Shown: piece after piece, positions 1 through 64,000 of the stretch | Position numbering within the stretch: the first letter of the stretch is position 1 | Layout: each line of letters opens with the position of its first letter | Assembly: GCA_900470775.1 (NCBI GenBank) | Contig: UCBZ01000027.1 | Span: 1 to 64,000 of the forward strand | Origin: Hyphomicrobiales bacterium | Lineage (GTDB): Bacteria > Pseudomonadota > Alphaproteobacteria > Rhizobiales > Beijerinckiaceae | Direction of reading: 5' to 3' | DNA: 64,000 nt | Notes under the pieces: model-generated | Database searches by the model: none | What the model was told of the DNA's origin: nothing | The model's input: the letters and a program-made list of their open reading frames with translations, nothing else | Made by a program: the position numbers and the translations under genes

Positions 1-39
1 AAAAAAAGCATGCTCGCGGAGGGGGAGGACGACATATGA
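1..39 (+). CDS. 3' end of IS3-family transposase OrfA (cut by window edge)
   Basis: The first bases read in frame as KKSMLAEGEDDI then stop, matching the C-terminus of the OrfA copies at 9314-9688 and 38782-39156. The A7-G run at 1-8 is the usual IS3 slippery site, where a -1 shift would give the OrfAB fusion transposase. The rest of OrfA lies before the window. The stop overlaps the ATG of OrfB at 36. Confidence 0.8.
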   Translation, partial: KKSMLAEGEDDI

Positions 40-1016
40 GGTATCCTGCCTCCGAGAAGGCCGAGATCATCCGGCTGGTCGAAGCCTCGCATCTGCCGGC
101 AAGGCGCACATTGGGCAAACTCGGCATCCCCAGGGCGACCTTCTATCGCTGGTATGATCGCTATCTCTCCGGCGGGGTCGAGGCGCTCGCCGATCATCGC
201 TCACGGCCCGACCGCGTCTGGAACCGAATCCCTGACCCAATCCGGGTCGAGATCGTCGAGCTGGCGCTACGCGAGACGGAGCTGAGCCCACGCGAGCTGT
301 CGGTGCGGTTCACCGACGAGAAGAGGTACTTCGTCTCGGAAGCATCGGTGTATCGGCTGCTGAAGGCGCATGACCTGATCACCAGCCCGGCCTACATCGT
401 CATCAAGGCGGCGTCCGAGTTCAAGGACAAGACGACGGCGCCCAACCAGCTCTGGCAGACCGACTTCACCTACCTGAAGAGCACGGGCTGGGGCTGGTAT
501 TATCTCTCGACCGTGCTCGACGACTTCTCCCGCTTCATCGTCGCCTGGAAGCTCTGCGCCACGATGCGCGCGGACGACGTCACCGCCACGCTCGATCTGG
601 CGTTGGCGGCATCGGGGCTCGACCAGATCACGGTCGCTCATCGACCCAGGCTGTTGAGCGACAACGGCAGTTCCTACATCTCGGCCGACCTCGCCACCTG
701 GCTCGACGGCAAGGGCATGAAACACGTTCGCGGCGCGCCCTATCATCCCCAGACGCAGGGCAAGATCGAGCGCTGGCACCAGACCTTGAAGAACCGCATC
801 CTGCTGGAAAACTACTATCTGCCCGGCGGTCTCGAACGGCAGGTTGCCGCCTTCGTCGAGCATTACAACCATGTCCGCTACCACGAGAGCCTCGGGAACC
901 TGACGCCCGCCGATGTCTACTTCGGCCGCGGGCAGGCCATCCTCACCGAACGCGAAAGGATCAAGCGACAGACCATCCAGGAGAGGCGCTTGCAGCATCA
1001 GCTGCAGGCCGCATAA
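36..1016 (+). CDS. IS3-family transposase OrfB (DDE integrase)
   Basis: This is the catalytic half of an IS3-family transposase, 326 aa. An N-terminal helix-turn-helix (about residues 1-55, LGIPRATFYRWYDRYLSGG) is followed by an HTH_21-like segment and an rve integrase core. The core shows WQTDFTYLK (first Asp), LLSDNGSSY (second Asp) and HPQTQGKIERWHQTLK (Glu). It appears complete and is the only undamaged OrfB of the three IS3 copies in the window. The start overlaps the OrfA stop, and in this family OrfB is normally made as an OrfAB frameshift fusion. The right terminal repeat follows at 1047-1070. Confidence 0.92.
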   Translation: MRYPASEKAEIIRLVEASHLPARRTLGKLGIPRATFYRWYDRYLSGGVEALADHRSRPDRVWNRIPDPIRVEIVELALRETELSPRELSVRFTDEKRYFVSEASVYRLLKAHDLITSPAYIVIKAASEFKDKTTAPNQLWQTDFTYLKSTGWGWYYLSTVLDDFSRFIVAWKLCATMRADDVTATLDLALAASGLDQITVAHRPRLLSDNGSSYISADLATWLDGKGMKHVRGAPYHPQTQGKIERWHQTLKNRILLENYYLPGGLERQVAAFVEHYNHVRYHESLGNLTPADVYFGRGQAILTERERIKRQTIQERRLQHQLQAA

Positions 1017-1046
1017 CCTCAAACCCAGATGAGCCAGAACCTCCGT

Positions 1047-1070
1047 TCCTGAGAAACGAAAACGGTCTCA
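1047..1070 (+). repeat. Right terminal inverted repeat of the IS3 element
   Basis: Read inward on the minus strand the end begins TGAGACCGTTTTCGTTTCTC. The left ends of the other two copies begin TGGGACCATTTAGGGG (from 9248) and TGAGACAGTTTAGGGG (minus strand, from 39222), so the TGRGAC.RTTT core is shared. The element therefore ends near 1070. Confidence 0.7.
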
Positions 1071-1182
1071 AATTATCTGACGACGGACAGTTCGCGGATT
1101 GTCATTTCCACCGGTCTGGCATTACTTAATATCTCGCCATCCAATGAAATATCGACCGAGCATGGAATTTGCTGGTTGCGCA

Positions 1183-2013
1183 TTACCAAGTCCTTCCCTC
1201 AATGGCCCTTGCGGGACTGAAGTCGCTCCAGGATGACGGCTGGCAAGGAAGAGATAATTCGATCATCGTCCCCTGCGATAAAGCGGAATCGATTGTCGCG
1301 CTGCCGCCGTGCGCTCTGGCAAATATCGCCACCATCGTAAGGCGAAGATCCGCGGTTGCCAGGGATGCTTCTCGATCAGGTCGACGGCCATACGCGGGAT
1401 ATGCACCCGCGTCCGCGCGTCCGTGACCGGTATCGCGAATGCGGACCACAACGTAGCTGCGTCCGCCCTCCGCGGGCTTCGTGACGCGACGGATATCAAT
1501 GCAAACCTGCCCCCCACCGGGCATAGTTTCATGTGCGCTCGCGACGAGGTTGAAGAGAGCAAGCCTGAGTTCGGGCTCGACGCAAAACACGCTGGGAATA
1601 TCTGAAGCGGCAGTCATTCTGAGAGTGCTCCCTGATCCGAGCATCCATCTCAACGGGGCGCGCAAGCTGAACAGCAGATCGCCGACCTGTACCAAAGTCC
1701 GTTTCGCGCGCGGCGCGGAGGCGGGGTGCCCATGCGCAATGAGGACATTTGCCCTGTCGGCGGCGGAGCTGATCTGTTCAAGGATCGCGACTGCATCGCG
1801 AACCCTACCTTCGCGGATGCAACGTTCGACGACCCGAACGCCGCTTGAAACGACCTGCAATACGTTATTGAGCTCGTGAATTCCTACGTCATAGTAGGGC
1901 AATGCTTCGATCTCAGATATTTCAAGCGGGGCAAGACCGTAAGTCAGCATTGCCGGAGCTTGCGCAGCGGTCTCCGTCCAGGCCGCAAATAACCTCGCAC
2001 GAACAGGGATCAT
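1183..2013 (-). CDS. Degenerate histidine-kinase-like protein (paralogue 1)
   Basis: This 276-aa soluble protein has no membrane segment. A dimerisation-type helix carries an H-box-like HELNNVLQVVSSG with His46, followed by a HATPase_c-like domain (about 105-258). The G1 box is kept (DTGHG, 194-198). The N-box reads FNLVASAHET, with Ser where kinases of this type usually have Asn, and the GLGL of the G2 box is replaced by ADLRL. ATP binding is therefore doubtful. It lies 43 bp downstream of an AraC gene on the same strand. Protein and gene order match the pair at 61321-63013, so the module is duplicated. It could be a pseudokinase partner of the AraC protein; no signal is known. Confidence 0.72.
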   Translation of the reverse strand: MIPVRARLFAAWTETAAQAPAMLTYGLAPLEISEIEALPYYDVGIHELNNVLQVVSSGVRVVERCIREGRVRDAVAILEQISSAADRANVLIAHGHPASAPRAKRTLVQVGDLLFSLRAPLRWMLGSGSTLRMTAASDIPSVFCVEPELRLALFNLVASAHETMPGGGQVCIDIRRVTKPAEGGRSYVVVRIRDTGHGRADAGAYPAYGRRPDREASLATADLRLTMVAIFARAHGGSATIDSALSQGTMIELSLPCQPSSWSDFSPARAIEGRTW

Positions 2014-2056
2014 TTGATGGTCCTAATGCAATATTGATTATCTTGATACCTGAAAT

Positions 2057-2869
2057 TCAGGCGGCGACGCACAGTTGTTCGCAGCGCCAGCGATACGGCG
2101 TATCGCCGACAATCTTTCCGAAGATTGTGGTGAAGTGCGCCTGGGTCTGGAAGCCGACCGATAGGGCTACGTTCACGAGAGTCTCCGAGGTCGAAACAAG
2201 CAAATGCTGTGCTCGCTCGATCCGCTTCCGCAAAATGAAGTCGTGCGGCCGGAGGCCGGTTGCGGCGCGGAATTGGCTCGCAAAATACATCCGACTCATG
2301 CCCGCCTCAGCGGCCAGATCGGCTAAAGTGATCTGCTCGGCGAGGTTGTTGTCAACATAATCATAAATTCGCTTCAATCGCCACTTTGGCAGAGCCAAGA
2401 CAGGCCGTCGTGTCTCGCACGTAGCGCTGGGAATCCGCATATCGAAGAGGCTTGCAACGAGAGCGAGGCGCATCGTGTTCTCTTCGTTACGCTCAAGTTT
2501 GTCAGCGCCGATCCCAGCTGCGCCGAGGGCCTTGGAGAGCTTTTCCAGGACTGGAAAAGCCTCGATCGAGGCAGCAGCATGCCCGGCCTCGGAATTCCGC
2601 GTCACAGCGCTGAAAAGCTCATACGCATATCGGGGAACTCGGAAGTGAAGAGCATTCGCATGCTCCCCATTTGATGCACCGATGGGGTGGCCGATCTCAG
2701 CGGCCGATGGCCGTTTCAAATGAAGCACGACGTCGAAAAGCCGAGCATCGGGTGATGGCTCCATCATTCCTGCTGTTTCCTGAGCCTTCGGCCACCGGTT
2801 AATTGAGACGAAGGCGGATTGCTGAGATCCATGCAGTGATGACGAAGTGATTAGAGGCTGCGATGTCAT
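2057..2869 (-). CDS. AraC-family transcriptional regulator (paralogue 1)
   Basis: This 270-aa protein has a poorly conserved N-terminal half and a C-terminal AraC/XylS DNA-binding domain with two helix-turn-helix motifs. The domain begins LPKWRLKRIYDYVDNNLAEQ, continues with AGMSRMYFASQFRAATG and ends with the family signature VGFQTQAHFTTIFGKIVGDTPYRWR. It is strongly similar over this domain to the protein at 61321-62169. Its N-terminal half has no recognisable cupin motif. It is co-directional with the kinase-like gene at 1183-2013 and probably co-transcribed. An AT-rich stretch (2880-3000) upstream probably holds the promoter. Confidence 0.9.
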   Translation of the reverse strand: MTSQPLITSSSLHGSQQSAFVSINRWPKAQETAGMMEPSPDARLFDVVLHLKRPSAAEIGHPIGASNGEHANALHFRVPRYAYELFSAVTRNSEAGHAAASIEAFPVLEKLSKALGAAGIGADKLERNEENTMRLALVASLFDMRIPSATCETRRPVLALPKWRLKRIYDYVDNNLAEQITLADLAAEAGMSRMYFASQFRAATGLRPHDFILRKRIERAQHLLVSTSETLVNVALSVGFQTQAHFTTIFGKIVGDTPYRWRCEQLCVAA

Positions 2870-3384
2870 GTAAAGATCTCTCGTCGCTGAAAGCCGCCAC
2901 CAGATCGAACGTTGAATTTTTCTCTAAAGAGTATGCGCAATACAAATCATAGAACACTATTACTGTATGCTATATTGTGATTGATTGATCGAAATGGAAG
3001 CTCAGAAATCAACGTCTCCTTAATGACTTGTATTTTATCTGCTTGAGCGACGATCTCTAGTGAACTAGAGTTTGCAGCGCTACTGCATGAGGTTGGTGCG
3101 AATATACGTAAGGATGGGAGGCAATCCAGAGCCCGCTGACATGGCCTCCTCGTAGGATCACCGTCCGCGGCTCTCGCGAAACGAAGAGCGTCCGCAACCG
3201 ATCAAGGGCGCGGACGCGGAGCATTGTGGAGCAGTGAAGGCACAGCCAATCGCGTACCGTTGAAGCTCATGGGGGACGGCTATTGGTCGATAGCCCGCCA
3301 GGAGGCGGAGCCACCTTCCACCTTATCCTGCCTGCAGCGCAGTAAAGAGGCACGACCCCAGAGCACTGGGGCGGCGCACACCAG
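2870..3384. other. Intergenic stretch, AT-rich then featureless
   Basis: About 2880-3070 is AT-rich compared with the surrounding DNA and lies upstream of the minus-strand AraC gene, so it probably contains that promoter. From 3070 to 3384 there is no convincing reading frame. The last part may be decayed upstream sequence of the LuxR-type relic that follows. Confidence 0.4.
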
Positions 3385-3570
3385 ACCCTGACGCGACGCG
3401 AGCGCGAGCTGATGACGCCTGTAGTCTCCGATCTTATGAGCAAGCAACTCGCCGGTGCCCTTGGCCCGGGCGAGATTACGGTGAAGGTCTATCGCACGAC
3501 GTCATGCGGAAAATGGGCGGCCGCATACGACCCGATCTCGTCCGCAAGGTGGAAGCCCTCGGCATTCCAC
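3385..3570 (+). pseudogene. Relic of a FixJ-type response regulator (LuxR HTH domain)
   Basis: From 3385 the DNA reads TLTRREREL then LMSKQLAGALGPGEITVKVY, the opening of a LuxR/FixJ helix-turn-helix. After a frameshift near 3490 it continues as HDVMRKMGGR and then PDLVRKVEALGIP. Together these match the C-terminal output domain of FixJ/NodW-type regulators almost end to end. There is no start and no receiver domain, so only the 3' third survives. A separate intact receiver gene follows at 3694 but is not in frame with it. Confidence 0.75.
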
Positions 3571-3693
3571 TGATAAAAACGCTCAAACAAACCTGCGTAT
3601 GATGTTCGCGGCGCGCGCGATCGGCCATAACCAAGAAAGGCGGCGCACCAAGGTCCTCATTCAGTGCGACCATCGGCACGAAGAAACGTGATC

Positions 3694-4092
3694 ATGCAAC
3701 ACACACCGAAAATTGCGATCGTCGACGACGACGATGGTGTTCGCAGCGCCCTCGCCAGCCTGATCCGATCACTTGGCTATGATGCGCGCTGTTATGGTTC
3801 GGCATTGGCTTTCTTGGCGGACCATGAGACCGGCGATCCCGACTGCATGATCACCGACGTCCAGATGCCCGGAATGACCGGAGACCAACTCCAAACCGAA
3901 CTGATTGCAGCCGGGCGGCGCTTCCCAATAATCTTCATGACAGCGTTCCCGACGGCAGCGACGCGCGATCGCGTCATGGCGGCCGGCGCCTCCGCCTTTC
4001 TCGACAAGCCGGCAGAACCCGACACCATTGCGAGCCAAGTCGTCTCGGCGTTCGTGCATCACCGCGGGCGAACACATCCCCGGTGGGGCTGA
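3694..4092 (+). CDS. Single-domain response regulator (CheY/FixJ-type receiver)
   Basis: This 132-aa protein is a single receiver domain. It shows the acidic patch IVDDDDG (D11-D14), the phospho-acceptor Asp55 in MITDVQMPGMTG, the conserved Thr in IIFMTAFP and Lys in FLDKPAEP. No output domain follows. The sequence is closest in style to FixJ-type receivers. The ATG at 3694 is chosen because homologous receivers start just before the PKIAIVDDD strand. Single-domain receivers usually act in phosphorelays or by protein contact. The kinase is unknown; the degenerate kinase-like genes in this window are weak candidates. Confidence 0.85.
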   Translation: MQHTPKIAIVDDDDGVRSALASLIRSLGYDARCYGSALAFLADHETGDPDCMITDVQMPGMTGDQLQTELIAAGRRFPIIFMTAFPTAATRDRVMAAGASAFLDKPAEPDTIASQVVSAFVHHRGRTHPRWG

Positions 4093-4220
4093 CGAGTGCT
4101 CCATCCAAAACCTGACGTCCTACACTTTGGTACGATGCGATGAACCGAGCGTCGGATTCTGGGCATACGCTACGCGTCCTAGGCTTTTCTCCATCGACGG
4201 ACTCGACGCGGAGAAAGGGC

Positions 4221-4540
4221 CATGTCCGTTCCCGATCCCCTGCTCCGGCGGCGCGGCGTCATCGCCGGGGTTGCCGGCATCTCGGAGGCGGACCCGCTCC
4301 CGGCAGCAAGCTTCGCCGGGACCATTTTGTGAACCACCACCCCAGAGAACATCGTCCCATAAGCCGGTTTCATCACCACAAGCACGGCGTTGAGATCTTT
4401 GCGGAGGCGGATCAGACCGGGAACTGCAGGCGATCAGTCGACCGGATCTTACCGTATGCCGATGCTGGCGTACTTTCGGCCAAGCTCCTGCAGCAGGGGC
4501 ACGCTGAAGCTCCATCCAGGCTTCCCGCACCTTCAAGCTC
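4221..4540 (+). pseudogene. Relic of a Tat-exported alpha/beta hydrolase with internal deletion
   Basis: An ATG at 4221 opens a Tat-like start (LLRRRGVIAGVAGI). Pieces of the chloroperoxidase-like hydrolase at 50663-51505 follow: GFITT...HGVEIF from about 4368, then EADQTG, then [13 protein letters not shown] (about 4450-4490) and, after a frameshift, GTLKLHPGFPH. The middle of the enzyme, including the nucleophile region, is missing. The order matches the intact protein, so this is one gene that lost its centre and gained frameshifts. Confidence 0.7.
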
Positions 4541-4737
4541 TTCGAGATCGGGGTAGTGGTAGGCCTTGCTCGTCGCGTCCTTGATCGTGCGGTTCATCCG
4601 CTCGCCCTGTCCATTTGTCCATTGGTGGGGCTTGGTCAGTTTGTGCTCGATGCCATTGGCGAGGCAGAGGCGGTCGAACATGTGCGAGCCCACTGGTGAG
4701 AGACGCCATTGCAATTCTTCGGCAGGTCGGCGAACGG
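4531..4737 (-). pseudogene. IS481-type transposase fragment
   Basis: The minus strand reads HMFDRLCLANGIEHKLTKP, then WTNGQGERMNRTIKDAT and YHYPDLEEL. This is nearly identical to the longer IS481-type remnant at 34735-35320. Only a small internal part of the integrase core is present, with the catalytic Glu segment and one short deletion. It abuts the hydrolase relic on one side and the proline-rich relic on the other. Confidence 0.8.
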
Positions 4738-5060
4738 ACCACCGGTGCCGGGCCGGCACCGGTGACCGGATGGAGGTGGCCGAACAGGGTTCTACGAGCG
4801 GGAGGGGGCGGTAGGACAGGATACTGAGAGCCGGTAGGCGGCGGCAACCCAAGGCCGAACCTATCCGTTAAAGCCCTCGTGCCAGGGGGCTTGGCTTGGT
4901 AGCGAAAGCCTATTCTCAGGCAAGTTGCCATAGTTATTGAACGAGAGTCTGGGGAGATTTAGCCCGGATTCATGGTGCGCCTCGGCTCCAAACAGCATTA
5001 AAATGCCGGCGAGAGCGGTAGCCTTTTGTATAATACAAGTTCGTAATTGGAAAGATACCG
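4738..5060 (-). pseudogene. Relic of the small secreted proline-rich protein found at 44485
   Basis: On the minus strand a hydrophobic leader-like stretch (ALAGILMLFGAEAHHESG) is followed by LPRLSFNNYGNLPEN, a stop, and then FGLGLPPPTGSQYPVLPPPP. The intact gene at 44485-44805 has SSFDNYANPHLSE and FDLGLPQPSGSQNPVLPPPS in the same order. An internal stop and loss of the start mark this copy as decayed. Its end is not defined. Confidence 0.6.
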
Positions 5061-5079
5061 ATGCGTTGTTCAGTATGAT

Positions 5080-5206
5080 TGACGACCGTCCGGCCTGAGC
5101 CCCTGCGCCGACTGCGGGTAGTCGCAAGGAGTGAGGCGGCTTGCGTTACAGAAGAGGGCATCAAGGCTCCAGTCTCGAGGATCTCGCGTCGTGAGACAGG
5201 GTCCAT
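5080..5206 (-). pseudogene. Possible N-terminal remnant of a Tat-exported protein
   Basis: After a ribosome-binding-site-like AAGGAATTG, an ATG on the minus strand (5206) opens MDPVSRREILETGALM, which resembles a Tat signal (SRRxIL, then an apolar run). No mature domain follows. I cannot name the parent protein. Confidence 0.35.
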
Positions 5207-5837
5207 GTTCAATTCCTTCCTTCGAAACGGTTGGGATCGGCGGGGCTTCCACGGCTGAGGTGATGTGCGTGCCGAACCTCGGCTTAGGATCAGTTCGCCC
5301 CTGTCCATTGGCGTGAAAGCGCGATGCGGTATGCGCCTGATGCCCGTCCGAGTTGAACAGTGGCTGACGTTCGCGGCATTGCTGGGAACGGATCAACTTT
5401 GTCGCCGCATCCTTTGCTTTCGACTGGCGAGTATGGGGTGATGCTCGTCTTTGCGACCTCTGCGCTCCGCAGCCGTCGAGGGTAGAATGACGTCATCGCA
5501 AGTATGTTCTTCTCAAATTGCACCGAAATTACCTATTTGCACGACCGGAATTATAAAATTGAATATTATCAATCAATTGACGATTCTGATATTCATGAAT
5601 TCACAACGGCGTCTGAATGAATTATACAATGGTGTTATTCCAATAAGCTTCAATATAGTTCTCAGTTCCATGGAGCGATGTAACAGTCGATCCCGCAGGA
5701 CGGAGCGCCTGCCTACAGACGCCGTTCAGCTTGCCGCCGGAGGCTACGGCGGATGCGTGGTTAGGCCAAGCTCCTCGTTGCGCATCGTTCAATATGCATC
5801 GCGGACGTTCCGCGATGGCGTTGGTCCAAGGTGTCTC
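5207..5837. other. Intergenic stretch upstream of the polyketide synthase operon
   Basis: No supported gene is seen. About 5515-5660 is clearly AT-rich and is the likely promoter region for the type III PKS operon. The PKS frame is open upstream of 5838, but that part has no PKS similarity. Confidence 0.4.
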
Positions 5838-6965
5838 ATGCTGAGAACTGTCGAAGCTTCGATTCCGGCATTTGCGCCGCGCGACACGAATAGTCCGGGT
5901 CATGCGACTCGATACCGGAATCCGCCCGGCCTCCTGTCCGTCGCGACTGCGGTGCCTCCTTACAAGATCACCCAGTCCGACGCGGCCGCGGCGATGCATC
6001 ACATCTTCTCGGATATTTTTTCGCGCTCGGAGAAGATGGCGGGAGTGTTTGCCAGCACAGGCATCAGGCAACGCTATGCCGCCCGTCCCCTGGACTGGTA
6101 TCTCGCGCCGCAAGGTTGGCCAGAGCGCGCAGCAGTCTATGTCAAGGAGGGTAGCAGGCTCTTCATTGACGTCGCCGCTAAGGCCCTCGCCAAGGCGAAT
6201 TGCACCGCGCAAGAGGTAGATGTCATCGTCTTCGTGTCCTCCAGTGGCATTGCGGTGCCGAGCCTGGATGCCGTCGTCCATGCGCGCATGGGTTTTCGCC
6301 CGGACATCCAACGTGTGCCGGTGTTCGGGCTTGGTTGTGCCGGTGGAGCCACCGGGCTCGCTGTGGCTGCCCGACTGGCCACGGCGCAGCCCGGGGCGAC
6401 GGTGCTAATGGTCACTGTGGAGCTCAACACGCTCTCGTTCCGGCTGGACCGTCCCGACAAGGCAAGCCTCATATCGTCGGCGCTCTTCGGCGACGGAGCG
6501 GCGGCCTGCGTGCTGCGGAGCGGCGAGCGAGGTCTAGCCGTGATCGACGGCGCCGGAGAACACCTATGGCCTGATACCCTCGGCATCATGGGATGGAGCA
6601 TCGATCCCGTCGGGTTCGGCGTCCTTTTGGTGCCGGACGTGCCGGCCTTTGCCGCGGCCAATCTGCGCCCGGCCGTTGAGAGGATCCTTGCCCGCATCGG
6701 CCTGGCAGTCGGCGATATCGCCCGCTTCGTCTGCCATCCGGGAGGGACGAAGGTGGTCGCGGCGATTGAACGGTCGTTCGGCCTCGAGCAGGGCGCGCTC
6801 GAACATGAACGAGGCGTGCTCGCCGATTTCGGCAACATGTCGGCGCCGACCGTCCTCTTCATTTTGGAAAGAGTGATCGCGCAGGGATTGCCGGCCCGGG
6901 CCGCGCTTGTGTCAATGGGGCCTGGCTTCACCGCGTCCTGCGTGTCCCTCACCCAGGCGGCGTGA
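5838..6965 (+). CDS. Type III polyketide synthase (chalcone/stilbene synthase family)
   Basis: This 375-aa protein has the thiolase fold of type III polyketide synthases, which condense an acyl-CoA starter with malonyl-CoA units. The catalytic triad is visible: Cys167 in VFGLGCAGG, His300 in FVCHPGGTKV and Asn333 in FGNMSAPTVLF. The ATG at 5838 gives the usual family length; the frame is open further upstream but without family sequence. It is followed 11 bp later by an ICMT-family methyltransferase and then a DHA2 exporter. PKS plus ICMT-like methyltransferase recalls the alkylresorcinol/alkylpyrone operons (srsAB, bpsAB). The product is probably a phenolic lipid or alkylpyrone, but starter and chain length cannot be read from sequence. 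Confidence 0.92.
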   Translation: MLRTVEASIPAFAPRDTNSPGHATRYRNPPGLLSVATAVPPYKITQSDAAAAMHHIFSDIFSRSEKMAGVFASTGIRQRYAARPLDWYLAPQGWPERAAVYVKEGSRLFIDVAAKALAKANCTAQEVDVIVFVSSSGIAVPSLDAVVHARMGFRPDIQRVPVFGLGCAGGATGLAVAARLATAQPGATVLMVTVELNTLSFRLDRPDKASLISSALFGDGAAACVLRSGERGLAVIDGAGEHLWPDTLGIMGWSIDPVGFGVLLVPDVPAFAAANLRPAVERILARIGLAVGDIARFVCHPGGTKVVAAIERSFGLEQGALEHERGVLADFGNMSAPTVLFILERVIAQGLPARAALVSMGPGFTASCVSLTQAA

Positions 6966-6976
6966 GGAGTACGGTC

Positions 6977-7495
6977 ATGGAAGCCACCCTCGTTCTCGCC
7001 TTCGTCACGCTACAGCGGCTGGGCGAATTGGTGCTGGCGCGGCGGAACATCGTCCGCTTGCTGGCTGCCGGAGCGCACGAAAGCGCGCCGGCTCACTACA
7101 CGTACATGGTGGCTTTGCATGCGCTATGGCTGGGCGGGCTGTGGTGGCTCGCATCAGGGCGTCCGGTCGATCTTTCGCTCCTTGTCGCCTTTGGCCTATT
7201 GCAGGCCGTACGTGTCTGGGTGATCGCGACCCTGGGAACGCGCTGGACGACGCGCATCATCGTATTGGAGGGGGCGCCGCTCGTCCGGCGTGGGCCGTAT
7301 CGATTTCTTGCGCATCCGAACTATGTCGTGGTCGTCGCAGAGATCGCCCTACTGCCGCTGATGTTCGGCCTGGTCTGGTATGCCGTGTTGTTCTCACTGC
7401 TGAACGCGCTCATTCTCTTCGTACGCATCCGTGCCGAGAACGCCGCCCTTGGCATTGGCGCGCGGTTCGCCGGAAAAAGTCGGGCCGCCGGATGA
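6977..7495 (+). CDS. Isoprenylcysteine carboxyl methyltransferase-family membrane methyltransferase
   Basis: This 172-aa membrane protein has about four to five hydrophobic segments and the ICMT/PEMT C-terminal signature (GPYRFLAHPNYVVVVAEI, then RIRAENAAL). In bacteria, proteins of this family next to type III polyketide synthases (SrsB, BpsB) methylate the phenolic or pyrone product. The ATG at 6977 follows TGAGGAGT, a good ribosome-binding site that overlaps the PKS stop. The stop overlaps the next start in an ATGA at 7492-7495, indicating translational coupling. It most likely modifies the polyketide at the membrane. Confidence 0.88.
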   Translation: MEATLVLAFVTLQRLGELVLARRNIVRLLAAGAHESAPAHYTYMVALHALWLGGLWWLASGRPVDLSLLVAFGLLQAVRVWVIATLGTRWTTRIIVLEGAPLVRRGPYRFLAHPNYVVVVAEIALLPLMFGLVWYAVLFSLLNALILFVRIRAENAALGIGARFAGKSRAAG

Positions 7496-9084
7496 TCTCG
7501 ATCAAGCACCCCGATGAGACCGACCGCGTTTCGCCTCGCGTATGGCTTGGCTTTGGCGCGATGTGCCTTGGCATGTTTATGGCGGTGCTGGATATCCAGG
7601 TCGTGGCGACGTCGCTGCCAGCGATCCATGCCGCGCTCGATATACCGGCGGACCGTATGAGCTGGATCCAGACGGCCTATCTGATCACCGAGGTGATCGC
7701 GATCCCACTCACGGGACTTCTCACGCGGGCGCTGGGCATGCGCACGCTGTTCGTCACTGCTGTGGGCATTTTCACGTTGGCCTCTGCCGGTTGTGCCACC
7801 AGTTCGGGGTTCGGCCCACTCGTAGCTTGGCGCGGGCTTCAGGGATTTTCCGGAGGCATGCTGATCCCAATGGTTTTTGCAGCGGTTTTCCTGATGTTCC
7901 CGCTCCGCGCCCAGGGGCTTGCGACGACGCTTGCCGGAATGCTGGCGGTGCTCGCGCCAACTGTCGGGCCGGTCGTGGGGGGCTGGATCACCGAGACCTC
8001 TTCATGGCACTGGTTGTTTCTCGTCAACGTGGTTCCGGGCCTGCTCGCTTGTGGGCTCGGCAGAGCGATGTTGGCAAAGCAACCGACGGCCCCCTCGCTG
8101 CTGCGCACGCTGGACGTCGCCGGCCTGGCGCTGCTCGCAGTTGGCCTGGCCTCGCTGGAGATCGGTTTTAAAGAGGCGCCGACAATCGGGTGGCTGACGA
8201 TACCGATTCTTTCCCTGATCGGCGGCAGTCTGCTGGCTGTTACGCTTTTCGTGTTGCGCATGACGAAAGCTAAGCCGCCGCTCGTGGAATTGCGCAACTT
8301 CCGCGAGCGCGGGTTTGCTGTCGGCTGTGTGCTAAGCTTTATTCTCGGCATGGGGCTCTATGGCTCGGTCTATCTGATGCCGTTATTCTTGGCGTTCGTG
8401 CGCGGGCACGGACCGCTTGCTATCGGTACGGTGATGCTGGTCACCGGGTGCACCCAGCTTGCGACCTCTCCGCTGGCAGTCGCGCTCGAACGACGTGCAC
8501 CTGCGCGAGCGCTGACCGTCGTTGGATTCTCACTATTCGGCCTCGGCCTTGCCCTGAGCGCCTTCAGCACCCGAGAGACCGATTTTGCCGGCATGTTCTG
8601 GCCGCAAGTCGTTCGCGGCGCATCGATCATGCTATGCCTGCTGCCGCCCACCCGGCTGGCGCTGGGCGACTTACCGCCCGAGCGGGTGCCGGATGCCAGT
8701 GGTCTGTTCAACCTGATGCGTAATCTCGGCGGCGCCATCGGCATAGCCTTGATCGATACCATCGTGTTCGGGCGCTCGCCGATCCATGCCGAGGCACTGA
8801 AGCAACGCCTCCTCGCCGGAGACACAACAGCGGCCGAACTCATTGGATTGCCCGCGAGTGCGCTTAGCGGTCCAGCTCCAGCCATGACCCCGTTGGACCC
8901 CGCTATCGAGGCCCTTGTCTGGCCGCTGGTAGAGAAGGCTGCGTCCGTTCAGGCGATCAACGAAGCTTGGACGATGATGGCCTGCATCATGTTCGCGGGA
9001 TGTGCTCTGGTGTTTCTGGGGCCATCCCGGCGGACCGCCAAGCCCATGACCTCTGACGAGGCGACGGTTATCCCTCACGGATAG
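7492..9084 (+). CDS. DHA2-family MFS multidrug/product exporter
   Basis: This 530-aa transporter has about 14 membrane segments, as in the EmrB/QacA (DHA2) group. It shows motif C-like LAPTVGPVVGGWITE and LDIQVVATSLPAI in the first helix. Its start lies inside the ATGA that ends the methyltransferase gene, so it is the third gene of the PKS operon and probably exports or tolerates the methylated product. A separate drug-export role cannot be excluded. No terminator is obvious before the IS3 copy that begins at 9248. Confidence 0.9.
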   Translation: MISIKHPDETDRVSPRVWLGFGAMCLGMFMAVLDIQVVATSLPAIHAALDIPADRMSWIQTAYLITEVIAIPLTGLLTRALGMRTLFVTAVGIFTLASAGCATSSGFGPLVAWRGLQGFSGGMLIPMVFAAVFLMFPLRAQGLATTLAGMLAVLAPTVGPVVGGWITETSSWHWLFLVNVVPGLLACGLGRAMLAKQPTAPSLLRTLDVAGLALLAVGLASLEIGFKEAPTIGWLTIPILSLIGGSLLAVTLFVLRMTKAKPPLVELRNFRERGFAVGCVLSFILGMGLYGSVYLMPLFLAFVRGHGPLAIGTVMLVTGCTQLATSPLAVALERRAPARALTVVGFSLFGLGLALSAFSTRETDFAGMFWPQVVRGASIMLCLLPPTRLALGDLPPERVPDASGLFNLMRNLGGAIGIALIDTIVFGRSPIHAEALKQRLLAGDTTAAELIGLPASALSGPAPAMTPLDPAIEALVWPLVEKAASVQAINEAWTMMACIMFAGCALVFLGPSRRTAKPMTSDEATVIPHG

Positions 9085-9247
9085 CGTCGCGAGAATCGAA
9101 CAAGAGCTCGGCACCGATCGACGACAACGGCACATTGCAGAGTTAGTCGATGATGAGCAGCTTTGACCGCGGGAAGATAGCGCTGAAGCTTGAGCAAGCG
9201 GCGCTCGTCACGGGGCTTGATCAATTGGTGTCTGCCGTCAGCGCCCT

Positions 9248-9757
9248 TGGGACCATTTAGGGGTTTTCGGGAAGGGAGGATTTCTGGATCATTGCAGCCA
9301 TCATGGAGCGCAGATGAGACAGAAATCCGGGCCGGAGAAAGCACCGGCAGAGCAGGTCGTGAAGGATATTCGCCGAGCTACGCGCCGGCAGTTCTCGGCC
9401 GAAGAGAAGATCCGCATCGTGCTGGAAGGCGTGCGCGGCGAGGAGAGCATCGCCGAGCTGTGCCGGCGCGAGGGGATCGCCTCGTCGATGTACTACGGCT
9501 GGTCGAAGGAGTTTCTCGACGCCGGCAAGCGCCGTCTCGCCGGTGACACGGCCCGCGCCGCGACATCGGACGAGGTGAAGGAACTGCGTCGGGAGGCGCA
9601 GGCGCTGAAGGAGGCCGTTGCCGATCTCACCCTGGAAAACCGCCTGCTTAAAAAAAGCATGCTCGCGGATGGGGAGGACGACACGTGAGATATCCCGCAT
9701 CCGAGAAGGCCGAGATCATCCGGCTCGTCGAAGCCTCGCATCTGCCAGCGCGGCGCG
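9248..9757 (+). mobile_element. Truncated IS3-family element (left end, OrfA and first 24 codons of OrfB)
   Basis: The left terminal repeat (TGGGACCATTTAGGGGTTTT) starts at 9248. OrfA is intact and OrfB is intact to about codon 24, after which IS66 sequence begins. The A7-G slippery site lies at 9650-9657. The right half of the element is missing. Confidence 0.8.
9314..9688 (+). CDS. IS3-family transposase OrfA
   Basis: This 124-aa protein has an N-terminal helix-turn-helix (REGIASSMYYGWSKEFLDAG) and a C-terminal leucine-zipper-like coiled coil (EVKELRREAQALKEAVADLTLE). That is the layout of IS3 OrfA, which binds the terminal repeats. It is almost identical to the copy at 38782-39156. The A7-G at 9650-9657 would direct a -1 shift into OrfB, but here OrfB becomes an IS66 protein after 24 residues, so a normal OrfAB transposase cannot be made. 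Confidence 0.9.
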   Translation: MRQKSGPEKAPAEQVVKDIRRATRRQFSAEEKIRIVLEGVRGEESIAELCRREGIASSMYYGWSKEFLDAGKRRLAGDTARAATSDEVKELRREAQALKEAVADLTLENRLLKKSMLADGEDDT

Positions 9758-10938
9758 AGCTGCATGCGATGGGCGAGGACGTCTCCGAGCGTCTCGACAT
9801 CGTCCCCGCCCAGTTCCGCGTGATCGTGACCCGTCGGCCGAAATACGCCTGCCGGGCCTGCGAGGAGGTCGTGGTCCAGGCGCCTGCACCCGCCCGCCTC
9901 GTCGAGGGCGGCATCCCCACCGAGGCGACCGTCGCCCATGTCCTCGTCTCGAAATACGCCGACCACCTGCCGCTTTATCGCCAAACCCAGATCTATGGCC
10001 GGCAGGGCGTGAACCTGGACCGCTCGACCCTGGCTGACTGGGTCGGTAAGGCGGCCTTCCTTCTGCCGCCCGTGCATGAGCGCCTGTTGGAGCGACTGAA
10101 GGCATCGACCACGCTCTTCGCCGACGAGACCACAGCGCCAGTGCTCGATCCCGGACGCGGCCGGACCAAGACCGGCCAGTTCTTCGCCTATGCCCGCGAC
10201 GAACGGCCGTGGGGCGGCGCCGATCCGCCGGGCGTGGCCTATCTCTATGCGCCGGATCGCAAGGCCGAGCAGCCGATCCGGCATCTTCAAGGCTTCACCG
10301 GCGTGCTCCAGGTGGACGGCTATGCCAGCTACAAGACGCTGGCCGGAAAGAATGCCGTGAGCTTGGCATTCTGCTGGTCTCACGTCCGGCGGAAGTTCTA
10401 CGATCTCGCGCAGGGCGGGCCCGCGCCCATCGCTTCAGAAGCGCTGCTGCGCATCACCGAACTCTACCGCATCGAGAGCGATATCCGCGGACGCTCCGCC
10501 GAGGAGCGGCGCGACGTCCGCCAGGCTCGAAGCCGCCCTATCGTCGAGGCGCAGGAGCCGTGGCTGCACGCCAAGTTTCTCCTCGTCAGTCAGAAGAGCA
10601 AGCTTGCCGAGGCCATCCGCTACGCCCTCTCGCGATGGGCAGGCCTCAGTCGCTTCCTCGACGACGGCCGCGTCGAGATCGACTCCAACGTGGTCAAGCG
10701 CGCCATCCGGCCAATCGCCCTCAATCGCAAGAATGCACTCTTCGCCGGATCAGACGGCGGCGCCGAGCATTGGGCAGTCGTCGCCTCGCTCGTGGAAACC
10801 TGCCAGCTCAACGGCGTCGATCCGCAAGCCTACCTCGTCGACGTCATCACCCGTATCGTCGCCGGCCATCCCCAGAGCCAGATCGACGATCTGCTGCCAT
10901 GGGCCTACGCCACACCGCCGCTCAAGGCCGTGGCCTGA
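9685..10938 (+). CDS. Chimeric ORF: IS3 OrfB N-terminus fused in frame to IS66 TnpC C-terminal part
   Basis: The first 24 residues (MRYPASEKAEIIRLVEASHL, PARR; GTG start) equal the N-terminus of the OrfB at 36-1016. From residue 25 the protein is an IS66-family transposase (DDE_Tnp_IS66). It shows the zinc-binding YACRACE, TTLFADETTAPVLDPG with the first Asp, VLQVDGYASYKTL with the second Asp, and the IS66 C-terminal domain NRKNALFAGSDGGAEHWA. The first part of TnpC is absent. The fusion keeps one open frame of 417 aa. It is probably not a working transposase, but the join is clean. Confidence 0.88.
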   Translation: MRYPASEKAEIIRLVEASHLPARRELHAMGEDVSERLDIVPAQFRVIVTRRPKYACRACEEVVVQAPAPARLVEGGIPTEATVAHVLVSKYADHLPLYRQTQIYGRQGVNLDRSTLADWVGKAAFLLPPVHERLLERLKASTTLFADETTAPVLDPGRGRTKTGQFFAYARDERPWGGADPPGVAYLYAPDRKAEQPIRHLQGFTGVLQVDGYASYKTLAGKNAVSLAFCWSHVRRKFYDLAQGGPAPIASEALLRITELYRIESDIRGRSAEERRDVRQARSRPIVEAQEPWLHAKFLLVSQKSKLAEAIRYALSRWAGLSRFLDDGRVEIDSNVVKRAIRPIALNRKNALFAGSDGGAEHWAVVASLVETCQLNGVDPQAYLVDVITRIVAGHPQSQIDDLLPWAYATPPLKAVA

Positions 10939-11388
10939 GAACACCGCATACCATTTATCGACCTCGTTTTATTGATAATTTCAGATACAAATCGAGTTCT
11001 TATTATATATATGAGTTTTCTGCGTCATTCTGTAGCGATAATTATCGTCGTTTTTGATATGCACTCAATATCATTATTCGGTGATATTATTTCGCAAAAC
11101 ATTTGCATTTATCGACATCCCACATCCAGCAAATAAGCGAAGTCATTCGACGTGCCGCAATATCAAGAAATCAAGTATTCAATTTTGAATTAGATCGACG
11201 ATTATACCTTGATATGTATGGGGTATACCTAGTCTCACCGGCGATAAACGCAAGTCTGGTATCCAAATTGCCTCTTTGGAATCATCAATGCGTCAGCGCT
11301 CGCCTTGCGCCAACCGTCGACGTGGCTGACGAGATTTTGCCAGTTACGTAATTCGGGGGGCGCGTTAACAAAAATGTTGGAGGCTGAC
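10939..11388. other. AT-rich intergenic stretch
   Basis: A long AT-rich region follows the IS66 fragment, with tracts such as TATTATATATATGAG near 11000. Short frames occur, but none has a ribosome-binding site or family similarity. It may hold the IS66 end and the promoter for the small gene at 11389. Confidence 0.4.
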
Positions 11389-11682
11389 ATGGCCGCTGCG
11401 TGCCCGATCTATGCCTTGTTCTTGATATCGCTGCTCCCACAGGAGGCGTGGCTTCAGGTTGCTGATCGCCAAGTCGAAGCTCAAACTGCCCCCAGTCTGG
11501 GCGATATGATTCCGCGATCGACGGTCATTATTGGCGTGGATCGGGAGGCTTCGCCAAGGCCATATGGAATGGTGGTTATCAACGGCCGATTGATAGCTCT
11601 CGTCGATGGGAAAAGTAGGAAAATTATCGAACTTGTAACAGACGAAGCGGCACGTTTAAGTAAATCTTCCGTTGCGAAATAA
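11389..11682 (+). CDS. Small exported protein with DUF1236-like tail
   Basis: This predicted 97-aa protein starts with an apolar signal-like stretch (IYALFLISLLPQEAW). The C-terminal half, PRPYGMVVINGRLIALVDGKSRKIIELV, resembles the Y-x-V-V-N-x-R-x-x-L-V-x-P-x-T-R-x-I-V pattern of rhizobial DUF1236 proteins; this is pattern recognition, not a search. The ATG at 11389 is chosen because TTGGAGG precedes it. It sits alone between the IS66 fragment and the RND operon, in AT-rich DNA. Function unknown. Confidence 0.5.
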   Translation: MAAACPIYALFLISLLPQEAWLQVADRQVEAQTAPSLGDMIPRSTVIIGVDREASPRPYGMVVINGRLIALVDGKSRKIIELVTDEAARLSKSSVAK

Positions 11683-11833
11683 TATTGTTCACAATAAATC
11701 AATAATCTATTTATATAATGATCTTTCTTTCAGAATTTATATCATTAGCTAATTATTTAATGTTTTATAATTACCATGTCAATTACTCGTAACTGCAATG
11801 TCTGCGAATCTACGGTCGCACCAAGAGGGCGCT

Positions 11834-13021
11834 ATGCTATATCGATATCGAAGCATTTGCGCTCAATTTCTATCGAGGCGAGCATGGTCGCGGAGATTGG
11901 CTGGCCTTACAATTTCTGCCTTAGCATTCAACGGGTTCTCAATCCCACTGGAGGCCGCTGAGGCGAAAAGTGGACCCTTAGTCCATACCCCGGTGCGGGT
12001 AGAGGCTGCAAGACTGGCAGATGTTCCAATAATATTGACGGGACTTGGAACCGTTCAGGCATATAACCGCGTAACAATACAGCCGCGCGTCGACGGTGAA
12101 CTTCAGCAAGTACTTTTCATCGAAGGGCAAATGGTGAAGAAAGGCGACTTGCTTGCAGTAATCGACCCGCGCCCATTTCGGGCCGCGCTCGAACAGGCTT
12201 CAGCCAAGATCCAGCAGGATCAAGCCAATCTCGACAATGCTCAGGTCACGTTCGGCCGTTTCCAGCAGCTCGCTGCCCAAGATTACGCAACGCGGCAATC
12301 TCTCGATAATCAGCGCAGCATTGTAGAGCAGCTCAAAGCACAGATCAGGCAGGATATTGCTGCGCGCGATGCAGCCGCAGTGCAGCTCTCATATACGGAA
12401 TTGAGATCACCACTCGACGGGCGGGCAGGTCTTCGTCTCGTGGATCAAGGCAATATCGTGCGCGCCACAGACAGCGCCGGGATTGTCGTTATCACTCAAA
12501 CACAGCCGATATCCGCCGTCTCCACGTTGCCCCAAGAATCGCTCGCACTTGTGCGCACGGCCATGAAGGTCGGCTCCGTGCCAGTCGAGGCTCTGACGCA
12601 GGATGGCGCGTTTTCCATCGCCCGCGGCACGCTCACCTTGTTCAATAACGAGATCACCCAGGCAAACGGCACGATCCAGCTGAAATCGACCTTTCCAAAC
12701 ACCGACGAAGCGCTCTGGCCTGGCCAATATGTCGAAATCCGCATGCAGCAGGAGATTGTGAATGGCGCGCTCACCGTGCCATCCGCAGCCCTCGAGCGAG
12801 GCCAGGATGGCTATTACGTCTATGTCGCAGGCCAGGACGGGAAGGTTGCCTTACGCACGATCGAAGTCGGGCAAATCGCAGACGGTCGCGCTATCGTCAA
12901 GTCAGGTTTGGCATCGGGTGAGCTGGTTGTGACCAGCGGATCCTATCGACTGGAGCCCGGCACGCAGGTTTCGATCGAGAGCGCGAGCCCTGCCTCCAAC
13001 GACCCTGCGGGTAAGCCGTGA
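11834..13021 (+). CDS. RND efflux periplasmic adaptor (membrane fusion protein, MdtA-like)
   Basis: This 395-aa adaptor has an N-terminal membrane or signal segment. A lipoyl half-motif (RVDGELQQVLFIEGQMVKKG) and a coiled-coil hairpin (about residues 100-180) follow. The second lipoyl half (LRSPLDGRAGLRLVDQGN) and the beta-barrel and membrane-proximal domains complete the layout. It bridges the inner-membrane RND pump and an outer-membrane channel. The ATG at 11834 has AGAGGG upstream. The stop overlaps the pump start (TGATG at 13019-13023). No outer-membrane factor is encoded here, so a TolC/OprM-type channel must come from elsewhere. Confidence 0.93.
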   Translation: MLYRYRSICAQFLSRRAWSRRLAGLTISALAFNGFSIPLEAAEAKSGPLVHTPVRVEAARLADVPIILTGLGTVQAYNRVTIQPRVDGELQQVLFIEGQMVKKGDLLAVIDPRPFRAALEQASAKIQQDQANLDNAQVTFGRFQQLAAQDYATRQSLDNQRSIVEQLKAQIRQDIAARDAAAVQLSYTELRSPLDGRAGLRLVDQGNIVRATDSAGIVVITQTQPISAVSTLPQESLALVRTAMKVGSVPVEALTQDGAFSIARGTLTLFNNEITQANGTIQLKSTFPNTDEALWPGQYVEIRMQQEIVNGALTVPSAALERGQDGYYVYVAGQDGKVALRTIEVGQIADGRAIVKSGLASGELVVTSGSYRLEPGTQVSIESASPASNDPAGKP

Positions 13022-16000
13022 TGAGCGTGTCGATATCATCTTGGTTCATTCGCAATCCGGTTGGAACGTCGCTTTTGATGGCGGGGCTCGTCGCGCTCGG
13101 CGCGGCTGCGTTCCCGCTATTGCCGGTAGCACCTCTGCCCGAGGTCGAGTTCCCGACGCTTCAGGTTTCAGCCCAGTTGCCAGGCGCCAGTCCTCAGACA
13201 ATGGCATCCTCCGTCACGCAACCTTTGGAGCGGCAGTTCGGCCAGATTCCGGGCGTGACCCAGATGACCTCGACCAGCACGCTTGGTACGAGTTCGATTA
13301 CACTGCAGTTTGATTTGAGCCGCAACATCGATGGTGCGGCCCAGGACGTGCAAACCGCGATCAATGCGGCTGCGGGTCAACTTCCAACGACGCTTCCCGC
13401 GCCTCCCACTTACAAGAAGGTCAATCCGGCTGATCCGCCCATCATGGTGATTGCATTAACGTCGGACACGCTGCCAACTACGGAGGTAGACGATTTCGCC
13501 GAGACGGTACTCCTGCAACGGATCAGCCAGGTCGCGGGCGTCGGCCAGGTCGGCATTTTCGGCCAGCAAAAGCCGTCTGTGCGGATTCAAGTTGACCCTG
13601 AAAAGCTGGCGGCGCTCGGACTGTCGATGGAGGACGTACGAACTGCGATTATCGCCACCAGCACGAATGCTCCCAAGGGAAGCATCCAGGGTCGTGTTCG
13701 ATCATACACGATATACGACAATGACCAGCTGATTTCGGCTGCCCCGTGGAACGATGCGGTCATCGCGTATCGGGATGGCGGCCCGATAAGGATTATGGAC
13801 GTAGCCCATGCGATTGATGCTCCCGAGAATACTCAGCTTGCAGCGTGGGCGAATGGCAAGCCGGCGATTCTCCTGCCTGTTTCGAAATTGCCTTCGGCAA
13901 ACGTCATCGCCACCGTCGACGTCATCAAGGCAATGCTACCGCAACTGCAAGCTCTCGCGCCAAAGGCGCTGCACATCGCAATTCTAAGCGATCGCACGAC
14001 GACTATCAGAGCCTCCGTTGCAGATGTCGAATTCACGCTGGTGTTGACGATCGCACTCGTAGTATTGGTGATCTTCGCGTTTCTACGCGATTTCTGGTCG
14101 ACAGTTATTCCCAGCATCGCGATCCCGATCGCGCTCATAGGTACATTCGCTGTCATGTACCTGCTGGACTTCAGCCTCGACAACCTCTCGCTTATGGGCC
14201 TCAGTATTGCTGTGGGATTCGTCGTGGACGATGCCATCGTGATGCTTGAGAACATTCATCGGCATCGTGACATGGGCAAGAGCGCGCTCGATGCAGCATT
14301 AGAGGGGGCTGCTGAGATTGGCTTCACCATCGTCTCGATCAGCCTATCGCTCATTGCCGTCTTTATCCCGCTTTTATTGATGGGCGGCATCGTTGGACGG
14401 CTCTTCCGCGAGTTCGCTATCACGGTCTCGGTCACGATTGCGGTTTCTGCCCTCGTCTCTTTGACGCTCACGCCGATGATGTGTGCGCGTTTCCTGCGCC
14501 CTCCGAGGGAGGATGGGCACGGCAAGCTTTACATGATGGTTGAACGCGCCTTCGATCGGCTCCTCGACGGGTATCGTGGCTCCCTCGATGTGGCGTTGCG
14601 TCATCGTCGCATCACGCTCTCTTTTTTCTTTGCCTCGCTCGTCGCGACGGGATCGGTCTTCGTCTTCATTCCGAAAGGCTTCTTCCCGAACCAGGACACC
14701 GGCCTGATCATCGGCACCTCGGAAGCGGCCCAGGACATTTCGTTTGGACAAATGGTCGAACGACAGCGGGTTCTTGGTAAAGTCGTGGCCGCTGATCCAG
14801 ATGTCGCGACCTTAGGAATGCAGGTCGGCGTTACCGCTGGCCAAACGCTCAACAACGGCCGGCTCTTCATAACGCTTAAGCCCCGGGATCAGCGAACCGC
14901 GTCCGCGAACCAAATCATTGATCGCCTGCGTCCCAAATTGGCCAAAGTCGAGGGCGCTGCGCTATTCCTGCAGTCGGCGCAGGACATTAATGTCGGAGGC
15001 CGCCTAGCAAGAACGCAGTTCCAGTACACGTTGCAGGACGCCGATCTCGGCGAGCTTAACGACTGGGCTCCAAAACTCCTTGCCAAGCTCAAGGAGCTAC
15101 CAAAACTGACGGACCTCGCGAGCGATCAGGCGAATGGCGGCACCACTGTCACGCTGACTATCGACCGTGACCAAGCGTCCCGCTTCGGGATATCCCCAGT
15201 AATAATCGACAATACGCTATATGATGCTTTCGGTCAACGACAGGTTGCGCAGTATTTTACCGATCTCAACAGCTACCACGTCGTGCTTGAGCTCTTACCC
15301 GCCGCACAGGTCAATCCGGCAGCTCTCGCACACCTTTACATCAATTCGCCGTTGACTGGCGCGCAGGTTCCGCTCAGCGAGTTGGTGAAACAGACCACGC
15401 AGCCAACGACTGTTCTGGCCATAAATCACCAGTCACAGTTTCCATCAGTAACTTTATCCTTTAATCTTGCGCCAGGCGCTGCGCTTGGCGACGCTGTCGC
15501 CGCCATACAGCAGGCGGAAGCGCAGCTCGGAATGCCGTCGACGGTCACGGGGAACTTCCAGGGCACGGCACAGGTGTTCCAAAGCTCTTTGGCTAGCGAG
15601 CCTTATCTTGTTCTTGCCGCGCTCTTGGTCATCTACATCATTCTTGGTGTGCTGTATGAGAGCTACGTACACCCTATGACGATTCTCTCGACTTTGCCGT
15701 CTGCGGGGCTTGGCGCTCTGTTGATGCTCTGGGCTTTCGGCTTTGACTTTACGGTCGTTGCCCTCATCGGGGTCATCCTATTGATTGGCATTGTCAAGAA
15801 AAACGGCATCATGATCGTAGATTTCGCGATCGCAGCTGAGCGGATTCAAGGTCTAAAGCCCGAGGATGCCATAAAACAAGCCTGTTTACTGCGCTTCCGG
15901 CCGATCATGATGACGACGATGGCAGCGCTACTCGGCGGCGTTCCAATGATGCTGGGAAACGGGACCGGCTCCGAACTTCGCCAACCGCTGGGGTATGCCA

Positions 16001-16125
16001 TCGTCGGTGGATTGATCCTCAGCCAGGCGATGACGCTCTACACTACTCCTGTGGTTTATTTGTACCTCGATCGTCTGAATAGCTGGATGACGTCAAGGCG
16101 CCGCGCACCGAATTTTCAGGAGTGA
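13021..16125 (+). CDS. RND multidrug efflux permease (MdtB/MdtC-like, HAE1 family)
   Basis: This 1034-aa inner-membrane pump has the duplicated RND layout: an N-terminal helix, a large periplasmic loop, six helices, a second loop and six helices. TM4 carries the proton-relay Asp pair (SIAVGFVVDDAIVMLENI), and the TM10-11 region reads GVILLIGIVKKNGIMIVDFA. The opening SSWFIRNPVGTSLLMAG resembles MdtB/MdtC. A GTG at 13018 is an alternative start. It is translationally coupled to the adaptor gene. Substrates cannot be told from sequence. Confidence 0.94.
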   Translation: MSVSISSWFIRNPVGTSLLMAGLVALGAAAFPLLPVAPLPEVEFPTLQVSAQLPGASPQTMASSVTQPLERQFGQIPGVTQMTSTSTLGTSSITLQFDLSRNIDGAAQDVQTAINAAAGQLPTTLPAPPTYKKVNPADPPIMVIALTSDTLPTTEVDDFAETVLLQRISQVAGVGQVGIFGQQKPSVRIQVDPEKLAALGLSMEDVRTAIIATSTNAPKGSIQGRVRSYTIYDNDQLISAAPWNDAVIAYRDGGPIRIMDVAHAIDAPENTQLAAWANGKPAILLPVSKLPSANVIATVDVIKAMLPQLQALAPKALHIAILSDRTTTIRASVADVEFTLVLTIALVVLVIFAFLRDFWSTVIPSIAIPIALIGTFAVMYLLDFSLDNLSLMGLSIAVGFVVDDAIVMLENIHRHRDMGKSALDAALEGAAEIGFTIVSISLSLIAVFIPLLLMGGIVGRLFREFAITVSVTIAVSALVSLTLTPMMCARFLRPPREDGHGKLYMMVERAFDRLLDGYRGSLDVALRHRRITLSFFFASLVATGSVFVFIPKGFFPNQDTGLIIGTSEAAQDISFGQMVERQRVLGKVVAADPDVATLGMQVGVTAGQTLNNGRLFITLKPRDQRTASANQIIDRLRPKLAKVEGAALFLQSAQDINVGGRLARTQFQYTLQDADLGELNDWAPKLLAKLKELPKLTDLASDQANGGTTVTLTIDRDQASRFGISPVIIDNTLYDAFGQRQVAQYFTDLNSYHVVLELLPAAQVNPAALAHLYINSPLTGAQVPLSELVKQTTQPTTVLAINHQSQFPSVTLSFNLAPGAALGDAVAAIQQAEAQLGMPSTVTGNFQGTAQVFQSSLASEPYLVLAALLVIYIILGVLYESYVHPMTILSTLPSAGLGALLMLWAFGFDFTVVALIGVILLIGIVKKNGIMIVDFAIAAERIQGLKPEDAIKQACLLRFRPIMMTTMAALLGGVPMMLGNGTGSELRQPLGYAIVGGLILSQAMTLYTTPVVYLYLDRLNSWMTSRRRAPNFQE

Positions 16126-16169
16126 TCGGTATCAAATGGTGGCCCGTTTCATATTGCATTTCGTCCACA

Positions 16170-16329
16170 GAGATCGACCACCAAGCGGCCGCTTCCTGGT
16201 GGCTGTCGGACAAGATCCAATCATGCGACGCTGTATGCGATCGAGCCCGCGAGCGGGGTACTGAAGGACCTGAAGAGCTATCCCCTCGGAAAGAACCCGA
16301 ACTGGGTCGAGATCATCGACCTGCCGTGA
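16170..16329 (+). pseudogene. 3' relic of a YVTN/beta-propeller protein
   Basis: One frame reads GRFLVAVGQDP. After a shift, from 16222, it reads HATLYAIEPASGVLKDLKSY and then PLGKNPNWVEIIDLP, stop at 16329. This resembles the last blade of YVTN/YncE-like seven-bladed propeller proteins (xLYVIDxxTGxV...VGxxPxWVEI). Only the 3' end survives and at least one frameshift is present. Family assignment is by pattern only. Confidence 0.45.
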
Positions 16330-16966
16330 TTGACCACAACTTTCTGTCCACCGCTTCGCTAACGGTCTACCAAATCGCGACGGTAACGCGATTTGGCGGA
16401 CCGCCTGGGCCGATGGTCACGAGCCATCGGTCCAGGCCTTCGCGTCAGGCGCCAGCGGCGCCATACCGGAGCAACGCGGCCGATGACGACGTGCCTCGGA
16501 GATCGACGCAGATACCACGCCGACGTCCTTGTTCGCGCGGGCCCGGTCGCAAGGGCCGATTGGCGATTGGTCGACGGCTCAACTCAGCGTGACGTCCACT
16601 CCCATTCGACTGCTCCTGGGATTTGCGCTGCACGTCGCTGCAGCGACCGGAGCGTTCGGTCAACACGCGTCGCTCAGGTGCTGGAAATCATAAGTCGTCA
16701 TGGCTTGCTCCGAAGATCGTGACTTGCCGTGCGTTCTCATTCGCTGTTCAACAAAAGTCGGATGATGCAGCTCACTCGTGGCAAGTCTTGCCCGATACCG
16801 TCACACGCTATCAGCAGCGACTGCGGCGATCGCCGTCAGGCGTCGTCATCCTTTCCGTTAACGGTGCTTCGCTGTCAGACGCAGTGGATAGCAGCTGGCA
16901 CGAAGACAGGGCTCGATAATCAATCGCAGCGATCTCAGGGACGAGCGTGACACCGCTCGATATGTG
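16330..16966. other. Intergenic stretch before selD
   Basis: Frames are open here but none has a recognisable domain, a good ribosome-binding site or consistent codon use. It may be decayed coding DNA. The promoter of selD should lie in its last part. Confidence 0.4.
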
Positions 16967-18016
16967 ATGAAAAGCATGTCGCCACGCCTGACAAGCCTCG
17001 CCCATGGCGGTGGCTGCGGCTGCAAACTGGCCCCCGCCGTGCTACGGGATCTCCTGGCCGGCATGCCGCAGATGGCGCCCTTCAGCCAACTGCTCGTTGG
17101 CTCGGACAAGGCTGACGACGCAGCCGTCTGGCAGATCGATGACAATACCTGCATCATCGCGACGACCGACTTCTTCATGCCGGTGGTCGATGATCCCCGA
17201 GACTTCGGCCGCATCGCCGCCACCAATGCGATTTCCGATATCTATGCCATGGGCGCCAAGCCGATCCTGGCGCTCGCGATCGTGGGTATGCCGATCGACA
17301 AGCTGGAATCTGCGACCATCCGGGCGATCCTTGCGGGGGGTGCCGAAACCTGCGCGAACGCTGGAATTCCGGTTGCTGGTGGGCATTCCATCGATTCGCA
17401 GGAGCCAATCTACGGCCTTGCGGTGATCGGCCTGTGCCACCCCTCCCGGCTGCGGACCAATGCCATGGCCAAGCCAACGAATTCGGTCATCCTGACCAAA
17501 GCGCTCGGCGTGGGCATCTATTCGGCGGCAATCAAGCAGGGGCTCATCGACGGCGAGAGCTACGCCGAGATGATCGCATCTACGACGATGCTGAACCGTG
17601 TCGGCTCCGAGCTCTCGGCAAACTCGGATGTGCATGCACTGACCGACGTCACCGGTTTCGGTCTGCTTGGCCATGCGCTCGAAGTTGCTAGGGCATCTGA
17701 GGTTGCGATCGAAGTTGACGTCGCACGCGTGCCCCTGCTCACGCACGCCTTGGAGTGGGCGAAGCAAGGGATCGTCACCGGCGCGTCAAAGCGCAATTGG
17801 GCAAGCTATGGTGCGGGCGTCGCCTGGCCGGGCGATGCACCGGACTGGCTGCGCCATCTACTGACCGATCCTCAGACGTCAGGCGGGCTGCTCGTGACAT
17901 GCGCTCCCGGAGCCGCAGAAGGCCTCGTCGGGGAGCTTCATGCCAAGGGTTATGCGAGTGCTGCCGTCATCGGCCGTGTCGTGGCTGGAGAGCCGCAGGT
18001 GCGCATCGCGGCTTGA
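16967..18016 (+). CDS. selD: Selenide, water dikinase (selenophosphate synthase)
   Basis: SelD makes selenophosphate from selenide and ATP, the selenium donor for SelA. The 349-aa protein has the N-terminal glycine-rich loop with catalytic Cys and Lys (HGGGCGCKL). Both Cys are TGC, so this is the cysteine form rather than a selenoprotein. Metal and ATP-binding motifs DDAAVW, TTDFF and [15 protein letters not shown] are present, as is the C-terminal [11 protein letters not shown]. It lies convergent to the minus-strand sel/fdh cluster. The ATG at 16967 gives a normal N-terminus; GTG at 16964 and ATG at 16976 are alternatives. Confidence 0.95.
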
Positions 18017-18068
18017 TGGGCACGGGCGGCCTTGCCGAACTGGGAGCCATGCCGAGGAAGAGGGGACG

Positions 18069-18455
18069 TCAGTTCTTCAATTCCTCGACTTTCATGCGGC
18101 GGCCCCAGGCATCGAAGAAGTGGCCCTGATTGATCACGAGGCGGTTCTCAGCCACTTTCGCCTCCTGCTCAAGTACCAGGAGGCGGGCAGCCGTTGTATC
18201 GAGCGGGCCGCCATCTGAGGCATCCCGGCGGACGAAGAACACTGCCGCATCCCAGCGCTTACCCGCGCCAGCTAAGAGATTCGAGACCTCGCCCCAGTCA
18301 ACCTCCGTACCGATGACATGCAAATAGGTCGAGGATTGCGGCTTGATCGCGTGATTCTTGAGCCTGAGCAACATGACCAGGGCGGTGAAGCCGCTCGTCG
18401 CGCCCGCAATGTATTCTTCGGCGAGCCAGTGGTCGAAATCGGTGGTTCCAGCCAT
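18069..18455 (-). CDS. Small conserved-looking protein of unknown function at the end of the sel cluster
   Basis: This 128-aa protein (131 aa with an upstream GTG at 18464) is soluble with no signal peptide. It begins MAGTTDFDHWLAEEYIAGA and ends with WGRRMKVEELKN. I do not recognise a family. It lies just downstream of selC on the same strand, so it may be the last gene of the fdn-sel transcript. It is convergent with selD, whose stop is 53 bp away. Codon use resembles its neighbours. A role in formate dehydrogenase or selenium metabolism is only suggested by position. Confidence 0.6.
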   Translation of the reverse strand: MAGTTDFDHWLAEEYIAGATSGFTALVMLLRLKNHAIKPQSSTYLHVIGTEVDWGEVSNLLAGAGKRWDAAVFFVRRDASDGGPLDTTAARLLVLEQEAKVAENRLVINQGHFFDAWGRRMKVEELKN

Positions 18456-18517
18456 GTCATCCACCGCGAGGGGATGGAATTTGGGGCAAGGCTGTCACCG
18501 CCGCGGCCATCTCATGC

Positions 18518-20620
18518 TTAGCCCGCACGCGTGAGGCCCTTGATATCTGGCGGAAGAGAATGGGAGTCGAACCCACCTGAGACCGTCTCGCAGCCCCAAC
18601 CGGATTTGAAGTCCGGCCGCCCCACCAGGGACGCTTCTCTTCCAGAAACATTTTCCGCCTGCGTTGTTGCATCATCGGCCGAGACTGCAAAGAGGTCGCG
18701 CCGATGCGGGTTGAGGCGGCGGAGGTCGCTGCGGCGGATCGTGACGCCGTGACGGTCGAAGAACTCCAGGATCTGGATCGCGACCTTGCGGCCGACGGTT
18801 GCGCCAGACGCTGCTTCGAGAGCGTCGCGGAACAGGGCGGCGGTGAACCACCCGCTGGAAACCGTCTCGACGGCAGCAGCGATCTCGACCGCTTCCGCTA
18901 CCGTGTGGCGAGGGAAGAAGTGGTCCTGCGAGACCTCGTGGAGTTCGCCAGCACGACCGATACGCCGGAACAGCTGCCGGATGACGGCCTCGTCTTTGCC
19001 GATCTCGCCGGCAATATCGCGTACGCGTGGCGGGCGAAAGCGCTCGCTGCCTGCGAGACGGTGGCTGAGTTGCAACCAGATCGTCTCTTCCTGGACTGAC
19101 AGCGCGATCTGATGGGAGGAAAGCCGGACCCAGTTGCCCTCGATGACGATCGCGCCTTCGCCGGCAAGGCCGCGCAGAAGCGCGCGGAAAACCGGGGCCG
19201 GAATACGTGCTGCCGTCTGCAGCCGAAGGCGCTCAAGTCCGGTGCCCGCCAGATCAGGATTTTGCTTGTGGAAATTGGCGAGTTCTACCTGCACGGCCGT
19301 ATGAACATCGACGAGGCGGGCGCGCGACAGCACGAGCTGCTGTCGGCCGGTCGTGAAGGTAACTGCGTCGGCAGCCTTCGCCCAACCCTCGGCAGTGACG
19401 CCATCAGCGCCACGGTCCCGCGCGAATTGACTGAGATCGACGGTGCCCGAATTTGCGGTCATCAGAGCGCGAAGAGCGGCGACCGGATCGGTACGGCTGA
19501 GTGCGGCAAGGATAGCGAGCCGTTCCGGTGAGCGGCGCTTGCGCTCTGGCGCGCGCAAATCGAGAAAATCGCCGCCACCCAGCGTATGGTCGGCCGAGAC
19601 GTCGCGCAGCACGAAGCGGTCGCGCGCGCGCGCCGCAATCGGCCGGTCGAGCACGAGCTGAACCAGCGTCTCGTCGCCAGGCTGCGGGCGGTCTTCACCC
19701 AACAGTACAATGCGGGCGCCGATTTCGGCTGTGGCGTGGTGCAGGCGGGCCGGCATCCATTGCTGCAACCCCTTGGCCGCGCCGGGCGCGGTGGTAAGGC
19801 GCGCGTCGATGCGCTGTGTCGGATCATGCGCGCCCACCGCGAGCACCATCTCGCCGCGACGGATCGCATCTTTCTCGATCTGCGGGCCGGACAGGTTGAG
19901 GGCGCAACGCTCTCCGGCGCGGCCACGCTCGGCCTTGCGGTTCTGGGCGTGGATCGAACGCACTCGAGCCGAGAGCCCGGCCGGCGAAACGACGACCTCG
20001 TCGCCGACAGCAATCTCGCCATCCAGCACCATGCCGGTCACCACCACGCCGGCGCCCTGCAGGGTGAAGCACCGGTCAACTGAGAGCCGGAACTGGCGCT
20101 CGCCGCTGCGCGCGGCGAGGCGCTCGCTTTCGGCATCGAGCGCGGCGGTGAGGTCTGCCAGGCCTTCGCCCGTCACGCTGGATACCGGCAGGATAGGCGT
20201 AACCGCAAGCCGTGTTCCGGCGAGCCAGTCGGTGATTTCACCCGCTGCCTCAATGCGACGCTCCTGCGGGACCGCGTCTATCTTGGTCAGCGCGACCAGC
20301 ATGCGCTCGATCCCGAGCAACTCGATGATCTCGAGATGCTCGAGCGTCTGCGGCATGATGCCGTCATCGGCCGCTATGACGAGCAGCACGAGGTCTAGCG
20401 CCTGCGTGCCGGCTAGCATGGTCTGGAGGAAGCGCTCGTGGCCGGGCACATCGACGAAGCCGGTGATCCCTCCGCCGGGGCGGGGCCAGTAGGCGAAGCC
20501 GAGATCGATGGTGATCCCGCGCTCCTTCTCCTCCTTGAGCCGATCGGCGTCGACGCCCGTCAACGCCTTAACCAGCGAGGTCTTGCCATGGTCGATATGC
20601 CCGGCCGTGCCGATGATCAT
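18518..20620 (-). CDS. selB: Selenocysteine-specific elongation factor SelB
   Basis: SelB is the GTPase that carries Sec-tRNA to UGA codons by binding the SECIS hairpin. The 700-aa protein has the G1 loop [19 protein letters not shown], the [13 protein letters not shown] switch, DVPGHERFL (G3) and TKID (G4). Elongation-factor beta-barrels and C-terminal winged-helix domains that bind mRNA follow. The start shares an ATGA with the Sel1-repeat gene (20617-20620). The reading frame has no stop before 18518, so its last 42 codons run through selC. The true family C-terminus probably lies near the FAVSADD segment. Confidence 0.95.
18548..18643 (-). tRNA. selC: tRNA-Sec (UCA anticodon)
   Basis: The minus strand folds as a long tRNA of 93 nt plus encoded CCA. 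The acceptor arm pairs GGAAGAGA with TCTCTTCC. The anticodon loop CTTCAAA contains TCA (complement of 18607-18609). A long extra arm and a GGTTCGACTCCC T-loop follow. An extended acceptor stem, long variable arm and UCA anticodon are the marks of selenocysteine tRNA. It lies inside the 3' end of the selB reading frame. It reads the UGA codon of fdnG at 28955-28957. Confidence 0.95.
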
Positions 20621-21438
20621 GACGGAAAGCCCATCTCGACGCGGCTAGCGAATTCCTGCGCTTTCTCGAAGGCGCTGGCCGGAAGGCTCGCCTTGACCGC
20701 ATTGTAGAAGGTGGCGGCGAGAAGAGAACCGCGCTGCTGGGCCATGATCAACAGGACCATGGCGCGTAGAGGGTCGGGTTCCAAACCTTGCCCGAGATGG
20801 TTGGCGGCGCCCAGCATCGCCATGGCATCGGCATCGCCGGCGGCGACACCGCGCGCCCACCAGTTCGCGGCCTCGGTCGCGTCGCGCTCCACGCCCAGCG
20901 CATTATGGTAGAGCATGCCCATGCGGGTCATGGCGCTGCCGATGCCCGCCTCGGCTGCGGCCTGCGCCCATTGCCGCGCCTCGAAAGCGTGGACATAGGC
21001 GTCCTCCTGCTCCAGCAACATCCAGGAGAGCATGTCCTGGGCCTGGGCGTCGCCGGCGCGCGCGGCCATGCGATACCAGTCGAGCGCCAGCGCATCGTCC
21101 TGATTGACACCCTGGCCCTGCAGATAGGCAGCGGCGAGATTGCGCTGGCCAGCGGCGTCGCCCGCCTCTGCAGCCACGCTCAGCCAGCGCGTGGCGAGCG
21201 CAGGATCGGCATCGACGCCGAGCCCACCCATGAAGCAGGCACCGACATTGTTGGCGGCGCGCGCGATGCCCTGATGCGCCAGCGGGCCCCAGACCGCCAG
21301 CGCCTCGCGATAATCGCCCCGTTCGGCCAGCATCTTCGCCTGGGCGAGCAACTCATCAGTGCTCGCAGTCGGCTCGGGGGGCGGGGCGGCAGACGATCTG
21401 AGACGTGCGGCTTTTCGGCGCAACAGCGAGAAGATCAT
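20617..21438 (-). CDS. Sel1-repeat (TPR-like) protein between selA and selB
   Basis: This 273-aa protein has a basic N-terminus ([10 protein letters not shown]) and then about five or six Sel1-type repeats (residues 40-235). Examples are [40 protein letters not shown] and [19 protein letters not shown]. Such repeats form helical scaffolds for protein contacts. It shares an ATGA with selA upstream (21435-21438) and another with selB downstream, so it is translationally coupled on both sides. No signal peptide is clear. A chaperone or scaffold role for SelA, SelB or Sec-tRNA is inference from the coupling alone. Confidence 0.85.
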
Positions 21439-22877
21439 GCGGCCCGCTCCTTCAGCGCGGGGAGCTGGGCGAGGAAGCCGGTCTCATCCGTCAGACAGCG
21501 CAGGTCCAGAAGGAGGGCGTTGTCGTTAATCCGTCCGATCACCGGGATCGGCAGTGCTCGCAGCGAAGCCGCGAGCCGGTCGAGCGCCTGGCCCTTGCGC
21601 TTGCTCGTCGGCACGGCCGCGAGCGCGGCACTCGGCAGTGTGTCCACCGGCATCGCACCCGAGCCGATCTGGCTGGCGCAGTTACGTCGCTCGGCCGCGA
21701 AACCCTCGGGGAGGGCGGCTTGCCATGCCGTGAGCAGACGCTCGGCTTGGGCCCGGATTTCATCTTGCGTCCGGCTGAAGAAATGCAGTGTCGGCAGACG
21801 CTGCGCCAGCCGATCAGGATCGCGATAGAGCTTTAGCACGGCCTCAAGCGCAGCCAACCTGATCTTGTCGAGGCGCAGGGTGCGCTTGAGATGGTTCTTG
21901 GCGCAGGGCCGCACCAAATCCTTGCGCCCGACGATAAAGCCACATTGCGGCCCGCCGAGCAGCTTGTCGCCGGAGAAGGTGACGAGATCGGCGCCGTCCT
22001 TCAACGCATCCTGCACAGTGCGCTCGCGTTTCAGGCCCCAGCGCGAGAGATCGACCAGCGTGCCTGAGCCGAGGTCGTCGATGAAGGCGATGCGGCTCGC
22101 GCTTGCCAGCGCGGCGAGGTGCTTCGGCTCGACCTCGGCGGTGAAGCCCTGGATCGCGTAGTTCGAGGTATGGGCCTTGAGGATCGCGCCGGTCTCTCCC
22201 GAGATGGCCTCCTCGAAATCGCGCAGATGGGTGCGGTTGGTGGTGCCGACCTCGTGGAGTCTTGCTCCGGCGCGCTTCATGATCTCGGGCAGGCGGAAGG
22301 CGCCGCCGATCTCGATCAACTCGCCGCGCGAGACGATGGCCTCCTTGCCGGAGGCATGCGTCGCCAGCGTGAGCAGCACGGCAGCCGCGTTGTTGTTGAC
22401 GAGGCAGGCATCCTCGGCGCCGGTCAGTTCGCATATGAGCCCGCGGACATGATCGTCGCGCTCCCCTCGCGCTCCGCCATCGAGGGCAAATTCGAGCGAG
22501 GTCGGGTGGCGCATCGCGTTGACCACGGCCTCGACGGCTTCCTCCGGCAGGACGGCACGGCCGAGATTGGTGTGCAGAACAGTACCGGTCAAGTTAAAGA
22601 CCCGACGCTGCGAGGGCATGCTGGCGGCCTCGAGCATGGTAACGGCCTCAGTAGCCACCGCCTGCACATCCGGTAGTGCGATCTCACTTGCCAACCGCTC
22701 CCGCCAGCGATGCAATGCCCCGCGGATCGCATTGCTGGTGGCAGTATGGCCGAAGCGGTCGATGGCCGAGCGCCCTGCCTGACTTTGCAGGACACGGTCG
22801 ACGGATGGCAGCCGCTGAAGCTCTTCGGTGTTATGACGCACCTGCGATACCGTTCCAGAATTGCGCGCGCCAGACAT
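21435..22877 (-). CDS. selA: L-seryl-tRNA(Sec) selenium transferase
   Basis: SelA is the PLP enzyme that converts seryl-tRNA(Sec) to selenocysteinyl-tRNA(Sec) using selenophosphate. The 480-aa length is normal. It shows RVFNLTGTVLHTNLGRAVLP near residue 100, VNNNAAAVLLTL, FIDDLGSGTLVDL and the PLP-lysine region TFSGDKLLGGPQCGFIVG. It is downstream of fdhD (76 bp gap) and coupled to the Sel1-repeat gene. The unstructured first residues and the ATG at 22877 fit the family. Confidence 0.96.
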   Translation of the reverse strand: MSGARNSGTVSQVRHNTEELQRLPSVDRVLQSQAGRSAIDRFGHTATSNAIRGALHRWRERLASEIALPDVQAVATEAVTMLEAASMPSQRRVFNLTGTVLHTNLGRAVLPEEAVEAVVNAMRHPTSLEFALDGGARGERDDHVRGLICELTGAEDACLVNNNAAAVLLTLATHASGKEAIVSRGELIEIGGAFRLPEIMKRAGARLHEVGTTNRTHLRDFEEAISGETGAILKAHTSNYAIQGFTAEVEPKHLAALASASRIAFIDDLGSGTLVDLSRWGLKRERTVQDALKDGADLVTFSGDKLLGGPQCGFIVGRKDLVRPCAKNHLKRTLRLDKIRLAALEAVLKLYRDPDRLAQRLPTLHFFSRTQDEIRAQAERLLTAWQAALPEGFAAERRNCASQIGSGAMPVDTLPSAALAAVPTSKRKGQALDRLAASLRALPIPVIGRINDNALLLDLRCLTDETGFLAQLPALKERAA

Positions 22878-22953
22878 GCATTCTATGCTGATTTAAACGC
22901 GTGACACCAATCAACCTTGGCGAGGCGCGCGAAGTCCACGCGCTGGCGGGTTT

Positions 22954-23796
22954 CTAAAATAGAATGCAATCTTGATAGGTGAAGACGTCGAAGCCATCGT
23001 CGCGCGCAATTGCGGCGAGCGTGATGCCCGCCTGTTCCGCGCTCGTGACAGCCAGAGTGGTCGGTGGGGAAATCGCGACGATGACCGACGCACTCATCAC
23101 GGCAGCTTTTTGGACCATCTCGACAGAGACACGGCTGATTAGCAGGATCGCACCGCTGCTTGCGTCAACTCCATCGCGGGCCAGCGCGCCGGCCAGCTTA
23201 TCAAGGGCGTTGTGACGGCCGACGTCCTCACGCACCAGAGACGCCCTTGCATCCCACCACCCGTCAGCGTGAGCCGCACGCGTCATCTCATGCAGCGGTT
23301 GCAGGCGCGCAAACTCTCCCATCGCCGAGAGCAGCCCGCTTGCTACAAATCGAACTGTTGATCGCACCCGCGGCCGGGGCCGAGATGCTGCTGCGAGGCT
23401 TTCTACGCCGCACAGACCACAACCGACTGGGCCGGCGATGACACGTCGACGGGCCATGTGAGACGCAGTATGCGCGCTGGCCAGCCAGATCCGAACATCG
23501 ATGCCCTGCTGTGAACAATGGACATCGATATCCCGGATTTGATCGGTTCGCTCAATCAGACCTTCTGCCAGAGAGAACCCGATGGCAAAGTCTTCGAGGT
23601 CTTGCGACGTCGCCATCATGACGGCGTAAGTCGACCCATCGAAGGAGAGGGCAATCGCGGATTCCATGGCCAACATCCGCTGGCCAGCCTGCAGGGCACC
23701 GTTGCGCCACGAAAGCTGGCTGTGGCCACCCGAGGCAGCCGACAAACCGATGATTGGCTCTTCCGGCTCAATCTGTCCGATCGCAGCGCAGGACAT
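22954..23796 (-). CDS. fdhD: Formate dehydrogenase accessory sulfurtransferase FdhD (copy 1)
   Basis: FdhD moves sulfur from IscS to the molybdenum cofactor of formate dehydrogenase. The 280-aa protein has the catalytic loop GPVGCGLCGVESL (Cys126, Cys129) and the conserved VREDVGRHNALDKLAG and SRVSVEMVQKAA motifs. The ATG at 23796 lies 1 nt after the fdhE stop, so the two are coupled. A second FdhD is encoded at 45921-46733; the two share most motifs. This copy is clearly dedicated to the FdnGHI enzyme beside it. Confidence 0.95.
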   Translation of the reverse strand: MSCAAIGQIEPEEPIIGLSAASGGHSQLSWRNGALQAGQRMLAMESAIALSFDGSTYAVMMATSQDLEDFAIGFSLAEGLIERTDQIRDIDVHCSQQGIDVRIWLASAHTASHMARRRVIAGPVGCGLCGVESLAAASRPRPRVRSTVRFVASGLLSAMGEFARLQPLHEMTRAAHADGWWDARASLVREDVGRHNALDKLAGALARDGVDASSGAILLISRVSVEMVQKAAVMSASVIVAISPPTTLAVTSAEQAGITLAAIARDDGFDVFTYQDCILF

Positions 23797-23797
23797 C

Positions 23798-24721
23798 TCA
23801 ATAGCTCAGCAGGAAGGGATTGAACGCCGCTCGTCGATAAGGGCCTTTGCTCATCAGCATGTCGAGGGCCAACGTCCCGATGTCGTCGGCAACAGGGTCA
23901 ATGGTAAGGTCCTTGTTTTGGTACATGACCTTCACATAGGTCCGGCACTCGTCACATGTTTCGGCCTTGATCGTGCCGTTGCCACCTTCAATTTCCTGGT
24001 ACCCGATGCCCTTGGTGGTGCCGCAGGAGCAACAGCGGACGCGGACGTAATACCATAGCGTCGCGCAGAGTGAGCAGACGCAGAAGCGGCTGCCATGGGC
24101 ATTCACCCACTCAACGATCACCGATGCGACCGGTGCACCGCCGCAAGAGGGGCAGACGCCGTCACCGACCGGGACGAGGGTTGTGGCGTCAAGCTGCGAC
24201 GCCAGGCGCACCAAATGAACCTGCAGGCCGGCCGCGATATAGCTGTGTTCGGCGAGTTCATCGAGCGAGAGGGCATTGTCGAGCACGTCGCGCACCATCC
24301 GTTCACGCTGCGTGATGTCGCAATGCGCGACCCGCTCCAACGCCTCAGCCGCTGGGACTGGCATGTCGATGGATGAAAGGTTGTCGAAGAGCCGATCGAG
24401 CGTCGTCGTGAGCGCATCGTCAACCGTGATCCTGGCGCGGTCGATCTGCGGCAGGCCGAAGGTTGCAGCCTGCGCGGCGTCGTCCGCATCCCTCATAGCC
24501 ACGATCGGGAGGCCAGGAATAATCGTCAGCTGGGCATCGGTCACTGCTGCGACGAATTCGAGATAGGGCTTCATCGGACTGACTTGCGCATAGGTTCTCA
24601 GCCGTTTCGCGCGGGCTGCGAAGATAGCATCCGGCTTCGGCAGGACCGCGAATGGCGGTTCCGAAACTTCCCCGATCGCTGTCGGGTCAGCCTTGATTTC
24701 GCTCGGCGTTACTCTGGCCAT
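23798..24721 (-). CDS. fdhE: Formate dehydrogenase accessory protein FdhE
   Basis: FdhE is a rubredoxin-like iron protein needed for maturation of respiratory formate dehydrogenases. The 307-aa sequence has the four CxxC pairs: CPSCGGAP, CSLCATLW, CCSCGTTKG and CDECRTY. It ends in a family-like LTIDPVADDIGTLALDMLM. It sits between fdnI and fdhD on the same strand with gaps of 9 and 1 bp. E. coli FdhE interacts with the Tat-bearing catalytic subunit, which fits the Tat signal on FdnG here. Confidence 0.94.
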   Translation of the reverse strand: MARVTPSEIKADPTAIGEVSEPPFAVLPKPDAIFAARAKRLRTYAQVSPMKPYLEFVAAVTDAQLTIIPGLPIVAMRDADDAAQAATFGLPQIDRARITVDDALTTTLDRLFDNLSSIDMPVPAAEALERVAHCDITQRERMVRDVLDNALSLDELAEHSYIAAGLQVHLVRLASQLDATTLVPVGDGVCPSCGGAPVASVIVEWVNAHGSRFCVCSLCATLWYYVRVRCCSCGTTKGIGYQEIEGGNGTIKAETCDECRTYVKVMYQNKDLTIDPVADDIGTLALDMLMSKGPYRRAAFNPFLLSY

Positions 24722-24730
24722 GTCGATCTC

Positions 24731-25492
24731 TCAGCTTGGTCGGCGCGGCGATGACGATGGACCGGTGGCGGAATGAGGATGGGGAATTTCGGCGGCTTTG
24801 CTACCATCGACCTTCACCACCAGTTCACGCAGCCATTTGCGATGATGCCGCCAGGCCCAGCCGCCCGTGACCACCCCATGTGTCATGGCGCTGAAGGTGC
24901 CCTTCACCCAGATGGCCGCGTAGACGTGGATGATCCAGACGCAGATGGCGAAGATGGCGGCCAGCGCGTGGGCGAGCACGGCGAGGCGTTTGACCTCGAT
25001 CGTCGTGAAGGGCGAAAAATACTGGTCCCAAATAACGATCCCGGTGCTGATCAAGACGAGGATCAGCGCCGACATCGACCAGAAGACAAACTTTTGGCCA
25101 GCATTATATTTGCCGAGCTCGGGCAGGTCGTCGTCGCGATTGCGGAGCACGTCGCCGATCTTGGCCAGCCATGTACGGTCGGCCTGAACGGGCAAGTTCG
25201 CGCGCCAGAACCGAACGAACAGCAGCGAGAACGAGAAGAAGAGGACGAGCCCGATCCACGGGTGGATCGTTCGTGTCCACTGTCCTCCACTAAACAGGCC
25301 GGTCAGGAAGAACAGATTGGGCGTAAACAGGGACATCCCCGACACCGCCAGCAGGATCAGGCTTGCCGCAGTAATCCAATGGTTGATCCGCGCTGCTGCT
25401 TTGTAGCGATGAACCTGCACGGGGTGCGTGCCGCTGACGGCATCGCCAGATTGGATATCGGCGGGGGCGCCATGTTCCCGGGGCGCCGTCAC
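24731..25492 (-). CDS. fdnI: Formate dehydrogenase gamma subunit (cytochrome b556)
   Basis: This 253-aa membrane subunit takes electrons from the beta subunit and reduces quinone. Four hydrophobic segments are visible, with haem-ligand candidates in AARINHWITAASLILLAVSG, RTIHPWIGLVLFF and LAHALAAIFAICVWIIHVYA. The start shares an ATGA with the fdnH stop (25489-25492). The basic, proline-rich C-terminus is short. FdnI and FdoI cannot be told apart here, so the symbol is by convention. Confidence 0.93.
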   Translation of the reverse strand: MTAPREHGAPADIQSGDAVSGTHPVQVHRYKAAARINHWITAASLILLAVSGMSLFTPNLFFLTGLFSGGQWTRTIHPWIGLVLFFSFSLLFVRFWRANLPVQADRTWLAKIGDVLRNRDDDLPELGKYNAGQKFVFWSMSALILVLISTGIVIWDQYFSPFTTIEVKRLAVLAHALAAIFAICVWIIHVYAAIWVKGTFSAMTHGVVTGGWAWRHHRKWLRELVVKVDGSKAAEIPHPHSATGPSSSPRRPS

Positions 25493-26457
25493 GCGTGACC
25501 TCGCGGCGGCTGGAGGTCACGTCCGGTTGCCAGGCTCCCGGCGCTGTCCTCATCTTCTTCGGTCACCTTGTTGGGGCCTGCCACCGCATAATGCGCAAGT
25601 CCTGCCAAGGCGGCGGCTCCCATTAGGGCCATGCCGAAATATTTGGTCACACCCTTCCAGACTTTCACGACCCGCGAGATGCTCGGATCGTCCGGCAAGC
25701 CGGCATAGAGCGAAGGTTTGTCGGCATGGTGCAGCACATACATGACATGGGTACCGCCGACACCAGGCGGATCATAGAGGCCGGCGTGCTCGAAGCCGCG
25801 CGATTTCAGGTCCTTGATGCGGAATTCGGCCCAGGCCTTCATCTCATCTTTGGTGCCAAAGACAATCGCCTGCGTCGGGCACGCCTTCTGGCAGGCGGGG
25901 CCCTGTCCGACCGCGATACGATCCGAGCATAGGGTGCATTTGTAGGCCGTATGATCGGTTTTGGAGATGCGCGGAATGTTGAAGGGGCAACCCTTGATGC
26001 AATAGCCGCAGCCGATGCAGTTTTCGTGGAAGAAGTCGACGATCCCGTTCGAATACTGGACGATTGCGCCGGGCGATGGGCACGCCTTCAGGCAGCCCGG
26101 ATCGGCGCAATGCATGCAGCCATCCTTGCGGATCAGCCACTCGAGGTGACCGGACTCGGGATTATCCCATTCGGTGAAGCGCATCAGCGTGAAGGTGTTG
26201 GGCGTCAGGTCCATGGGGTTATCGTACACCCCGTGGTTGTATCCGATGTCCTCATGCAGGTTGTTCCATTCAAGGCATGCGGACTGGCATGCCTTGCAAC
26301 CAATGCACTTGGTGACGTCGATGAGTTTTGCGATTTCAGTCAGTCGCGTGGTCGGCAGCGCGACCTCCGAGGCGGAGCGACGAACGAGGTCGCGCTCGCT
26401 GAAGCGGGGGCGTGAAGCCTCCCCGGCGACCGACGCATTCGGGATGGGTGGGAACAT
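25489..26457 (-). CDS. fdnH: Formate dehydrogenase iron-sulfur (beta) subunit
   Basis: This 322-aa electron-transfer subunit has four cysteine clusters for [4Fe-4S] centres: CIGCKACQSAC, CMHCADPGCLKAC, CIGCGYCIKGC and CTLCSDRIAVGQGPACQKAC. A C-terminal membrane helix (YFGMALMGAAALAGLAHYAV) anchors it to the membrane. It carries electrons from the molybdenum subunit to the cytochrome b. It lies between fdnG and fdnI, 10 bp after the fdnG stop and overlapping the fdnI start. Confidence 0.95.
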   Translation of the reverse strand: MFPPIPNASVAGEASRPRFSERDLVRRSASEVALPTTRLTEIAKLIDVTKCIGCKACQSACLEWNNLHEDIGYNHGVYDNPMDLTPNTFTLMRFTEWDNPESGHLEWLIRKDGCMHCADPGCLKACPSPGAIVQYSNGIVDFFHENCIGCGYCIKGCPFNIPRISKTDHTAYKCTLCSDRIAVGQGPACQKACPTQAIVFGTKDEMKAWAEFRIKDLKSRGFEHAGLYDPPGVGGTHVMYVLHHADKPSLYAGLPDDPSISRVVKVWKGVTKYFGMALMGAAALAGLAHYAVAGPNKVTEEDEDSAGSLATGRDLQPPRGHA

Positions 26458-26467
26458 GCGTGCCTCC

Positions 26468-29400
26468 TTAAGCGACCGGGCCGGAGGAAGATTCGATATT
26501 GACCATGAAAGCCTTAAATTCCGGGGTCTCTATATTCGCATCACCGACGAAGGGCGTGAGAACATTGGCCGGAAAGCCCTTGCGAGCCGCGCCGACGAAC
26601 CCCCAGTGAATCGGAATTCCGACGATATGGACGGTCTTGCCGTCGCAGATCATCGGTTTGATCCGCTTGGTGACGACAGCCTTGGCGAAGAGCTCGCCGC
26701 GCATCGACCAGACGCGCACCCAGCCGCCCTTGACAATACCCTTCTCCTCAGCGAGTTCGACCGAAATCTCGACAAAGGATTCCGGCTGAAGGACCGCGTT
26801 CACATGGTTGTTCTTGGTCCAGTAGTGAAAGTGTTCGGTCAGCCGATAGGACGTTGCCGCATAGGGAAACGCTGGGCTCCCGATATCCGCGAACTGCTTC
26901 CAGTCATCGGCGAAGACACGCGAGGCCGGGTTGCCGCGAATCTTCGGCGCTACTGGGTTGAGGATAGGGCTCTCGAACGGCTCGTAATGCGTAGGGAAAG
27001 GGCCATCGCGCATCATTCCGCGCACGAAGAGACGACCAACGCCCTCGGCGTTCATGATGTAGGGTCCGACATCGCGTGGCTTGGCCGTGGGTGCAATGTC
27101 GGGCACGTCGTAGCCGCTCCACTTTGCACCATCCCATTCGAGCAGCTTGCGAGAGGGATCCCAAGGCTTGCCATCGAGATCGCATGAGGCGCGGTTGTAG
27201 AGAATGCGGCGGTTCGCGGGCCACGCAAACGACCAGTTCAAATACATGCCGGTGTCATCCGGGTCGGAATTGTCCCGACGCGCCATCATGTTTCCGGCTT
27301 CTGTGAAACTGCCGGCAAAGATCCAGCAGCCTCCGGCAGTGCTGCCGTCGTCCTGATAATCACCGAAGCCAGACAGCTGTTTTCCGCGCTGGAACACCTT
27401 GCGCGACGGATTGGCCGGGTCTGCGACATCAGCAAGCGCGTAGCCGTTCATCTCCTTGGCCAGCTCTTCTGGCGTCGGCTCGCCCGGATCCGCATAGGAC
27501 CAGTTCAGGTTGAGGATCGGATCGGGAAAAGCTCCGCCTTCCTTGCGATAAAGTTCGCGTAGCCGCACGAAAATCTGCGCCATGATCCAGGCGTCCGTGT
27601 GCGCCTCGCCGGGAGGCGTTCCACCTGACCAATGCCACTGAAGCCAGCGCCCTGAATTGACCAGCGAACCTTCGTCCTCGGCAAAGCAGGTGGTGGGAAA
27701 CTGGATGACCTCCGTCTTGATCTTGGCGGTAGCGGCATCGTTGTAGAGGCCATGATTTTCCCAAAACCGGGCCGTCTCGGTCTGCAGCGGATCCATCACG
27801 ACCAGCAGTTTGAGTTTCGACAGCCCTTCCGCAAGCTTGGCCTTGTTGGGGAACGCCTGAAGCGGATTGAACCCCTGGCAGAAATAGAGGTTCATCTTGC
27901 CCTGCTTCATAAGCTCGAAGGCTCGCAGGATGTCGTAGTTCCCGACATCGAGCTTGGGCAGGTAGTCATAGGCCCAGTCATTTTCCAACGTCGCGGCCGA
28001 GCCGTACATGGCCTTCATGAGGCTGACGAAGAACTTGCGGTAGTTCTGCCAGTAACTTGTCTGTCCCGGCCGCAGCGGCTTGTACGCGCGCGTCGACATG
28101 TAGCGGTCGAAGCTGGTTTCGCTGTCGACGGGCAGGTTCATGTATCCTGGCAGCATGTTCGACAGAAGCCCGATATCGGTGAGACCCTGAATGTTCGAAT
28201 GGCCGCGAAGCGCATTCATGCCACCACCGCGAATACCGATATTGCCAAGGATCAGCTGGAGCATCGCCATCGTGCGGATGTTCTGGGCGCCCTTGGAATG
28301 TTGCGTCCAGCCGAGCGCATACATGGAGGTCATCGCCTTGGTTGGCGAGGAGCACTCGGCGATCATCTGCGCCACCGTCAGGAACTTGTCCTTGGGCGTC
28401 CCACAGATGCGCTCGACCATCTCCGTCGTGTACTGCGCGACGTGCTGTTTTAGCAGATTCCAGACGCAACGCGGATGTTGCAGCGTCTCGTCCACAAGCG
28501 CATAGCCGTCGGGACCGACCTGGTACTCCCAGGTCTCGTTGTCGTAGTCGCGCTTGCTCTCGTCATAGCCGCTGAACAGGCCGTCCGCGTACTCGAAGCC
28601 GTCCTTCACAAGGTAGGACGCGTTGGTGAACGTCTTCGTGTAGTCCCACTGCACCTTGTCGTTGGCGATGCAGTAATTGATCACGCCGAGCAGGAAAGCG
28701 ATATCGGTGCCCTGCCGGATAGGCGCATAGTAGTCGGCGACCGACGCCGAGCGCGTGAAACGCGGATCGACGACAATCAGCTTTGCACCGCGATTGGCCT
28801 TGGCCTCAGTGACCCATTTGAAGCCGCATGGGTGCGCCTCGGCTGCATTACCGCCCATGATAACGACGAGGTCAGTGTTCTTGATGTCCGTCCAGGGGTT
28901 GGTCATCGCACCGCGACCAAATGTTGGGGCGAGACTCGCCACCGTCGGTCCGTGTCAGACCCGGGCTTGATTGTCGAAGGCCAGAATCCCGGTACTGCGG
29001 ACCACCTTGTAGGTCGCGTATGCGGTCTCGTTCGTGGTCGCTGACGCTGCTAGGAACCCGGTCGTCAACCACCTGTTAACTGTCGTCCCGTCCGCGTTCT
29101 TGGCGATGAAGTTAGCGTCGCGATCGTCCTTCATGGCTCGGGCGATCTTGTCAAGCGCGACCTCCCAAGCGACAGGCACGAATTTATCGGAACCCGGCTT
29201 GCGGAGCATGGGCTGGGTCAGCCGCGTCGCGGATTTCACGATGTCGCGCAGTGCCGCACCCTTCGGGCATAGTGTCCCGCGATTGGTCGGATGATCCGCA
29301 TCCCCCTCGATGTGGACGATGTCCGCGTGTTCACCCTTCCTGATATCGCCCTTGGAATAGATGATGATGCCGCAAGCGACTGAACAATACGTGCAGGTAT

Positions 29401-29551
29401 TGCGCGTCTCGGTCGTATTCACGAGGTGGAAAGGCTTCACAGCCGCGACCATCGCAGCCTGGACCTCGGTGAAACCGAAGGCTCCCAACGTCGTTCCTGC
29501 AATTCCTGCCGAAGACGTTCGGAGGAAATCCCTCCGGGAAATGCCTGACAT
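26468..29551 (-). CDS. fdnG: Formate dehydrogenase catalytic (alpha) subunit, selenoprotein with Sec199
   Basis: This molybdenum/selenocysteine enzyme oxidises formate to CO2. It is 1027 aa when the in-frame TGA at 28955-28957 is read as selenocysteine. The Tat signal is SRRDFLRTSSAG at the start. The [4Fe-4S] cysteines are 53, 56, 60 and 95 (CTYCSVAC, LCPKG). The Sec site reads NQARV-U-HGPTVASLAPTFG, the same context as E. coli FdnG/FdoG (Sec196). A conventional gene caller would split it at 28955. The complete Sec machinery downstream supports the decoding. The Tat signal places the active site in the periplasm. Confidence 0.96.
28928..28957 (-). promoter_or_regulatory. UGA selenocysteine codon and bacterial SECIS hairpin
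   Basis: Directly after the TGA (28957-28955) the mRNA can form a perfect hairpin, GGCGA-GTC-TCGCC, at 28940-28928. It begins 14 nt past the codon, with GU in the apical part, as in the E. coli fdhF and fdnG SECIS. It is the likely SelB binding site. Confidence 0.85.
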
Positions 29552-30105
29552 TTCGCGGGTCTCCTATTCTTGCAAAGCGTCAAACAATGGCGATCCAGCA
29601 CCGCGCCCAACCGACTGATCTGGCACGCCCATTCGGACGCTTCTGTGGAATTATTCGATTGTGCGACTCTATCACTGGCTGGGCATCAATAAATCAGCTG
29701 AACGCACATGCCGGCACTATGTACGTATGGATTGACCATACGAGTGTATAGGTGGGCCTTTCCTCCATCTTCCTTTAAAATGTTCCTGTCGGCTCTCAAT
29801 GGAATAGACCGAGCTCGCCCTTGGCTGCGCCTCTTTGCTTGGGTGGGCCAGGAGCGCTTCGCCTGATCTGATGGGAAGCCGATGCGAAGCTCACCAGCAA
29901 GTTTGGACGCGTGAGCGCCCGCGGATCCGCTTTGGAGCAATCTATTATGTAAGGGCACTCCCGAAACCACACAGACCGAGTGATTACGGAAGTAAACGAA
30001 CGTATAGGCAGTACATTCAAGTGTGACATGCCTATTTATCCCTAATGAAGTGATGATCTTCAACGGGTTGTGGTCTTGCTCAACCCCACCATTAGGAGAT
30101 TTCGA
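29552..30105. other. Divergent promoter region between fdnG and the oxalate decarboxylase
   Basis: About 550 bp carries no supported gene. It must contain the promoters of both divergent operons. A hairpin GGGTTG...CAACCC at 30065-30086 lies just before the ribosome-binding site of the oxalate decarboxylase gene. Confidence 0.5.
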
Positions 30106-31272
30106 ATGTCGGACGTATCACGTCGAGGGCTCGTGGGGTCTTTAGCATTCGCAGGGCTCCTTGGATCTATCTCGAATGAAGCTCAAGCTGGCGACGCCAG
30201 CTTTCAGAACAACGTGCCCGATCACGTACTGGCTGGCGCCGAGCTTCCTACCTTCAAATTCGAACTCGAAAAGACAGAAGGCAAGGTCATCGGAAATAGC
30301 TTCGGCAAGGAAGCAACGGTTGAGCAATTGCCGATTTCGAAGGGCATTGCCGGTGTTTCAATGAGACTTGAGCCCGGCGCCATGCGCGAGCTTCACTGGC
30401 ATGCGACGGCCGCGGAATGGGCCTTCGTTCACGAGGGCCGGGTTCGGACGACGGTCATCGATCCACAGGGCAATTCGGAAACCAACGACTTTGAGGCAGG
30501 CGATGTCTGGTATTTTCCCCGAGGCCACGGGCACATGCTCGAAGCGCTCGGAAACAGCCCCGCACATTTCATTCTGATTTTCGACAATGGCTATTTCTCG
30601 GAATTCGGGACCTTTAGCATCACGGACTGGGTCGGACATGTCCCGAAGTCCCTGCTCGCCAAGAACTTTGGCGTCCCCGAAAGCGCATTCGACGGTTTTC
30701 CGCAGAGCGAGGTATACTTTGCTCGCGGAGCAATACCGCCGCAAACACCGGCTGCGCCCTTGCAGGGGAATAAATGGCCGCCCGTGACTCACAAATACGC
30801 CCTGCTGTCGCAGGAACCGCACCGCATCTTCAAAGGAGGGCGAGAGTGGCGCGTCGATTCGACCAAATTCCCGATTTCAAAGACGGTCACGGGCGTTGTG
30901 CTGGAGCTCGATCCCGGTGCGCTGCGCGAGTTGCATTGGCATCCCTCAGCCGACGAGTGGCAGTATGTTCTCGAGGGCGAGGTCAGCGTGACGCTTTTTG
31001 GCTCGCACGGGCGCTTCAGGACCGAGACTCTTTCCAAGGGCGACGTTGGGTACATTCCACAGGGCTACGGTCACTCGATCGAAAACATAGGGCCAGGAAA
31101 AGCTCGCGTGCTGATCGGCTTCAATTCGGGCGTGTACGAGGCGATCGATTTGTCGCAATGGATCGCGGGCAATCCCCTCGACGTCCTGGCAACCAACTTT
31201 GGCAAGCCGGACAGTCTTTTCAAGCGTTTTCCGAAGCAGGACGTTTTCATTGCCGACAAGACCGCGCCCTGA
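30106..31272 (+). CDS. oxdC: Oxalate decarboxylase (bicupin), Tat-exported
   Basis: This 388-aa bicupin would split oxalate into formate and CO2 at Mn sites. Both cupin domains keep the four ligands: His97, His99, Glu104, His143 (RELHWHATAAEW, RGHGHM) and His277, His279, Glu284, His323 (RELHWHPSADEW, QGYGHS). The N-terminal lid reads SEFGT (165-169) in place of the SENST of Bacillus OxdC, but the key Glu is kept. The start SRRGLVGSLAFAGLLG is a Tat signal, so it acts outside the cytoplasm. The ATG at 30106 has TTAGGAGA upstream. It is divergent from the formate dehydrogenase that could use its product. Oxalate oxidase activity cannot be excluded. Confidence 0.9.
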   Translation: MSDVSRRGLVGSLAFAGLLGSISNEAQAGDASFQNNVPDHVLAGAELPTFKFELEKTEGKVIGNSFGKEATVEQLPISKGIAGVSMRLEPGAMRELHWHATAAEWAFVHEGRVRTTVIDPQGNSETNDFEAGDVWYFPRGHGHMLEALGNSPAHFILIFDNGYFSEFGTFSITDWVGHVPKSLLAKNFGVPESAFDGFPQSEVYFARGAIPPQTPAAPLQGNKWPPVTHKYALLSQEPHRIFKGGREWRVDSTKFPISKTVTGVVLELDPGALRELHWHPSADEWQYVLEGEVSVTLFGSHGRFRTETLSKGDVGYIPQGYGHSIENIGPGKARVLIGFNSGVYEAIDLSQWIAGNPLDVLATNFGKPDSLFKRFPKQDVFIADKTAP

Positions 31273-31420
31273 ATGCCATGCGGCTCGCCCAACGGCACTA
31301 TTGGTAAACCCAGCGAACCATCTTCGCGCCAACGGCGCAGCTGCGAACACGATTTCGCAGGTTCGAGTGCGGTCTGCGCCGACAAGTGCGCATATTGGCT
31401 AGTAGTGAAAGGTAACCGAC

Positions 31421-31978
31421 GTGATTCCTTATGTGTTTTCCGGGGCTCGGGGCACGATCCATACTAGGCTTAGCCAAGCCGTAGTCTGGTGTATGGGATT
31501 TTCATTGGCGGCATTGCTCGACGGTAGCGTGTTGGCGGCACCTGCAACATTGAAGCCATGGGCGGCGCGAAGCGAACCGACGTTGACGCTTGATCGTCTC
31601 GATGGCCCAGCCATGAGTTTGGCGGAGCTTCGCGGCAAGCCCGTTATCGTCCATTTCTTCGCAACGTGGTGCGCACCTTGCATTGAAGAAATAGCATCAC
31701 TCAATGCCTTAGCGTCGGCATGGCCCGATGCGCCAGCTATCGTTGTCGTCAGCGTCGGCGAGATCGACGCCCGAGTTCGAAATTTCTTCCGGGATCGCCC
31801 GCCGGCCTTTGTCGTGTTGATGGACCGTGATCGCGCCGCGATGACCACCTGGAAGGTCGCCGGGCTTCCGACGAGCTTCGTTCTCGATCGTCACCTCAGT
31901 TCGGTTTTTGTGGCGGAAGAGGCCGTCGATTGGGCCAGCCCCTTAGTCGTCGAGGCGCTGAAGAACCATGTGCCTTGA
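31421..31978 (+). CDS. TlpA-like periplasmic thioredoxin
   Basis: This 185-aa protein has an N-terminal membrane or signal segment (VVWCMGFSLAALL) followed by a TlpA/ResA-type thioredoxin domain. The active site is FFATWCAPCIEE (Cys84, Cys87) and the cis-Pro loop is VAGLPTSFV. Such proteins reduce disulphides in the periplasm or help metal-site assembly. It lies 148 bp after the oxalate decarboxylase and 51 bp before the transglutaminase-like gene, all on the same strand. Its partner is unknown; the neighbouring exported proteins are candidates. Confidence 0.88.
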   Translation: MIPYVFSGARGTIHTRLSQAVVWCMGFSLAALLDGSVLAAPATLKPWAARSEPTLTLDRLDGPAMSLAELRGKPVIVHFFATWCAPCIEEIASLNALASAWPDAPAIVVVSVGEIDARVRNFFRDRPPAFVVLMDRDRAAMTTWKVAGLPTSFVLDRHLSSVFVAEEAVDWASPLVVEALKNHVP

Positions 31979-32029
31979 GCCGCCAAGTTTCCTGCAGCCA
32001 TCAGCAGCCAAGCAGAAGGAATTTCGGTC

Positions 32030-33127
32030 ATGATCAGCCGCCGTCAGCTCTTGAAGACAACTGCGGCAGCCGCCGCGGCTGTATCGGCTCCGCGTCTCGC
32101 TACCGCTCAGGCAAGCACGTTTGCGCCCAAACCAGGCGCATGGCGGACCTTTGAAGTGACCACCCGGTTAGATCTTGCGACCGGTGACAGGACGCAGGCA
32201 TGGATACCTCTTCCCTCCATCCATCAGGATCTGTGGGTGAAGCCGGGTAAGAGCACCTGGCGAGGCAATGCGCGCTCGGCTGAAATTGTGCGCGACCCGA
32301 AGTATGGGGCTGAATTCTTGCACGTTAAATTCAAGGATGGTGAAGGCGCTCCCAGTATCGAAGTCAGCAGCCGCATCTCGTTACGGGATCGCGCCTTGGA
32401 CTTGAGTTCAAAGCGGCCCGTGGCGGCGCTGCGCATTGCAGAACAGAGGCTTTACCTTGAGCCGACGCAGTTGATGCCAACCGACGGAATCGTTCGGCAA
32501 ACCGCTGAAGATGCTGCAGCAGGCAGGCTGACCGACCTTGAGCGCGCTCACGCCGTCTATGAATGGGTCGTTGCCAACACGTTCCGCGATGCAAGCACGC
32601 GCGGCTGCGGAACCGGTGACGTTGCATCGATGCTCCGTACTGGAAATCTTGGCGGCAAATGTGCCGACCTCAATGCTCTTTATGTCGCGCTCGTGCGGAG
32701 CATCGGCATCCCCGCGCGAGACATCTACGGCGTTCGTGTCGCTCCTTCCCAGTTCGGATACAAGAGCCTTGGTGCAGGCTCGGATAACGTCACCAAAGCT
32801 CAGCACTGCCGGGCTGAGGTCTGGTTGGACGGCTACGGATGGGTGGCAACAGATCCAGCTGATGTCCGCAAGGTCGTGCTCGAGGAGCCGCCCGGCAACA
32901 ACGCAGTCCATGACGAAAAGGTCGTCGCCGTTCGCCGCGCACTGTTTGGTGCCTGGGAAGGAAATTGGCTTGCCTATAACGTTGCACATGACCTGCAGTT
33001 GCCAGATTCGACACACACGGTGCCGTTCTTGATGTACCCTCAGGCGGAGACAGCCGGCGCTTTGCTCGACTGTCTTGATCCTAGCAATTTCAAGTACTCG
33101 ATCAGTTCGCGAGAGGTTTCTGCCTAA
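32030..33127 (+). CDS. Tat-exported transglutaminase-like protein
   Basis: This 365-aa protein has a Tat signal (ISRRQLLKTTAAAAAAVSA) followed by a transglutaminase-like (papain-fold) domain. The expected triad is visible: Cys211 in GNLGGKCADLNALYVALVR, His259 in KAQHCRAEVWL and Asp275 in GWVATDPADVR. Bacterial members of this group are usually proteases or amidases rather than cross-linkers. It follows a TlpA-like gene and an oxalate decarboxylase, and the three may be one transcript. Its role next to oxalate metabolism is not obvious. Confidence 0.87.
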   Translation: MISRRQLLKTTAAAAAAVSAPRLATAQASTFAPKPGAWRTFEVTTRLDLATGDRTQAWIPLPSIHQDLWVKPGKSTWRGNARSAEIVRDPKYGAEFLHVKFKDGEGAPSIEVSSRISLRDRALDLSSKRPVAALRIAEQRLYLEPTQLMPTDGIVRQTAEDAAAGRLTDLERAHAVYEWVVANTFRDASTRGCGTGDVASMLRTGNLGGKCADLNALYVALVRSIGIPARDIYGVRVAPSQFGYKSLGAGSDNVTKAQHCRAEVWLDGYGWVATDPADVRKVVLEEPPGNNAVHDEKVVAVRRALFGAWEGNWLAYNVAHDLQLPDSTHTVPFLMYPQAETAGALLDCLDPSNFKYSISSREVSA

Positions 33128-33283
33128 TCGCGCTTCATGGCGCGGCAGCCGGCATCGCAGCGCCGCTGGGACGACGAGATTGCCTTGGGTGTAGATGGTG
33201 CGGCCGGCGATCGGATCGAAGACGCCGGAGTAGCGTAACCATCTGGTCTTGGCCGCCTTGCACGACGCGCGGCGTTTCCCTAG

Positions 33284-34734
33284 GAGCTTGTCCGAGTAAT
33301 GTTCTGGACGGCGCTTTGACTGAGTGAATCACTCATTTGATGGGCAAGACATTTCGTTCGTGGGATGTGGATCAGGGCTGGCTTTTGCCGGCCTCGGACC
33401 ATGATTTTGTGGCGCCGGATCATCTGGCGCATTTTGTCCGGGACACCGTGCGCGAGGGCCTCGACCTCACAGCCATCCTTGATGCCTATACCGAAGAGCG
33501 CGGCTTCCCGCCCTACCATCCCGGCATGATGGTGGCGCTGCTGCTCTACGGCTACAGCCGGCGCCTCTACTCCTCGCGCCAGCTCGCCCGCGCTTGCGAG
33601 GAGCGGGTCGATGTCATGGCCGTCACTGGGCTGAACCGCCCCGATTTCCGGACCATCTCGGACTTCCGCAAGCGCCACCTCGTGGCCCTGTCGGATCTGT
33701 TCGTGCAGGTGCTGCGCCTGTGCCGGACGGCGGGCCTGGTGCAGTTCGGACATGTTGCGGTCGACGGGACCAAGCTGAAGGCCAACGCCTCGCGCCACAA
33801 GGCGATGAGCTATGGCCGGATGAAGACGACCGAGCCGGCGCTCGCCGCCGAAGTCGCGAACTGGCTGGCTCGCGCGAACGAGATCGACGCGGCCGAGGAT
33901 CGTGAGCACGGCGAGAACCGGCGCGGCGACGAGATGCCGGGCTGGATGGCCGACAAGCAGCGCCGGCTGGAGGCGATCCGCGCCGCCAGAGCCACGCTCG
34001 AAGCGGAAGCCACCGATCCGCCCGATCCCGATGACGAGAGCGGCCTGGGGCGTCATCGGGCATGCGCTGGCAAGGTCGTCCCTTGCGGAGCGAGGACGGC
34101 GGGCCGCCGGACCGTGCGCAGAAGAACTTCAGCGATCCCGACAGCCGCATCTTGCCGACGCGGGACGGCTTCATCCAGGGCTATAACGGCCAGATCGCGG
34201 TCGATGCGGCCCATCAGGTGATCGTGGCGCATCGGCTCGTGACGACCTCGGCCGATTATCGCGCACTCATACCGCTTGTGGACGATATTCCGGTTCATCT
34301 CGGACGCAAGCCGCGTGAGGTCTCCGGCGATGCCGGTTTTGCCACCGAGGCGAACCTGGCGGCGATGAAGGAGCGAAAGATCAAGGCCTATCTGCCGCCG
34401 GGCCGGGCCCGCCATGGCGAGGTGCACGCCGCAGGGCGCCGCAAGCTCACGAAGATGCCACTGATGAGCGAAATGGCGGAAACCCTCCGCCGTGCCGGTC
34501 GACGCAGTCGCTACCGTCTACGCAAACAGGTGGTCGAGCCCGTCTTCGGACAGATCAAACAGGCAAGAGGCTTCCGACAGTTCCTGTTGCGCGGCCTCGA
34601 TCAGGTTCGGGGCGAATGGGCCATGATCTGCACCGCCCACAACCTCCTCAAGCTCGCGAAGGCAAGGACTTGAACCCATCGCGGTACAAAATCCCAGCCG
34701 ATGAAGCCCAAGATTGCTTACTCGGACAGGCTCG
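33284..34734 (+). mobile_element. IS1182-family insertion sequence
   Basis: The ends are inverted repeats: GAGCTTGTCCGAGTAA at 33284-33299, and its near-perfect complement at 34719-34734 (one mismatch in 16). The element is about 1.45 kb with one frameshifted transposase gene. On its right it interrupts an IS481-type transposase. The left flank is different DNA, so the insertion was followed by rearrangement or deletion. Confidence 0.85.
33337..34673 (+). pseudogene. IS1182-family transposase, frameshifted
   Basis: The N-terminal part (33337 onward) begins MGKTFRSWDVDQGWLLP and carries the DUF772-type domain and the first catalytic Asp region (VAVDGTKLKANASRHK). Around 34045-34065 a -1 shift is needed to join it to the C-terminal part. 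That part reads RWQGRPLRSEDGGPPDRAQK, NFSDPDSRI, then GYNGQIAVDAAHQVIVAH and QVVEPVFGQIKQARGFRQF. The two halves together make a normal-length IS1182 transposase. Either the gene is broken or the shift is programmed; no classic slippery run is visible, so breakage is more likely. Confidence 0.85.
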
Positions 34735-35320
34735 TAGGTGTTTGGTCCCAGGATGAAGTGACGCGGGTCGATCTTGAAGGGTGATGGGTCTTTCGTCCAT
34801 GCCTGACAGATGGCCTCGTATGGCGTTCGCCATCGCAGGGCCTTCAGATGCTTGGCGACGTTGTAGGCGGCGACGAAGGCCACGACATGGGCCTTCAAGC
34901 TCTCGAGATCGGGGTAGTGGAAGACCTTGGTCGTCGCATCCTTGATCGTGCGGTTCATCCGCTCGGCCTGGCCATTCGTCCAAGGGTGGTAGGGCTTGGT
35001 CAGCTTGTGCTCGATGCCGTTGGCGAGGCAGAGGCGGTCGAACATGTGCGGCCCCCACTGCCGGGAGATCCCGTTGCGGTTCTTCGGCAGGTCGGCGAAG
35101 GCCATCCCGTTGTCGGTCAGAACCGTGTGGATCGCATAGGGGAACGCCGCGATCACATTCTCCAGGAAAGCAGTCCCGTTCAGCATCTTGGTGCGATCGT
35201 GGAACTCGACATAGGTGAACTTCGAGACGCGATCGATCGCCAGGAACATGTGTCGCTTGCCGTCAGCCAAACGCAGCTCGCAGTGATCGATATGGACATA
35301 ACCGCGGCAGCCATGGCGCG
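34735..35320 (-). pseudogene. IS481-type transposase, truncated at both ends
   Basis: On the minus strand the sequence runs from HGCRGYVHIDHCELRLADGK through FLAIDRVSKFTYVEFHDRT, VLTDNGMAF (second catalytic Asp) and PWTNGQAERMNRTIKD (Glu) to DPRHFILGPNT. It then runs straight into the IS1182 end. The N-terminal DNA-binding part is missing beyond about 35320. A shorter piece of the same transposase is at 4531-4737. Confidence 0.85.
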
Positions 35321-35532
35321 AATCCTCCTCGCGACAATGGAATCAGCGAAACGAGCCGCCGAAAAGACCCCGTGAGTCAGCCTCAGCGGCCGCTGGTATC
35401 ATCTGCTCATACCGACGTATGATTGCGATCTGCGCGGCGGAATTTACTTTGCACAACAAGATCTGGCGTGGAGTGATTGGATCTCTAGCGCCGACCGAAG
35501 ACCAAATCTCTGAAACCATTCAGGAGAGGACT

Positions 35533-35717
35533 ATGCTTGTCGATCGACGCTCCGTTTCCCTTGGACTGACCGCGTGATCGACCCTGAACTTCAGCGCTTC
35601 ATGGCAAAACGGATGCAAGCCAAGAATGTCGAGCTAGCCTCGAGTCATGTCTCGCTGCTGTCGCACCCAGCTGAGATCGCCGGACTGATTCTCGAGGCGG
35701 CCGGCTACCAGGCCTGA
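35533..35717 (+). pseudogene. Relic of an exported alpha/beta hydrolase with its middle deleted
   Basis: An ATG at 35533 with GGAGAGG upstream opens MLVDRRSVSLGLTA, a Tat-like start. A frame change then leads to VIDPELQRFMAKRMQAKNVE and SHVSLLSHPAEIAGLILEAA, ending at 35717. This matches the C-terminus of the intact hydrolase at 59160-59936 (INPDLERFMAKRMGAKTIEV, HLSMISHPATIAELILEAAG). About 180 residues between the signal and the C-terminus are gone. Confidence 0.75.
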
Positions 35718-35893
35718 ACCGGTTGCGTCGGCGTTACGCCGTGAAGGGCGGCGGCGCCTCGTCCTGGACGAGAAACCCGTCCCCATCTGGCCTCCGATAT
35801 GCAGCGAGCGCCGCCGGCTTTGCGGAAGACGCACCGCATCAGCCCCTCGCATCGCGCCACCAACAGCTACCAGCAGGTAGCAAAGGAGATGAC

Positions 35894-36529
35894 ATGTTTA
35901 ACCGAATTGTGCCTGCCTCTGTTGCGACCGCCACCGTCATCCTATCGCTCGCAGTGGGAATGGGTTCGCCGGCATTTTCCCAAAGCAGCGCGGCGCAGCA
36001 CGTCAACGTGCGGGGCACCATCGTCAGTTCGACCGACCAGACACTGATCGTGAGGACGCGTGAAGGTGATACCGTCCCGATCGTCCTCGATAAGGGCTGG
36101 ATGGTCTCGGGCGTCGCGCGGGCGAGCCTCACCGATATCAAGCCCGGCGACTATGTCGGAATCGCTTCGCTCCCGACGGACGACGGAGGCGACGGCGCGC
36201 TCGAGGTGCTGGTCTTCCCGCCAGCTCTGAAGGGGACCGGTGAAGGCAGCTACGGATGGGATCTGAAGCCGAACAGCACCATGACCAACGCCACGGTCGC
36301 GGACGCGGTCAAGGGTGTGGACAGCCGGACCGTCACCGTCTCCTACCATGGCAGAGAGAAGAAGATCGTCGTTCCCGATGGCACGCCCGTTGTCACGCTG
36401 GCCCCGGCCACGAAGGCAGACCTGAAACCTGGCGCGGCCGTCTTTGTCTCAGGCGAAAAGAATGCGGGCGGCGCCATCGCCGCGCAACGGGTCGTCGTCG
36501 GCACCAACGGCATCGTTCCGCCGATGTGA
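35894..36529 (+). CDS. Periplasmic beta-rich protein (DUF5666-like), partner of the cytochrome b/molybdo-enzyme operon
   Basis: This 211-aa protein has a clear Sec signal (TATVILSLAVGMGSPAFSQ). The mature part has two OB/DUF5666-like beta segments: NVRGTIVSSTDQTLIVRTRE, then GDTVPIVLDKGW and later KIVVPDGTPVVTLAPATKAD with LKPGAAVFVSGEK. The ATG at 35894 has AAAGGAG at ideal spacing; longer starts would hide the signal. It lies 89 bp before a cytochrome b gene and a molybdo-enzyme gene on the same strand. The binding function is unknown; the name is by fold pattern only. Confidence 0.78.
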   Translation: MFNRIVPASVATATVILSLAVGMGSPAFSQSSAAQHVNVRGTIVSSTDQTLIVRTREGDTVPIVLDKGWMVSGVARASLTDIKPGDYVGIASLPTDDGGDGALEVLVFPPALKGTGEGSYGWDLKPNSTMTNATVADAVKGVDSRTVTVSYHGREKKIVVPDGTPVVTLAPATKADLKPGAAVFVSGEKNAGGAIAAQRVVVGTNGIVPPM

Positions 36530-36541
36530 GCCGAGGACCTC

Positions 36542-36570
36542 GCCGGCCTGGCTTCCCCCTCCAGGCCGGC
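36542..36570 (+). terminator. Intercistronic GC-rich hairpin
   Basis: A perfect 10-bp stem, GCCGGCCTGG with CCAGGCCGGC, and a 9-nt loop lie between the periplasmic protein gene and the cytochrome b gene. There is no T-run, so it may stabilise or attenuate the transcript rather than end it. Confidence 0.55.
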
Positions 36571-36618
36571 GACCTCATAGGCTTTCCAAGCCGCTTCGAC
36601 TCATCAGGACCAATCCCA

Positions 36619-37476
36619 ATGTCCACGGACACGCAACACTTGCAACCGGCGCGACGCGGCGAAACCGTTCTCATCCCGCGTCACTCCGTGGTCACGCGGC
36701 TGACGCACTGGGTGAACGTCCTATGCTTCAGCGTCCTCATCCTGAGCGGACTCCAAATCTTCAATGCCTACCCGCGGCTCCACTGGGGCCAGGTTGGCGC
36801 CGACGCCGATCCCGCCTTCATCACGATCGGGGCGAGTGGCGGCCAGGGCGAGCCGCAGGGCCACCTGACGATCGGCAGCTTTTCCGTTCCCACCACGGGA
36901 ATCCTGGGCCTTTCGCGGGAGGATGGCAGGTGGACCCCAAGAGCCTTCCCGGCTTGGCTGACGCTACCGTCCTACCAGGACCTTGCCGCCGGCCGGCGCT
37001 GGCACTTCTTCTTCGCTTGGCTCTTCGTCATCAACGGCCTCGTCTATATCGGCAACGGGATCCTGAGCGGCCATTTCCGCCGCGACCTCGCGCTGCACCG
37101 GCATGAGCTTGCCCCCCGGCATCTCGGGCGGGAAATCCTCGACCATGCGCATCTGAGGTTCCCTCAGGGGGACGACGCCCGGCACTACAACGCGCTCCAG
37201 AAGCTCACTTACATTGCCGTGGTCGCGGTGCTGCTGCCAACCATGCTGCTGACGGGCCTGACCATGTCGCCGGGTGTGGACGCTGCCTTCCCGGTTCTTC
37301 TCGACATCTTCGGCGGGCGTCAGTCCGCACGGACGATCCACTTCATCACCGCATCGCTGCTCGTCCTCTTCGTCATCGTCCACCTCGCCATGGTGATCCT
37401 CTCGGGTCCCTGGAACAACATGCGGTCAATGATCACGGGCCGCTATGCCGTCCGACAGGAAGGACCTGACGCATGA
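36619..37476 (+). CDS. Cytochrome b561-type membrane subunit
   Basis: This 285-aa protein has about five membrane segments and the layout of Ni/Fe-hydrogenase or thiosulfate-reductase type cytochrome b. The first helix carries VVTRLTHWVNVLCFSVLILSG with a haem-ligand His. Later helices read HFFFAWLFVINGLVYIGNG and IHFITASLLVLFVIVHLAMV. The ATG at 36619 gives a sensible cytoplasmic N-terminus. Its end overlaps the start of the molybdo-enzyme gene by 4 bp. It would pass electrons between that exported enzyme and the quinone pool. Confidence 0.88.
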   Translation: MSTDTQHLQPARRGETVLIPRHSVVTRLTHWVNVLCFSVLILSGLQIFNAYPRLHWGQVGADADPAFITIGASGGQGEPQGHLTIGSFSVPTTGILGLSREDGRWTPRAFPAWLTLPSYQDLAAGRRWHFFFAWLFVINGLVYIGNGILSGHFRRDLALHRHELAPRHLGREILDHAHLRFPQGDDARHYNALQKLTYIAVVAVLLPTMLLTGLTMSPGVDAAFPVLLDIFGGRQSARTIHFITASLLVLFVIVHLAMVILSGPWNNMRSMITGRYAVRQEGPDA

Positions 37477-38246
37477 CCGTCCTCACACGCCGCCGCTTCC
37501 TGATCGGCAATACCCTCGGTGCCAGTGCGCTTGCCCTGACGGGCTGCGACGGCTGGGATTCGGGAGCCGAACCGGGAGCAGTCATCCGCTCGGCCGAAAT
37601 AGTGACCATGAAGGTCCAGAGGTTCCTCCAGGGCCGCGATGCCCTGGCGCGCGAATATGCCGAGGCCGACATCTCGCTGACCTTCCGCGTCAACGGCACG
37701 AGCCAACCGGACAACGAGGACTATGCCAAGCTCGCGGAGGGCAGGTTCGCAAGCTGGCGGCTGAAGATCGACGGCCTCGTCGACCGGCCTCAGGAGCTGT
37801 CCCTGACGGACCTAAAGAAGCTCCCGGCGCGCAGTCAGATCACCCGTCATGACTGCGTCGAGGGATGGAGCGCCATCGGCAAGTGGACGGGCGTTCCGCT
37901 GGGAAGTCTTCTCGCCTCGATCGGGCTGAAGCCGTCGGCGAGGTACGCGGTCTTCCATTGCGCGGACGAACTGGAAAGGACGCTCGACGGAAGCGGCCGA
38001 TACTACGAGAGCATCGACCTCGTCGACGCCTTCCATCCGCAGACCATTCTCGCCTACGCGATGAACGGCGAGAACCTCTCGGTAGGACACGGCGCTCCCC
38101 TGCGTCTCAGGGTCGAACGGCAGCTCGGCTACAAGCAGGCCAAGTACATCATGCGGATCGAGATCGTCGACAGCTTCGCAAGCCTTTGGGGCGGCAATGG
38201 CGGCTTCTGGGAGGACCGCGGCTACGAGTGGTATGCCGGGATCTGA
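37473..38246 (+). CDS. Sulfite-oxidase-family molybdopterin oxidoreductase, Tat lipoprotein
   Basis: This 257-aa protein has the Oxidored_molyb fold (YedY/MsrP-like). The molybdenum-ligand Cys is Cys128 in ITRHDCVEGWSAIGKW. The N-terminus is unusual: a Tat motif (TRRRFLIGNTLGASALAL) leads straight into a lipobox LTGC (Cys25), so the product should be Tat-exported and lipid-anchored. It overlaps the cytochrome b gene by 4 bp. The three-gene set looks like a small respiratory module; the substrate (an S-oxide, N-oxide or sulfite-like compound) is not evident. It would use the Mo-MPT cofactor, not the bis-MGD of FdnG. Confidence 0.9.
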   Translation: MTVLTRRRFLIGNTLGASALALTGCDGWDSGAEPGAVIRSAEIVTMKVQRFLQGRDALAREYAEADISLTFRVNGTSQPDNEDYAKLAEGRFASWRLKIDGLVDRPQELSLTDLKKLPARSQITRHDCVEGWSAIGKWTGVPLGSLLASIGLKPSARYAVFHCADELERTLDGSGRYYESIDLVDAFHPQTILAYAMNGENLSVGHGAPLRLRVERQLGYKQAKYIMRIEIVDSFASLWGGNGGFWEDRGYEWYAGI

Positions 38247-38284
38247 GAGGACCTTCGCCTTCTCAACGTGGGAGTGACCGACAT

Positions 38285-38486
38285 ATGCCGCCGCTGCCGC
38301 CAAACCTGGAGGCCTGCCTCAGTTACACCACGCAGTGGCACACGATTGCGGCCAGATTGGCGCTCGGTGCACGAGACAACGGCATGCCCGGACTACGGTC
38401 AAATTATCACGCGGACTATTACGCCGCCTTCGTGATCGATCCCGATGGAAAATAATATCGAAGCGGTCTGCCATCACCCGGTCTGA
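38285..38486 (+). pseudogene. Relic of a VOC/glyoxalase-family protein (C-terminus)
   Basis: The frame from 38285 ends in GMPGLRSNYHADYYAAFVID-PDGK and a stop. A one-base shift restores NNIEAVCHHPV, stop at 38486. G-L-R-x-x-Y-H-x-x-Y-Y-A-A-F-V-x-D-P-D-G-N-N-I-E-A-V-C-H is a familiar C-terminus of VOC proteins in these bacteria. The N-terminal half is missing. Confidence 0.7.
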
Positions 38487-38504
38487 GAGTCCGTTTGAGA
38501 ATGC

Positions 38505-38654
38505 TCACGGATGGACGATCCGTCGGAGCATAAGGCTTCCGAGGGCGACGTGGATCATAGCTTCGGAGACGTCGAGGCGCTGTTCGTAGTCGCGGACGAG
38601 GCGCTTCCAACGCGTCATCCAGCCGAAGGTTCGCTCCACGACCCACCGCCTTGG
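38505..38654 (-). pseudogene. IS5-family transposase C-terminal fragment
   Basis: The minus strand reads [20 protein letters not shown], then [20 protein letters not shown] and LMLRRIVHP, stop at 38505. This is the end of an IS5-family (IS427-like) DDE transposase, containing the catalytic Glu helix (VVERTFGW). It joins directly to a truncated IS3 OrfB. Confidence 0.82.
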
Positions 38655-39222
38655 CAATAGCGATCGTACCAGCGACAGAACGTGGCGCGCGGTATGCCAA
38701 GCTTGTCCAAGGTGCGCCGCGCCGGCAGATGCGATCCCTCGACCAGCCGAATTATCTCGGCCTTGTCGGAGGCAGGATGCCTCATGTGTCGTCCTCCCCA
38801 TCCGCGAGCATGCTTTTTTTAAGCAGGCGGTTTTCCAGGGTGAGATCGGCCACGGCCTCCTTCAGCGCCTGCGCCTCGCGGCGCAGCTCCTTCACCTCGT
38901 CTGACGTCGCGGCGCGAGCCGTGTCACCGGCGAGACGGCGCTTGCCGGCGTCGAGGAACTCCTTCGACCAGCCGTAATACATCGACGAGGCGATCCCCTC
39001 GCGCCGGCACAGCTCGGCGATGCTCTCCTCGCCGCGCACGCCTTCCAGCCCGATGCGGATCTTCTCTTCGGCCGAGAACTGCCGACGCGTAGCTCGGCGA
39101 ATATCCTTCACGACCTGCTCTGCCGGTGCTTTCTCCGGCCCGGATTTCTGTCTCATCTGCGCTCCATGATGGCTGCGATGATCCAGAAATCCTCCCTTCC
39201 CGAAAACCCCTAAACTGTCTCA
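38645..39222 (-). mobile_element. Truncated IS3-family element (third copy)
   Basis: The left terminal repeat ends at 39222 (TGAGACAGTTTAGGGGTTTT on the minus strand). OrfA (38782-39156) is intact and OrfB starts at 38785. OrfB continues MRHPASDKAEIIRLVEGSHL to about codon 45 ([14 protein letters not shown]), where the IS5 fragment begins. The right part of the element is missing. Confidence 0.82.
38782..39156 (-). CDS. IS3-family transposase OrfA
   Basis: This 124-aa protein is nearly identical to the OrfA at 9314-9688, with the same helix-turn-helix and leucine-zipper region. The A7-G slippery site is present on the minus strand near 38815-38822. Because OrfB is cut off after about 45 codons, no full transposase can be made from this copy. 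Confidence 0.9.
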   Translation of the reverse strand: MRQKSGPEKAPAEQVVKDIRRATRRQFSAEEKIRIGLEGVRGEESIAELCRREGIASSMYYGWSKEFLDAGKRRLAGDTARAATSDEVKELRREAQALKEAVADLTLENRLLKKSMLADGEDDT

Positions 39223-39507
39223 AGAGCGCCGACGGCGGACACCTTCGGCACAATGCTCTACCGCTTGACGTACAGCCTCTGTTGTAGTGACGCTCCCGTG
39301 AAGATCCTGACCCATAGCGCATCCCTCGCTGCAGGCGAAGATAGTGCACCAGCAAATTCCGGGATCCAATATCTAAATAATGCAACTATACATTCGTATT
39401 ACGTTAAAATACAAACAGATAACTTATGCCCGATCGCCATAGCCGATATGTGTTTTTTATATTGGCAATGTTGTGCGCACAATCTCGACTCAATTTCGGG
39501 GAATTTG

Positions 39508-40635
39508 ATGCTGTTCCGGCTGTTCAACTCGGTTTTGGCCATGGCTCTCTTGCTCGGCGCCTGCAACGAGCGACAAGCCTCTCAGCCTCCGTCCGCTCCG
39601 CCGCCCGCGGTGGGGGTCATTCCCGCGGGCAAGAAGGGGGTCACCTGGACCTATTCATTCGTCGGCCGCATCAAGGCAGTCGAGAACGTGGCCCTGATGG
39701 CGCGCGTCCAAGGCTTTCTCGACAGGGTGCAGTTTACGGAGGGACAGGACGTCAGGGTCGGGGATGTGCTCTACCAGATCGAGAAGGTACAATACCGGGC
39801 ACAGGTCAATCAGGCGGAAGCCAATGTGGCCTCAGCGAAGGCCGCAGAACTGAACGCCCAGCTTACGTACAACCGCTCGCTGGATCTGGTGAAAAACCAA
39901 ACGGTCTCGCAGGCAACGCTCGACAATAACCGCGCTGGACTTGACATTGCCCACGCGCAGGTTCTGCAGAGCCAGGCGGCCCTGACACAGGCCAAGGAGA
40001 ATCTCGGCTATACCGACGTCGCCGCCCCGATCGCCGGCCGCATCGGCCGCACCACCTTCACCCAAGGCAACCTTGTCGGTCCCAGCAGCGCCGCTCTTGC
40101 GACCATAGTCAGCCAGGATCCTATGTATGTCCTGTTCCAGGTCAGCGTCCGGCAGCTTGAGGAGATCCGTGAGCAGCGCAAGCAGGAGACGATCGGCCAG
40201 TCCAAGATCGCAATCAACGTTCGTCTGCCGACAGGAAAGGAATACGCGCACGCCGGCGTCTGGAACTACACAGATCCGCAGGTCGATCAGCAGACTGACA
40301 CGGTCACAATGCGCGCGACGTTGCCCAATCCGGAGCGCCAGCTCATCGACGGCGAGTTCGTCTCCGTCGAGGTTCGCGAGCGGCGCGAGCAACCCCGCCT
40401 TGTCGTGCCGCAGGCCGCGATCCAGGTCGACCAGGCCGGGAGCTACGTTCTCATCGTCGATAAGGACAACAAGGTCCAGCAGCGACGGATCAAGCCGGGG
40501 ACGCAGCAGGGCACCGATGTCGTCGTGGACTCCGGTGTCGCCGAAGGCGAGAACGTCGTCGTTGACGGCATCTTGAAGGTCCGTCCGGGCCTAACGGTGA
40601 CCTCTACGCCCGCCTATCCGGTGAGCGGAGGTTGA
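39508..40635 (+). CDS. RND efflux periplasmic adaptor, AcrA-like lipoprotein
   Basis: This 375-aa adaptor has a lipoprotein signal (LAMALLLGAC, lipid-anchored Cys). Lipoyl (ARVQGFLDRVQFTEGQDVRVG), coiled-coil (about 80-145), second lipoyl (VAAPIAGRIGRTTFTQGNLV) and beta-barrel domains follow. It resembles AcrA/MexA more than the adaptor at 11834-13021. The ATG at 39508 is chosen because it gives the lipobox; upstream frames run through AT-rich spacer. The pump gene begins 3 bp after its stop. No outer-membrane factor follows. Confidence 0.93.
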   Translation: MLFRLFNSVLAMALLLGACNERQASQPPSAPPPAVGVIPAGKKGVTWTYSFVGRIKAVENVALMARVQGFLDRVQFTEGQDVRVGDVLYQIEKVQYRAQVNQAEANVASAKAAELNAQLTYNRSLDLVKNQTVSQATLDNNRAGLDIAHAQVLQSQAALTQAKENLGYTDVAAPIAGRIGRTTFTQGNLVGPSSAALATIVSQDPMYVLFQVSVRQLEEIREQRKQETIGQSKIAINVRLPTGKEYAHAGVWNYTDPQVDQQTDTVTMRATLPNPERQLIDGEFVSVEVRERREQPRLVVPQAAIQVDQAGSYVLIVDKDNKVQQRRIKPGTQQGTDVVVDSGVAEGENVVVDGILKVRPGLTVTSTPAYPVSGG

Positions 40636-40638
40636 GTC

Positions 40639-43600
40639 GTGATCTCCTCCATTTTCATCGACCGGCCGCGGCTCGCCTTCGTCATTTCGATTGTGATCAC
40701 CTTGGCGGGTATTCTCGCCATCTTCTCGATTCCAGTGGCGCAGTTTCCCGATATTGTGCCGCCACAGGTCTCCCTCACGGCGACCTATCCCGGCGCCGAT
40801 GCGGAGGTGGTCGAGACGACTGTCGCCCAGCCGATCGAGCAGCAAATCAACGGCGTCGACAACGCGCTCTACTACCAGTCGACAAGTGGCGCCGACGGTA
40901 GCTACTCCCTGACGGTGACCTTCGCACTAGGCACAAACCCTGATATTAACACGGTCAACGTCCAGAACCGCGCCGCGCTTGCGGCGCCGCAGCTCCCCGC
41001 CGAAGTGTCGCGGCAGGGCCTGACCGTTCGAAAAAAGTCGGCTGCGTTGCTGCAGGTGGTTGAAGTTCACTCGCCCAAGCATACTTACGACTCGCTCTAT
41101 CTGAGCAACTACGCCACCATTAATATCATCGATGCGCTCTCACGTGTTCCTGGTGTCGGCCAGGTAAATCTGTTCGGACCGCTCGACTATTCACTCAGGG
41201 TTTGGCTTGACCCGGCCAAGCTGACCGCGCTCGGCCTGACGCCGAATGACGTCATTAACGCCGTCCAAGGCCAGAACGTACAGGCCGCGCTCGGACGCAT
41301 CGGCGCCGCGCCCGTTGGTAGCGCTCAACAATACCAGCTCACGGTCAAGACGCAGGGTCGGCTCACCAAGCCAGAAGAATTTGCCAACATCGCTCTGCGC
41401 ACGAATCCGGGCGGCTCGGAGGTGCGTATCAAGGACGTCGCCCGGGTCGAGATGGGCGCGCGTACCTCCGATCGCTACAGCCGCTTTAATGGCGCCCCCG
41501 GAGCAGCGATGGGCATCTACCAAACGCCAGGCGCGAACGCGATCGACGTCGCCAAGAAGGTGCGCGCCACGATGGAGGAACTCTCCAAGCGCTTCCCTGA
41601 CGATCTGACTTATGGCGTTTTCTTCGACACGACCGTTTTCGTAGACGCCACAATCGATGAGGTTATCAAGACTCTCGGCGAAGCCCTCGTTCTCGTCGGG
41701 ATTGTCGTCTTTCTCTTCCTCGGGAAGTTGCGTACGACGATCATTCCGTTGATTGCGGTGCCGGTCTCCATCATCGGCACATTTGCCGTAATGCTGGTGG
41801 TTGGCTATTCGGCGAATACCGTCTCGCTGCTGGCACTGGTGCTCGCGATCGGCATCGTCGTCGATGACGCCATCGTCGTCGTCGAGAATGTCGAGCGCGT
41901 CGTTGAGGAGGAACCCGAACTCACCATCGCTGCGGCAACGAAGAAGGCGATGGCCGAGATCACCGGTCCTATCATTGCGATCTCCTTCGTGTTGCTGGCC
42001 GTCTTCGTGCCGGTAGCCTTCATTCCCGGCATCAGTGGGCAACTCTTCCGGCAGTTCGCAGTCGCAGTCTCGGTAGCCATGCTGATCTCGACGATCAACG
42101 CGCTCACCTTGAGCCCGGCGCTGTGCTCGATGTTGATCACCCGTAGCAGCGGCAATGGCGGGCCGATGCGGTACGTGATGAACGGTATCGACAGGGTCCG
42201 CGACGGCTATGCCTCGATCGTCCGGCGCCTCGTGCGCATCGCCGTCGTGGCAGGATTCGTGCTCACTGGCATCGTCGCCTCGAGCGGCTGGCTCTTCGTC
42301 ACTACGCCGCAAAGTTTCCTGCCCGAGGAGGATCAAGGAGCCTTCTTCATCGCCATGCGCCTGCCCGAGGGCGCTTCGGTGAACCGCACGGCCGCGGTCG
42401 TCGAGCAGGTCGAGAATGTCGTTCGGCCGATAGACGGCGTCGAGGGCGTGCTGTCGGTCGTTGGCTTCAACTTCATCGATGGTCTGGCCTCTTCGAACCA
42501 GGCCTTCTTCGTCGTCCGTCTCAAGCCGTTTGAGGAGCGCAAGGTTGCGGCCCAGAGCGCCAACAGCATTATCCAAATCCTCCAACCGCAGCTGGCGGCC
42601 CTACAGCAGGCAACGGTCTTCCCCTTCAACTTGCCACCGATCATCGGCCTGGGTAGTACCGGCGGCTTCCAGTACGTGCTGGAGGCACTGCAAGGGCAAT
42701 CGCCGACCGACATTGCCGCAACCATGCGCGGCCTGGTTGTCACAGCCAACCAGCAGCCCGAACTCACCGCGGTATTCAGCACCTTCGCCGCCGATACGCC
42801 TCAAATCTATCTCGACATCGACCGGGACAAGGCGCAGGTCCTTGGCATCCAGATTTCCGACGTCTTCAATGCCCTTCAGGCCACGCTCGGCGGATTTTAC
42901 GTCAACGATTTCAATGTCTTTGGCCGAACCTGGCAGGTCAATATCCAAGCTGAGACTGCATTTCGCAGTGCCATCACCGATATTGGCAAGATATATGTCC
43001 GAAACAGTGTCGGCACGATGGTGCCGATTGACGCGCTCGCGCAAGCGCGCCTTGTCGCCGGTCCGCAGGCGCTGACCCGCTATAACGGCTACCGCGCCGT
43101 GATCATCAACGGTTCCGGCAAACCTGGCGTCAGCTCGGGCGAGGCGCTCGCGGCCATGGAGCGCATTTCGGCGACGACGTTGCCGGCTGGTTACGGCTTT
43201 GACTGGACCGGAACGGCCCTGCAGGAGAAGGCCGCCAGTGGCCGCACAGCTATTGTGCTCACGTTCTCCGTGCTGTTCGCCTATCTCTTCCTTGTCGCTC
43301 TCTACGAGAGCTGGAACGTCCCCATTGCTGTGCTTCTCTCGGTCTCGGTCGCGATCTTGGGCGCTGTCGCCTCGATCGCCCTGACTGGCATCAGCTTGGG
43401 AGTCTATGCGCAGATTGGCCTCGTCGTGCTGATCGCGCTCGCGGCCAAGAACGGCATCCTTATTGTCGAATTCTCCCTGGAGCAGCGCGCCAAGGGCGAG
43501 TCGATACTGGAGTCCGCCGTCTCGGGAGCAAGGCTTCGCTTCCGCCCAGTGATGATGACGAGCTTCGCCTTCATCCTCGGCCTGCTGCCGCTCGTTATCG

Positions 43601-43800
43601 CCACCGGGGCCGGCGCGCTCAGCCGCCGGGCGATTGGCACACCGGTCTTCGGCGGCATGCTCTTCGCCTCGCTGTTGGGCATCTTCCTTATCCCGATGCT
43701 CTACGTCATCTTTCAGTGGATGCGGGAGCAGGCGAGGCGGCAGCCGAAGCTTGCAGTCCCGTTGAGAGAGCCGTCGGCTTCCGCGCATCCGAAGCTTTAA
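40639..43800 (+). CDS. RND multidrug efflux permease (AcrB/MexB-like)
   Basis: This 1053-aa HAE1-family proton-driven pump starts with GTG ([20 protein letters not shown]). It has the TM4 Asp pair in [20 protein letters not shown], the hydrophilic loops and the C-terminal half with [20 protein letters not shown]. It is distinct from the MdtB/C-like pump at 13021-16125 and closer to AcrB/MexB. It is co-transcribed with the adaptor. A toxic-compound or solvent exporter is likely; the substrate is unknown. Confidence 0.94.
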
Positions 43801-44484
43801 CGAGCCACACAAGTCTTTCCCTCGCACGCATCATCTTCGGCTCGATTGACCTTGGCTGTCTCCAGAGCTGGTGGCCTCGCCGGTTTGGCCGCGACTTGGC
43901 TACAAAAAGCAGCTCGAATCAGCGCTACTGCAATCTGGACTTGAAGAAAATGAGCTTCCAGATGCCATATGTCTTTCGCGACAGCGGCTCTCGCTTCCGC
44001 AATTCGGGTTTCGAAGATAGTCTCCACCGATTCACGCACGTATTCGAGTGGCCTATCGCTTTTGTCGCACTCCATTTCGCAGCGGTATTACGTTGAGTTA
44101 TCGGTCGACTTTGCGAAGTATCGGGGCGATTTGAATTTGTTGCGTCTTATCCTAGAAATTTATCTAAAGACAATCCGCACGGAAGGCGGTTTTTCTAGAC
44201 AATTAGCAGATGAATTTCAGACAACTAATTTATAAATTTCTGCGTTCACTGTCAAAATCTAAACGGAAATCGCCGCTGACCACCTCTAATAAGTAGCAAT
44301 ATTGGACATGACCAAACGTGCGTGCGGTTATATAGGCTGTGGAGTTCCAGCGAAACGAGCATTAAACGCCAACATCGCGTGGAGGATGATGGCGATCCTG
44401 CCGGCACCAGTGATCCGCGCCTTGTTGAAGCCCGGCACGCTCGCGAGCTTCAGCCCCGCGGCTTCAACGTCGAGAAGCGCAGGA
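43801..44484. other. Intergenic stretch, partly AT-rich, possible decayed IS remnant
   Basis: No supported gene is seen. About 44090-44300 is AT-rich. On the minus strand near 44340-44420, RITGAGRIAIILHAMLAF loosely recalls the end of an IS110/IS116-type transposase, but it is too short to be sure. Confidence 0.3.
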
Positions 44485-44805
44485 TCACTGGGCATCACCG
44501 AACGGTCCACCAATGCCACGCCTATAATACTGACCGGATGGTGGTGGCAAGACAGGGTTCTGAAAGCCGGACGGAGGAGGTAAGACAGGATTCTGGGAAC
44601 CGGAAGGCTGCGGCAAACCAAGGTCGAACGTATTTCTGGAAGAACTCCTGCCAGGGTTCACGCTGCGGGACGCACGCTCGCTCAAATGCGGGTTTGCATA
44701 GTTGTCGAACGAGGAGCTGCCGAGATTGCCCTCAGAGGCGTGAGGCAACGGAATTTCGAAAAACATAAAGCTTCCGATGAGGAGCATAACTCTGTTAATG
44801 GTCAT
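44485..44805 (-). CDS. Small secreted proline-rich protein with PPSGxQNPVLPP repeats
   Basis: This 106-aa predicted exported protein has the signal RVMLLIGSFMFFEIPLPHAS. The mature part is polar (SSSFDNYANPHLSE), and then FDLGLPQ is followed by two repeats of PSGxQNPVLPP and a third partial PPSG. The ATG at 44805 is chosen over 44832 because AGGAG precedes it at about 9 bp. A decayed relative lies at 4738-5060 with the same order of segments. Function unknown. A different frame could have been coding originally at the centre, since the relic and this copy align best with a local frame change. Confidence 0.55.
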   Translation of the reverse strand: MTINRVMLLIGSFMFFEIPLPHASEGNLGSSSFDNYANPHLSERASRSVNPGRSSSRNTFDLGLPQPSGSQNPVLPPPSGFQNPVLPPPSGQYYRRGIGGPFGDAQ

Positions 44806-44852
44806 AATATAAACTCCTATTCTGTTCGCCAAATATCAGAATCTGAGGTAAT

Positions 44853-45092
44853 TTAAATTATACGACGGTATGATAAAAAGCGGCGCGCTCCTTCGGCGAG
44901 CACCCGGCCTTCATCGGTCAGGCTGATCGCCCGCGTCGTCCGGGTCAGCAGTGTGGCGCCGTAATAGGCCTCCAGTCCAGCCAGCTTTTCGGAGACACTC
45001 GCGGGAGACAGGCCGAGCTCGCGGCCTGCGACCGCAAGGCCACGTCGTTCGACGATACGCAGAAAGAGCGCGAGATTATCCAAGTCCATCAT
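44853..45092 (-). pseudogene. LysR-family regulator, only the DNA-binding domain left
   Basis: The 79-aa frame is MMDLDNLALFLRIVERRGLA, then the HTH LGLSPASVSEKLAGLEAYYG and TRTTRAISLTDEGRVLAEGA, ending at 44853. The LysR effector domain is missing. It is divergent from the VOC gene at 45177, the usual layout of a LysR regulator and its target. A free HTH could still bind DNA, but a truncated gene is the simpler reading. Confidence 0.78.
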
Positions 45093-45176
45093 TCGATATT
45101 TCCGAATTATCTCTTCAGAGACAAGGCAATTATCTATGCACGCCGCAATCCTAACTTCGGTCGAAAGGATGGGATT

Positions 45177-45560
45177 ATGCAACTCGACCACGTCACGATC
45201 CGCACCCGCGACATTGCCGGCACGCGCGCCTTCTTCGAGACGGTGTTCGATCTGGAAGCCGGCGACAGGCCGGAGGCGATTCGCCGTATTCCCGGATGCT
45301 GGCTTTATTCCGAAGGCAAGCCGGTCGTTCACATTATCGGCTCGAACGGCCTCGGGGCCGGCCAAACCGCCGAGGCAATCGACCATGTCGGCTTCAGAAT
45401 GACCAACTACGCCGCGTTCCGCGACAAGCTCGAACGCCTTGCCATCCGTTACTTCACGATGGACCTCGCTGACATCCAGGAACGTCGCCTGTTCCTGCGT
45501 GCTCCCGGCGCCCCCCTGCTCGATGCCGTCTTTTCAGAACCCGTCCCAGAGCCGTTCTGA
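45177..45560 (+). CDS. VOC-family (glyoxalase/bleomycin-resistance) metalloprotein
   Basis: This 127-aa protein has one vicinal-oxygen-chelate domain. It begins MQLDHVTIRTRDIAGTRAFF with the first metal-ligand His5 and continues with AIDHVGFRM (His) and ERRLFLRAPGAPLLDAVF (Glu-type ligand region). Such proteins are isomerases, dioxygenases or resistance proteins; the substrate is unknown. It is divergent from the truncated LysR gene. Full length for a single-domain VOC protein. Confidence 0.86.
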   Translation: MQLDHVTIRTRDIAGTRAFFETVFDLEAGDRPEAIRRIPGCWLYSEGKPVVHIIGSNGLGAGQTAEAIDHVGFRMTNYAAFRDKLERLAIRYFTMDLADIQERRLFLRAPGAPLLDAVFSEPVPEPF

Positions 45561-45920
45561 CCAACTAAGGCTGCCCATCAACGAGATCTCGATGACACCC
45601 CCGCTGTTCTCGCGTGTCTCCCTGGCTGCCTCGATCTGCCCCACCGCATCGCGATGACGCCGATGACGCGCTCGACTTATCGCCAGAGAATAGACCTTCC
45701 GTAGGGCGGAGGCGTCCTGAGGTGCTCTCGTTTCTGGGCCGCGGAGCTGCCCGAAAGCTTACCTTCGTAGGGTTCGCTAATGGGATGGACCTGCTCAATG
45801 GCAGTTCCCGCGCGATATACATGTTTCGTCCCGTGCGTCGCCGCGGCGTTGATCCAACTCAATTTGGTACGGACGCACGAGTAACGACCGAAACTCGCTC
45901 GATTTCGTATCAGATAATTG
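45561..45920. other. Intergenic stretch between the VOC gene and fdhD copy 2
   Basis: Short open frames exist on both strands, but none has a domain, start signal or partner. The region is probably decayed DNA. Confidence 0.4.
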
Positions 45921-46733
45921 TCAAAAATCGATTCGCTCACTATGCGAGAACACATCGAATCCGTCGTCTCGCGCAATGGCGGCCAGTGTTATGCCCGCCT
46001 CTTCGGCCACGTCTATCGCAAGGGAGGTGGGCGCTGAAATGGCCACAACGATGGGCGCCCCTATCATCGCAGCTTTCTGGACCATTTCAACTGAAACGCG
46101 GCTTGTCAGTAGAATAGCGCCATGTTTGGCGAGCACCATGTCTCGCCCCAACACCCCAGCAAGCTTGTCGAGGGCGTTGTGCCGACCAACGTCTTCGCGA
46201 ACGTCGACAATAGCGACAATGTCGTCGTCCCACCATGCGGCTGCATGCACCGCGCGCGTTCGTTGGTTGAGGTGCTGCCGAGGCGCTAAAATCGACATTG
46301 CATTCAACAACGCTGTTGCGCCGAAGCGCCGTTCGACTTCAACCTTCGGCAGTTTTCGCTGAGCCGCTGCCAAGCTTTCGACACCGCAAAGGCCACAGCC
46401 AACAGGTCCAACCATCGCGCGACGCCGCGTGGCGGCCATGTCCGAGCGAGCCTGATTCAGCCACATCCGCACGTCGATGCCCTGCCTGTCCTGATGAATT
46501 TCCAGGCTAAGGATCTCATTTCGGTCCGAGACGATGCCCTCATTTAATGAGAAGCCGACGGCAAAATCCACAAGGTCCTGTGGGGTCGCCATCATGACTG
46601 CATAGGTCGAACCGTTGTAACTCAAAGCGACCGGAGTCTCTGCCGGGATGATGCGTGTGCCATGCTCTACCACGCCATGCCGCCAAGACAGCTTTGCTCG
46701 GCTGGACGTTGGGCAGTCTAGATGCATCGTCAT
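45921..46733 (-). CDS. fdhD: FdhD-family sulfurtransferase (copy 2)
   Basis: This 270-aa second FdhD has the catalytic GPVGCGLCGVESLAAAQ, VREDVGRHNALDKLAG and SRVSVEMVQKAAMIG. It differs from copy 1 mainly in the N-terminus and the middle. The start is likely the ATG at 46733 or 46727 with GCAGGAG upstream; a GTG at 46790 is possible and would overlap the upstream gene. It is not near a formate dehydrogenase but follows a small exported unknown protein. It may serve another bis-MGD enzyme elsewhere in the genome. Confidence 0.92.
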   Translation of the reverse strand: MTMHLDCPTSSRAKLSWRHGVVEHGTRIIPAETPVALSYNGSTYAVMMATPQDLVDFAVGFSLNEGIVSDRNEILSLEIHQDRQGIDVRMWLNQARSDMAATRRRAMVGPVGCGLCGVESLAAAQRKLPKVEVERRFGATALLNAMSILAPRQHLNQRTRAVHAAAWWDDDIVAIVDVREDVGRHNALDKLAGVLGRDMVLAKHGAILLTSRVSVEMVQKAAMIGAPIVVAISAPTSLAIDVAEEAGITLAAIARDDGFDVFSHSERIDF

Positions 46734-46786
46734 GGCTCCTGCGGGATACTGATCGGTAGGGTGGCGGCTTGCCATTCCCCCCGGCC

Positions 46787-47287
46787 TCACCGGGCGGATG
46801 GCAAAGCATGCTCAGCTGCCCGAGCAATCCAATCTTCAGGCGATAGACCGCTTGATTTGGCAGATTCTCTGACGGCATCAGCAACGACACGCTTCAGCGT
46901 GATATCAAAGATGATAGCGATCTCGGAACGACCAACGTAAACGAGGCGCGCAGCCCTACTGGCAAATTGTTGAATGCGGAGCGTCTTCTCTGCATCGGAC
47001 GGCACGCTGCCAGACTCAATAAGCGGGCAATAGGCGGCGATTAAATTGTCGACGATCAGAATCTGAGGGACACCCTGACTTCGCAGCGTTTTGATCGCTA
47101 AATGGAGGTGCACGTCATCGAGCGGGTCACCAGGTGGCAATGAGGCGACAATCTCCGCCCTCGTCGCTCCCTGCCCAGTCACCAAAGAATCGCACTGAAA
47201 CGGCGCTGCCTCGGCGCGCGCCATCCGGGGCGCCCATAATAGGACTGCCGTTGCCAGTATGGCGGTGGTGACGACTGTCCGAATCAT
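46787..47287 (-). CDS. Exported protein of unknown function, upstream of fdhD copy 2
   Basis: This 166-aa protein has a Sec signal (TAILATAVLLWAPRMARAEA). The mature part is alpha/beta with two Cys (FQCDSL, AAYCPLIE) that could form a disulphide; it contains TLRSQGVPQILIVDNLIAAY and EIAIIFDITLKRVVADAVRE. I do not recognise a family. It is co-directional with fdhD and 53 bp upstream of its likely start, so the two are probably co-transcribed. Confidence 0.68.
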   Translation of the reverse strand: MIRTVVTTAILATAVLLWAPRMARAEAAPFQCDSLVTGQGATRAEIVASLPPGDPLDDVHLHLAIKTLRSQGVPQILIVDNLIAAYCPLIESGSVPSDAEKTLRIQQFASRAARLVYVGRSEIAIIFDITLKRVVADAVRESAKSSGLSPEDWIARAAEHALPSAR

Positions 47288-47599
47288 GCTGCCACCTCGA
47301 GTACACCACAGATTTGAGAGCGTTGAACGTGCGGCTCAATATTCTCCAGAAACACTCTCCCAGCATAGAACTGTGAAATCTATCGGAATGTATTTCAGAA
47401 ATGAACGAACTCGATGCCGTCATTGCTCAGGCGCACGGGAAAATTCACCGAGCGCGCGGTCAGCCTCACCGGAACGGCGCGAAAGCGGCCGCTCTGGGCA
47501 ACGCGCCCAACAGCTATTTTTCGTGTGATACGAAAATTCACGGCCTCGACCAACCGCTATTAGTCACCGTTACACATCGGGTTGTTGATCGTTCAAGTT
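47288..47599. other. Intergenic stretch before the ALDH relic
   Basis: No recognisable gene. A frame from 47401 (MNELDAVIAQAHGKIHRARG) runs on without a domain and ends inside the ALDH relic in another frame. Confidence 0.35.
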
Positions 47600-48134
47600 C
47601 GAGCGCGCAATCACTCTCGCGGTTGCGAGCATCAGGACGGGCAACCCCAACGATCCGACCACGACGATCGGTCCTATGCTCAGCCAACGGCAATGGGAAC
47701 GTGTTCAGTCCTATATTCAAAGGGGTCAGGAGGAAGGCACACTCCTGCTTTCGGGCTGCCCGGGGCGGCCTGACGACGAGCGGACCGGCTGGTTCGTGAA
47801 GCCGACGATCTTCACCAAGGTGCGTAACGACATGACGATCGCGCGGGAGGAAATATTCGGACCCGTCCTTTCGATCATCCCTTATGAATCGGACGCCCAG
47901 GCCATCGAAATAGCCAACGACACGGACTACAGCCTTCACGCTTATGTAGCAGGACGGGGCCTAGAGGGCGCGAAGGCTGTTGCCGCTCAGATCGTGGCGG
48001 GCCGTGTCATCATCAATAACGCGCCCATGGAGCACCGAGCACCGTTTGGCGGCTCTAAGCAGTCGGCAATCGGACGACAAAACGGCGTGTTTGGGCTTGC
48101 AGCCTATCTCGAACCCAAGGCCGTGATGGCGTGA
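47600..48134 (+). pseudogene. Aldehyde dehydrogenase, C-terminal part only
   Basis: The frame reads SIRTGNPNDPTTTIGPMLSQ, then GWFVKPTIFTKVRNDMTIAR, EEIFGPVLSIIPYESDAQA, IANDTDYSLHAYVAG and PFGGSKQSAIGRQNGVFGL, ending EPKAVMA. These are the last 170 or so residues of an NAD(P)-dependent aldehyde dehydrogenase. The Rossmann domain and the catalytic Cys are missing. No start is present. Confidence 0.85.
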
Positions 48135-48742
48135 CCGTGTCCGCCAACGCAACGACCATCTTAGATCGGCCTCCCTCGATACTGCCCGTGGTGTCTCAGG
48201 TCTGACGAGTTTCAGGCCTTGATCGCGCGTTCGATGGCGGCCTCAGGAAGTCTCTACAGAACCTACGTCGCCTGTAAGATCTGTCGAGGCGGCCTGCCAT
48301 CGCGCGTTGCCGCGTATGGCCATCCGACGCGTACGAACGGCCATGTGATCTGCCCCTACGATGGCTTCGGACCGTCCGCATTGGCGCATGGGTCGCAATA
48401 TCTCCGGCGGCCGCCCTCCCGGATTGCGAGAGCGCCGTTCGGAAGACACGCGAGACCTGAGGCCTTTTGACACCGGCCATTCTAAAATCTGCAAAATTGA
48501 TCCGTGCTGCCAAGCGGCGGGGTGACCATCGAGTAAAAATGCTGGTAACGGCGCCGCTTGATCGCTCGCGTGCGCGATAGGAATCCAAAGGATAAATTCA
48601 ATATTCGATTACAAAATGTTGAGTATATATCGTTACATACCAACGTATGTTCCTTATAAAATAATGTCTTATATTATTCTGTGACCCATTCATTATCTTC
48701 AATTCGCCAACAGCCTAACCCGTTGGAGAAAAGGAGCTCAAA
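48135..48742. other. Intergenic stretch, AT-rich in its second half
   Basis: No supported gene. From about 48580 to 48700 the DNA is strongly AT-rich and probably holds the promoter for the small secreted protein gene at 48743. Confidence 0.4.
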
Positions 48743-48985
48743 ATGTTTCGTCGTAATTTGATTGTCATCGTCGGTGCCCTGATGCTGTCCGGCGCTAGCT
48801 CGTTTGCTCATGCAACTGAAACCGATATCGAAGGCATCCGGGCCGAACTTACCGAAAATCAGCGGGCCCTGCGGGATCAGGCCGAATACCGGACCTACTA
48901 TATGCATATGCGCCAGCTCCGCGAACAGCAGGACGCGGCGGGCACCAAGGCGATCCGAGTCTCGCAGAAGTCTCGCGGATACTGA
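48743..48985 (+). CDS. Small secreted protein of unknown function
   Basis: This 80-aa protein has a textbook Sec signal (NLIVIVGALMLSGASSFAHA). The short charged helical mature part (ETDIEGIRAELTENQRALRD, then QAEYRTYYMHMRQLREQQ) is predicted amphipathic. GAAAAGGAG precedes the ATG. A strong hairpin lies 17 bp after the stop. It is a complete, free-standing small gene in AT-rich surroundings; function unknown. Confidence 0.75.
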   Translation: MFRRNLIVIVGALMLSGASSFAHATETDIEGIRAELTENQRALRDQAEYRTYYMHMRQLREQQDAAGTKAIRVSQKSRGY

Positions 48986-49002
48986 GTCAAAAGCCCGTTA
49001 CC

Positions 49003-49025
49003 TGGGGCCGCATAGCGCGGCCCCA
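49003..49025 (+). terminator. Hairpin after the small secreted protein gene
   Basis: A perfect 9-bp GC-rich stem, TGGGGCCGC with GCGGCCCCA, and a 5-nt loop lie 17 bp past the stop at 48985. No T-run follows, so it may be a terminator that does not need one, or an mRNA-stabilising end. Confidence 0.55.
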
Positions 49026-49048
49026 AGTTCCAGGGCATCTTCGACGCT

Positions 49049-49393
49049 TTATCGCGAGCATGCGAGTCTCAGGATCTCGGCGGCGTCCGCGTCGAGCTCC
49101 TCGCTCGATTTGATCGAGTTATGTCCGGCGCCGATCAAATCGATCACCATTGTACGGCGCTCGTCCCGTAGAAGCGCGCGCCGCAGCGAGCTTTCTATAA
49201 GGCGAAGCATTCGATCGTGGGTGAGCGACAAGGCGCGAGGCGTCATGGATGGCACGTCCATGGCCTGTCCCGCAGTGTCCCGACTGATCGCGAGACTGTT
49301 GTCGGAGAAGCGTCTTTCATATCTCGAATTCGGATTGAAGCCGCTTGAAAGCTCCCCAGGCGACCCGACCAACCGACGCAGGTCACGACTCAA
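49049..49393 (-). CDS. Hypothetical protein, doubtful
   Basis: This 114-aa frame has a TTG start and no good ribosome-binding site. It is rich in Arg, Ser and Leu; the segment LSLTHDRMLRLIESSLRRALL looks helical. No family is recognised. Codon use is compatible with coding, but the start next to IstB-associated DNA leaves it uncertain. Confidence 0.35.
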   Translation of the reverse strand: MSRDLRRLVGSPGELSSGFNPNSRYERRFSDNSLAISRDTAGQAMDVPSMTPRALSLTHDRMLRLIESSLRRALLRDERRTMVIDLIGAGHNSIKSSEELDADAAEILRLACSR

Positions 49394-49469
49394 TCTTGAC
49401 CCCTTGATGGGCTGAGGCGGTGAGGAGGCGGCGCGGCGGAGCTGGTCCGGATCGCAGGCGGCGCGTGGC

Positions 49470-50090
49470 TTAGAGCCTGTTCTTGGAGCGCCAGCTCTCG
49501 TTGCCGGTCTCGACGATGTCGCAGTGATGGGTCAGCCGGTCGAGGAGCGCCGTGGTCATCTTGGCGTCGCCGAAGACGGAAGGCCATTCGCCGAAGGCAA
49601 GGTTGGTGGTGACGATAACGGAGCTCTGTTCGTAGAGCTTGCTGATCAGGTGGAACAGCAGCTGGCCGCCGGACTGGGCGAAGGGCAGGTAGCCGAGTTC
49701 GTCGAGGACGATGAAGTCCATGCGCGAGAGATAGTCGGCCATGCGTCCCTGCCGGCCGGCGCGGGCCTCGGCTTCGAGCTTGTTGACGAGATCGACGACG
49801 TTGAAGAAGTGCCCCCGCGCGCCGGCACGGATGCAGGGGCGGGCGATCGCGATGGCAAGATGGGTCTTGCCGGTCCCGGTGCCGCCGACGAGGACGACAT
49901 TGCGCTGATGGGCGATGAAGTTGCCGCCGGCCAGGTCGTGGACGAGCGTCTCGTTGAGCGGCGTGCCGTCGAAGACGAAGTCGCCGACATCCCTGGCGAG
50001 CGGCAACTTGGCGATGGTGATCTGGTACTTGATCGAGCGCGCCTGCTTCTCGGCGATCTCGGCTGAGAGCAGATCGCCGACGATGCGCTG
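49470..50090 (-). pseudogene. IS21-family helper ATPase IstB, 5' end missing
   Basis: On the minus strand [20 protein letters not shown] leads to the Walker [16 protein letters not shown], Walker [13 protein letters not shown] and sensor [19 protein letters not shown], ending RSKNRL at 49470. This is the AAA+ ATPase of IS21 elements. The first 40-60 residues and the whole IstA are absent. Near 50090 it joins directly to the PoxB relic, which is on the other strand. Confidence 0.88.
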
Positions 50091-50094
50091 TGGT

Positions 50095-50534
50095 TCGTGC
50101 TGGCGCACTGGGCGCGCGGCTTCACCATGCTGGTGGGAGACCTGATCCCGCTCAAGCAGGCGAATCTGCCGGTGAAGATCGTCGTCTTCAACAATGGCGT
50201 GCTCGGCTTCGTCGCGCTCCAGATGAAGGCGGCGGGCTTTCTGGAGCCGGGACCAATCTCGCAAATCCCGACTTCGCGGCCATGGCGCGCACCATGGGCA
50301 TTTACGGAGTCATGATCGAGGATCCGGGCGACCTGCCGGGCGCCGTTGCAGATGCCCTGGGCCATGACGGGCCGACGGTGCTCGACGTGGTGACGGCGAC
50401 GCAGGACTGTCGATGCCGCCCATGATCGGGCTGGAACAGCCCAAGGGCTTGGGCCTGTGGATGCTGAGAGCGGTGATGAGCGGGCGGGGCGACGAGTCGT
50501 CGATGTCGCAAAGCAGAACCTGCTGCCGCGCTGA
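50095..50534 (+). pseudogene. Relic of pyruvate dehydrogenase (quinone)/pyruvate oxidase, C-terminal ThDP domain
   Basis: The frame reads [40 protein letters not shown] and, after a shift, [20 protein letters not shown]. It then continues with TVLDVVTAT, MIGLEQPKGLGLWMLRAVMS and a restored end (AKQNLLPR, stop 50534). These match the ThDP-binding domain and C-terminus of PoxB. At least three frameshifts (near 50258, 50410 and 50500) are needed. The 5' three quarters is gone, replaced by the IstB fragment. Confidence 0.85.
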
Positions 50535-50563
50535 ACCGACCTGCGAATTTGCGCCAAGACAAA

Positions 50564-50589
50564 CCCGCGCCGGAACCAGCGCGGGCTTT
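50564..50589 (+). terminator. Rho-independent terminator after the PoxB relic
   Basis: The stem CCCGCGC with GCGCGGG (50564-50585) is followed by CTTTT. It would have ended the poxB transcript. Confidence 0.8.
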
Positions 50590-50662
50590 TCCGTGTGGTC
50601 TGCCAACGCGATCCAGAGAGCGGCTCCGCTCCCTGGATCGAGGCTTGGCGATTTGGATCGGC

Positions 50663-51505
50663 TCAGCCTTTCACGAAGGCCAGCAGATCCGGGTTGATGA
50701 CGTCGGCATGGGTCGTCAGCATGCCGTGCGGAAAGCCCGGATAGAGTTTCAGCGTGCCGTTCTTGAGCAGCTTGGCCGAGAGCACGCCGGCGTCCTGATA
50801 GGGCACGATCTGGTCGTCATCGCCGTGAAGCACCAGCGTCGGGACCGTGATCGCCTTCAGGTCCTCGGTCTGGTCGGTTTCGGAGAAAGCCTTGATCCCG
50901 TCGTAATGCGCCTGAGCGGCGCCCATCATGCCCTGCCGCCACCAATTCCGGATCACGCCTTCCGAGACCGTCGCGCCGGCGCGGTTGAAGCCGTAGAAGG
51001 GTCCCGTCGGCAAATCGAGGAAGAACTGCGCCCGGTTGTCGGCGAGCGCCTTGCGCAGTCCGTCGAAGACCTCCATCGGTAGCCCGCCCGGATTGCCGGC
51101 GGTCTTCAGCATCAGCGGCGGCACGGCGCTGACCAGCACCGCCTTGGCGACGCGACCCTGCGGCTGGCCGAACTTCGCGACATAGCGGGCGACCTCGCCG
51201 CCGCCGGTCGAATGGCCGATATGGATGGAGTTCCTGAGGTCGAGATGCTCGAACACGGCCGAGGCGTCCGCTGCGTAGTGGTCCATGTCGTTGCCGGTGT
51301 CCGCCTGGGCCGAGCGCCCGTGGCCGCGCCGGTCATGGGCCACGACGCGATAGCCCTTCGACAGGAAGAACAGCATCTGCGCATCCCAGTCGTCGCTGCT
51401 GAGCGGCCAGCCGTGATGGAAGGCGATCGGCTGCGCGCTCTTGGGACCCCAGTCCTTGTAGAAGATCTCGACACCGTCCTTCGTCGTGATGAATCCGCTG
51501 CCCAT
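50663..51505 (-). CDS. Alpha/beta hydrolase, non-haem chloroperoxidase/arylesterase-like
   Basis: This 280-aa protein has the alpha/beta hydrolase fold. It begins [17 protein letters not shown], has the oxyanion region [13 protein letters not shown], the nucleophile in [15 protein letters not shown] (Ser), the acid region [11 protein letters not shown] and the catalytic His in YPGFPHGM. These match the cofactor-free chloroperoxidase/esterase group. No signal peptide, so it is cytosolic. A decayed, Tat-exported relative lies at 4221-4540. Complete and normal length; the physiological substrate is unknown. Confidence 0.9.
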
Positions 51506-51771
51506 GTTCGTGTCTCCTTCTGCTTTTCGGGTGGTGGTGGTGAGATTTCGGCGAATGCGGCTCTGGGAACAAGCTCGCAGTCGAGACGGCCGCGGTGGCG
51601 ACTATGTTACGCTGGGTGCGATAGGGATCGGGATCGGACATGGCCATGCCTCTGCAACCGGTTGCTGACGGAAGCACGCTAGGTGGTGAGAGCTAGAGCC
51701 GAAATCCTGCGCTCGGATGGTTGCGGACACCCGCCAGGGGCGAGGACGCTTGCAACAGGTTCGGGGTCAGC

Positions 51772-52518
51772 TCAAGCAGGTCCGCCGCCGCTCACCAGAA
51801 GATGCTGACCGCTCACGAAGCCGGCCAGATCACTCGCCAGATACTCGGCTGCGTCTGCAACGTCCTCGACATTGCCCATGCGTTGCATGGGCCTGAATGA
51901 CCTCACGAACTCCCGTACCTCGGCACGCACGCCTTCCGTGAAAACACCTGCCCCCTCGATGGCAGTCGGCAGAATCGAGTTTACCGCGACACCGCGGGCT
52001 CCAATCTCCTTGGCCAGTACCTGAACGAGAAACTGAGCGGCGATCTTGCTCCCGCCATAGAGCGCGCGGCCAGGCAGCGGAAACGCCGTATTGCTCGTAC
52101 CAACATAGATGATCCTCCCATTGTCTGAGATGTGGCGCGCAGCCTGCTGAAGCGTGAAAAACGTGCCCTTGGCGTTTACCGCAAACAGCCGATCGAAATC
52201 CGCTTCGGTGAAATCGACCACGGGCTGGGCGACGAGCTCAACGCCCGCATTGGCGACCACGATGTCGAGCCGCCCATATGTGCGAAGCGCGGTCTCGAAG
52301 AGCCGCGCGATGTCATCGACATGAGCGACATCGGCTTGAACAGCAATGGCCTCGCCGCCAGCACGCGCTATCGTCGCGACCACCGCCTCGGCCCGGGCGC
52401 GGTTAGTCGCATAGTTCACCACGACTTTTGCGCCCCGGGCGGCATAGCGCTCGGCAATGGCACGGCCGATCCCGCGGGCCGAACCAGTGACAAGCGCAAT
52501 CTTTCCTTCAAGGCTCAT
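51772..52518 (-). CDS. Short-chain dehydrogenase/reductase (FabG-like)
   Basis: This 248-aa classical SDR has the cofactor motif ALVTGSARGIGRAIAERYA, NAG in VVANAGVELV, catalytic Ser in YVGTSNTAF and the YxxxK ALYGGSKIA. It ends with the FabG-like FVSGQHLLVSGGGPA. The segment VVVNYATNRARAEAVV after the second beta strand hints at NADP(H). The start MSLEGK (52518) is favoured; 52533 adds five residues. It stands alone; a truncated SDR gene lies divergent at 52740. Confidence 0.9.
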   Translation of the reverse strand: MSLEGKIALVTGSARGIGRAIAERYAARGAKVVVNYATNRARAEAVVATIARAGGEAIAVQADVAHVDDIARLFETALRTYGRLDIVVANAGVELVAQPVVDFTEADFDRLFAVNAKGTFFTLQQAARHISDNGRIIYVGTSNTAFPLPGRALYGGSKIAAQFLVQVLAKEIGARGVAVNSILPTAIEGAGVFTEGVRAEVREFVRSFRPMQRMGNVEDVADAAEYLASDLAGFVSGQHLLVSGGGPA

Positions 52519-52739
52519 GCCGTTTCTCCTCATCCGCTACGTTATTGACATGACTAATATCTGCGCCGGGCGATTGCTCGAATAGAGATGAAAATTCTCG
52601 AAATATTGGATCCTTGGGCGGCTAGGTCTGAGTTATTACTGAATTTTTCAGAATTTTACTTGTCGCGGTCCCGCCTTCGAACTTGTCTTCTTGGAGCGAA
52701 CCGCCGGAGCCAATTCGGCTTTCAGACAGGAGCAAACCA

Positions 52740-52973
52740 ATGCGAACCGATAAAAAAATTGCGATCGTGACAGGCGGAAGCCGTGGCCTCGGGCGAAACA
52801 CCGTGATCAGCCTGGCGCGCCGCGGCGTCGACAGCCTCTTCACCTATAATTCCGCCCGGGCGGAAGCAGAGAAGGTGGCGGCGGAAGTAGAAGCTCTCAG
52901 GATGGCCACCCGGGTCGGTGTCCAGCTCTCGTCTCTGGAAAAGACGAACTCATCGAGGAGACTGGGAATTTAA
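52740..52973 (+). pseudogene. Truncated short-chain dehydrogenase (N-terminus only)
   Basis: The frame opens MRTDKKIAIVTGGSRGLGRN with the TGxxxGxG cofactor motif and continues FTYNSARAEAEKVAAEVEAL. SDR sequence then ends near 52910; the rest (VGVQLSSLEKTNSSRR) is unrelated. Only the first third of a short-chain dehydrogenase is left. It is divergent from the intact SDR and ends 12 bp from the end of mdcH. Confidence 0.8.
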
Positions 52974-52984
52974 GCCCGCTTCCT

Positions 52985-53920
52985 TCAGAATAGCCGCCTC
53001 AGCCAATCCTCGACACCGTTCAGGCTTCGAAAGGCAGCGACGCTTCGAACGTGCAGGCTGGGCGAGAACTGCGTGAACATTCTGGCAAGTCCATCTCCGG
53101 GGCCTAGTTCGACGACACAGCGCGGTCCGGAGGCAATGCAGGTCGCCATGCAGGCTGCCCAGTCGATTGCCTGTTCCACCTGCATTGCAAGCTTCACTAA
53201 CCCTTCGTCTATTCGCATGACGGGTTCTCCGTCGACCCCGGAGAGAAGCCGCCGGCCGAACGGTAAGCGGCTGTTGGAAAGTCTCTCTACGAGCGCTGCA
53301 TGAAAGGCATCTCCCGCTCCCCGAAGCAGCGGCGTATGCGATGCTAGGCTGATCGGCATTCGCGTGAGATGCACTGCTCCTCTCGCTCGCGCCTCCTCAA
53401 GCGCCGCCGTCAAGTCGGCTACATGACCGCCGATCAGGAAATGGTCGTCCGCATTGATGATTGCGATAAAGGTGCCGTGCCTGCTGCAGAGTTCATCTAC
53501 AGCCTGCCGCCCGAGGCCAAGCACAGCGGCCAGACCGGTATCCGCTGGCGCTGCCCTGTCCATGAAGTCGGCGCGCATCGCGATGAGTTCGATCGTGGTG
53601 TCAATGTCGAGCGCCGCCGCGACGCCCCATGCCGTCAGTTCTCCGGCACTGTAGCCTGCGATAGTCAGCGGACCGGGGATCGCCGCTTTCAGGCAAATCC
53701 AAATGGCGAGCGCCTGCGCGCCACAGAGCAGTTGCGCGGTACGGTTGGTGTGGAGTTCGCCCAAGCTAGCCGTTCGTACGAGATCGCGCGGGTCACGGCC
53801 GCCGAGCCGTTTCCTGGCGGCGGCGAAGACCGGCTCGGCGGCAGGGACGCTCTCCACCAGTTCGAACATCGTACGCGACTGGCTGCCTTGGCCCGAGCAA
53901 AGTATGACTGCACCTGTCAC
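52985..53920 (-). CDS. mdcH: Malonate decarboxylase epsilon subunit (malonyl-CoA:ACP transacylase)
   Basis: MdcH loads malonyl from malonyl-CoA onto the decarboxylase carrier protein. The 311-aa protein is an FabD-like acyltransferase with ILCSGQGSQSRTMFE at the start, the nucleophile in TIAGYSAGELTAWG (Ser) and a catalytic His in ISLASHTPLL. A GTG start at 53920 overlapping the mdcB stop (GTGA) is preferred over the longer frame to 53974, because family similarity begins there. It is the last gene of the mdc operon. Confidence 0.92.
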   Translation of the reverse strand: MTGAVILCSGQGSQSRTMFELVESVPAAEPVFAAARKRLGGRDPRDLVRTASLGELHTNRTAQLLCGAQALAIWICLKAAIPGPLTIAGYSAGELTAWGVAAALDIDTTIELIAMRADFMDRAAPADTGLAAVLGLGRQAVDELCSRHGTFIAIINADDHFLIGGHVADLTAALEEARARGAVHLTRMPISLASHTPLLRGAGDAFHAALVERLSNSRLPFGRRLLSGVDGEPVMRIDEGLVKLAMQVEQAIDWAACMATCIASGPRCVVELGPGDGLARMFTQFSPSLHVRSVAAFRSLNGVEDWLRRLF

Positions 53921-54822
53921 GAGCTGCTCGTCAGTCGGTCCAGAAGAATCGTGGCGGCGAGCAGGTCGGCACAACCGCCGGGACTAAGGCGACGTATGAC
54001 GAAGTCGCAGTGAATATCGAGAGCATGGGCCTGCCAGTCCGTCCTTCCGATGCCGCCCTCATTGAGGAAGCGCTCAGCTGCCGCTCGCGCGTGGGCAAGA
54101 CCCTCGGCTCCTCCTCGATGAAGTAAGTTGGTATCCTCGACCGCGGCCAGTAGCGCGAAGAACGTCTCGACGCGGGCTGCTTCGTCGTCGCGCGTGACGG
54201 CGCGGGCCCGACGCAGAGCGGGCAGGCCTATCTTGAGCACATGGGGAAAGCCCGCAGCTGCCTGTGCGCGAGCACCCCCGGCACCAAAACGGCGCAGCGC
54301 AGCGCTCCCGTGACTGCGAAGCGGTATTGGCCCTCGTACGATCGAATTGCCCCAGCTAGAGGCAACGTAGGCGGCGATGCGGGAGGGGCTGCGAGGTGCG
54401 GTGCCTTCAAGCTCCAGGGCGGCCGCTGCCGCACAGAGCAGACCAAGTGCAAAAATTGCACCGCGATGTGTGTTGACGCCGCCAGTCGCCGACAGCATGG
54501 CGTGCTCGGCCTCGATTCCGATGACCCGAAGATCCGCCATCGTGGCCATCGATGCGCCAGCTCCGGCCAGGCGCACGAAGAACGGCCGCAGCGCCACCGC
54601 GCTTGCGTGAAATGTCTCACAATTCATGTCGGTATGGCTGCCGCTGTCGACATGGCTGACGAGGCCGGGCTTGGGCCAAGTCAGCAATTCGTCAATTAGG
54701 GCGCCGAAGGCGGCATCCCCGATCCTTCGTGCAACATCGGCCGCCTTTGACTCGGGAAATGCGGGAAGACGATGCTGGACGGCGGGGGCGTCGACATACT
54801 GCTCAAGAGATCTGATGCGCAT
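53917..54822 (-). CDS. mdcB: Triphosphoribosyl-dephospho-CoA synthase
   Basis: MdcB (CitG family) makes 2'-(5''-triphosphoribosyl)-3'-dephospho-CoA, the prosthetic-group precursor of malonate decarboxylase. The 301-aa protein shows WPKPGLVSHVDSGSHTDM, MLSATGGVNTHRGAIFALGL and a C-terminal SPGGCADLLAATILLDRL, all typical. The ATG at 54822 leaves a 127-bp overlap with mdcG, which is long for this operon. No later in-frame start is available before the conserved part, so this start is kept. Confidence 0.92.
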   Translation of the reverse strand: MRIRSLEQYVDAPAVQHRLPAFPESKAADVARRIGDAAFGALIDELLTWPKPGLVSHVDSGSHTDMNCETFHASAVALRPFFVRLAGAGASMATMADLRVIGIEAEHAMLSATGGVNTHRGAIFALGLLCAAAAALELEGTAPRSPSRIAAYVASSWGNSIVRGPIPLRSHGSAALRRFGAGGARAQAAAGFPHVLKIGLPALRRARAVTRDDEAARVETFFALLAAVEDTNLLHRGGAEGLAHARAAAERFLNEGGIGRTDWQAHALDIHCDFVIRRLSPGGCADLLAATILLDRLTSSS

Positions 54823-55463
54823 CTGAGTTCAGCTCCGTCGAGGAATTTTACGAGCAAGTGTTGGCCCGGGGCGGCACACGCATGCCGCAGCTCGCGCCAG
54901 TTCACGCCCGCTCCGAAGGGCAATAGAATCTCGCCGTCGACACGCACCGGCCCGGCGCGATCAAGGACGTCGAGCCCGTCGAGCAGTGACTTGAGGATGG
55001 GTCTGTCCGGGCTAGACCACAGCAGGTCGAGATCGGATTGCGGCCGCAGATAGGGGAGGCCGGTCAGGTGCTGCCAGAGCAGCGCCCCGAAAACATGCGG
55101 TGACAGGTCGACCCGCTCCCCGAGCGCAATGATGGCCCGTAGTTGGGCTTGCCAGGCAAGAGGGGCACTGGGTATGGCCAGTGCAAGGCTGATCGGCGCG
55201 ACGAGGTGCACGATACTGTCGCGCGGCAGTGCCAGGCACAGCCGCAGCTTGCCAAGAGCGGGCGGCAAGGGAAGGCCAACGGTAAGACTGCCAGCGGGAT
55301 CATCTGGCAGGGGCCGGCGGCGAATGACGGGCCAGCCGCGCGCGATCCAGGACGCCACGAGGCCGCGGCTCTCCTTGGGTAGCGCCGCCACCGACGCAGA
55401 TCGGCTCACGATTTCATGCCAGTCCGCCGGCGCGACGCTTAGCAGTTGATGGCGCCCGTCCAT
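54696..55463 (-). CDS. mdcG: Phosphoribosyl-dephospho-CoA transferase (malonate decarboxylase holo-ACP synthase)
   Basis: MdcG attaches the prosthetic group to MdcC. The protein is 255 aa as read. It has MDGRHQLLSVAPADW at the start, then GLPLPP, GLPYLRPQSDLDLLW with the nucleotidyltransferase-like acidic pair, and RVDGEILLPFGAGVNWREL. Family members end near the KFLDGAELR segment. Here the frame continues about 45 residues into mdcB (SMSTPPPSSIVFPHFPSQRR), probably because a stop codon was lost. It starts 6 bp after the mdcE stop. Confidence 0.88.
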   Translation of the reverse strand: MDGRHQLLSVAPADWHEIVSRSASVAALPKESRGLVASWIARGWPVIRRRPLPDDPAGSLTVGLPLPPALGKLRLCLALPRDSIVHLVAPISLALAIPSAPLAWQAQLRAIIALGERVDLSPHVFGALLWQHLTGLPYLRPQSDLDLLWSSPDRPILKSLLDGLDVLDRAGPVRVDGEILLPFGAGVNWRELRHACAAPGQHLLVKFLDGAELRCASDLLSSMSTPPPSSIVFPHFPSQRRPMLHEGSGMPPSAP

Positions 55464-55468
55464 CGGAG

Positions 55469-56188
55469 TCACCCAATTGCTGCTGCTGCGACGCGCCCGG
55501 CGATCGTCGCGGCCAGCTTTCTCCCTCCGCGCCGTGCACCCGTCATGTCGCGGAGATCCTGCTTCGTGATGGCTGCCAGTGCCGCTTCGAACTGCTGCGA
55601 AAGCGGCTTCGCCGGATCCCAACTGCCTGCGACTGCGCCGACTTCGATCATCGAGCGAAGCCCGGGGGCGAAAACGGGAGTTGTCTGGGAGAGCTCTTTC
55701 AGTTTCTCCTCGGGCAGCTTGGTGACACGTGCCATGGACGGAAGGTCCATCACTGCCGGCTCGGCACCCGGCATGGCAAACAGCACGTCGGTCGCAAGCG
55801 CAGTCGCGAGAAATGCGCCTGCAGCCGCCTTCCCGTAGTTCAGTCCAACCGTCGGATGCCCTTCGTGGCTTGCCAGCCGCAGGCACTTGGCGAGGTGGGC
55901 CAGATACTCGTTAAGTCCGAGCATCTCGTCGTGCCGGGCCATGCGCTGGCCTTGAGTGTCGACGATGACGAGGATCGGGATGTTTCCTCCGGCCGCAATC
56001 ACGTCAAGCACGCGCTCGGCTAAAGGAAGGACGCCGCTGATCCCAAGCGGCTCGCCATCGTCGATGCCGATGATGGAGACAGTACCGCCGTTCTCGCGTC
56101 TGCCGGAGCCGAGGATCAGGTGGTCCGGTCTTTCGGCAACATCGTGCCCACCGGGGAACAGACCGGCCAGAATGTCAGCGACCGTCAT
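55469..56188 (-). CDS. mdcE: Malonate decarboxylase gamma subunit
   Basis: MdcE and MdcD form the carboxy-lyase that releases CO2 from malonyl-ACP. This 239-aa protein has the crotonase/carboxyltransferase-like fold seen in MdcE: LVIVDTQGQRMARHDEMLG, LNYGKAAAGAFLATALATDV and FAMPGAEPAVMDLPSMARVT. It overlaps mdcD by 14 bp. The length is at the short end for the family, but no domain is missing. Confidence 0.93.
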   Translation of the reverse strand: MTVADILAGLFPGGHDVAERPDHLILGSGRRENGGTVSIIGIDDGEPLGISGVLPLAERVLDVIAAGGNIPILVIVDTQGQRMARHDEMLGLNEYLAHLAKCLRLASHEGHPTVGLNYGKAAAGAFLATALATDVLFAMPGAEPAVMDLPSMARVTKLPEEKLKELSQTTPVFAPGLRSMIEVGAVAGSWDPAKPLSQQFEAALAAITKQDLRDMTGARRGGRKLAATIAGRVAAAAIG

Positions 56189-57107
56189 GGCTTGCTTCCT
56201 TCACGTCGGCGACGATCTTGACGAACGCCGCATCGTTCATGTCGCGGATCGATTGTGGGGCGGTGATACCGAGCACACGCCACATCTCCGCTGCAGTGGA
56301 GCAGTTGGCGAACCGCTCGACACGCGCGGACAGTCTCTGCTGCTCGGCCTGCAGCGTAGCGAGATCGAATGTCGGGGCTCGGTCTATGAGGCTGGAGGCT
56401 GCCTCGCGGAAGCCGCTGACCGTATCTTCGGCATACGCGTCCGCGCCGCCGATCAGGCGCCGGTTCCGGCCGCCGGTCACGCTCCAGACGAGGGCCTTGT
56501 CCTTCGAGTCGAATTCCTCGACGCCCTTGTTGGTCTCGATGACCTCGGGGCCGGAGACGCCAGTGCGTCCTTGTTCGGAAATCGCGATCCGGGAGCAGGT
56601 GGCAGCCGTCAGCCCGGCCCCCCCAAAGGCGCCGGCACGACCTCCGACAAGTGCGATGACAGCGACGCCCGCCATGCGAGCTTCCATGATGGCTCGCATA
56701 ACTTCGGCGACAGCGAGTTCGCCTGCATTCGCCTCCTGTAGGCGTACGCCGCCGCTGTCGAGCAGCAGCAAGATGGCGCGCGGCAGCTTATCGTTGTCGC
56801 GTGCCGCCCGTATGAGCCCGAGCAGCTTCGCGCCGCTGACCTCGGCAAAGGTTCCGCCCATGAACTGACCTTCCTGGGCGGCGATCAAAACGTCTCGGCC
56901 TGCCAGCCGTCCCCGTCCCACGATCACGCCGTCGTCGAAGGCCACAGGCAGGTCGAAAAGGGCAAGGTGGGGGCTCTGCACCCGCTCGGTCGGTGGGAGG
57001 AATTCCATGAAGCTGCCATGGTCAAGCAACCCGGCAATTCGTTCGCGCGCCGTTGAGAGGAACCAGCTCGCGCTATCGGAGACACGTGCTTCCGGCATGT
57101 CATTCAT
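56175..57107 (-). CDS. mdcD: Malonate decarboxylase beta subunit
   Basis: MdcD is the acetyl-CoA carboxylase beta-like subunit of the decarboxylase. The 310-aa protein opens SWFLSTARERIAGLLDHGSF and shows EGQFMGGTFAEVSGAK, LLLDSGGVRLQEANAGELAV and CSRIAISEQGRTGVSGPEVI. It overlaps mdcC by 8 bp and mdcE by 14 bp, indicating tight coupling of the catalytic subunits. Confidence 0.94.
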   Translation of the reverse strand: MNDMPEARVSDSASWFLSTARERIAGLLDHGSFMEFLPPTERVQSPHLALFDLPVAFDDGVIVGRGRLAGRDVLIAAQEGQFMGGTFAEVSGAKLLGLIRAARDNDKLPRAILLLLDSGGVRLQEANAGELAVAEVMRAIMEARMAGVAVIALVGGRAGAFGGAGLTAATCSRIAISEQGRTGVSGPEVIETNKGVEEFDSKDKALVWSVTGGRNRRLIGGADAYAEDTVSGFREAASSLIDRAPTFDLATLQAEQQRLSARVERFANCSTAAEMWRVLGITAPQSIRDMNDAAFVKIVADVKEASHDGR

Positions 57108-57417
57108 GGTTGACCTCCATGGTCTTGACGCCTTGCATCAGCCGCAGGGCTACGATGTCCGGGCGGGCTCCACCGTCATTAATTGAGATGTAAAGGCCTC
57201 CCGGCGACACCCGCTCGACGAAATCCTCGACGACCGCCTTCCAGACCTCGTCATATCCGTGGATCGGCGTGGCGATCTCGACGACGCACTCGTGAGGCGC
57301 GAGCTTGCGCTCGAATAGGACTTCCAGGTTCCCAGAAGCGACCACGCCGACGAGTACGCTCTGGCGATCCCCGGCTGCCGGGGTACGCGTTGCGTAACTA
57401 AGTTTGAGATTGTCCAT
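57100..57417 (-). CDS. mdcC: Malonate decarboxylase acyl carrier protein (delta subunit)
   Basis: MdcC carries the acyl group on a 2'-(5''-phosphoribosyl)-3'-dephospho-CoA arm. The 105-aa protein has VGVVASGNLEVLFERKL, in which Ser28 matches the modified serine (Ser25 in Klebsiella), and SINDGGARPDIVALRLMQG. Full length. The ATG at 57417 has GGAGGCGGCC upstream and lies 10 bp after the mdcA stop. It overlaps mdcD by 8 bp. Confidence 0.93.
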   Translation of the reverse strand: MDNLKLSYATRTPAAGDRQSVLVGVVASGNLEVLFERKLAPHECVVEIATPIHGYDEVWKAVVEDFVERVSPGGLYISINDGGARPDIVALRLMQGVKTMEVNHE

Positions 57418-57427
57418 GGCCGCCTCC

Positions 57428-59098
57428 TCACCAGTTCCGGAACTTGCGCGGCGGGTCGTAGAGGTCGCCCGACCAATGCATGAGGTCTTTGACGGAGCGG
57501 GCTGCCAGCAGGCTGCGGTTCGCGTCGAGCACGTCGATGCCGAGATCCTCCGGGCGCTGGATGACCTTTCGCGCACGCAATTCTTCGACCGCCTTGCGAT
57601 CGCGGGCGCGCCCGACGTCGGTGTACCCGGCAACGCCTCGGATTGCCTGCTCCCGCTCATAAGGGGTGCGACAAAGCAAAAGGTTGGCTATGCCTTCCTC
57701 GGTGACGATGTGAGTGACATCGTCGCCGTAGATCATGACTGGGGGCAGGGCCAGATCGAGCGCCTTTGCCAACTCGATGCTGTCGAGATTCTCGACGAAG
57801 GTCGGTACAAGCTTCTCGCCGAAGGTCTCAACGATCTGGACAACGAGCTTACGCCCGCGGGGCAGCCCATGCCCATCCCCCGATGCCTCGCGCCCCGCCT
57901 TCAGCCAGGGGGCACTCGCGTGGCGGCGGCCATGCGGATCCGATCCCATGTTTGGGGCACCACCAAAGCCGGCGATGCGGTCTCTGGTGAAGGTGGAGCT
58001 GTTGCCCTGTAGGTCGATCTGCAAAGTTGAGCCGATGAACAGATCCGTCGCGTAGAGGCCTGCTGCCTGGCAGTACATGCGGTTCGACGACATCGAGCCG
58101 TCCCGGCCGGTAAAGAAGATGTCAGGCCGCGCCCGCATGTAGTCGTCCATGCCCACCTCGGAACCGAAGCTGTGGATCTGCTCGACCCAGCCGTTCTCGA
58201 TTGCTGGGATCAGCGTTGGATGGGGATTCAGGGCAAAATGGGTGGCGATCTTGCCCTTGAGCCCAAGGCGCTCGGCAAATGTCGGCAAAATCAGTTCGAT
58301 GGCGGCGGTATTGAAGCCGATGCCATGGTTCAACCGCTTCACACCATAGGGCTCGTAGATGCCCTTGATCGCAAGCATCGCGCCAAGGATCTGTGTCTCG
58401 GTAATTTGCGCAGGGTCGCGCGTGAACAGCGGCTCCACATAGAAGGGCGAGGGGGTCACGACGATGAAATCGACGCGATCACCGGCGACGTCGACGCGCG
58501 GTACCTTATCGACCACTTCGTTGACCTGGGCGACGACGATGCCCTGCTTGAAAGCCGTCGCTTCGATGACGACCGGAGAGTCTTCCGTATTCGGGCCCAT
58601 GTAGAGGTTGCCGTCGCGGTCGGCGCAGCGTGCTACCGTCAGCGCCACTTGCGGGGTCAGGTCGATGAAGTAACGGGAGAAGAGCTCGAGATAAGTGTGG
58701 ACTGCTCCCAGCTCGATTTTCCCGCCTTTCAGCGCGCGTGCGAGGGTCACGCTTTGGGGCCCGGAATACGAGAAGTCGAGCTTCTTTGCGATGCCAAGCG
58801 CAAAGAGGTCGAGATGTTCGGGCAGCACGATTCCCGACTGCACGATGTGAAGGTTGTTGATGATCGCGGGAGCGACCTCTGCGAGCCTGCTGGCGAGGAA
58901 ATCGGCCTGCTTTTGGTTGTCACCTTCAAGGCAGACACGGTCGCCGGGACGCACGATTGCCTCAAGGAGCTTCGTGGTGTCGGCGGCGTCCACGATCTTT
59001 CCGCGCGCATACCGGCTGGCCGCGGCCAAGCGTTCGTCGCGGGATCGCTGCGCCGTATCCCAGGCGCGCTTGGTCGTTCGGTCCGTTGGGGCCGTCAT
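57428..59098 (-). CDS. mdcA: Malonate decarboxylase alpha subunit (acetyl-S-ACP:malonate ACP transferase)
   Basis: MdcA swaps acetyl for malonyl on the carrier protein. The 556-aa protein starts TTKRAWDTAQRSRDERLAAA and contains VCLEGDNQKQADFLASRLAE, YSGPQSVTLARALKGGKIEL, NHGIGFNTAAIELILPTFAE, TFTRDRIAGFGGAPNMGSDP and HGRRHASAPWLKAG. These fit the CoA-transferase-like MdcA family over its full length. It is the first gene of the mdcACDEGBH run, 62 bp after the exported hydrolase gene, which may be co-transcribed. Confidence 0.95.
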   Translation of the reverse strand: MTAPTDRTTKRAWDTAQRSRDERLAAASRYARGKIVDAADTTKLLEAIVRPGDRVCLEGDNQKQADFLASRLAEVAPAIINNLHIVQSGIVLPEHLDLFALGIAKKLDFSYSGPQSVTLARALKGGKIELGAVHTYLELFSRYFIDLTPQVALTVARCADRDGNLYMGPNTEDSPVVIEATAFKQGIVVAQVNEVVDKVPRVDVAGDRVDFIVVTPSPFYVEPLFTRDPAQITETQILGAMLAIKGIYEPYGVKRLNHGIGFNTAAIELILPTFAERLGLKGKIATHFALNPHPTLIPAIENGWVEQIHSFGSEVGMDDYMRARPDIFFTGRDGSMSSNRMYCQAAGLYATDLFIGSTLQIDLQGNSSTFTRDRIAGFGGAPNMGSDPHGRRHASAPWLKAGREASGDGHGLPRGRKLVVQIVETFGEKLVPTFVENLDSIELAKALDLALPPVMIYGDDVTHIVTEEGIANLLLCRTPYEREQAIRGVAGYTDVGRARDRKAVEELRARKVIQRPEDLGIDVLDANRSLLAARSVKDLMHWSGDLYDPPRKFRNW

Positions 59099-59159
59099 GG
59101 CGGAGCCTCGTCGAATGGAGGGGATGAAGCCGCCGCCCGTAGGCGGCGGCCTGCGATGG

Positions 59160-59936
59160 TCAGGCGCGACCGTGGCCGGCGGCCTCGAGGATAAGCTCGG
59201 CGATTGTCGCCGGATGCGAAATCATCGAGAGATGGCTGGCTTTCACCTCGATGGTCTTCGCGCCCATGCGTTTGGCCATGAAGCGCTCGAGATCCGGGTT
59301 GATCGTGCGGTCCTCCGTTGAGACGGAATAGAAGCTCGGCTTCGAACGCCAGGCCGCATTGGTGGTCTTTCCCGTGAGGAGCGCCTTGTAGAACGGCTCC
59401 TGCACGGCATAGAGAACCTTGGCCTTCTCGCGCGGCAAATCGCCTGCAAAGTCGCGCAAGAAAGCTTCCTCGGTGAGGCGACCCTCCTCACCATCGAAAA
59501 CGATCCCCGCAGTCGCAGGCGGCGTGGGGAAGGTAGAGGCGAGTTTCGTGTAGTCTTCGCCCGCATCGGGCGCGCGAGCGGCTACGTACACAAGGGACGA
59601 CACCTTGGGATGCACGCCCGCCTCCGTCACGATCATGCCCGAGAAGGAGTGACCCACCAACACAGTCGGTCCAGGCTGCCGATCCAGCACGCGCACTGCA
59701 GATGCAACAGCGTCCGGCAACGTTGTGAGAGGGTTTTGGACAGAGGTGACGTTCAGGCCCCTTGCCTGCAAGTGGGGGATCACCTCCGTCCAGCACGAGC
59801 CGTCCGCGAAGAGGCCGTGGACGAAGACGACGTTGTCAGCGCGAACGAGGGGGGCTTTCCCCTGCGCGCGAGCGGATGTGGCTGCTGCAATGGCCGCTGC
59901 GGCCAAGGTGGAGGAAAATACGCGTCTATTCATCAT
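59160..59936 (-). CDS. Exported alpha/beta hydrolase
   Basis: This 258-aa hydrolase has an N-terminal signal (NRRVFSSTLAAAAIAAATSA; the RR suggests Tat). The fold shows NVVFVHGLFADGSCWTEVIP, the nucleophile in VLVGHSFSGMIVTEAG (Ser) and the C-terminal His in EVKASHLSMISHP. A strong ribosome-binding site (AAAGGAGG) precedes the double ATG at 59936. It lies directly upstream of mdcA on the same strand, so it could be the first gene of that transcript. A relic of a similar hydrolase is at 35533-35717. It may release malonate from an ester outside the cytoplasm; that is inference from position. Confidence 0.88.
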   Translation of the reverse strand: MMNRRVFSSTLAAAAIAAATSARAQGKAPLVRADNVVFVHGLFADGSCWTEVIPHLQARGLNVTSVQNPLTTLPDAVASAVRVLDRQPGPTVLVGHSFSGMIVTEAGVHPKVSSLVYVAARAPDAGEDYTKLASTFPTPPATAGIVFDGEEGRLTEEAFLRDFAGDLPREKAKVLYAVQEPFYKALLTGKTTNAAWRSKPSFYSVSTEDRTINPDLERFMAKRMGAKTIEVKASHLSMISHPATIAELILEAAGHGRA

Positions 59937-60372
59937 AGAAGCCTCCTTTGCTATGCTGAGCAGAGTGATAAGTTTTTCTGCGGAGCCTGATTTCAGATAT
60001 TGATTGTATTGCGGCGTCTATTATTTCGGTTTCTGAAGGTAATCAAAGTTAAATTCTGAAAATATCTGTTAAAACTTGGTGTATGGTTTGTCCTGTCGAC
60101 ATAAGGCTGATGCGCATCGGCCACTTCTTATCTTTGGCGCTGCGATTTTTTACGAGTATTGTCGTGCTGTAGTCGCCACTTCGCGTCATTCGTGGCCCAC
60201 CACACGGATGCGGGAGAAGGGCGATGTCGTTAGCAGCAACGTATTCAGGCGTATCGCGCCTGGCATGCGCCGGGATTTCCGAAGCCGGCGAACCGCTAGG
60301 GGCTTGTTGGGGCTGCCCCCACGATGTTGTTCCCACCATGGCCCGTTTCCGCGAACTGCCGGGAGGCTACTC
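59937..60372. other. Divergent promoter region between the mdc side and the transporter
   Basis: No supported gene. The first 140 bp are AT-rich and lie between two divergent transcription units. They are the likely control region for both the hydrolase-mdc operon and the transporter-AraC-kinase-like operon. Confidence 0.5.
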
Positions 60373-61317
60373 GTGAGCCACGTTATTGCACTGGCCCTCG
60401 CGCCAATCTTCTTTGTTATGGCTCTCGGCTACTGGGCCGGTCGATCGGGCCGGATTGATAACCAGCAAGTTGGGGGCCTCAATTCACTCACAATGAGCTT
60501 TGCGCTGCCGGCTTCGCTGTTCTCGGCGATGGCGTCTGCGCCCCGCAGCGAGATTCTCCAGCAGCTCCCGCTGTTCTTGATGCTCGGGGCGACGATGATG
60601 CTTGCCTATGCAGCCTGGTATCTCATCGCCCGCCTGATGTTGAAGGCCGGCCCCGGGGATGCGGCACTCCAGGCATTGACTATCGCATTTCCGAATCTGG
60701 CAGGTGTTGGGTTGCCGATCGCAAGCGCCATTCTTGGCGCAAGCGGCATGGTTCAGGTCGCCGTTGTGCTGGCTGCCGGTTCAATCATCGTGACACCCCT
60801 GAGTCTGGTCATCGTAGAGCTCAATAACGGCCCGCCGTCGGCGGAGGGACGTTCTTCGCGCATCGCCAAAGCCCTCATCAAAGCGCTCACGAAGCCGGTC
60901 GTTCTGGCGCCCCTGCTGGGGATTCCATTTTCGCTGGCCGGCTTGCAACTCGGGGACATCGCCCAATCGTGTCTGTTGCTGATCGGGCATGCGGCCGCGG
61001 GTGTCGCGCTGTTCCTGACGGGGCTCGTACTCTCAAGCCAGTCTTTCCGCCTCGACTGGAAGGTCGTGGCGGCGACTGGGATGGCCGACGTCATGAGGCC
61101 GCTGCTCGCTGCCGCCCTCGTTGTCGGGTTTGCAGTTCCCTGGGATCTAGCAAAGGTCGCGATCCTGCTGGCGACTGTGCCCTCAGGGTTCTTCGGAATC
61201 CTATTTGCGGTCAACTACAAACTGGATTCAGCTAGCACCGGCTCGATGGTCATCGCGAGCACGATATTTAGCATCATCACGATAAGCGTCGTTATCTCCA
61301 TGCTTTTCTCAACCTAG
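60373..61317 (+). CDS. AEC-family transporter, probable malonate carrier (MdcF-like)
   Basis: This 314-aa membrane protein with about ten helices belongs to the auxin-efflux-carrier (AEC) family. It shows SHVIALALAPIFFVMALGYW, LPASLFSAMASAPRSEI and the characteristic TIAFPNLAGVGLPIASAILG. MdcF malonate carriers are members of this family, and its position opposite the mdc operon supports that role. The GTG at 60373 has GGGAGG upstream; longer starts give a non-membrane extension without similarity. The AraC gene begins 3 bp after its stop. Confidence 0.88.
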   Translation: MSHVIALALAPIFFVMALGYWAGRSGRIDNQQVGGLNSLTMSFALPASLFSAMASAPRSEILQQLPLFLMLGATMMLAYAAWYLIARLMLKAGPGDAALQALTIAFPNLAGVGLPIASAILGASGMVQVAVVLAAGSIIVTPLSLVIVELNNGPPSAEGRSSRIAKALIKALTKPVVLAPLLGIPFSLAGLQLGDIAQSCLLLIGHAAAGVALFLTGLVLSSQSFRLDWKVVAATGMADVMRPLLAAALVVGFAVPWDLAKVAILLATVPSGFFGILFAVNYKLDSASTGSMVIASTIFSIITISVVISMLFST

Positions 61318-61320
61318 AGA

Positions 61321-62169
61321 ATGCATTTTATCATGACGCTCGAAATTTACGACGTTGCCCGCATGGCAGTGGATCATGATCCTCGCGGACCAATCGTGAC
61401 GCCCCGGACTAACCAGGAGCCGCGCTGCCGCGAGCTCAACGCGTGCGAGACCAAGGCGCCGCTCTTCATCAACATTGTACTGAGGATTTCCGAAAGTACG
61501 GCGGCCGACATTCCGCTGAAAGCAACGCAGACGTTCCGTCCGGCACTAGTTTCGGATGGAACGAGCCCTATCATTCATATTACTAAGCAGGCGGACGTGC
61601 AGCGCTTTCTCTTGGCGTTAGCCAGCCGATCTGAATCCGCGGACTTGAATGGCACGCTTGCCGGGGGACACGCGCTGCCGTCCGAGCAGCGGGCGACGAC
61701 GCCGGCATCCGCGAGCGCTCGCGGCGGATGGGACGTCGACAAGGGGGATGGCGTGCGCCTGTCCGCGTTCGCTGACGCTGTCGATGGGCAGCGCCCGGAG
61801 ACGCGGGCCGGATATAAATTCCGCGCATCGTCGTCTCTGCCGAAATGGCGGTTGACGCGCGTGGTGAAATACATTGAGGCTAACTTAGCCGAGCAGATCA
61901 AGCTTACAGACCTCGCAACGGTAGCCGGTCTGAGCCGGATGTATTTCGCTAGCCAGTTTCGCATTGCGACTGGTCTGCCTCCACACCACTACGTCCTAAA
62001 GAAGCGGATCGAATACGCCCAGCAGCAAATGGTTCGCAGTTCGGACAGTCTTGCCGAGATCGCACTTGCGGTCGGCTTCCAGAGCCAGGCGCACTTCACG
62101 ACGACGTTCAAGAAACTGGTCGGCCAAACGCCCTATCGCTGGGGCTGTGACCAGCGGTGCGGCGCCTAG
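61321..62169 (+). CDS. AraC-family transcriptional regulator (paralogue 2)
   Basis: This 282-aa protein has a divergent N-terminal half and a C-terminal AraC/XylS domain: LPKWRLTRVVKYIEANLAEQ, AGLSRMYFASQFRIATGLPP and VGFQSQAHFTTTFKKLVGQT. It is clearly paralogous to the protein at 2057-2869. It begins only 3 bp after the transporter gene and lies 64 bp before a kinase-like gene. Because no MdcR (LysR type) is present, it is a candidate activator of the malonate genes; that is inference from linkage. Confidence 0.9.
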   Translation: MHFIMTLEIYDVARMAVDHDPRGPIVTPRTNQEPRCRELNACETKAPLFINIVLRISESTAADIPLKATQTFRPALVSDGTSPIIHITKQADVQRFLLALASRSESADLNGTLAGGHALPSEQRATTPASASARGGWDVDKGDGVRLSAFADAVDGQRPETRAGYKFRASSSLPKWRLTRVVKYIEANLAEQIKLTDLATVAGLSRMYFASQFRIATGLPPHHYVLKKRIEYAQQQMVRSSDSLAEIALAVGFQSQAHFTTTFKKLVGQTPYRWGCDQRCGA

Positions 62170-62233
62170 CCGGGAACATGAGCAGCGTCGCTGCGACATC
62201 TCCTTCCTACGAAATCCAAACGCGGTGAGAGCT

Positions 62234-63013
62234 ATGTCAAACTATGCGTTCAGACTTGAAGATTCGGACGGTCACAGACCTCGCACGACAGGCTCGGGCG
62301 GCAACGATGCCGTCTTCCCGCATCGTAGACATGCAGACGCAGGAACTTTCGTGAGACAAGGGCTGCGCGAGGATTTGTCCCAAGCCTTGCAGGTGGTCTC
62401 GAGCGGCATTCGGGTCGCGGATGGCCGGTTGCGGGCGGGGCGAGTGCAGGAAGCGCGAGCGCTTTTGGCGGACATCGCGGTCTCCATGAACATTGCCAAC
62501 AGCGTCGTTCGACAGACGCGGCGGCCGGCTTTGCGCTCCGTTCGCACGCCGGTTCACGTGGCGGCGGTTCTGTTCAGGTTGCGTACGCCGATTGGGGCGA
62601 TCCTTGGCCGCAGGCATACGCTCAGGATCGCGGTTGCCCCCAACCTGCCTCCGATCGAATGCGTCGAGGACGAGTTTCGGAATGTGATCATCGACCTAGT
62701 GGTCAATTCACGCGATGCGACTCTCTCGGGCGGCGACATTTCGATCGAGGCTCGCAATGCTCCGAGCTTGGTCAGTGGGGAGAGACCCGCCGTGGTGATC
62801 AGCATCACGGGGACGGGACATGATGTGAGCGAAGCCAGTGCCGGCCGCGCCATCAGGCCGTGTTTCGACACAAGGGCAGAAGCTTACGCAAGCGGCCTTG
62901 GCCTGCAGATGGCCGTTCGGTATGCACGCGCCCTGGGCGGCTCGGCCACGATCGAAGACACACAGGGCGGCAGGACGATCGCGCTTTATTTCCCCTCCCA
63001 GGGCCGACGCTAG
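62234..63013 (+). CDS. Degenerate histidine-kinase-like protein (paralogue 2)
   Basis: This 259-aa soluble protein is paralogous to the one at 1183-2013. The H-box equivalent reads EDLSQALQVVSSGIRV, so the phospho-acceptor His is replaced. The N-box VIIDLVVNSRDAT keeps Asn158 and the G2 box keeps SGLGLQMAV. The G1 box DxGxG is broken (GTGHD, 193-197). It cannot be a normal autokinase. The ATG at 62234 gives an N-terminus comparable to paralogue 1. It follows the AraC gene and precedes a DUF1275 gene. Confidence 0.75.
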   Translation: MSNYAFRLEDSDGHRPRTTGSGGNDAVFPHRRHADAGTFVRQGLREDLSQALQVVSSGIRVADGRLRAGRVQEARALLADIAVSMNIANSVVRQTRRPALRSVRTPVHVAAVLFRLRTPIGAILGRRHTLRIAVAPNLPPIECVEDEFRNVIIDLVVNSRDATLSGGDISIEARNAPSLVSGERPAVVISITGTGHDVSEASAGRAIRPCFDTRAEAYASGLGLQMAVRYARALGGSATIEDTQGGRTIALYFPSQGRR

Positions 63014-63017
63014 GAGC

Positions 63018-63869
63018 TTGCGGCGACCGCAATACGCACATCGAACTGAGCGGACAGGGGCTGGCCGTATTCTTGTACTCCACCGTTCCAACGAGGAAGC
63101 TATTAGTATCCCCCCACCCTTTGACAAGCTCCGACGAACGGCGCAACCGGTCGCATCAGCGACGCCGGTCTGTCTCGCGGCCGTGGCCGGTTTCGTGGAT
63201 GCCTGCACCTTCCTGGCGTTCAGCGGCTTCTTCGTCGCAGGGGCGACAGGCAGCTATGTCTTCGTGGGCGCTGGCTTGTGGAGCCAGACCGGCTTCGAAC
63301 TGATCAAGGTTGCTGCCATCCCGGTCTTCATTTTGGCAGGCATGGCGACGACCTTCCTCATTTGCCTTGCGGGCGACCTCGAAGGTTGGTCGATGACGCT
63401 CGCCCTGGCGCTCGAAGCTCTGCTGCTGGTCGGCCTGATGATCGTCGGGGGCATCGCGACGACCGAACTCGCCGCCACTGTGGCCTGTCTTTTCGGGCTG
63501 TCCGCCATGGGCGTCCATGGTGCCTTGTGCCGCCTCCTGATGGGCGACTACGGCTCGACGAATGTCATGACGACGAACACAGTGCAGCTGTCGGTCGATC
63601 TGGCCGACAGCCTTCGTGCGGGACGTCTTGAGCTTCGCATCCTGCGGACCGGGGGCATCATGGCCGGTTTCTTGGCTGGCGTGGTCGCGGGTGGCATCCT
63701 GTTCAAGACGTTCGGGTTCCCGTGCCTCCTGGTTACGATTTTGACCCTGATCGCGGTGGCAACCCGCCATCAGGTGGCACGTGGCCGCGCCGCTGAGCTG
63801 GGTCGATGCGGACCGTTGACTGAGGCCTCGCCGCCGCGGGCGTTGCGTGATGAAGATCCTCGCCCGTAG
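63018..63869 (+). CDS. DUF1275 (YoaK-family) membrane protein
   Basis: This membrane protein has about six helices. The family opening AAVAGFVDACTFLAFSGFFV and the conserved ATGSYVFVGAG are followed by GVHGALCRLLMGDYGSTNVM and TTNTVQLSVDLADS. DUF1275 proteins have no firmly known function. The start is unresolved. No ATG lies in frame after 62922, which would overlap the kinase-like gene by 92 bp; TTG at 63018 is used here. A rarer start such as ATT after GAGGAAG (near 63100) is possible. The family part begins near 63165. Confidence 0.82.
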   Translation: MRRPQYAHRTERTGAGRILVLHRSNEEAISIPPPFDKLRRTAQPVASATPVCLAAVAGFVDACTFLAFSGFFVAGATGSYVFVGAGLWSQTGFELIKVAAIPVFILAGMATTFLICLAGDLEGWSMTLALALEALLLVGLMIVGGIATTELAATVACLFGLSAMGVHGALCRLLMGDYGSTNVMTTNTVQLSVDLADSLRAGRLELRILRTGGIMAGFLAGVVAGGILFKTFGFPCLLVTILTLIAVATRHQVARGRAAELGRCGPLTEASPPRALRDEDPRP

Positions 63870-64000
63870 GAGCACACCGGCCGGGGAGAAGTTATCCGGG
63901 GGGCCATGCTTCCGCACGCCGGCCACGCGACTTCTGAGCGGGGGTCGACGGTTGTCCCTTCCTCGATGCCGCGGTGGGGCTGGCCAAGCTATCGGCCCAG

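Follow-up and report, generated by a model that had tools for sequence, protein, structure and literature searches.

The 64,000-nucleotide stretch of DNA analysed here, termed the window, carries an oxalate decarboxylase gene (oxdC) and a selenocysteine formate dehydrogenase-N gene (fdnG) with divergent start codons about 550 bp apart, which raises the question of whether the two enzymes form a dedicated module in which formate derived from oxalate would feed respiration. A first-pass annotation had described a Tat-type oxdC divergent from a Tat-type selenoprotein formate dehydrogenase with its beta and cytochrome b subunits, and had placed both enzymes outside the cytoplasm. Family scores, the SECIS element, leaders and coordinates (Table 1) agree with that gene assignment, and the twin-arginine leaders of OxdC and FdnG predict the proposed compartment. 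A dedicated oxdC-fdn module is, overall, supported only in part.

Table 1. Features of the fdn-sel island and of the oxdC region in the window (bit scores with family cut-offs in brackets)
Feature	Position	Strand	Evidence
selD	16964..18016	+	TIGR00476 414.3 bits (125)
selB, reading frame crosses tRNA-Sec gene	18518..20620	-	TIGR00475 399.4 bits (242.25)
tRNA-Sec, nested in 3' end of selB frame	18548..18643	-	ARAGORN; Rfam RF01852 82.2 bits
Sel1-repeat protein, between selA and selB	20617..21438	-	Pfam Sel1 87.5 bits
selA	21435..22877	-	TIGR00474 560.6 bits (267.9)
fdhD, sulfurtransferase	22954..23796	-	TIGR00129 172.7 bits (140.9)
fdhE, accessory protein	23798..24721	-	TIGR01562 271.4 bits (187.65)
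fdnI, FDH gamma subunit, cytochrome b	24731..25492	-	TIGR01583 173.1 bits (115.85)
fdnH, FDH beta subunit, iron-sulfur	25489..26457	-	TIGR01582 465.5 bits (334.7)
fdnG, selenocysteine FDH-N alpha subunit	26468..29551	-	TIGR01553 1399.7 bits (814.2); SECIS_3; Tat leader
SECIS_3 selenocysteine insertion element within fdnG	28902..28960	-	Rfam RF01989 84.1 bits (gathering 63)
oxdC, predicted Tat-exported bicupin oxalate decarboxylase, MncA/OxdC family	30106..31272	+	TIGR03404; residues; twin-arginine leader
TlpA-like exported thioredoxin-fold protein, directly after oxdC	31421..31978	+	Pfam AhpC-TSA and Redoxin; every NCBIfam match below cut-off
Tat-leader transglutaminase-like protein, conserved FDH-N island companion	32030..33127	+	Pfam Transglut_core 78.3 bits, TAT_signal 27.4 bits

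A single in-frame TGA in fdnG, at codon 199, is read as selenocysteine, and FdnG begins with a twin-arginine leader, MSGISRRDFLRTSSAG, whose motif predicts export. The Sec codon with its SECIS element, the Tat leader and three subunits scoring over the NCBIfam cut-offs identify the enzyme as FDH-N. The island extends beyond the region covered by the first-pass annotation to fdhE, fdhD, selA, the Sel1-repeat gene, selB, tRNA-Sec and selD. The Sel1-repeat gene occupies the same position in 10 of 11 FDH-N islands of the genus, in which fdhD, located within the cluster in the window, was not found at the threshold used. The exported transglutaminase-like protein, which matched no NCBIfam family, tracks FDH-N, its gene being present in 26 of 77 genomes with FDH-N and in 0 of 55 without, the latter hand-chosen, not randomly drawn, from Alphaproteobacteria already searched (the same query, serving as control, was positive in 27 of 78). 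It may thus represent a so far unknown accessory factor of a well-studied enzyme.

The oxdC product (388 residues) scores 341.1 bits against TIGR03404 (bicupin_oxalic; cut-off 254.2), and its nearest relatives of solved structure are MncA/Sll1358 (PDB code 2vqa; E 2.3e-96) and Bacillus subtilis OxdC (E 4.4e-81). The leader carries a twin-arginine motif, MSDVSRRGLVGSLAFAGLLG, and by motif only is of the MncA-like Tat type, SRRGLVGSLAFAGLLG, which predicts export. All eight metal ligands, three His and one Glu per cupin, are kept (H97, H99, E104 and H143; H277, H279, E284 and H323), as are R94 and R274, equivalent to B. subtilis Arg92 and Arg270. The lid, SEFGT, spans residues 165-169, and its Glu166 and Thr169, which match B. 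subtilis Glu162 and Thr165, are invariant across an eight-row alignment. At the C-terminal site the Glu is absent, Ile337 taking the position of B. subtilis Glu333, a residue described as variable in nearly all non-Terrabacteria OxdCs and as not defining outside Terrabacteria (PMC10192776). Judged by these sequence features, oxdC probably encodes a Mn-type bicupin oxalate decarboxylase with predicted activity and export.

In the explanation proposed here, OxdC would follow the path of MncA, folding in the cytoplasm before Tat exports it. Once in the periplasm, the enzyme would cleave oxalate to CO2 and formate with consumption of a proton, and FDH-N, its active site facing the same compartment, would oxidise the formate released there and transfer two electrons to quinone. 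With both enzymes expected in this compartment, formate could plausibly pass from one to the other, which would make a metabolic coupling of OxdC to FDH-N possible. A mobile, mosaic fdn-sel island would have captured oxdC in this lineage, taking it in between fdnG and the tlpA-transglutaminase pair. The account as a whole, with an exported Mn-type OxdC feeding formate to FDH-N and its gene captured into the island, is held tentatively and falls just short of an even chance. The suggestion that the pairing stands in place of the cytoplasmic route found no support, as an oxalyl-CoA decarboxylase over its family cut-off is encoded in the same genome. That route, bacterial Frc/Oxc, is cytoplasmic, requires oxalate uptake and CoA, and ends in formate.

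Among 36 relatives in the genus sample 11 contain an FDH-N island, and in none of the 11 does the island include oxdC. In the closest fdnG found (genome G555, 82% identity) and on one plasmid, the divergent neighbour of fdnG is the TlpA-transglutaminase pair without oxdC, the order in G555 being fdnG facing tlpA-transglutaminase-selD, while on a second plasmid the transglutaminase gene alone stands divergent to fdnG. The place of conserved divergent neighbour belongs to TlpA/transglutaminase and not to oxdC, and oxdC beside fdnG was rejected as the ancestral order, given islands without oxdC in the genus, in G555 and at loci L160 and L161. In the window, oxdC sits between fdnG and this pair, as though inserted, and we infer insertion here rather than loss elsewhere. 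The island itself is mosaic: FdnG, FdnH, FdnI and FdhE are 82, 81, 71 and 64% identical to those of G555 versus 72, 71, 49 and 43% to those of the genus member G005, while SelA, SelB and the transglutaminase display the opposite trend (64, 58 and 74% to G005 versus 60, 55 and 60% to G555). DNA comparison with an empty site revealed similarity in fdnG coding sequence only and did not locate the insertion borders of oxdC, a search for flanking repeats did not reveal them either, and promoter and inverted-repeat scans of the oxdC-fdnG gap yielded nothing useful. The GC3 of oxdC (0.671) is like that of tlpA and the transglutaminase gene (0.63), so composition gives no foreign mark. In the OxdC tree, from which L086 (a fragment) and L110 were left out, the window protein shares a 13-row clade (99/84) with proteins of Bradyrhizobium and Planctomycetota, and the OxdCs of six genus members fall in other clades.

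Conserved oxdC-fdnG linkage was likewise mostly absent outside the genus. Ten other Pseudomonadota genomes were found with both genes, which lie within 10 kb of each other in two (G337 and G415, both of genus g246) and are unlinked in four (G020 and G022 from contig extent; G771 and G797 from distance); in the remaining four (G207, G707, G740 and G851) they are on separate contigs, so linkage is not judgeable. A cupin in G013, a broken pair with internal stops and weak matches (1.3e-17 and 2.3e-17), was not counted as OxdC, and further weak cupin matches in that genome (E above 1e-8) were left out. Since the pairing is mostly missing from the relatives examined, it looks like local gene capture and not an established module. 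In the alphaproteobacterial genus g246, a different Tat-oxdC lies directly upstream of selA-selB and about 7.2-8.5 kb from a Tat-leader Sec-fdnG. Under uniform placement, an assumption that islands violate, one or more of nine lineages would show linkage by chance with a probability of about 0.034, so the g246 linkage, in a second and differently built island, is suggestive only in favouring metabolic coupling. Co-occurrence of OxdC and FDH-N exceeds chance in the class sample (p 0.00015; 0.003 if g246 counts once), whereas neither the phylum sample (4 of 14 OxdC genomes, p 0.10) nor the genus sample (2 observed versus 1.8 expected, p 0.61) shows such an excess. A broader reading, rather unlikely at present, is that exported OxdCs of different clades were recruited at least twice into Sec FDH-N islands of Alphaproteobacteria, which would allow CoA-free, uptake-free periplasmic oxalate respiration beside cytoplasmic Oxc.

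Alternatively, OxdC may act alone in acid stress, oxalate detoxification or local alkalinisation, its place by fdnG having arisen incidentally as genes moved through a mosaic island, and its formate being taken by any dehydrogenase present. This is a credible contender, if still short of probable. Pieces of IS1182- and IS481-type transposases lie nearby (33337-35270), and, among the best 80 of 586 confirmed relatives (not a random set, with many loci ending at contig borders), the OxdCs that form the nearest clade to the window protein have no conserved neighbours. An FDH-N-like match occurs in 3 (G839, G851 and G862) of the 32 genomes searched, those of loci L055-L087 without L060 from the same best 80. 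An FdhF/YdeP-family oxidoreductase and FdhD are found near OxdC at L097, L099 and L129 (by HMM) and L121 (by similarity), YdeP bearing the NCBIfam name 'acid resistance putative oxidoreductase', although such neighbours may handle formate themselves. For B. subtilis OxdC a function in low-pH stress has been described (PMC8254039), and the window OxdC could equally have a stress role; the independent second oxdC/FDH-N island in g246 argues against action alone.

Other apparent OxdC-FDH neighbours were set aside. The molybdoenzymes at L059 and L064 score 496.1 and 330, below the TIGR01591 cut-off of 666.25, the latter being a fragment of 363 residues. L081 (Gemmataceae; OxdC 72% identical) was not accepted as another instance of the module. 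Its FDH alpha subunit passes TIGR01553 (839.5 versus 814.2) and scores higher against NF041513 (1213.1, under the cut-off of 1400), and this subunit lacks a twin-arginine leader at its N-terminus as read; with FDH alpha and beta genes about 2.4 kb downstream, the locus is still an OxdC near an FDH.

Capture may instead have placed oxdC in an oxdC-tlpA-transglutaminase transcription unit expressed with FDH-N accessory genes, the gain being expression timing and not formate channelling. The three genes lie on one strand, have similar GC3 and are separated by 148 bp and 51 bp, and the tlpA-transglutaminase pair is conserved as the divergent neighbour of fdnG, but the only promoter-consensus site is weak, near chance (0.7 expected) and inside oxdC, and this reading appears improbable. 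That the bicupin binds Mn but acts on a different substrate, or oxidises oxalate rather than decarboxylating it, is highly improbable: the lid and the Ile depart from B. subtilis OxdC, but every metal ligand, the two Arg residues and the Glu and Thr of the lid are kept, MncA with its lid SEGAT is an active decarboxylase (PMC11742986), and variation at the Glu333 position is usual outside Terrabacteria (PMC10192776).

If the favoured account, periplasmic OxdC supplying FDH-N, is true, oxalate, an acid common in plants and fungi, could supply electrons for respiration with no need for uptake or activation by CoA, and genome-based prediction of oxalate use, for which surveys search for frc, oxc, oxdC and oxlT (PMC10192776), would change. 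The oxdC-fdnG pair also makes it possible to test cleanly whether genes that are neighbours in a mobile island are metabolically coupled.

In fungi, formate dehydrogenase yields NADH instead of reducing quinone at a membrane. Together with fungal oxalate decarboxylase, it takes oxalate to formate and then to CO2 with energy gain (PMC11045627, PMC3914892). No description of a periplasmic oxalate-to-FDH pairing was found in the titles and abstract openings of the papers listed in literature searches. MncA of Synechocystis is described as a Tat-exported Mn-dependent oxalate decarboxylase (PMC11742986), so a periplasmic enzyme of this kind is already known; the window OxdC resembles it as its best solved match, in its Tat-type leader, in the same ligands and in a lid with Glu and Thr, and the excerpt of PMC11742986 drawn on here mentions no tie of MncA to a formate dehydrogenase. 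B. subtilis OxdC, described as cytosolic (PMC11742986), shares the TIGR03404 family and the residues of both cupins, and differs by its lid, SENST, and by its Glu333. FdnGHI resembles E. coli FdnGHI/FdoGHI, whose Fdh-N and Fdh-O catalytic subunits are reported to be periplasmic (PMC3160892), in its three subunits over NCBIfam cut-offs, Sec, SECIS and Tat leader. In contrast with the E. coli systems, the window fdnGHI genes are located in an island with fdhE, fdhD, selA, selB, tRNA-Sec and selD. The fdoGHI-selABCD islands of Alphaproteobacteria, such as that of Sinorhizobium meliloti pSymA, have tRNA-Sec nested in selB (PMC8124441), and the window island shares their gene set, including this arrangement; among the islands compared, oxdC between fdnG and tlpA distinguishes the window alone.

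The minus strand of the window carries a selenocysteine formate dehydrogenase island, and gene calls together with family matches confirm the layout described in the first-pass annotation, in which an oxalate decarboxylase gene (oxdC) with a Tat leader is divergent from a selenocysteine-type fdnG accompanied by fdnH and fdnI, the genes of formate dehydrogenase-N (FDH-N). Nesting of tRNA-Sec in selB is already known in Alphaproteobacteria, according to a passage of PMC8124441. The transposase pieces, an IS1182-type gene in two frames and a partial IS481-type gene, each score below the NCBIfam cut-off and are probably decayed.

Features of the FDH-N island and its divergent flank (window positions)
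Feature	Position	Strand	Remark
selD	16964-18016	plus	
tRNA-Sec	region 18518-18643		inside 3' end of selB reading frame
fdnH, fdnI, fdhE, fdhD, selA, Sel1-repeat gene, selB		minus	in this order after fdnG
fdnG	26468-29551	minus	island gene
oxdC	30106-31272		divergent from fdnG, start ~550 bp away
TlpA-like gene	31421-31978	as oxdC	next after oxdC
Transglutaminase-like gene	32030-33127	as oxdC	Tat leader; after TlpA-like gene
Transposase pieces, IS1182-type and IS481-type	33337-35270		after transglutaminase-like gene

The window OxdC, the only one in its genome, scores 341.1 bits with the model for bicupin oxalate decarboxylases, above the cut-off of 254.2, and its nearest solved structures are Synechocystis MncA (PDB code 2vqa; E 2.3e-96) followed by Bacillus subtilis OxdC (E ~4e-81). 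It retains each of the eight metal ligands, the two arginines, and Glu and Thr in the lid. The lid sequence is SEFGT where B. subtilis OxdC has SENST, and Ile occupies the position of Glu333. The protein groups with Planctomycetota and Bradyrhizobium sequences in a 13-member clade (support 99/84), and Tat-type leaders are frequent among its relatives.

Conservation of the oxdC-fdnG linkage in relatives, which the first-pass annotation had proposed as a check, was not observed within the genus. Among 36 genus relatives, FDH-N is present in 11 (~72% identity), OxdC in six (E < 1e-70) and both in two, which is the level expected by chance (1.8 expected; p 0.61). Comparison of the 11 FDH-N islands over ~20 kb each revealed fdnG-fdnH-fdnI-fdhE-selA-selB in all and the Sel1-repeat gene in 10, with oxdC in none, and in the two genomes holding both genes contig extents rule out a spacing of 10 kb or less.

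Beyond the genus, the class sample (385 genomes, own included; OxdC E <= 1e-60, FDH-N E <= 1e-200) contains OxdC in 5 genomes, FDH-N in 15 and both in 4, namely the window's own, G207 and the pair G337 and G415 from another alphaproteobacterial genus, g246. Leaving out the own genome, this co-occurrence has p 0.00015, or p 0.003 if the g246 pair counts once. The phylum sample (398 genomes, own included; OxdC in 15, FDH-N in 53) gave no clear enrichment, FDH-N being found in 4 of the 14 other OxdC genomes (p 0.10); in two of these the genes are separated by 766 and 885 kb, and in the other two they sit on separate contigs. Both genes also occur in G851, a genome found via OxdC locus L070, on different short contigs. 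In total, 10 Pseudomonadota genomes with both genes were found, own excluded, and linkage within 10 kb was seen in two of them, G337 and G415. There, oxdC lies directly upstream of selA and selB on the same strand, and fdnG, at 8.5 and 7.2 kb from oxdC, faces this group. Their OxdC proteins pass TIGR03404 with more than 540 bits, display Tat-type leaders and belong to a clade well separate from that of the window OxdC; their FdnG proteins likewise display twin-arginine leaders. G337 has a second OxdC elsewhere. Assuming uniform placement and nine lineages, the probability that at least one would show such closeness is 0.034; we regard the g246 arrangement as suggestive only.

Among the best 80 of 586 OxdC loci, inspected with flanks of up to 10 kb and often shorter, an FDH-family molybdoenzyme lies nearby in five. 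That of L081 (Gemmataceae) has no visible Tat leader. L097, L099 and L129 carry an FdhF/YdeP-family protein above cut-off plus FdhD; in L121, which shares its assembly with L129, the FdhF/YdeP-type neighbour was recognized by similarity. These four loci, from Melainabacteria/Cyanobacteria MAGs and one Flavobacterium, represent another OxdC-molybdoenzyme pairing, unlike that of the window. L059 and L064 were rejected, their molybdoenzymes falling below cut-offs. No conserved neighbour set was found for the clade nearest the window OxdC, the widest-recurring family reaching six loci, and of 32 genomes searched that carry such loci, 3 have an FDH-N-like match (E <= 1e-100).

The gene that follows FDH-N is the transglutaminase-like gene rather than oxdC. 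At E <= 1e-25 it occurs in 26 of 77 FDH-N genomes (own excluded) versus none of 55 hand-picked genomes without FDH-N, all Alphaproteobacteria (p ~1e-7), and within Alphaproteobacteria alone in 17 of 32 versus 0 of 55. Of the 27 carrier genomes (own included), 11 have it no more than 10 kb from fdnG and one more has it within 19 kb; a TlpA-like partner often accompanies the Tat-leader gene, as in the window. An NCBIfam search with the window protein returned no covering family, and a passage of PMC5322559, one of two papers that mention transglutaminase-like, formate dehydrogenase and selenocysteine, concerns a different organism and gene. The protein is possibly a new FDH-N accessory factor.

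These neighbours also bear on the origin of the pairing. In G555, which has the closest fdnG found (82%), the divergent neighbours of fdnG are a TlpA-like gene, a transglutaminase and selD, and the interval lacks oxdC; the same three genes lie opposite fdnG on a Terrarubrum flagellatum plasmid, transglutaminase and selD on a Phyllobacterium zundukense plasmid, and in G074 and G207 fdnG and the transglutaminase on its divergent flank are 0.3-0.4 kb apart. The window oxdC occupies exactly the fdnG-TlpA gap, which measures 1.87 kb versus 186 bp in Terrarubrum. We infer that oxdC was captured between fdnG and the tlpA-transglutaminase pair. A search for insertion borders of oxdC found none, and its GC3 gives no foreign signature. 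Region 18518-29551 is itself a mosaic, with FdnG, FdnH, FdnI and FdhE nearer G555, from another family of the order, and SelA, SelB and the island's transglutaminase nearer genus members.

Oxalate decarboxylase consumes a proton as it breaks oxalate down to formate and CO2. FDH-N oxidizes formate to CO2, delivering two electrons to quinone. If both leaders are functional, the two active sites would share the same periplasm, and oxalate could feed quinone via formate without a transporter or CoA. The parts fit such a path, and the respiratory module first proposed is partly supported; the oxdC-fdnG pairing, however, is local, and one other arrangement is a possible parallel to it. Nearly as likely as the respiratory role is that OxdC acts as a low-pH stress enzyme, as B. 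subtilis OxdC is called in the abstract of PMC8254039. The own genome also encodes an oxalyl-CoA decarboxylase (locus L145, G000:C63:39139-40800; TIGR03254, 1028 bits, cut-off 739.4), so that cytoplasmic processing of oxalate by this organism is probable as well. Periplasmic oxalate use would therefore be an addition to the cytoplasmic CoA route and not its replacement. The relevant passage of PMC11742986 describes MncA as an oxalate decarboxylase that depends on Mn and is a substrate of the Tat system; exported oxalate decarboxylases are thus already known.
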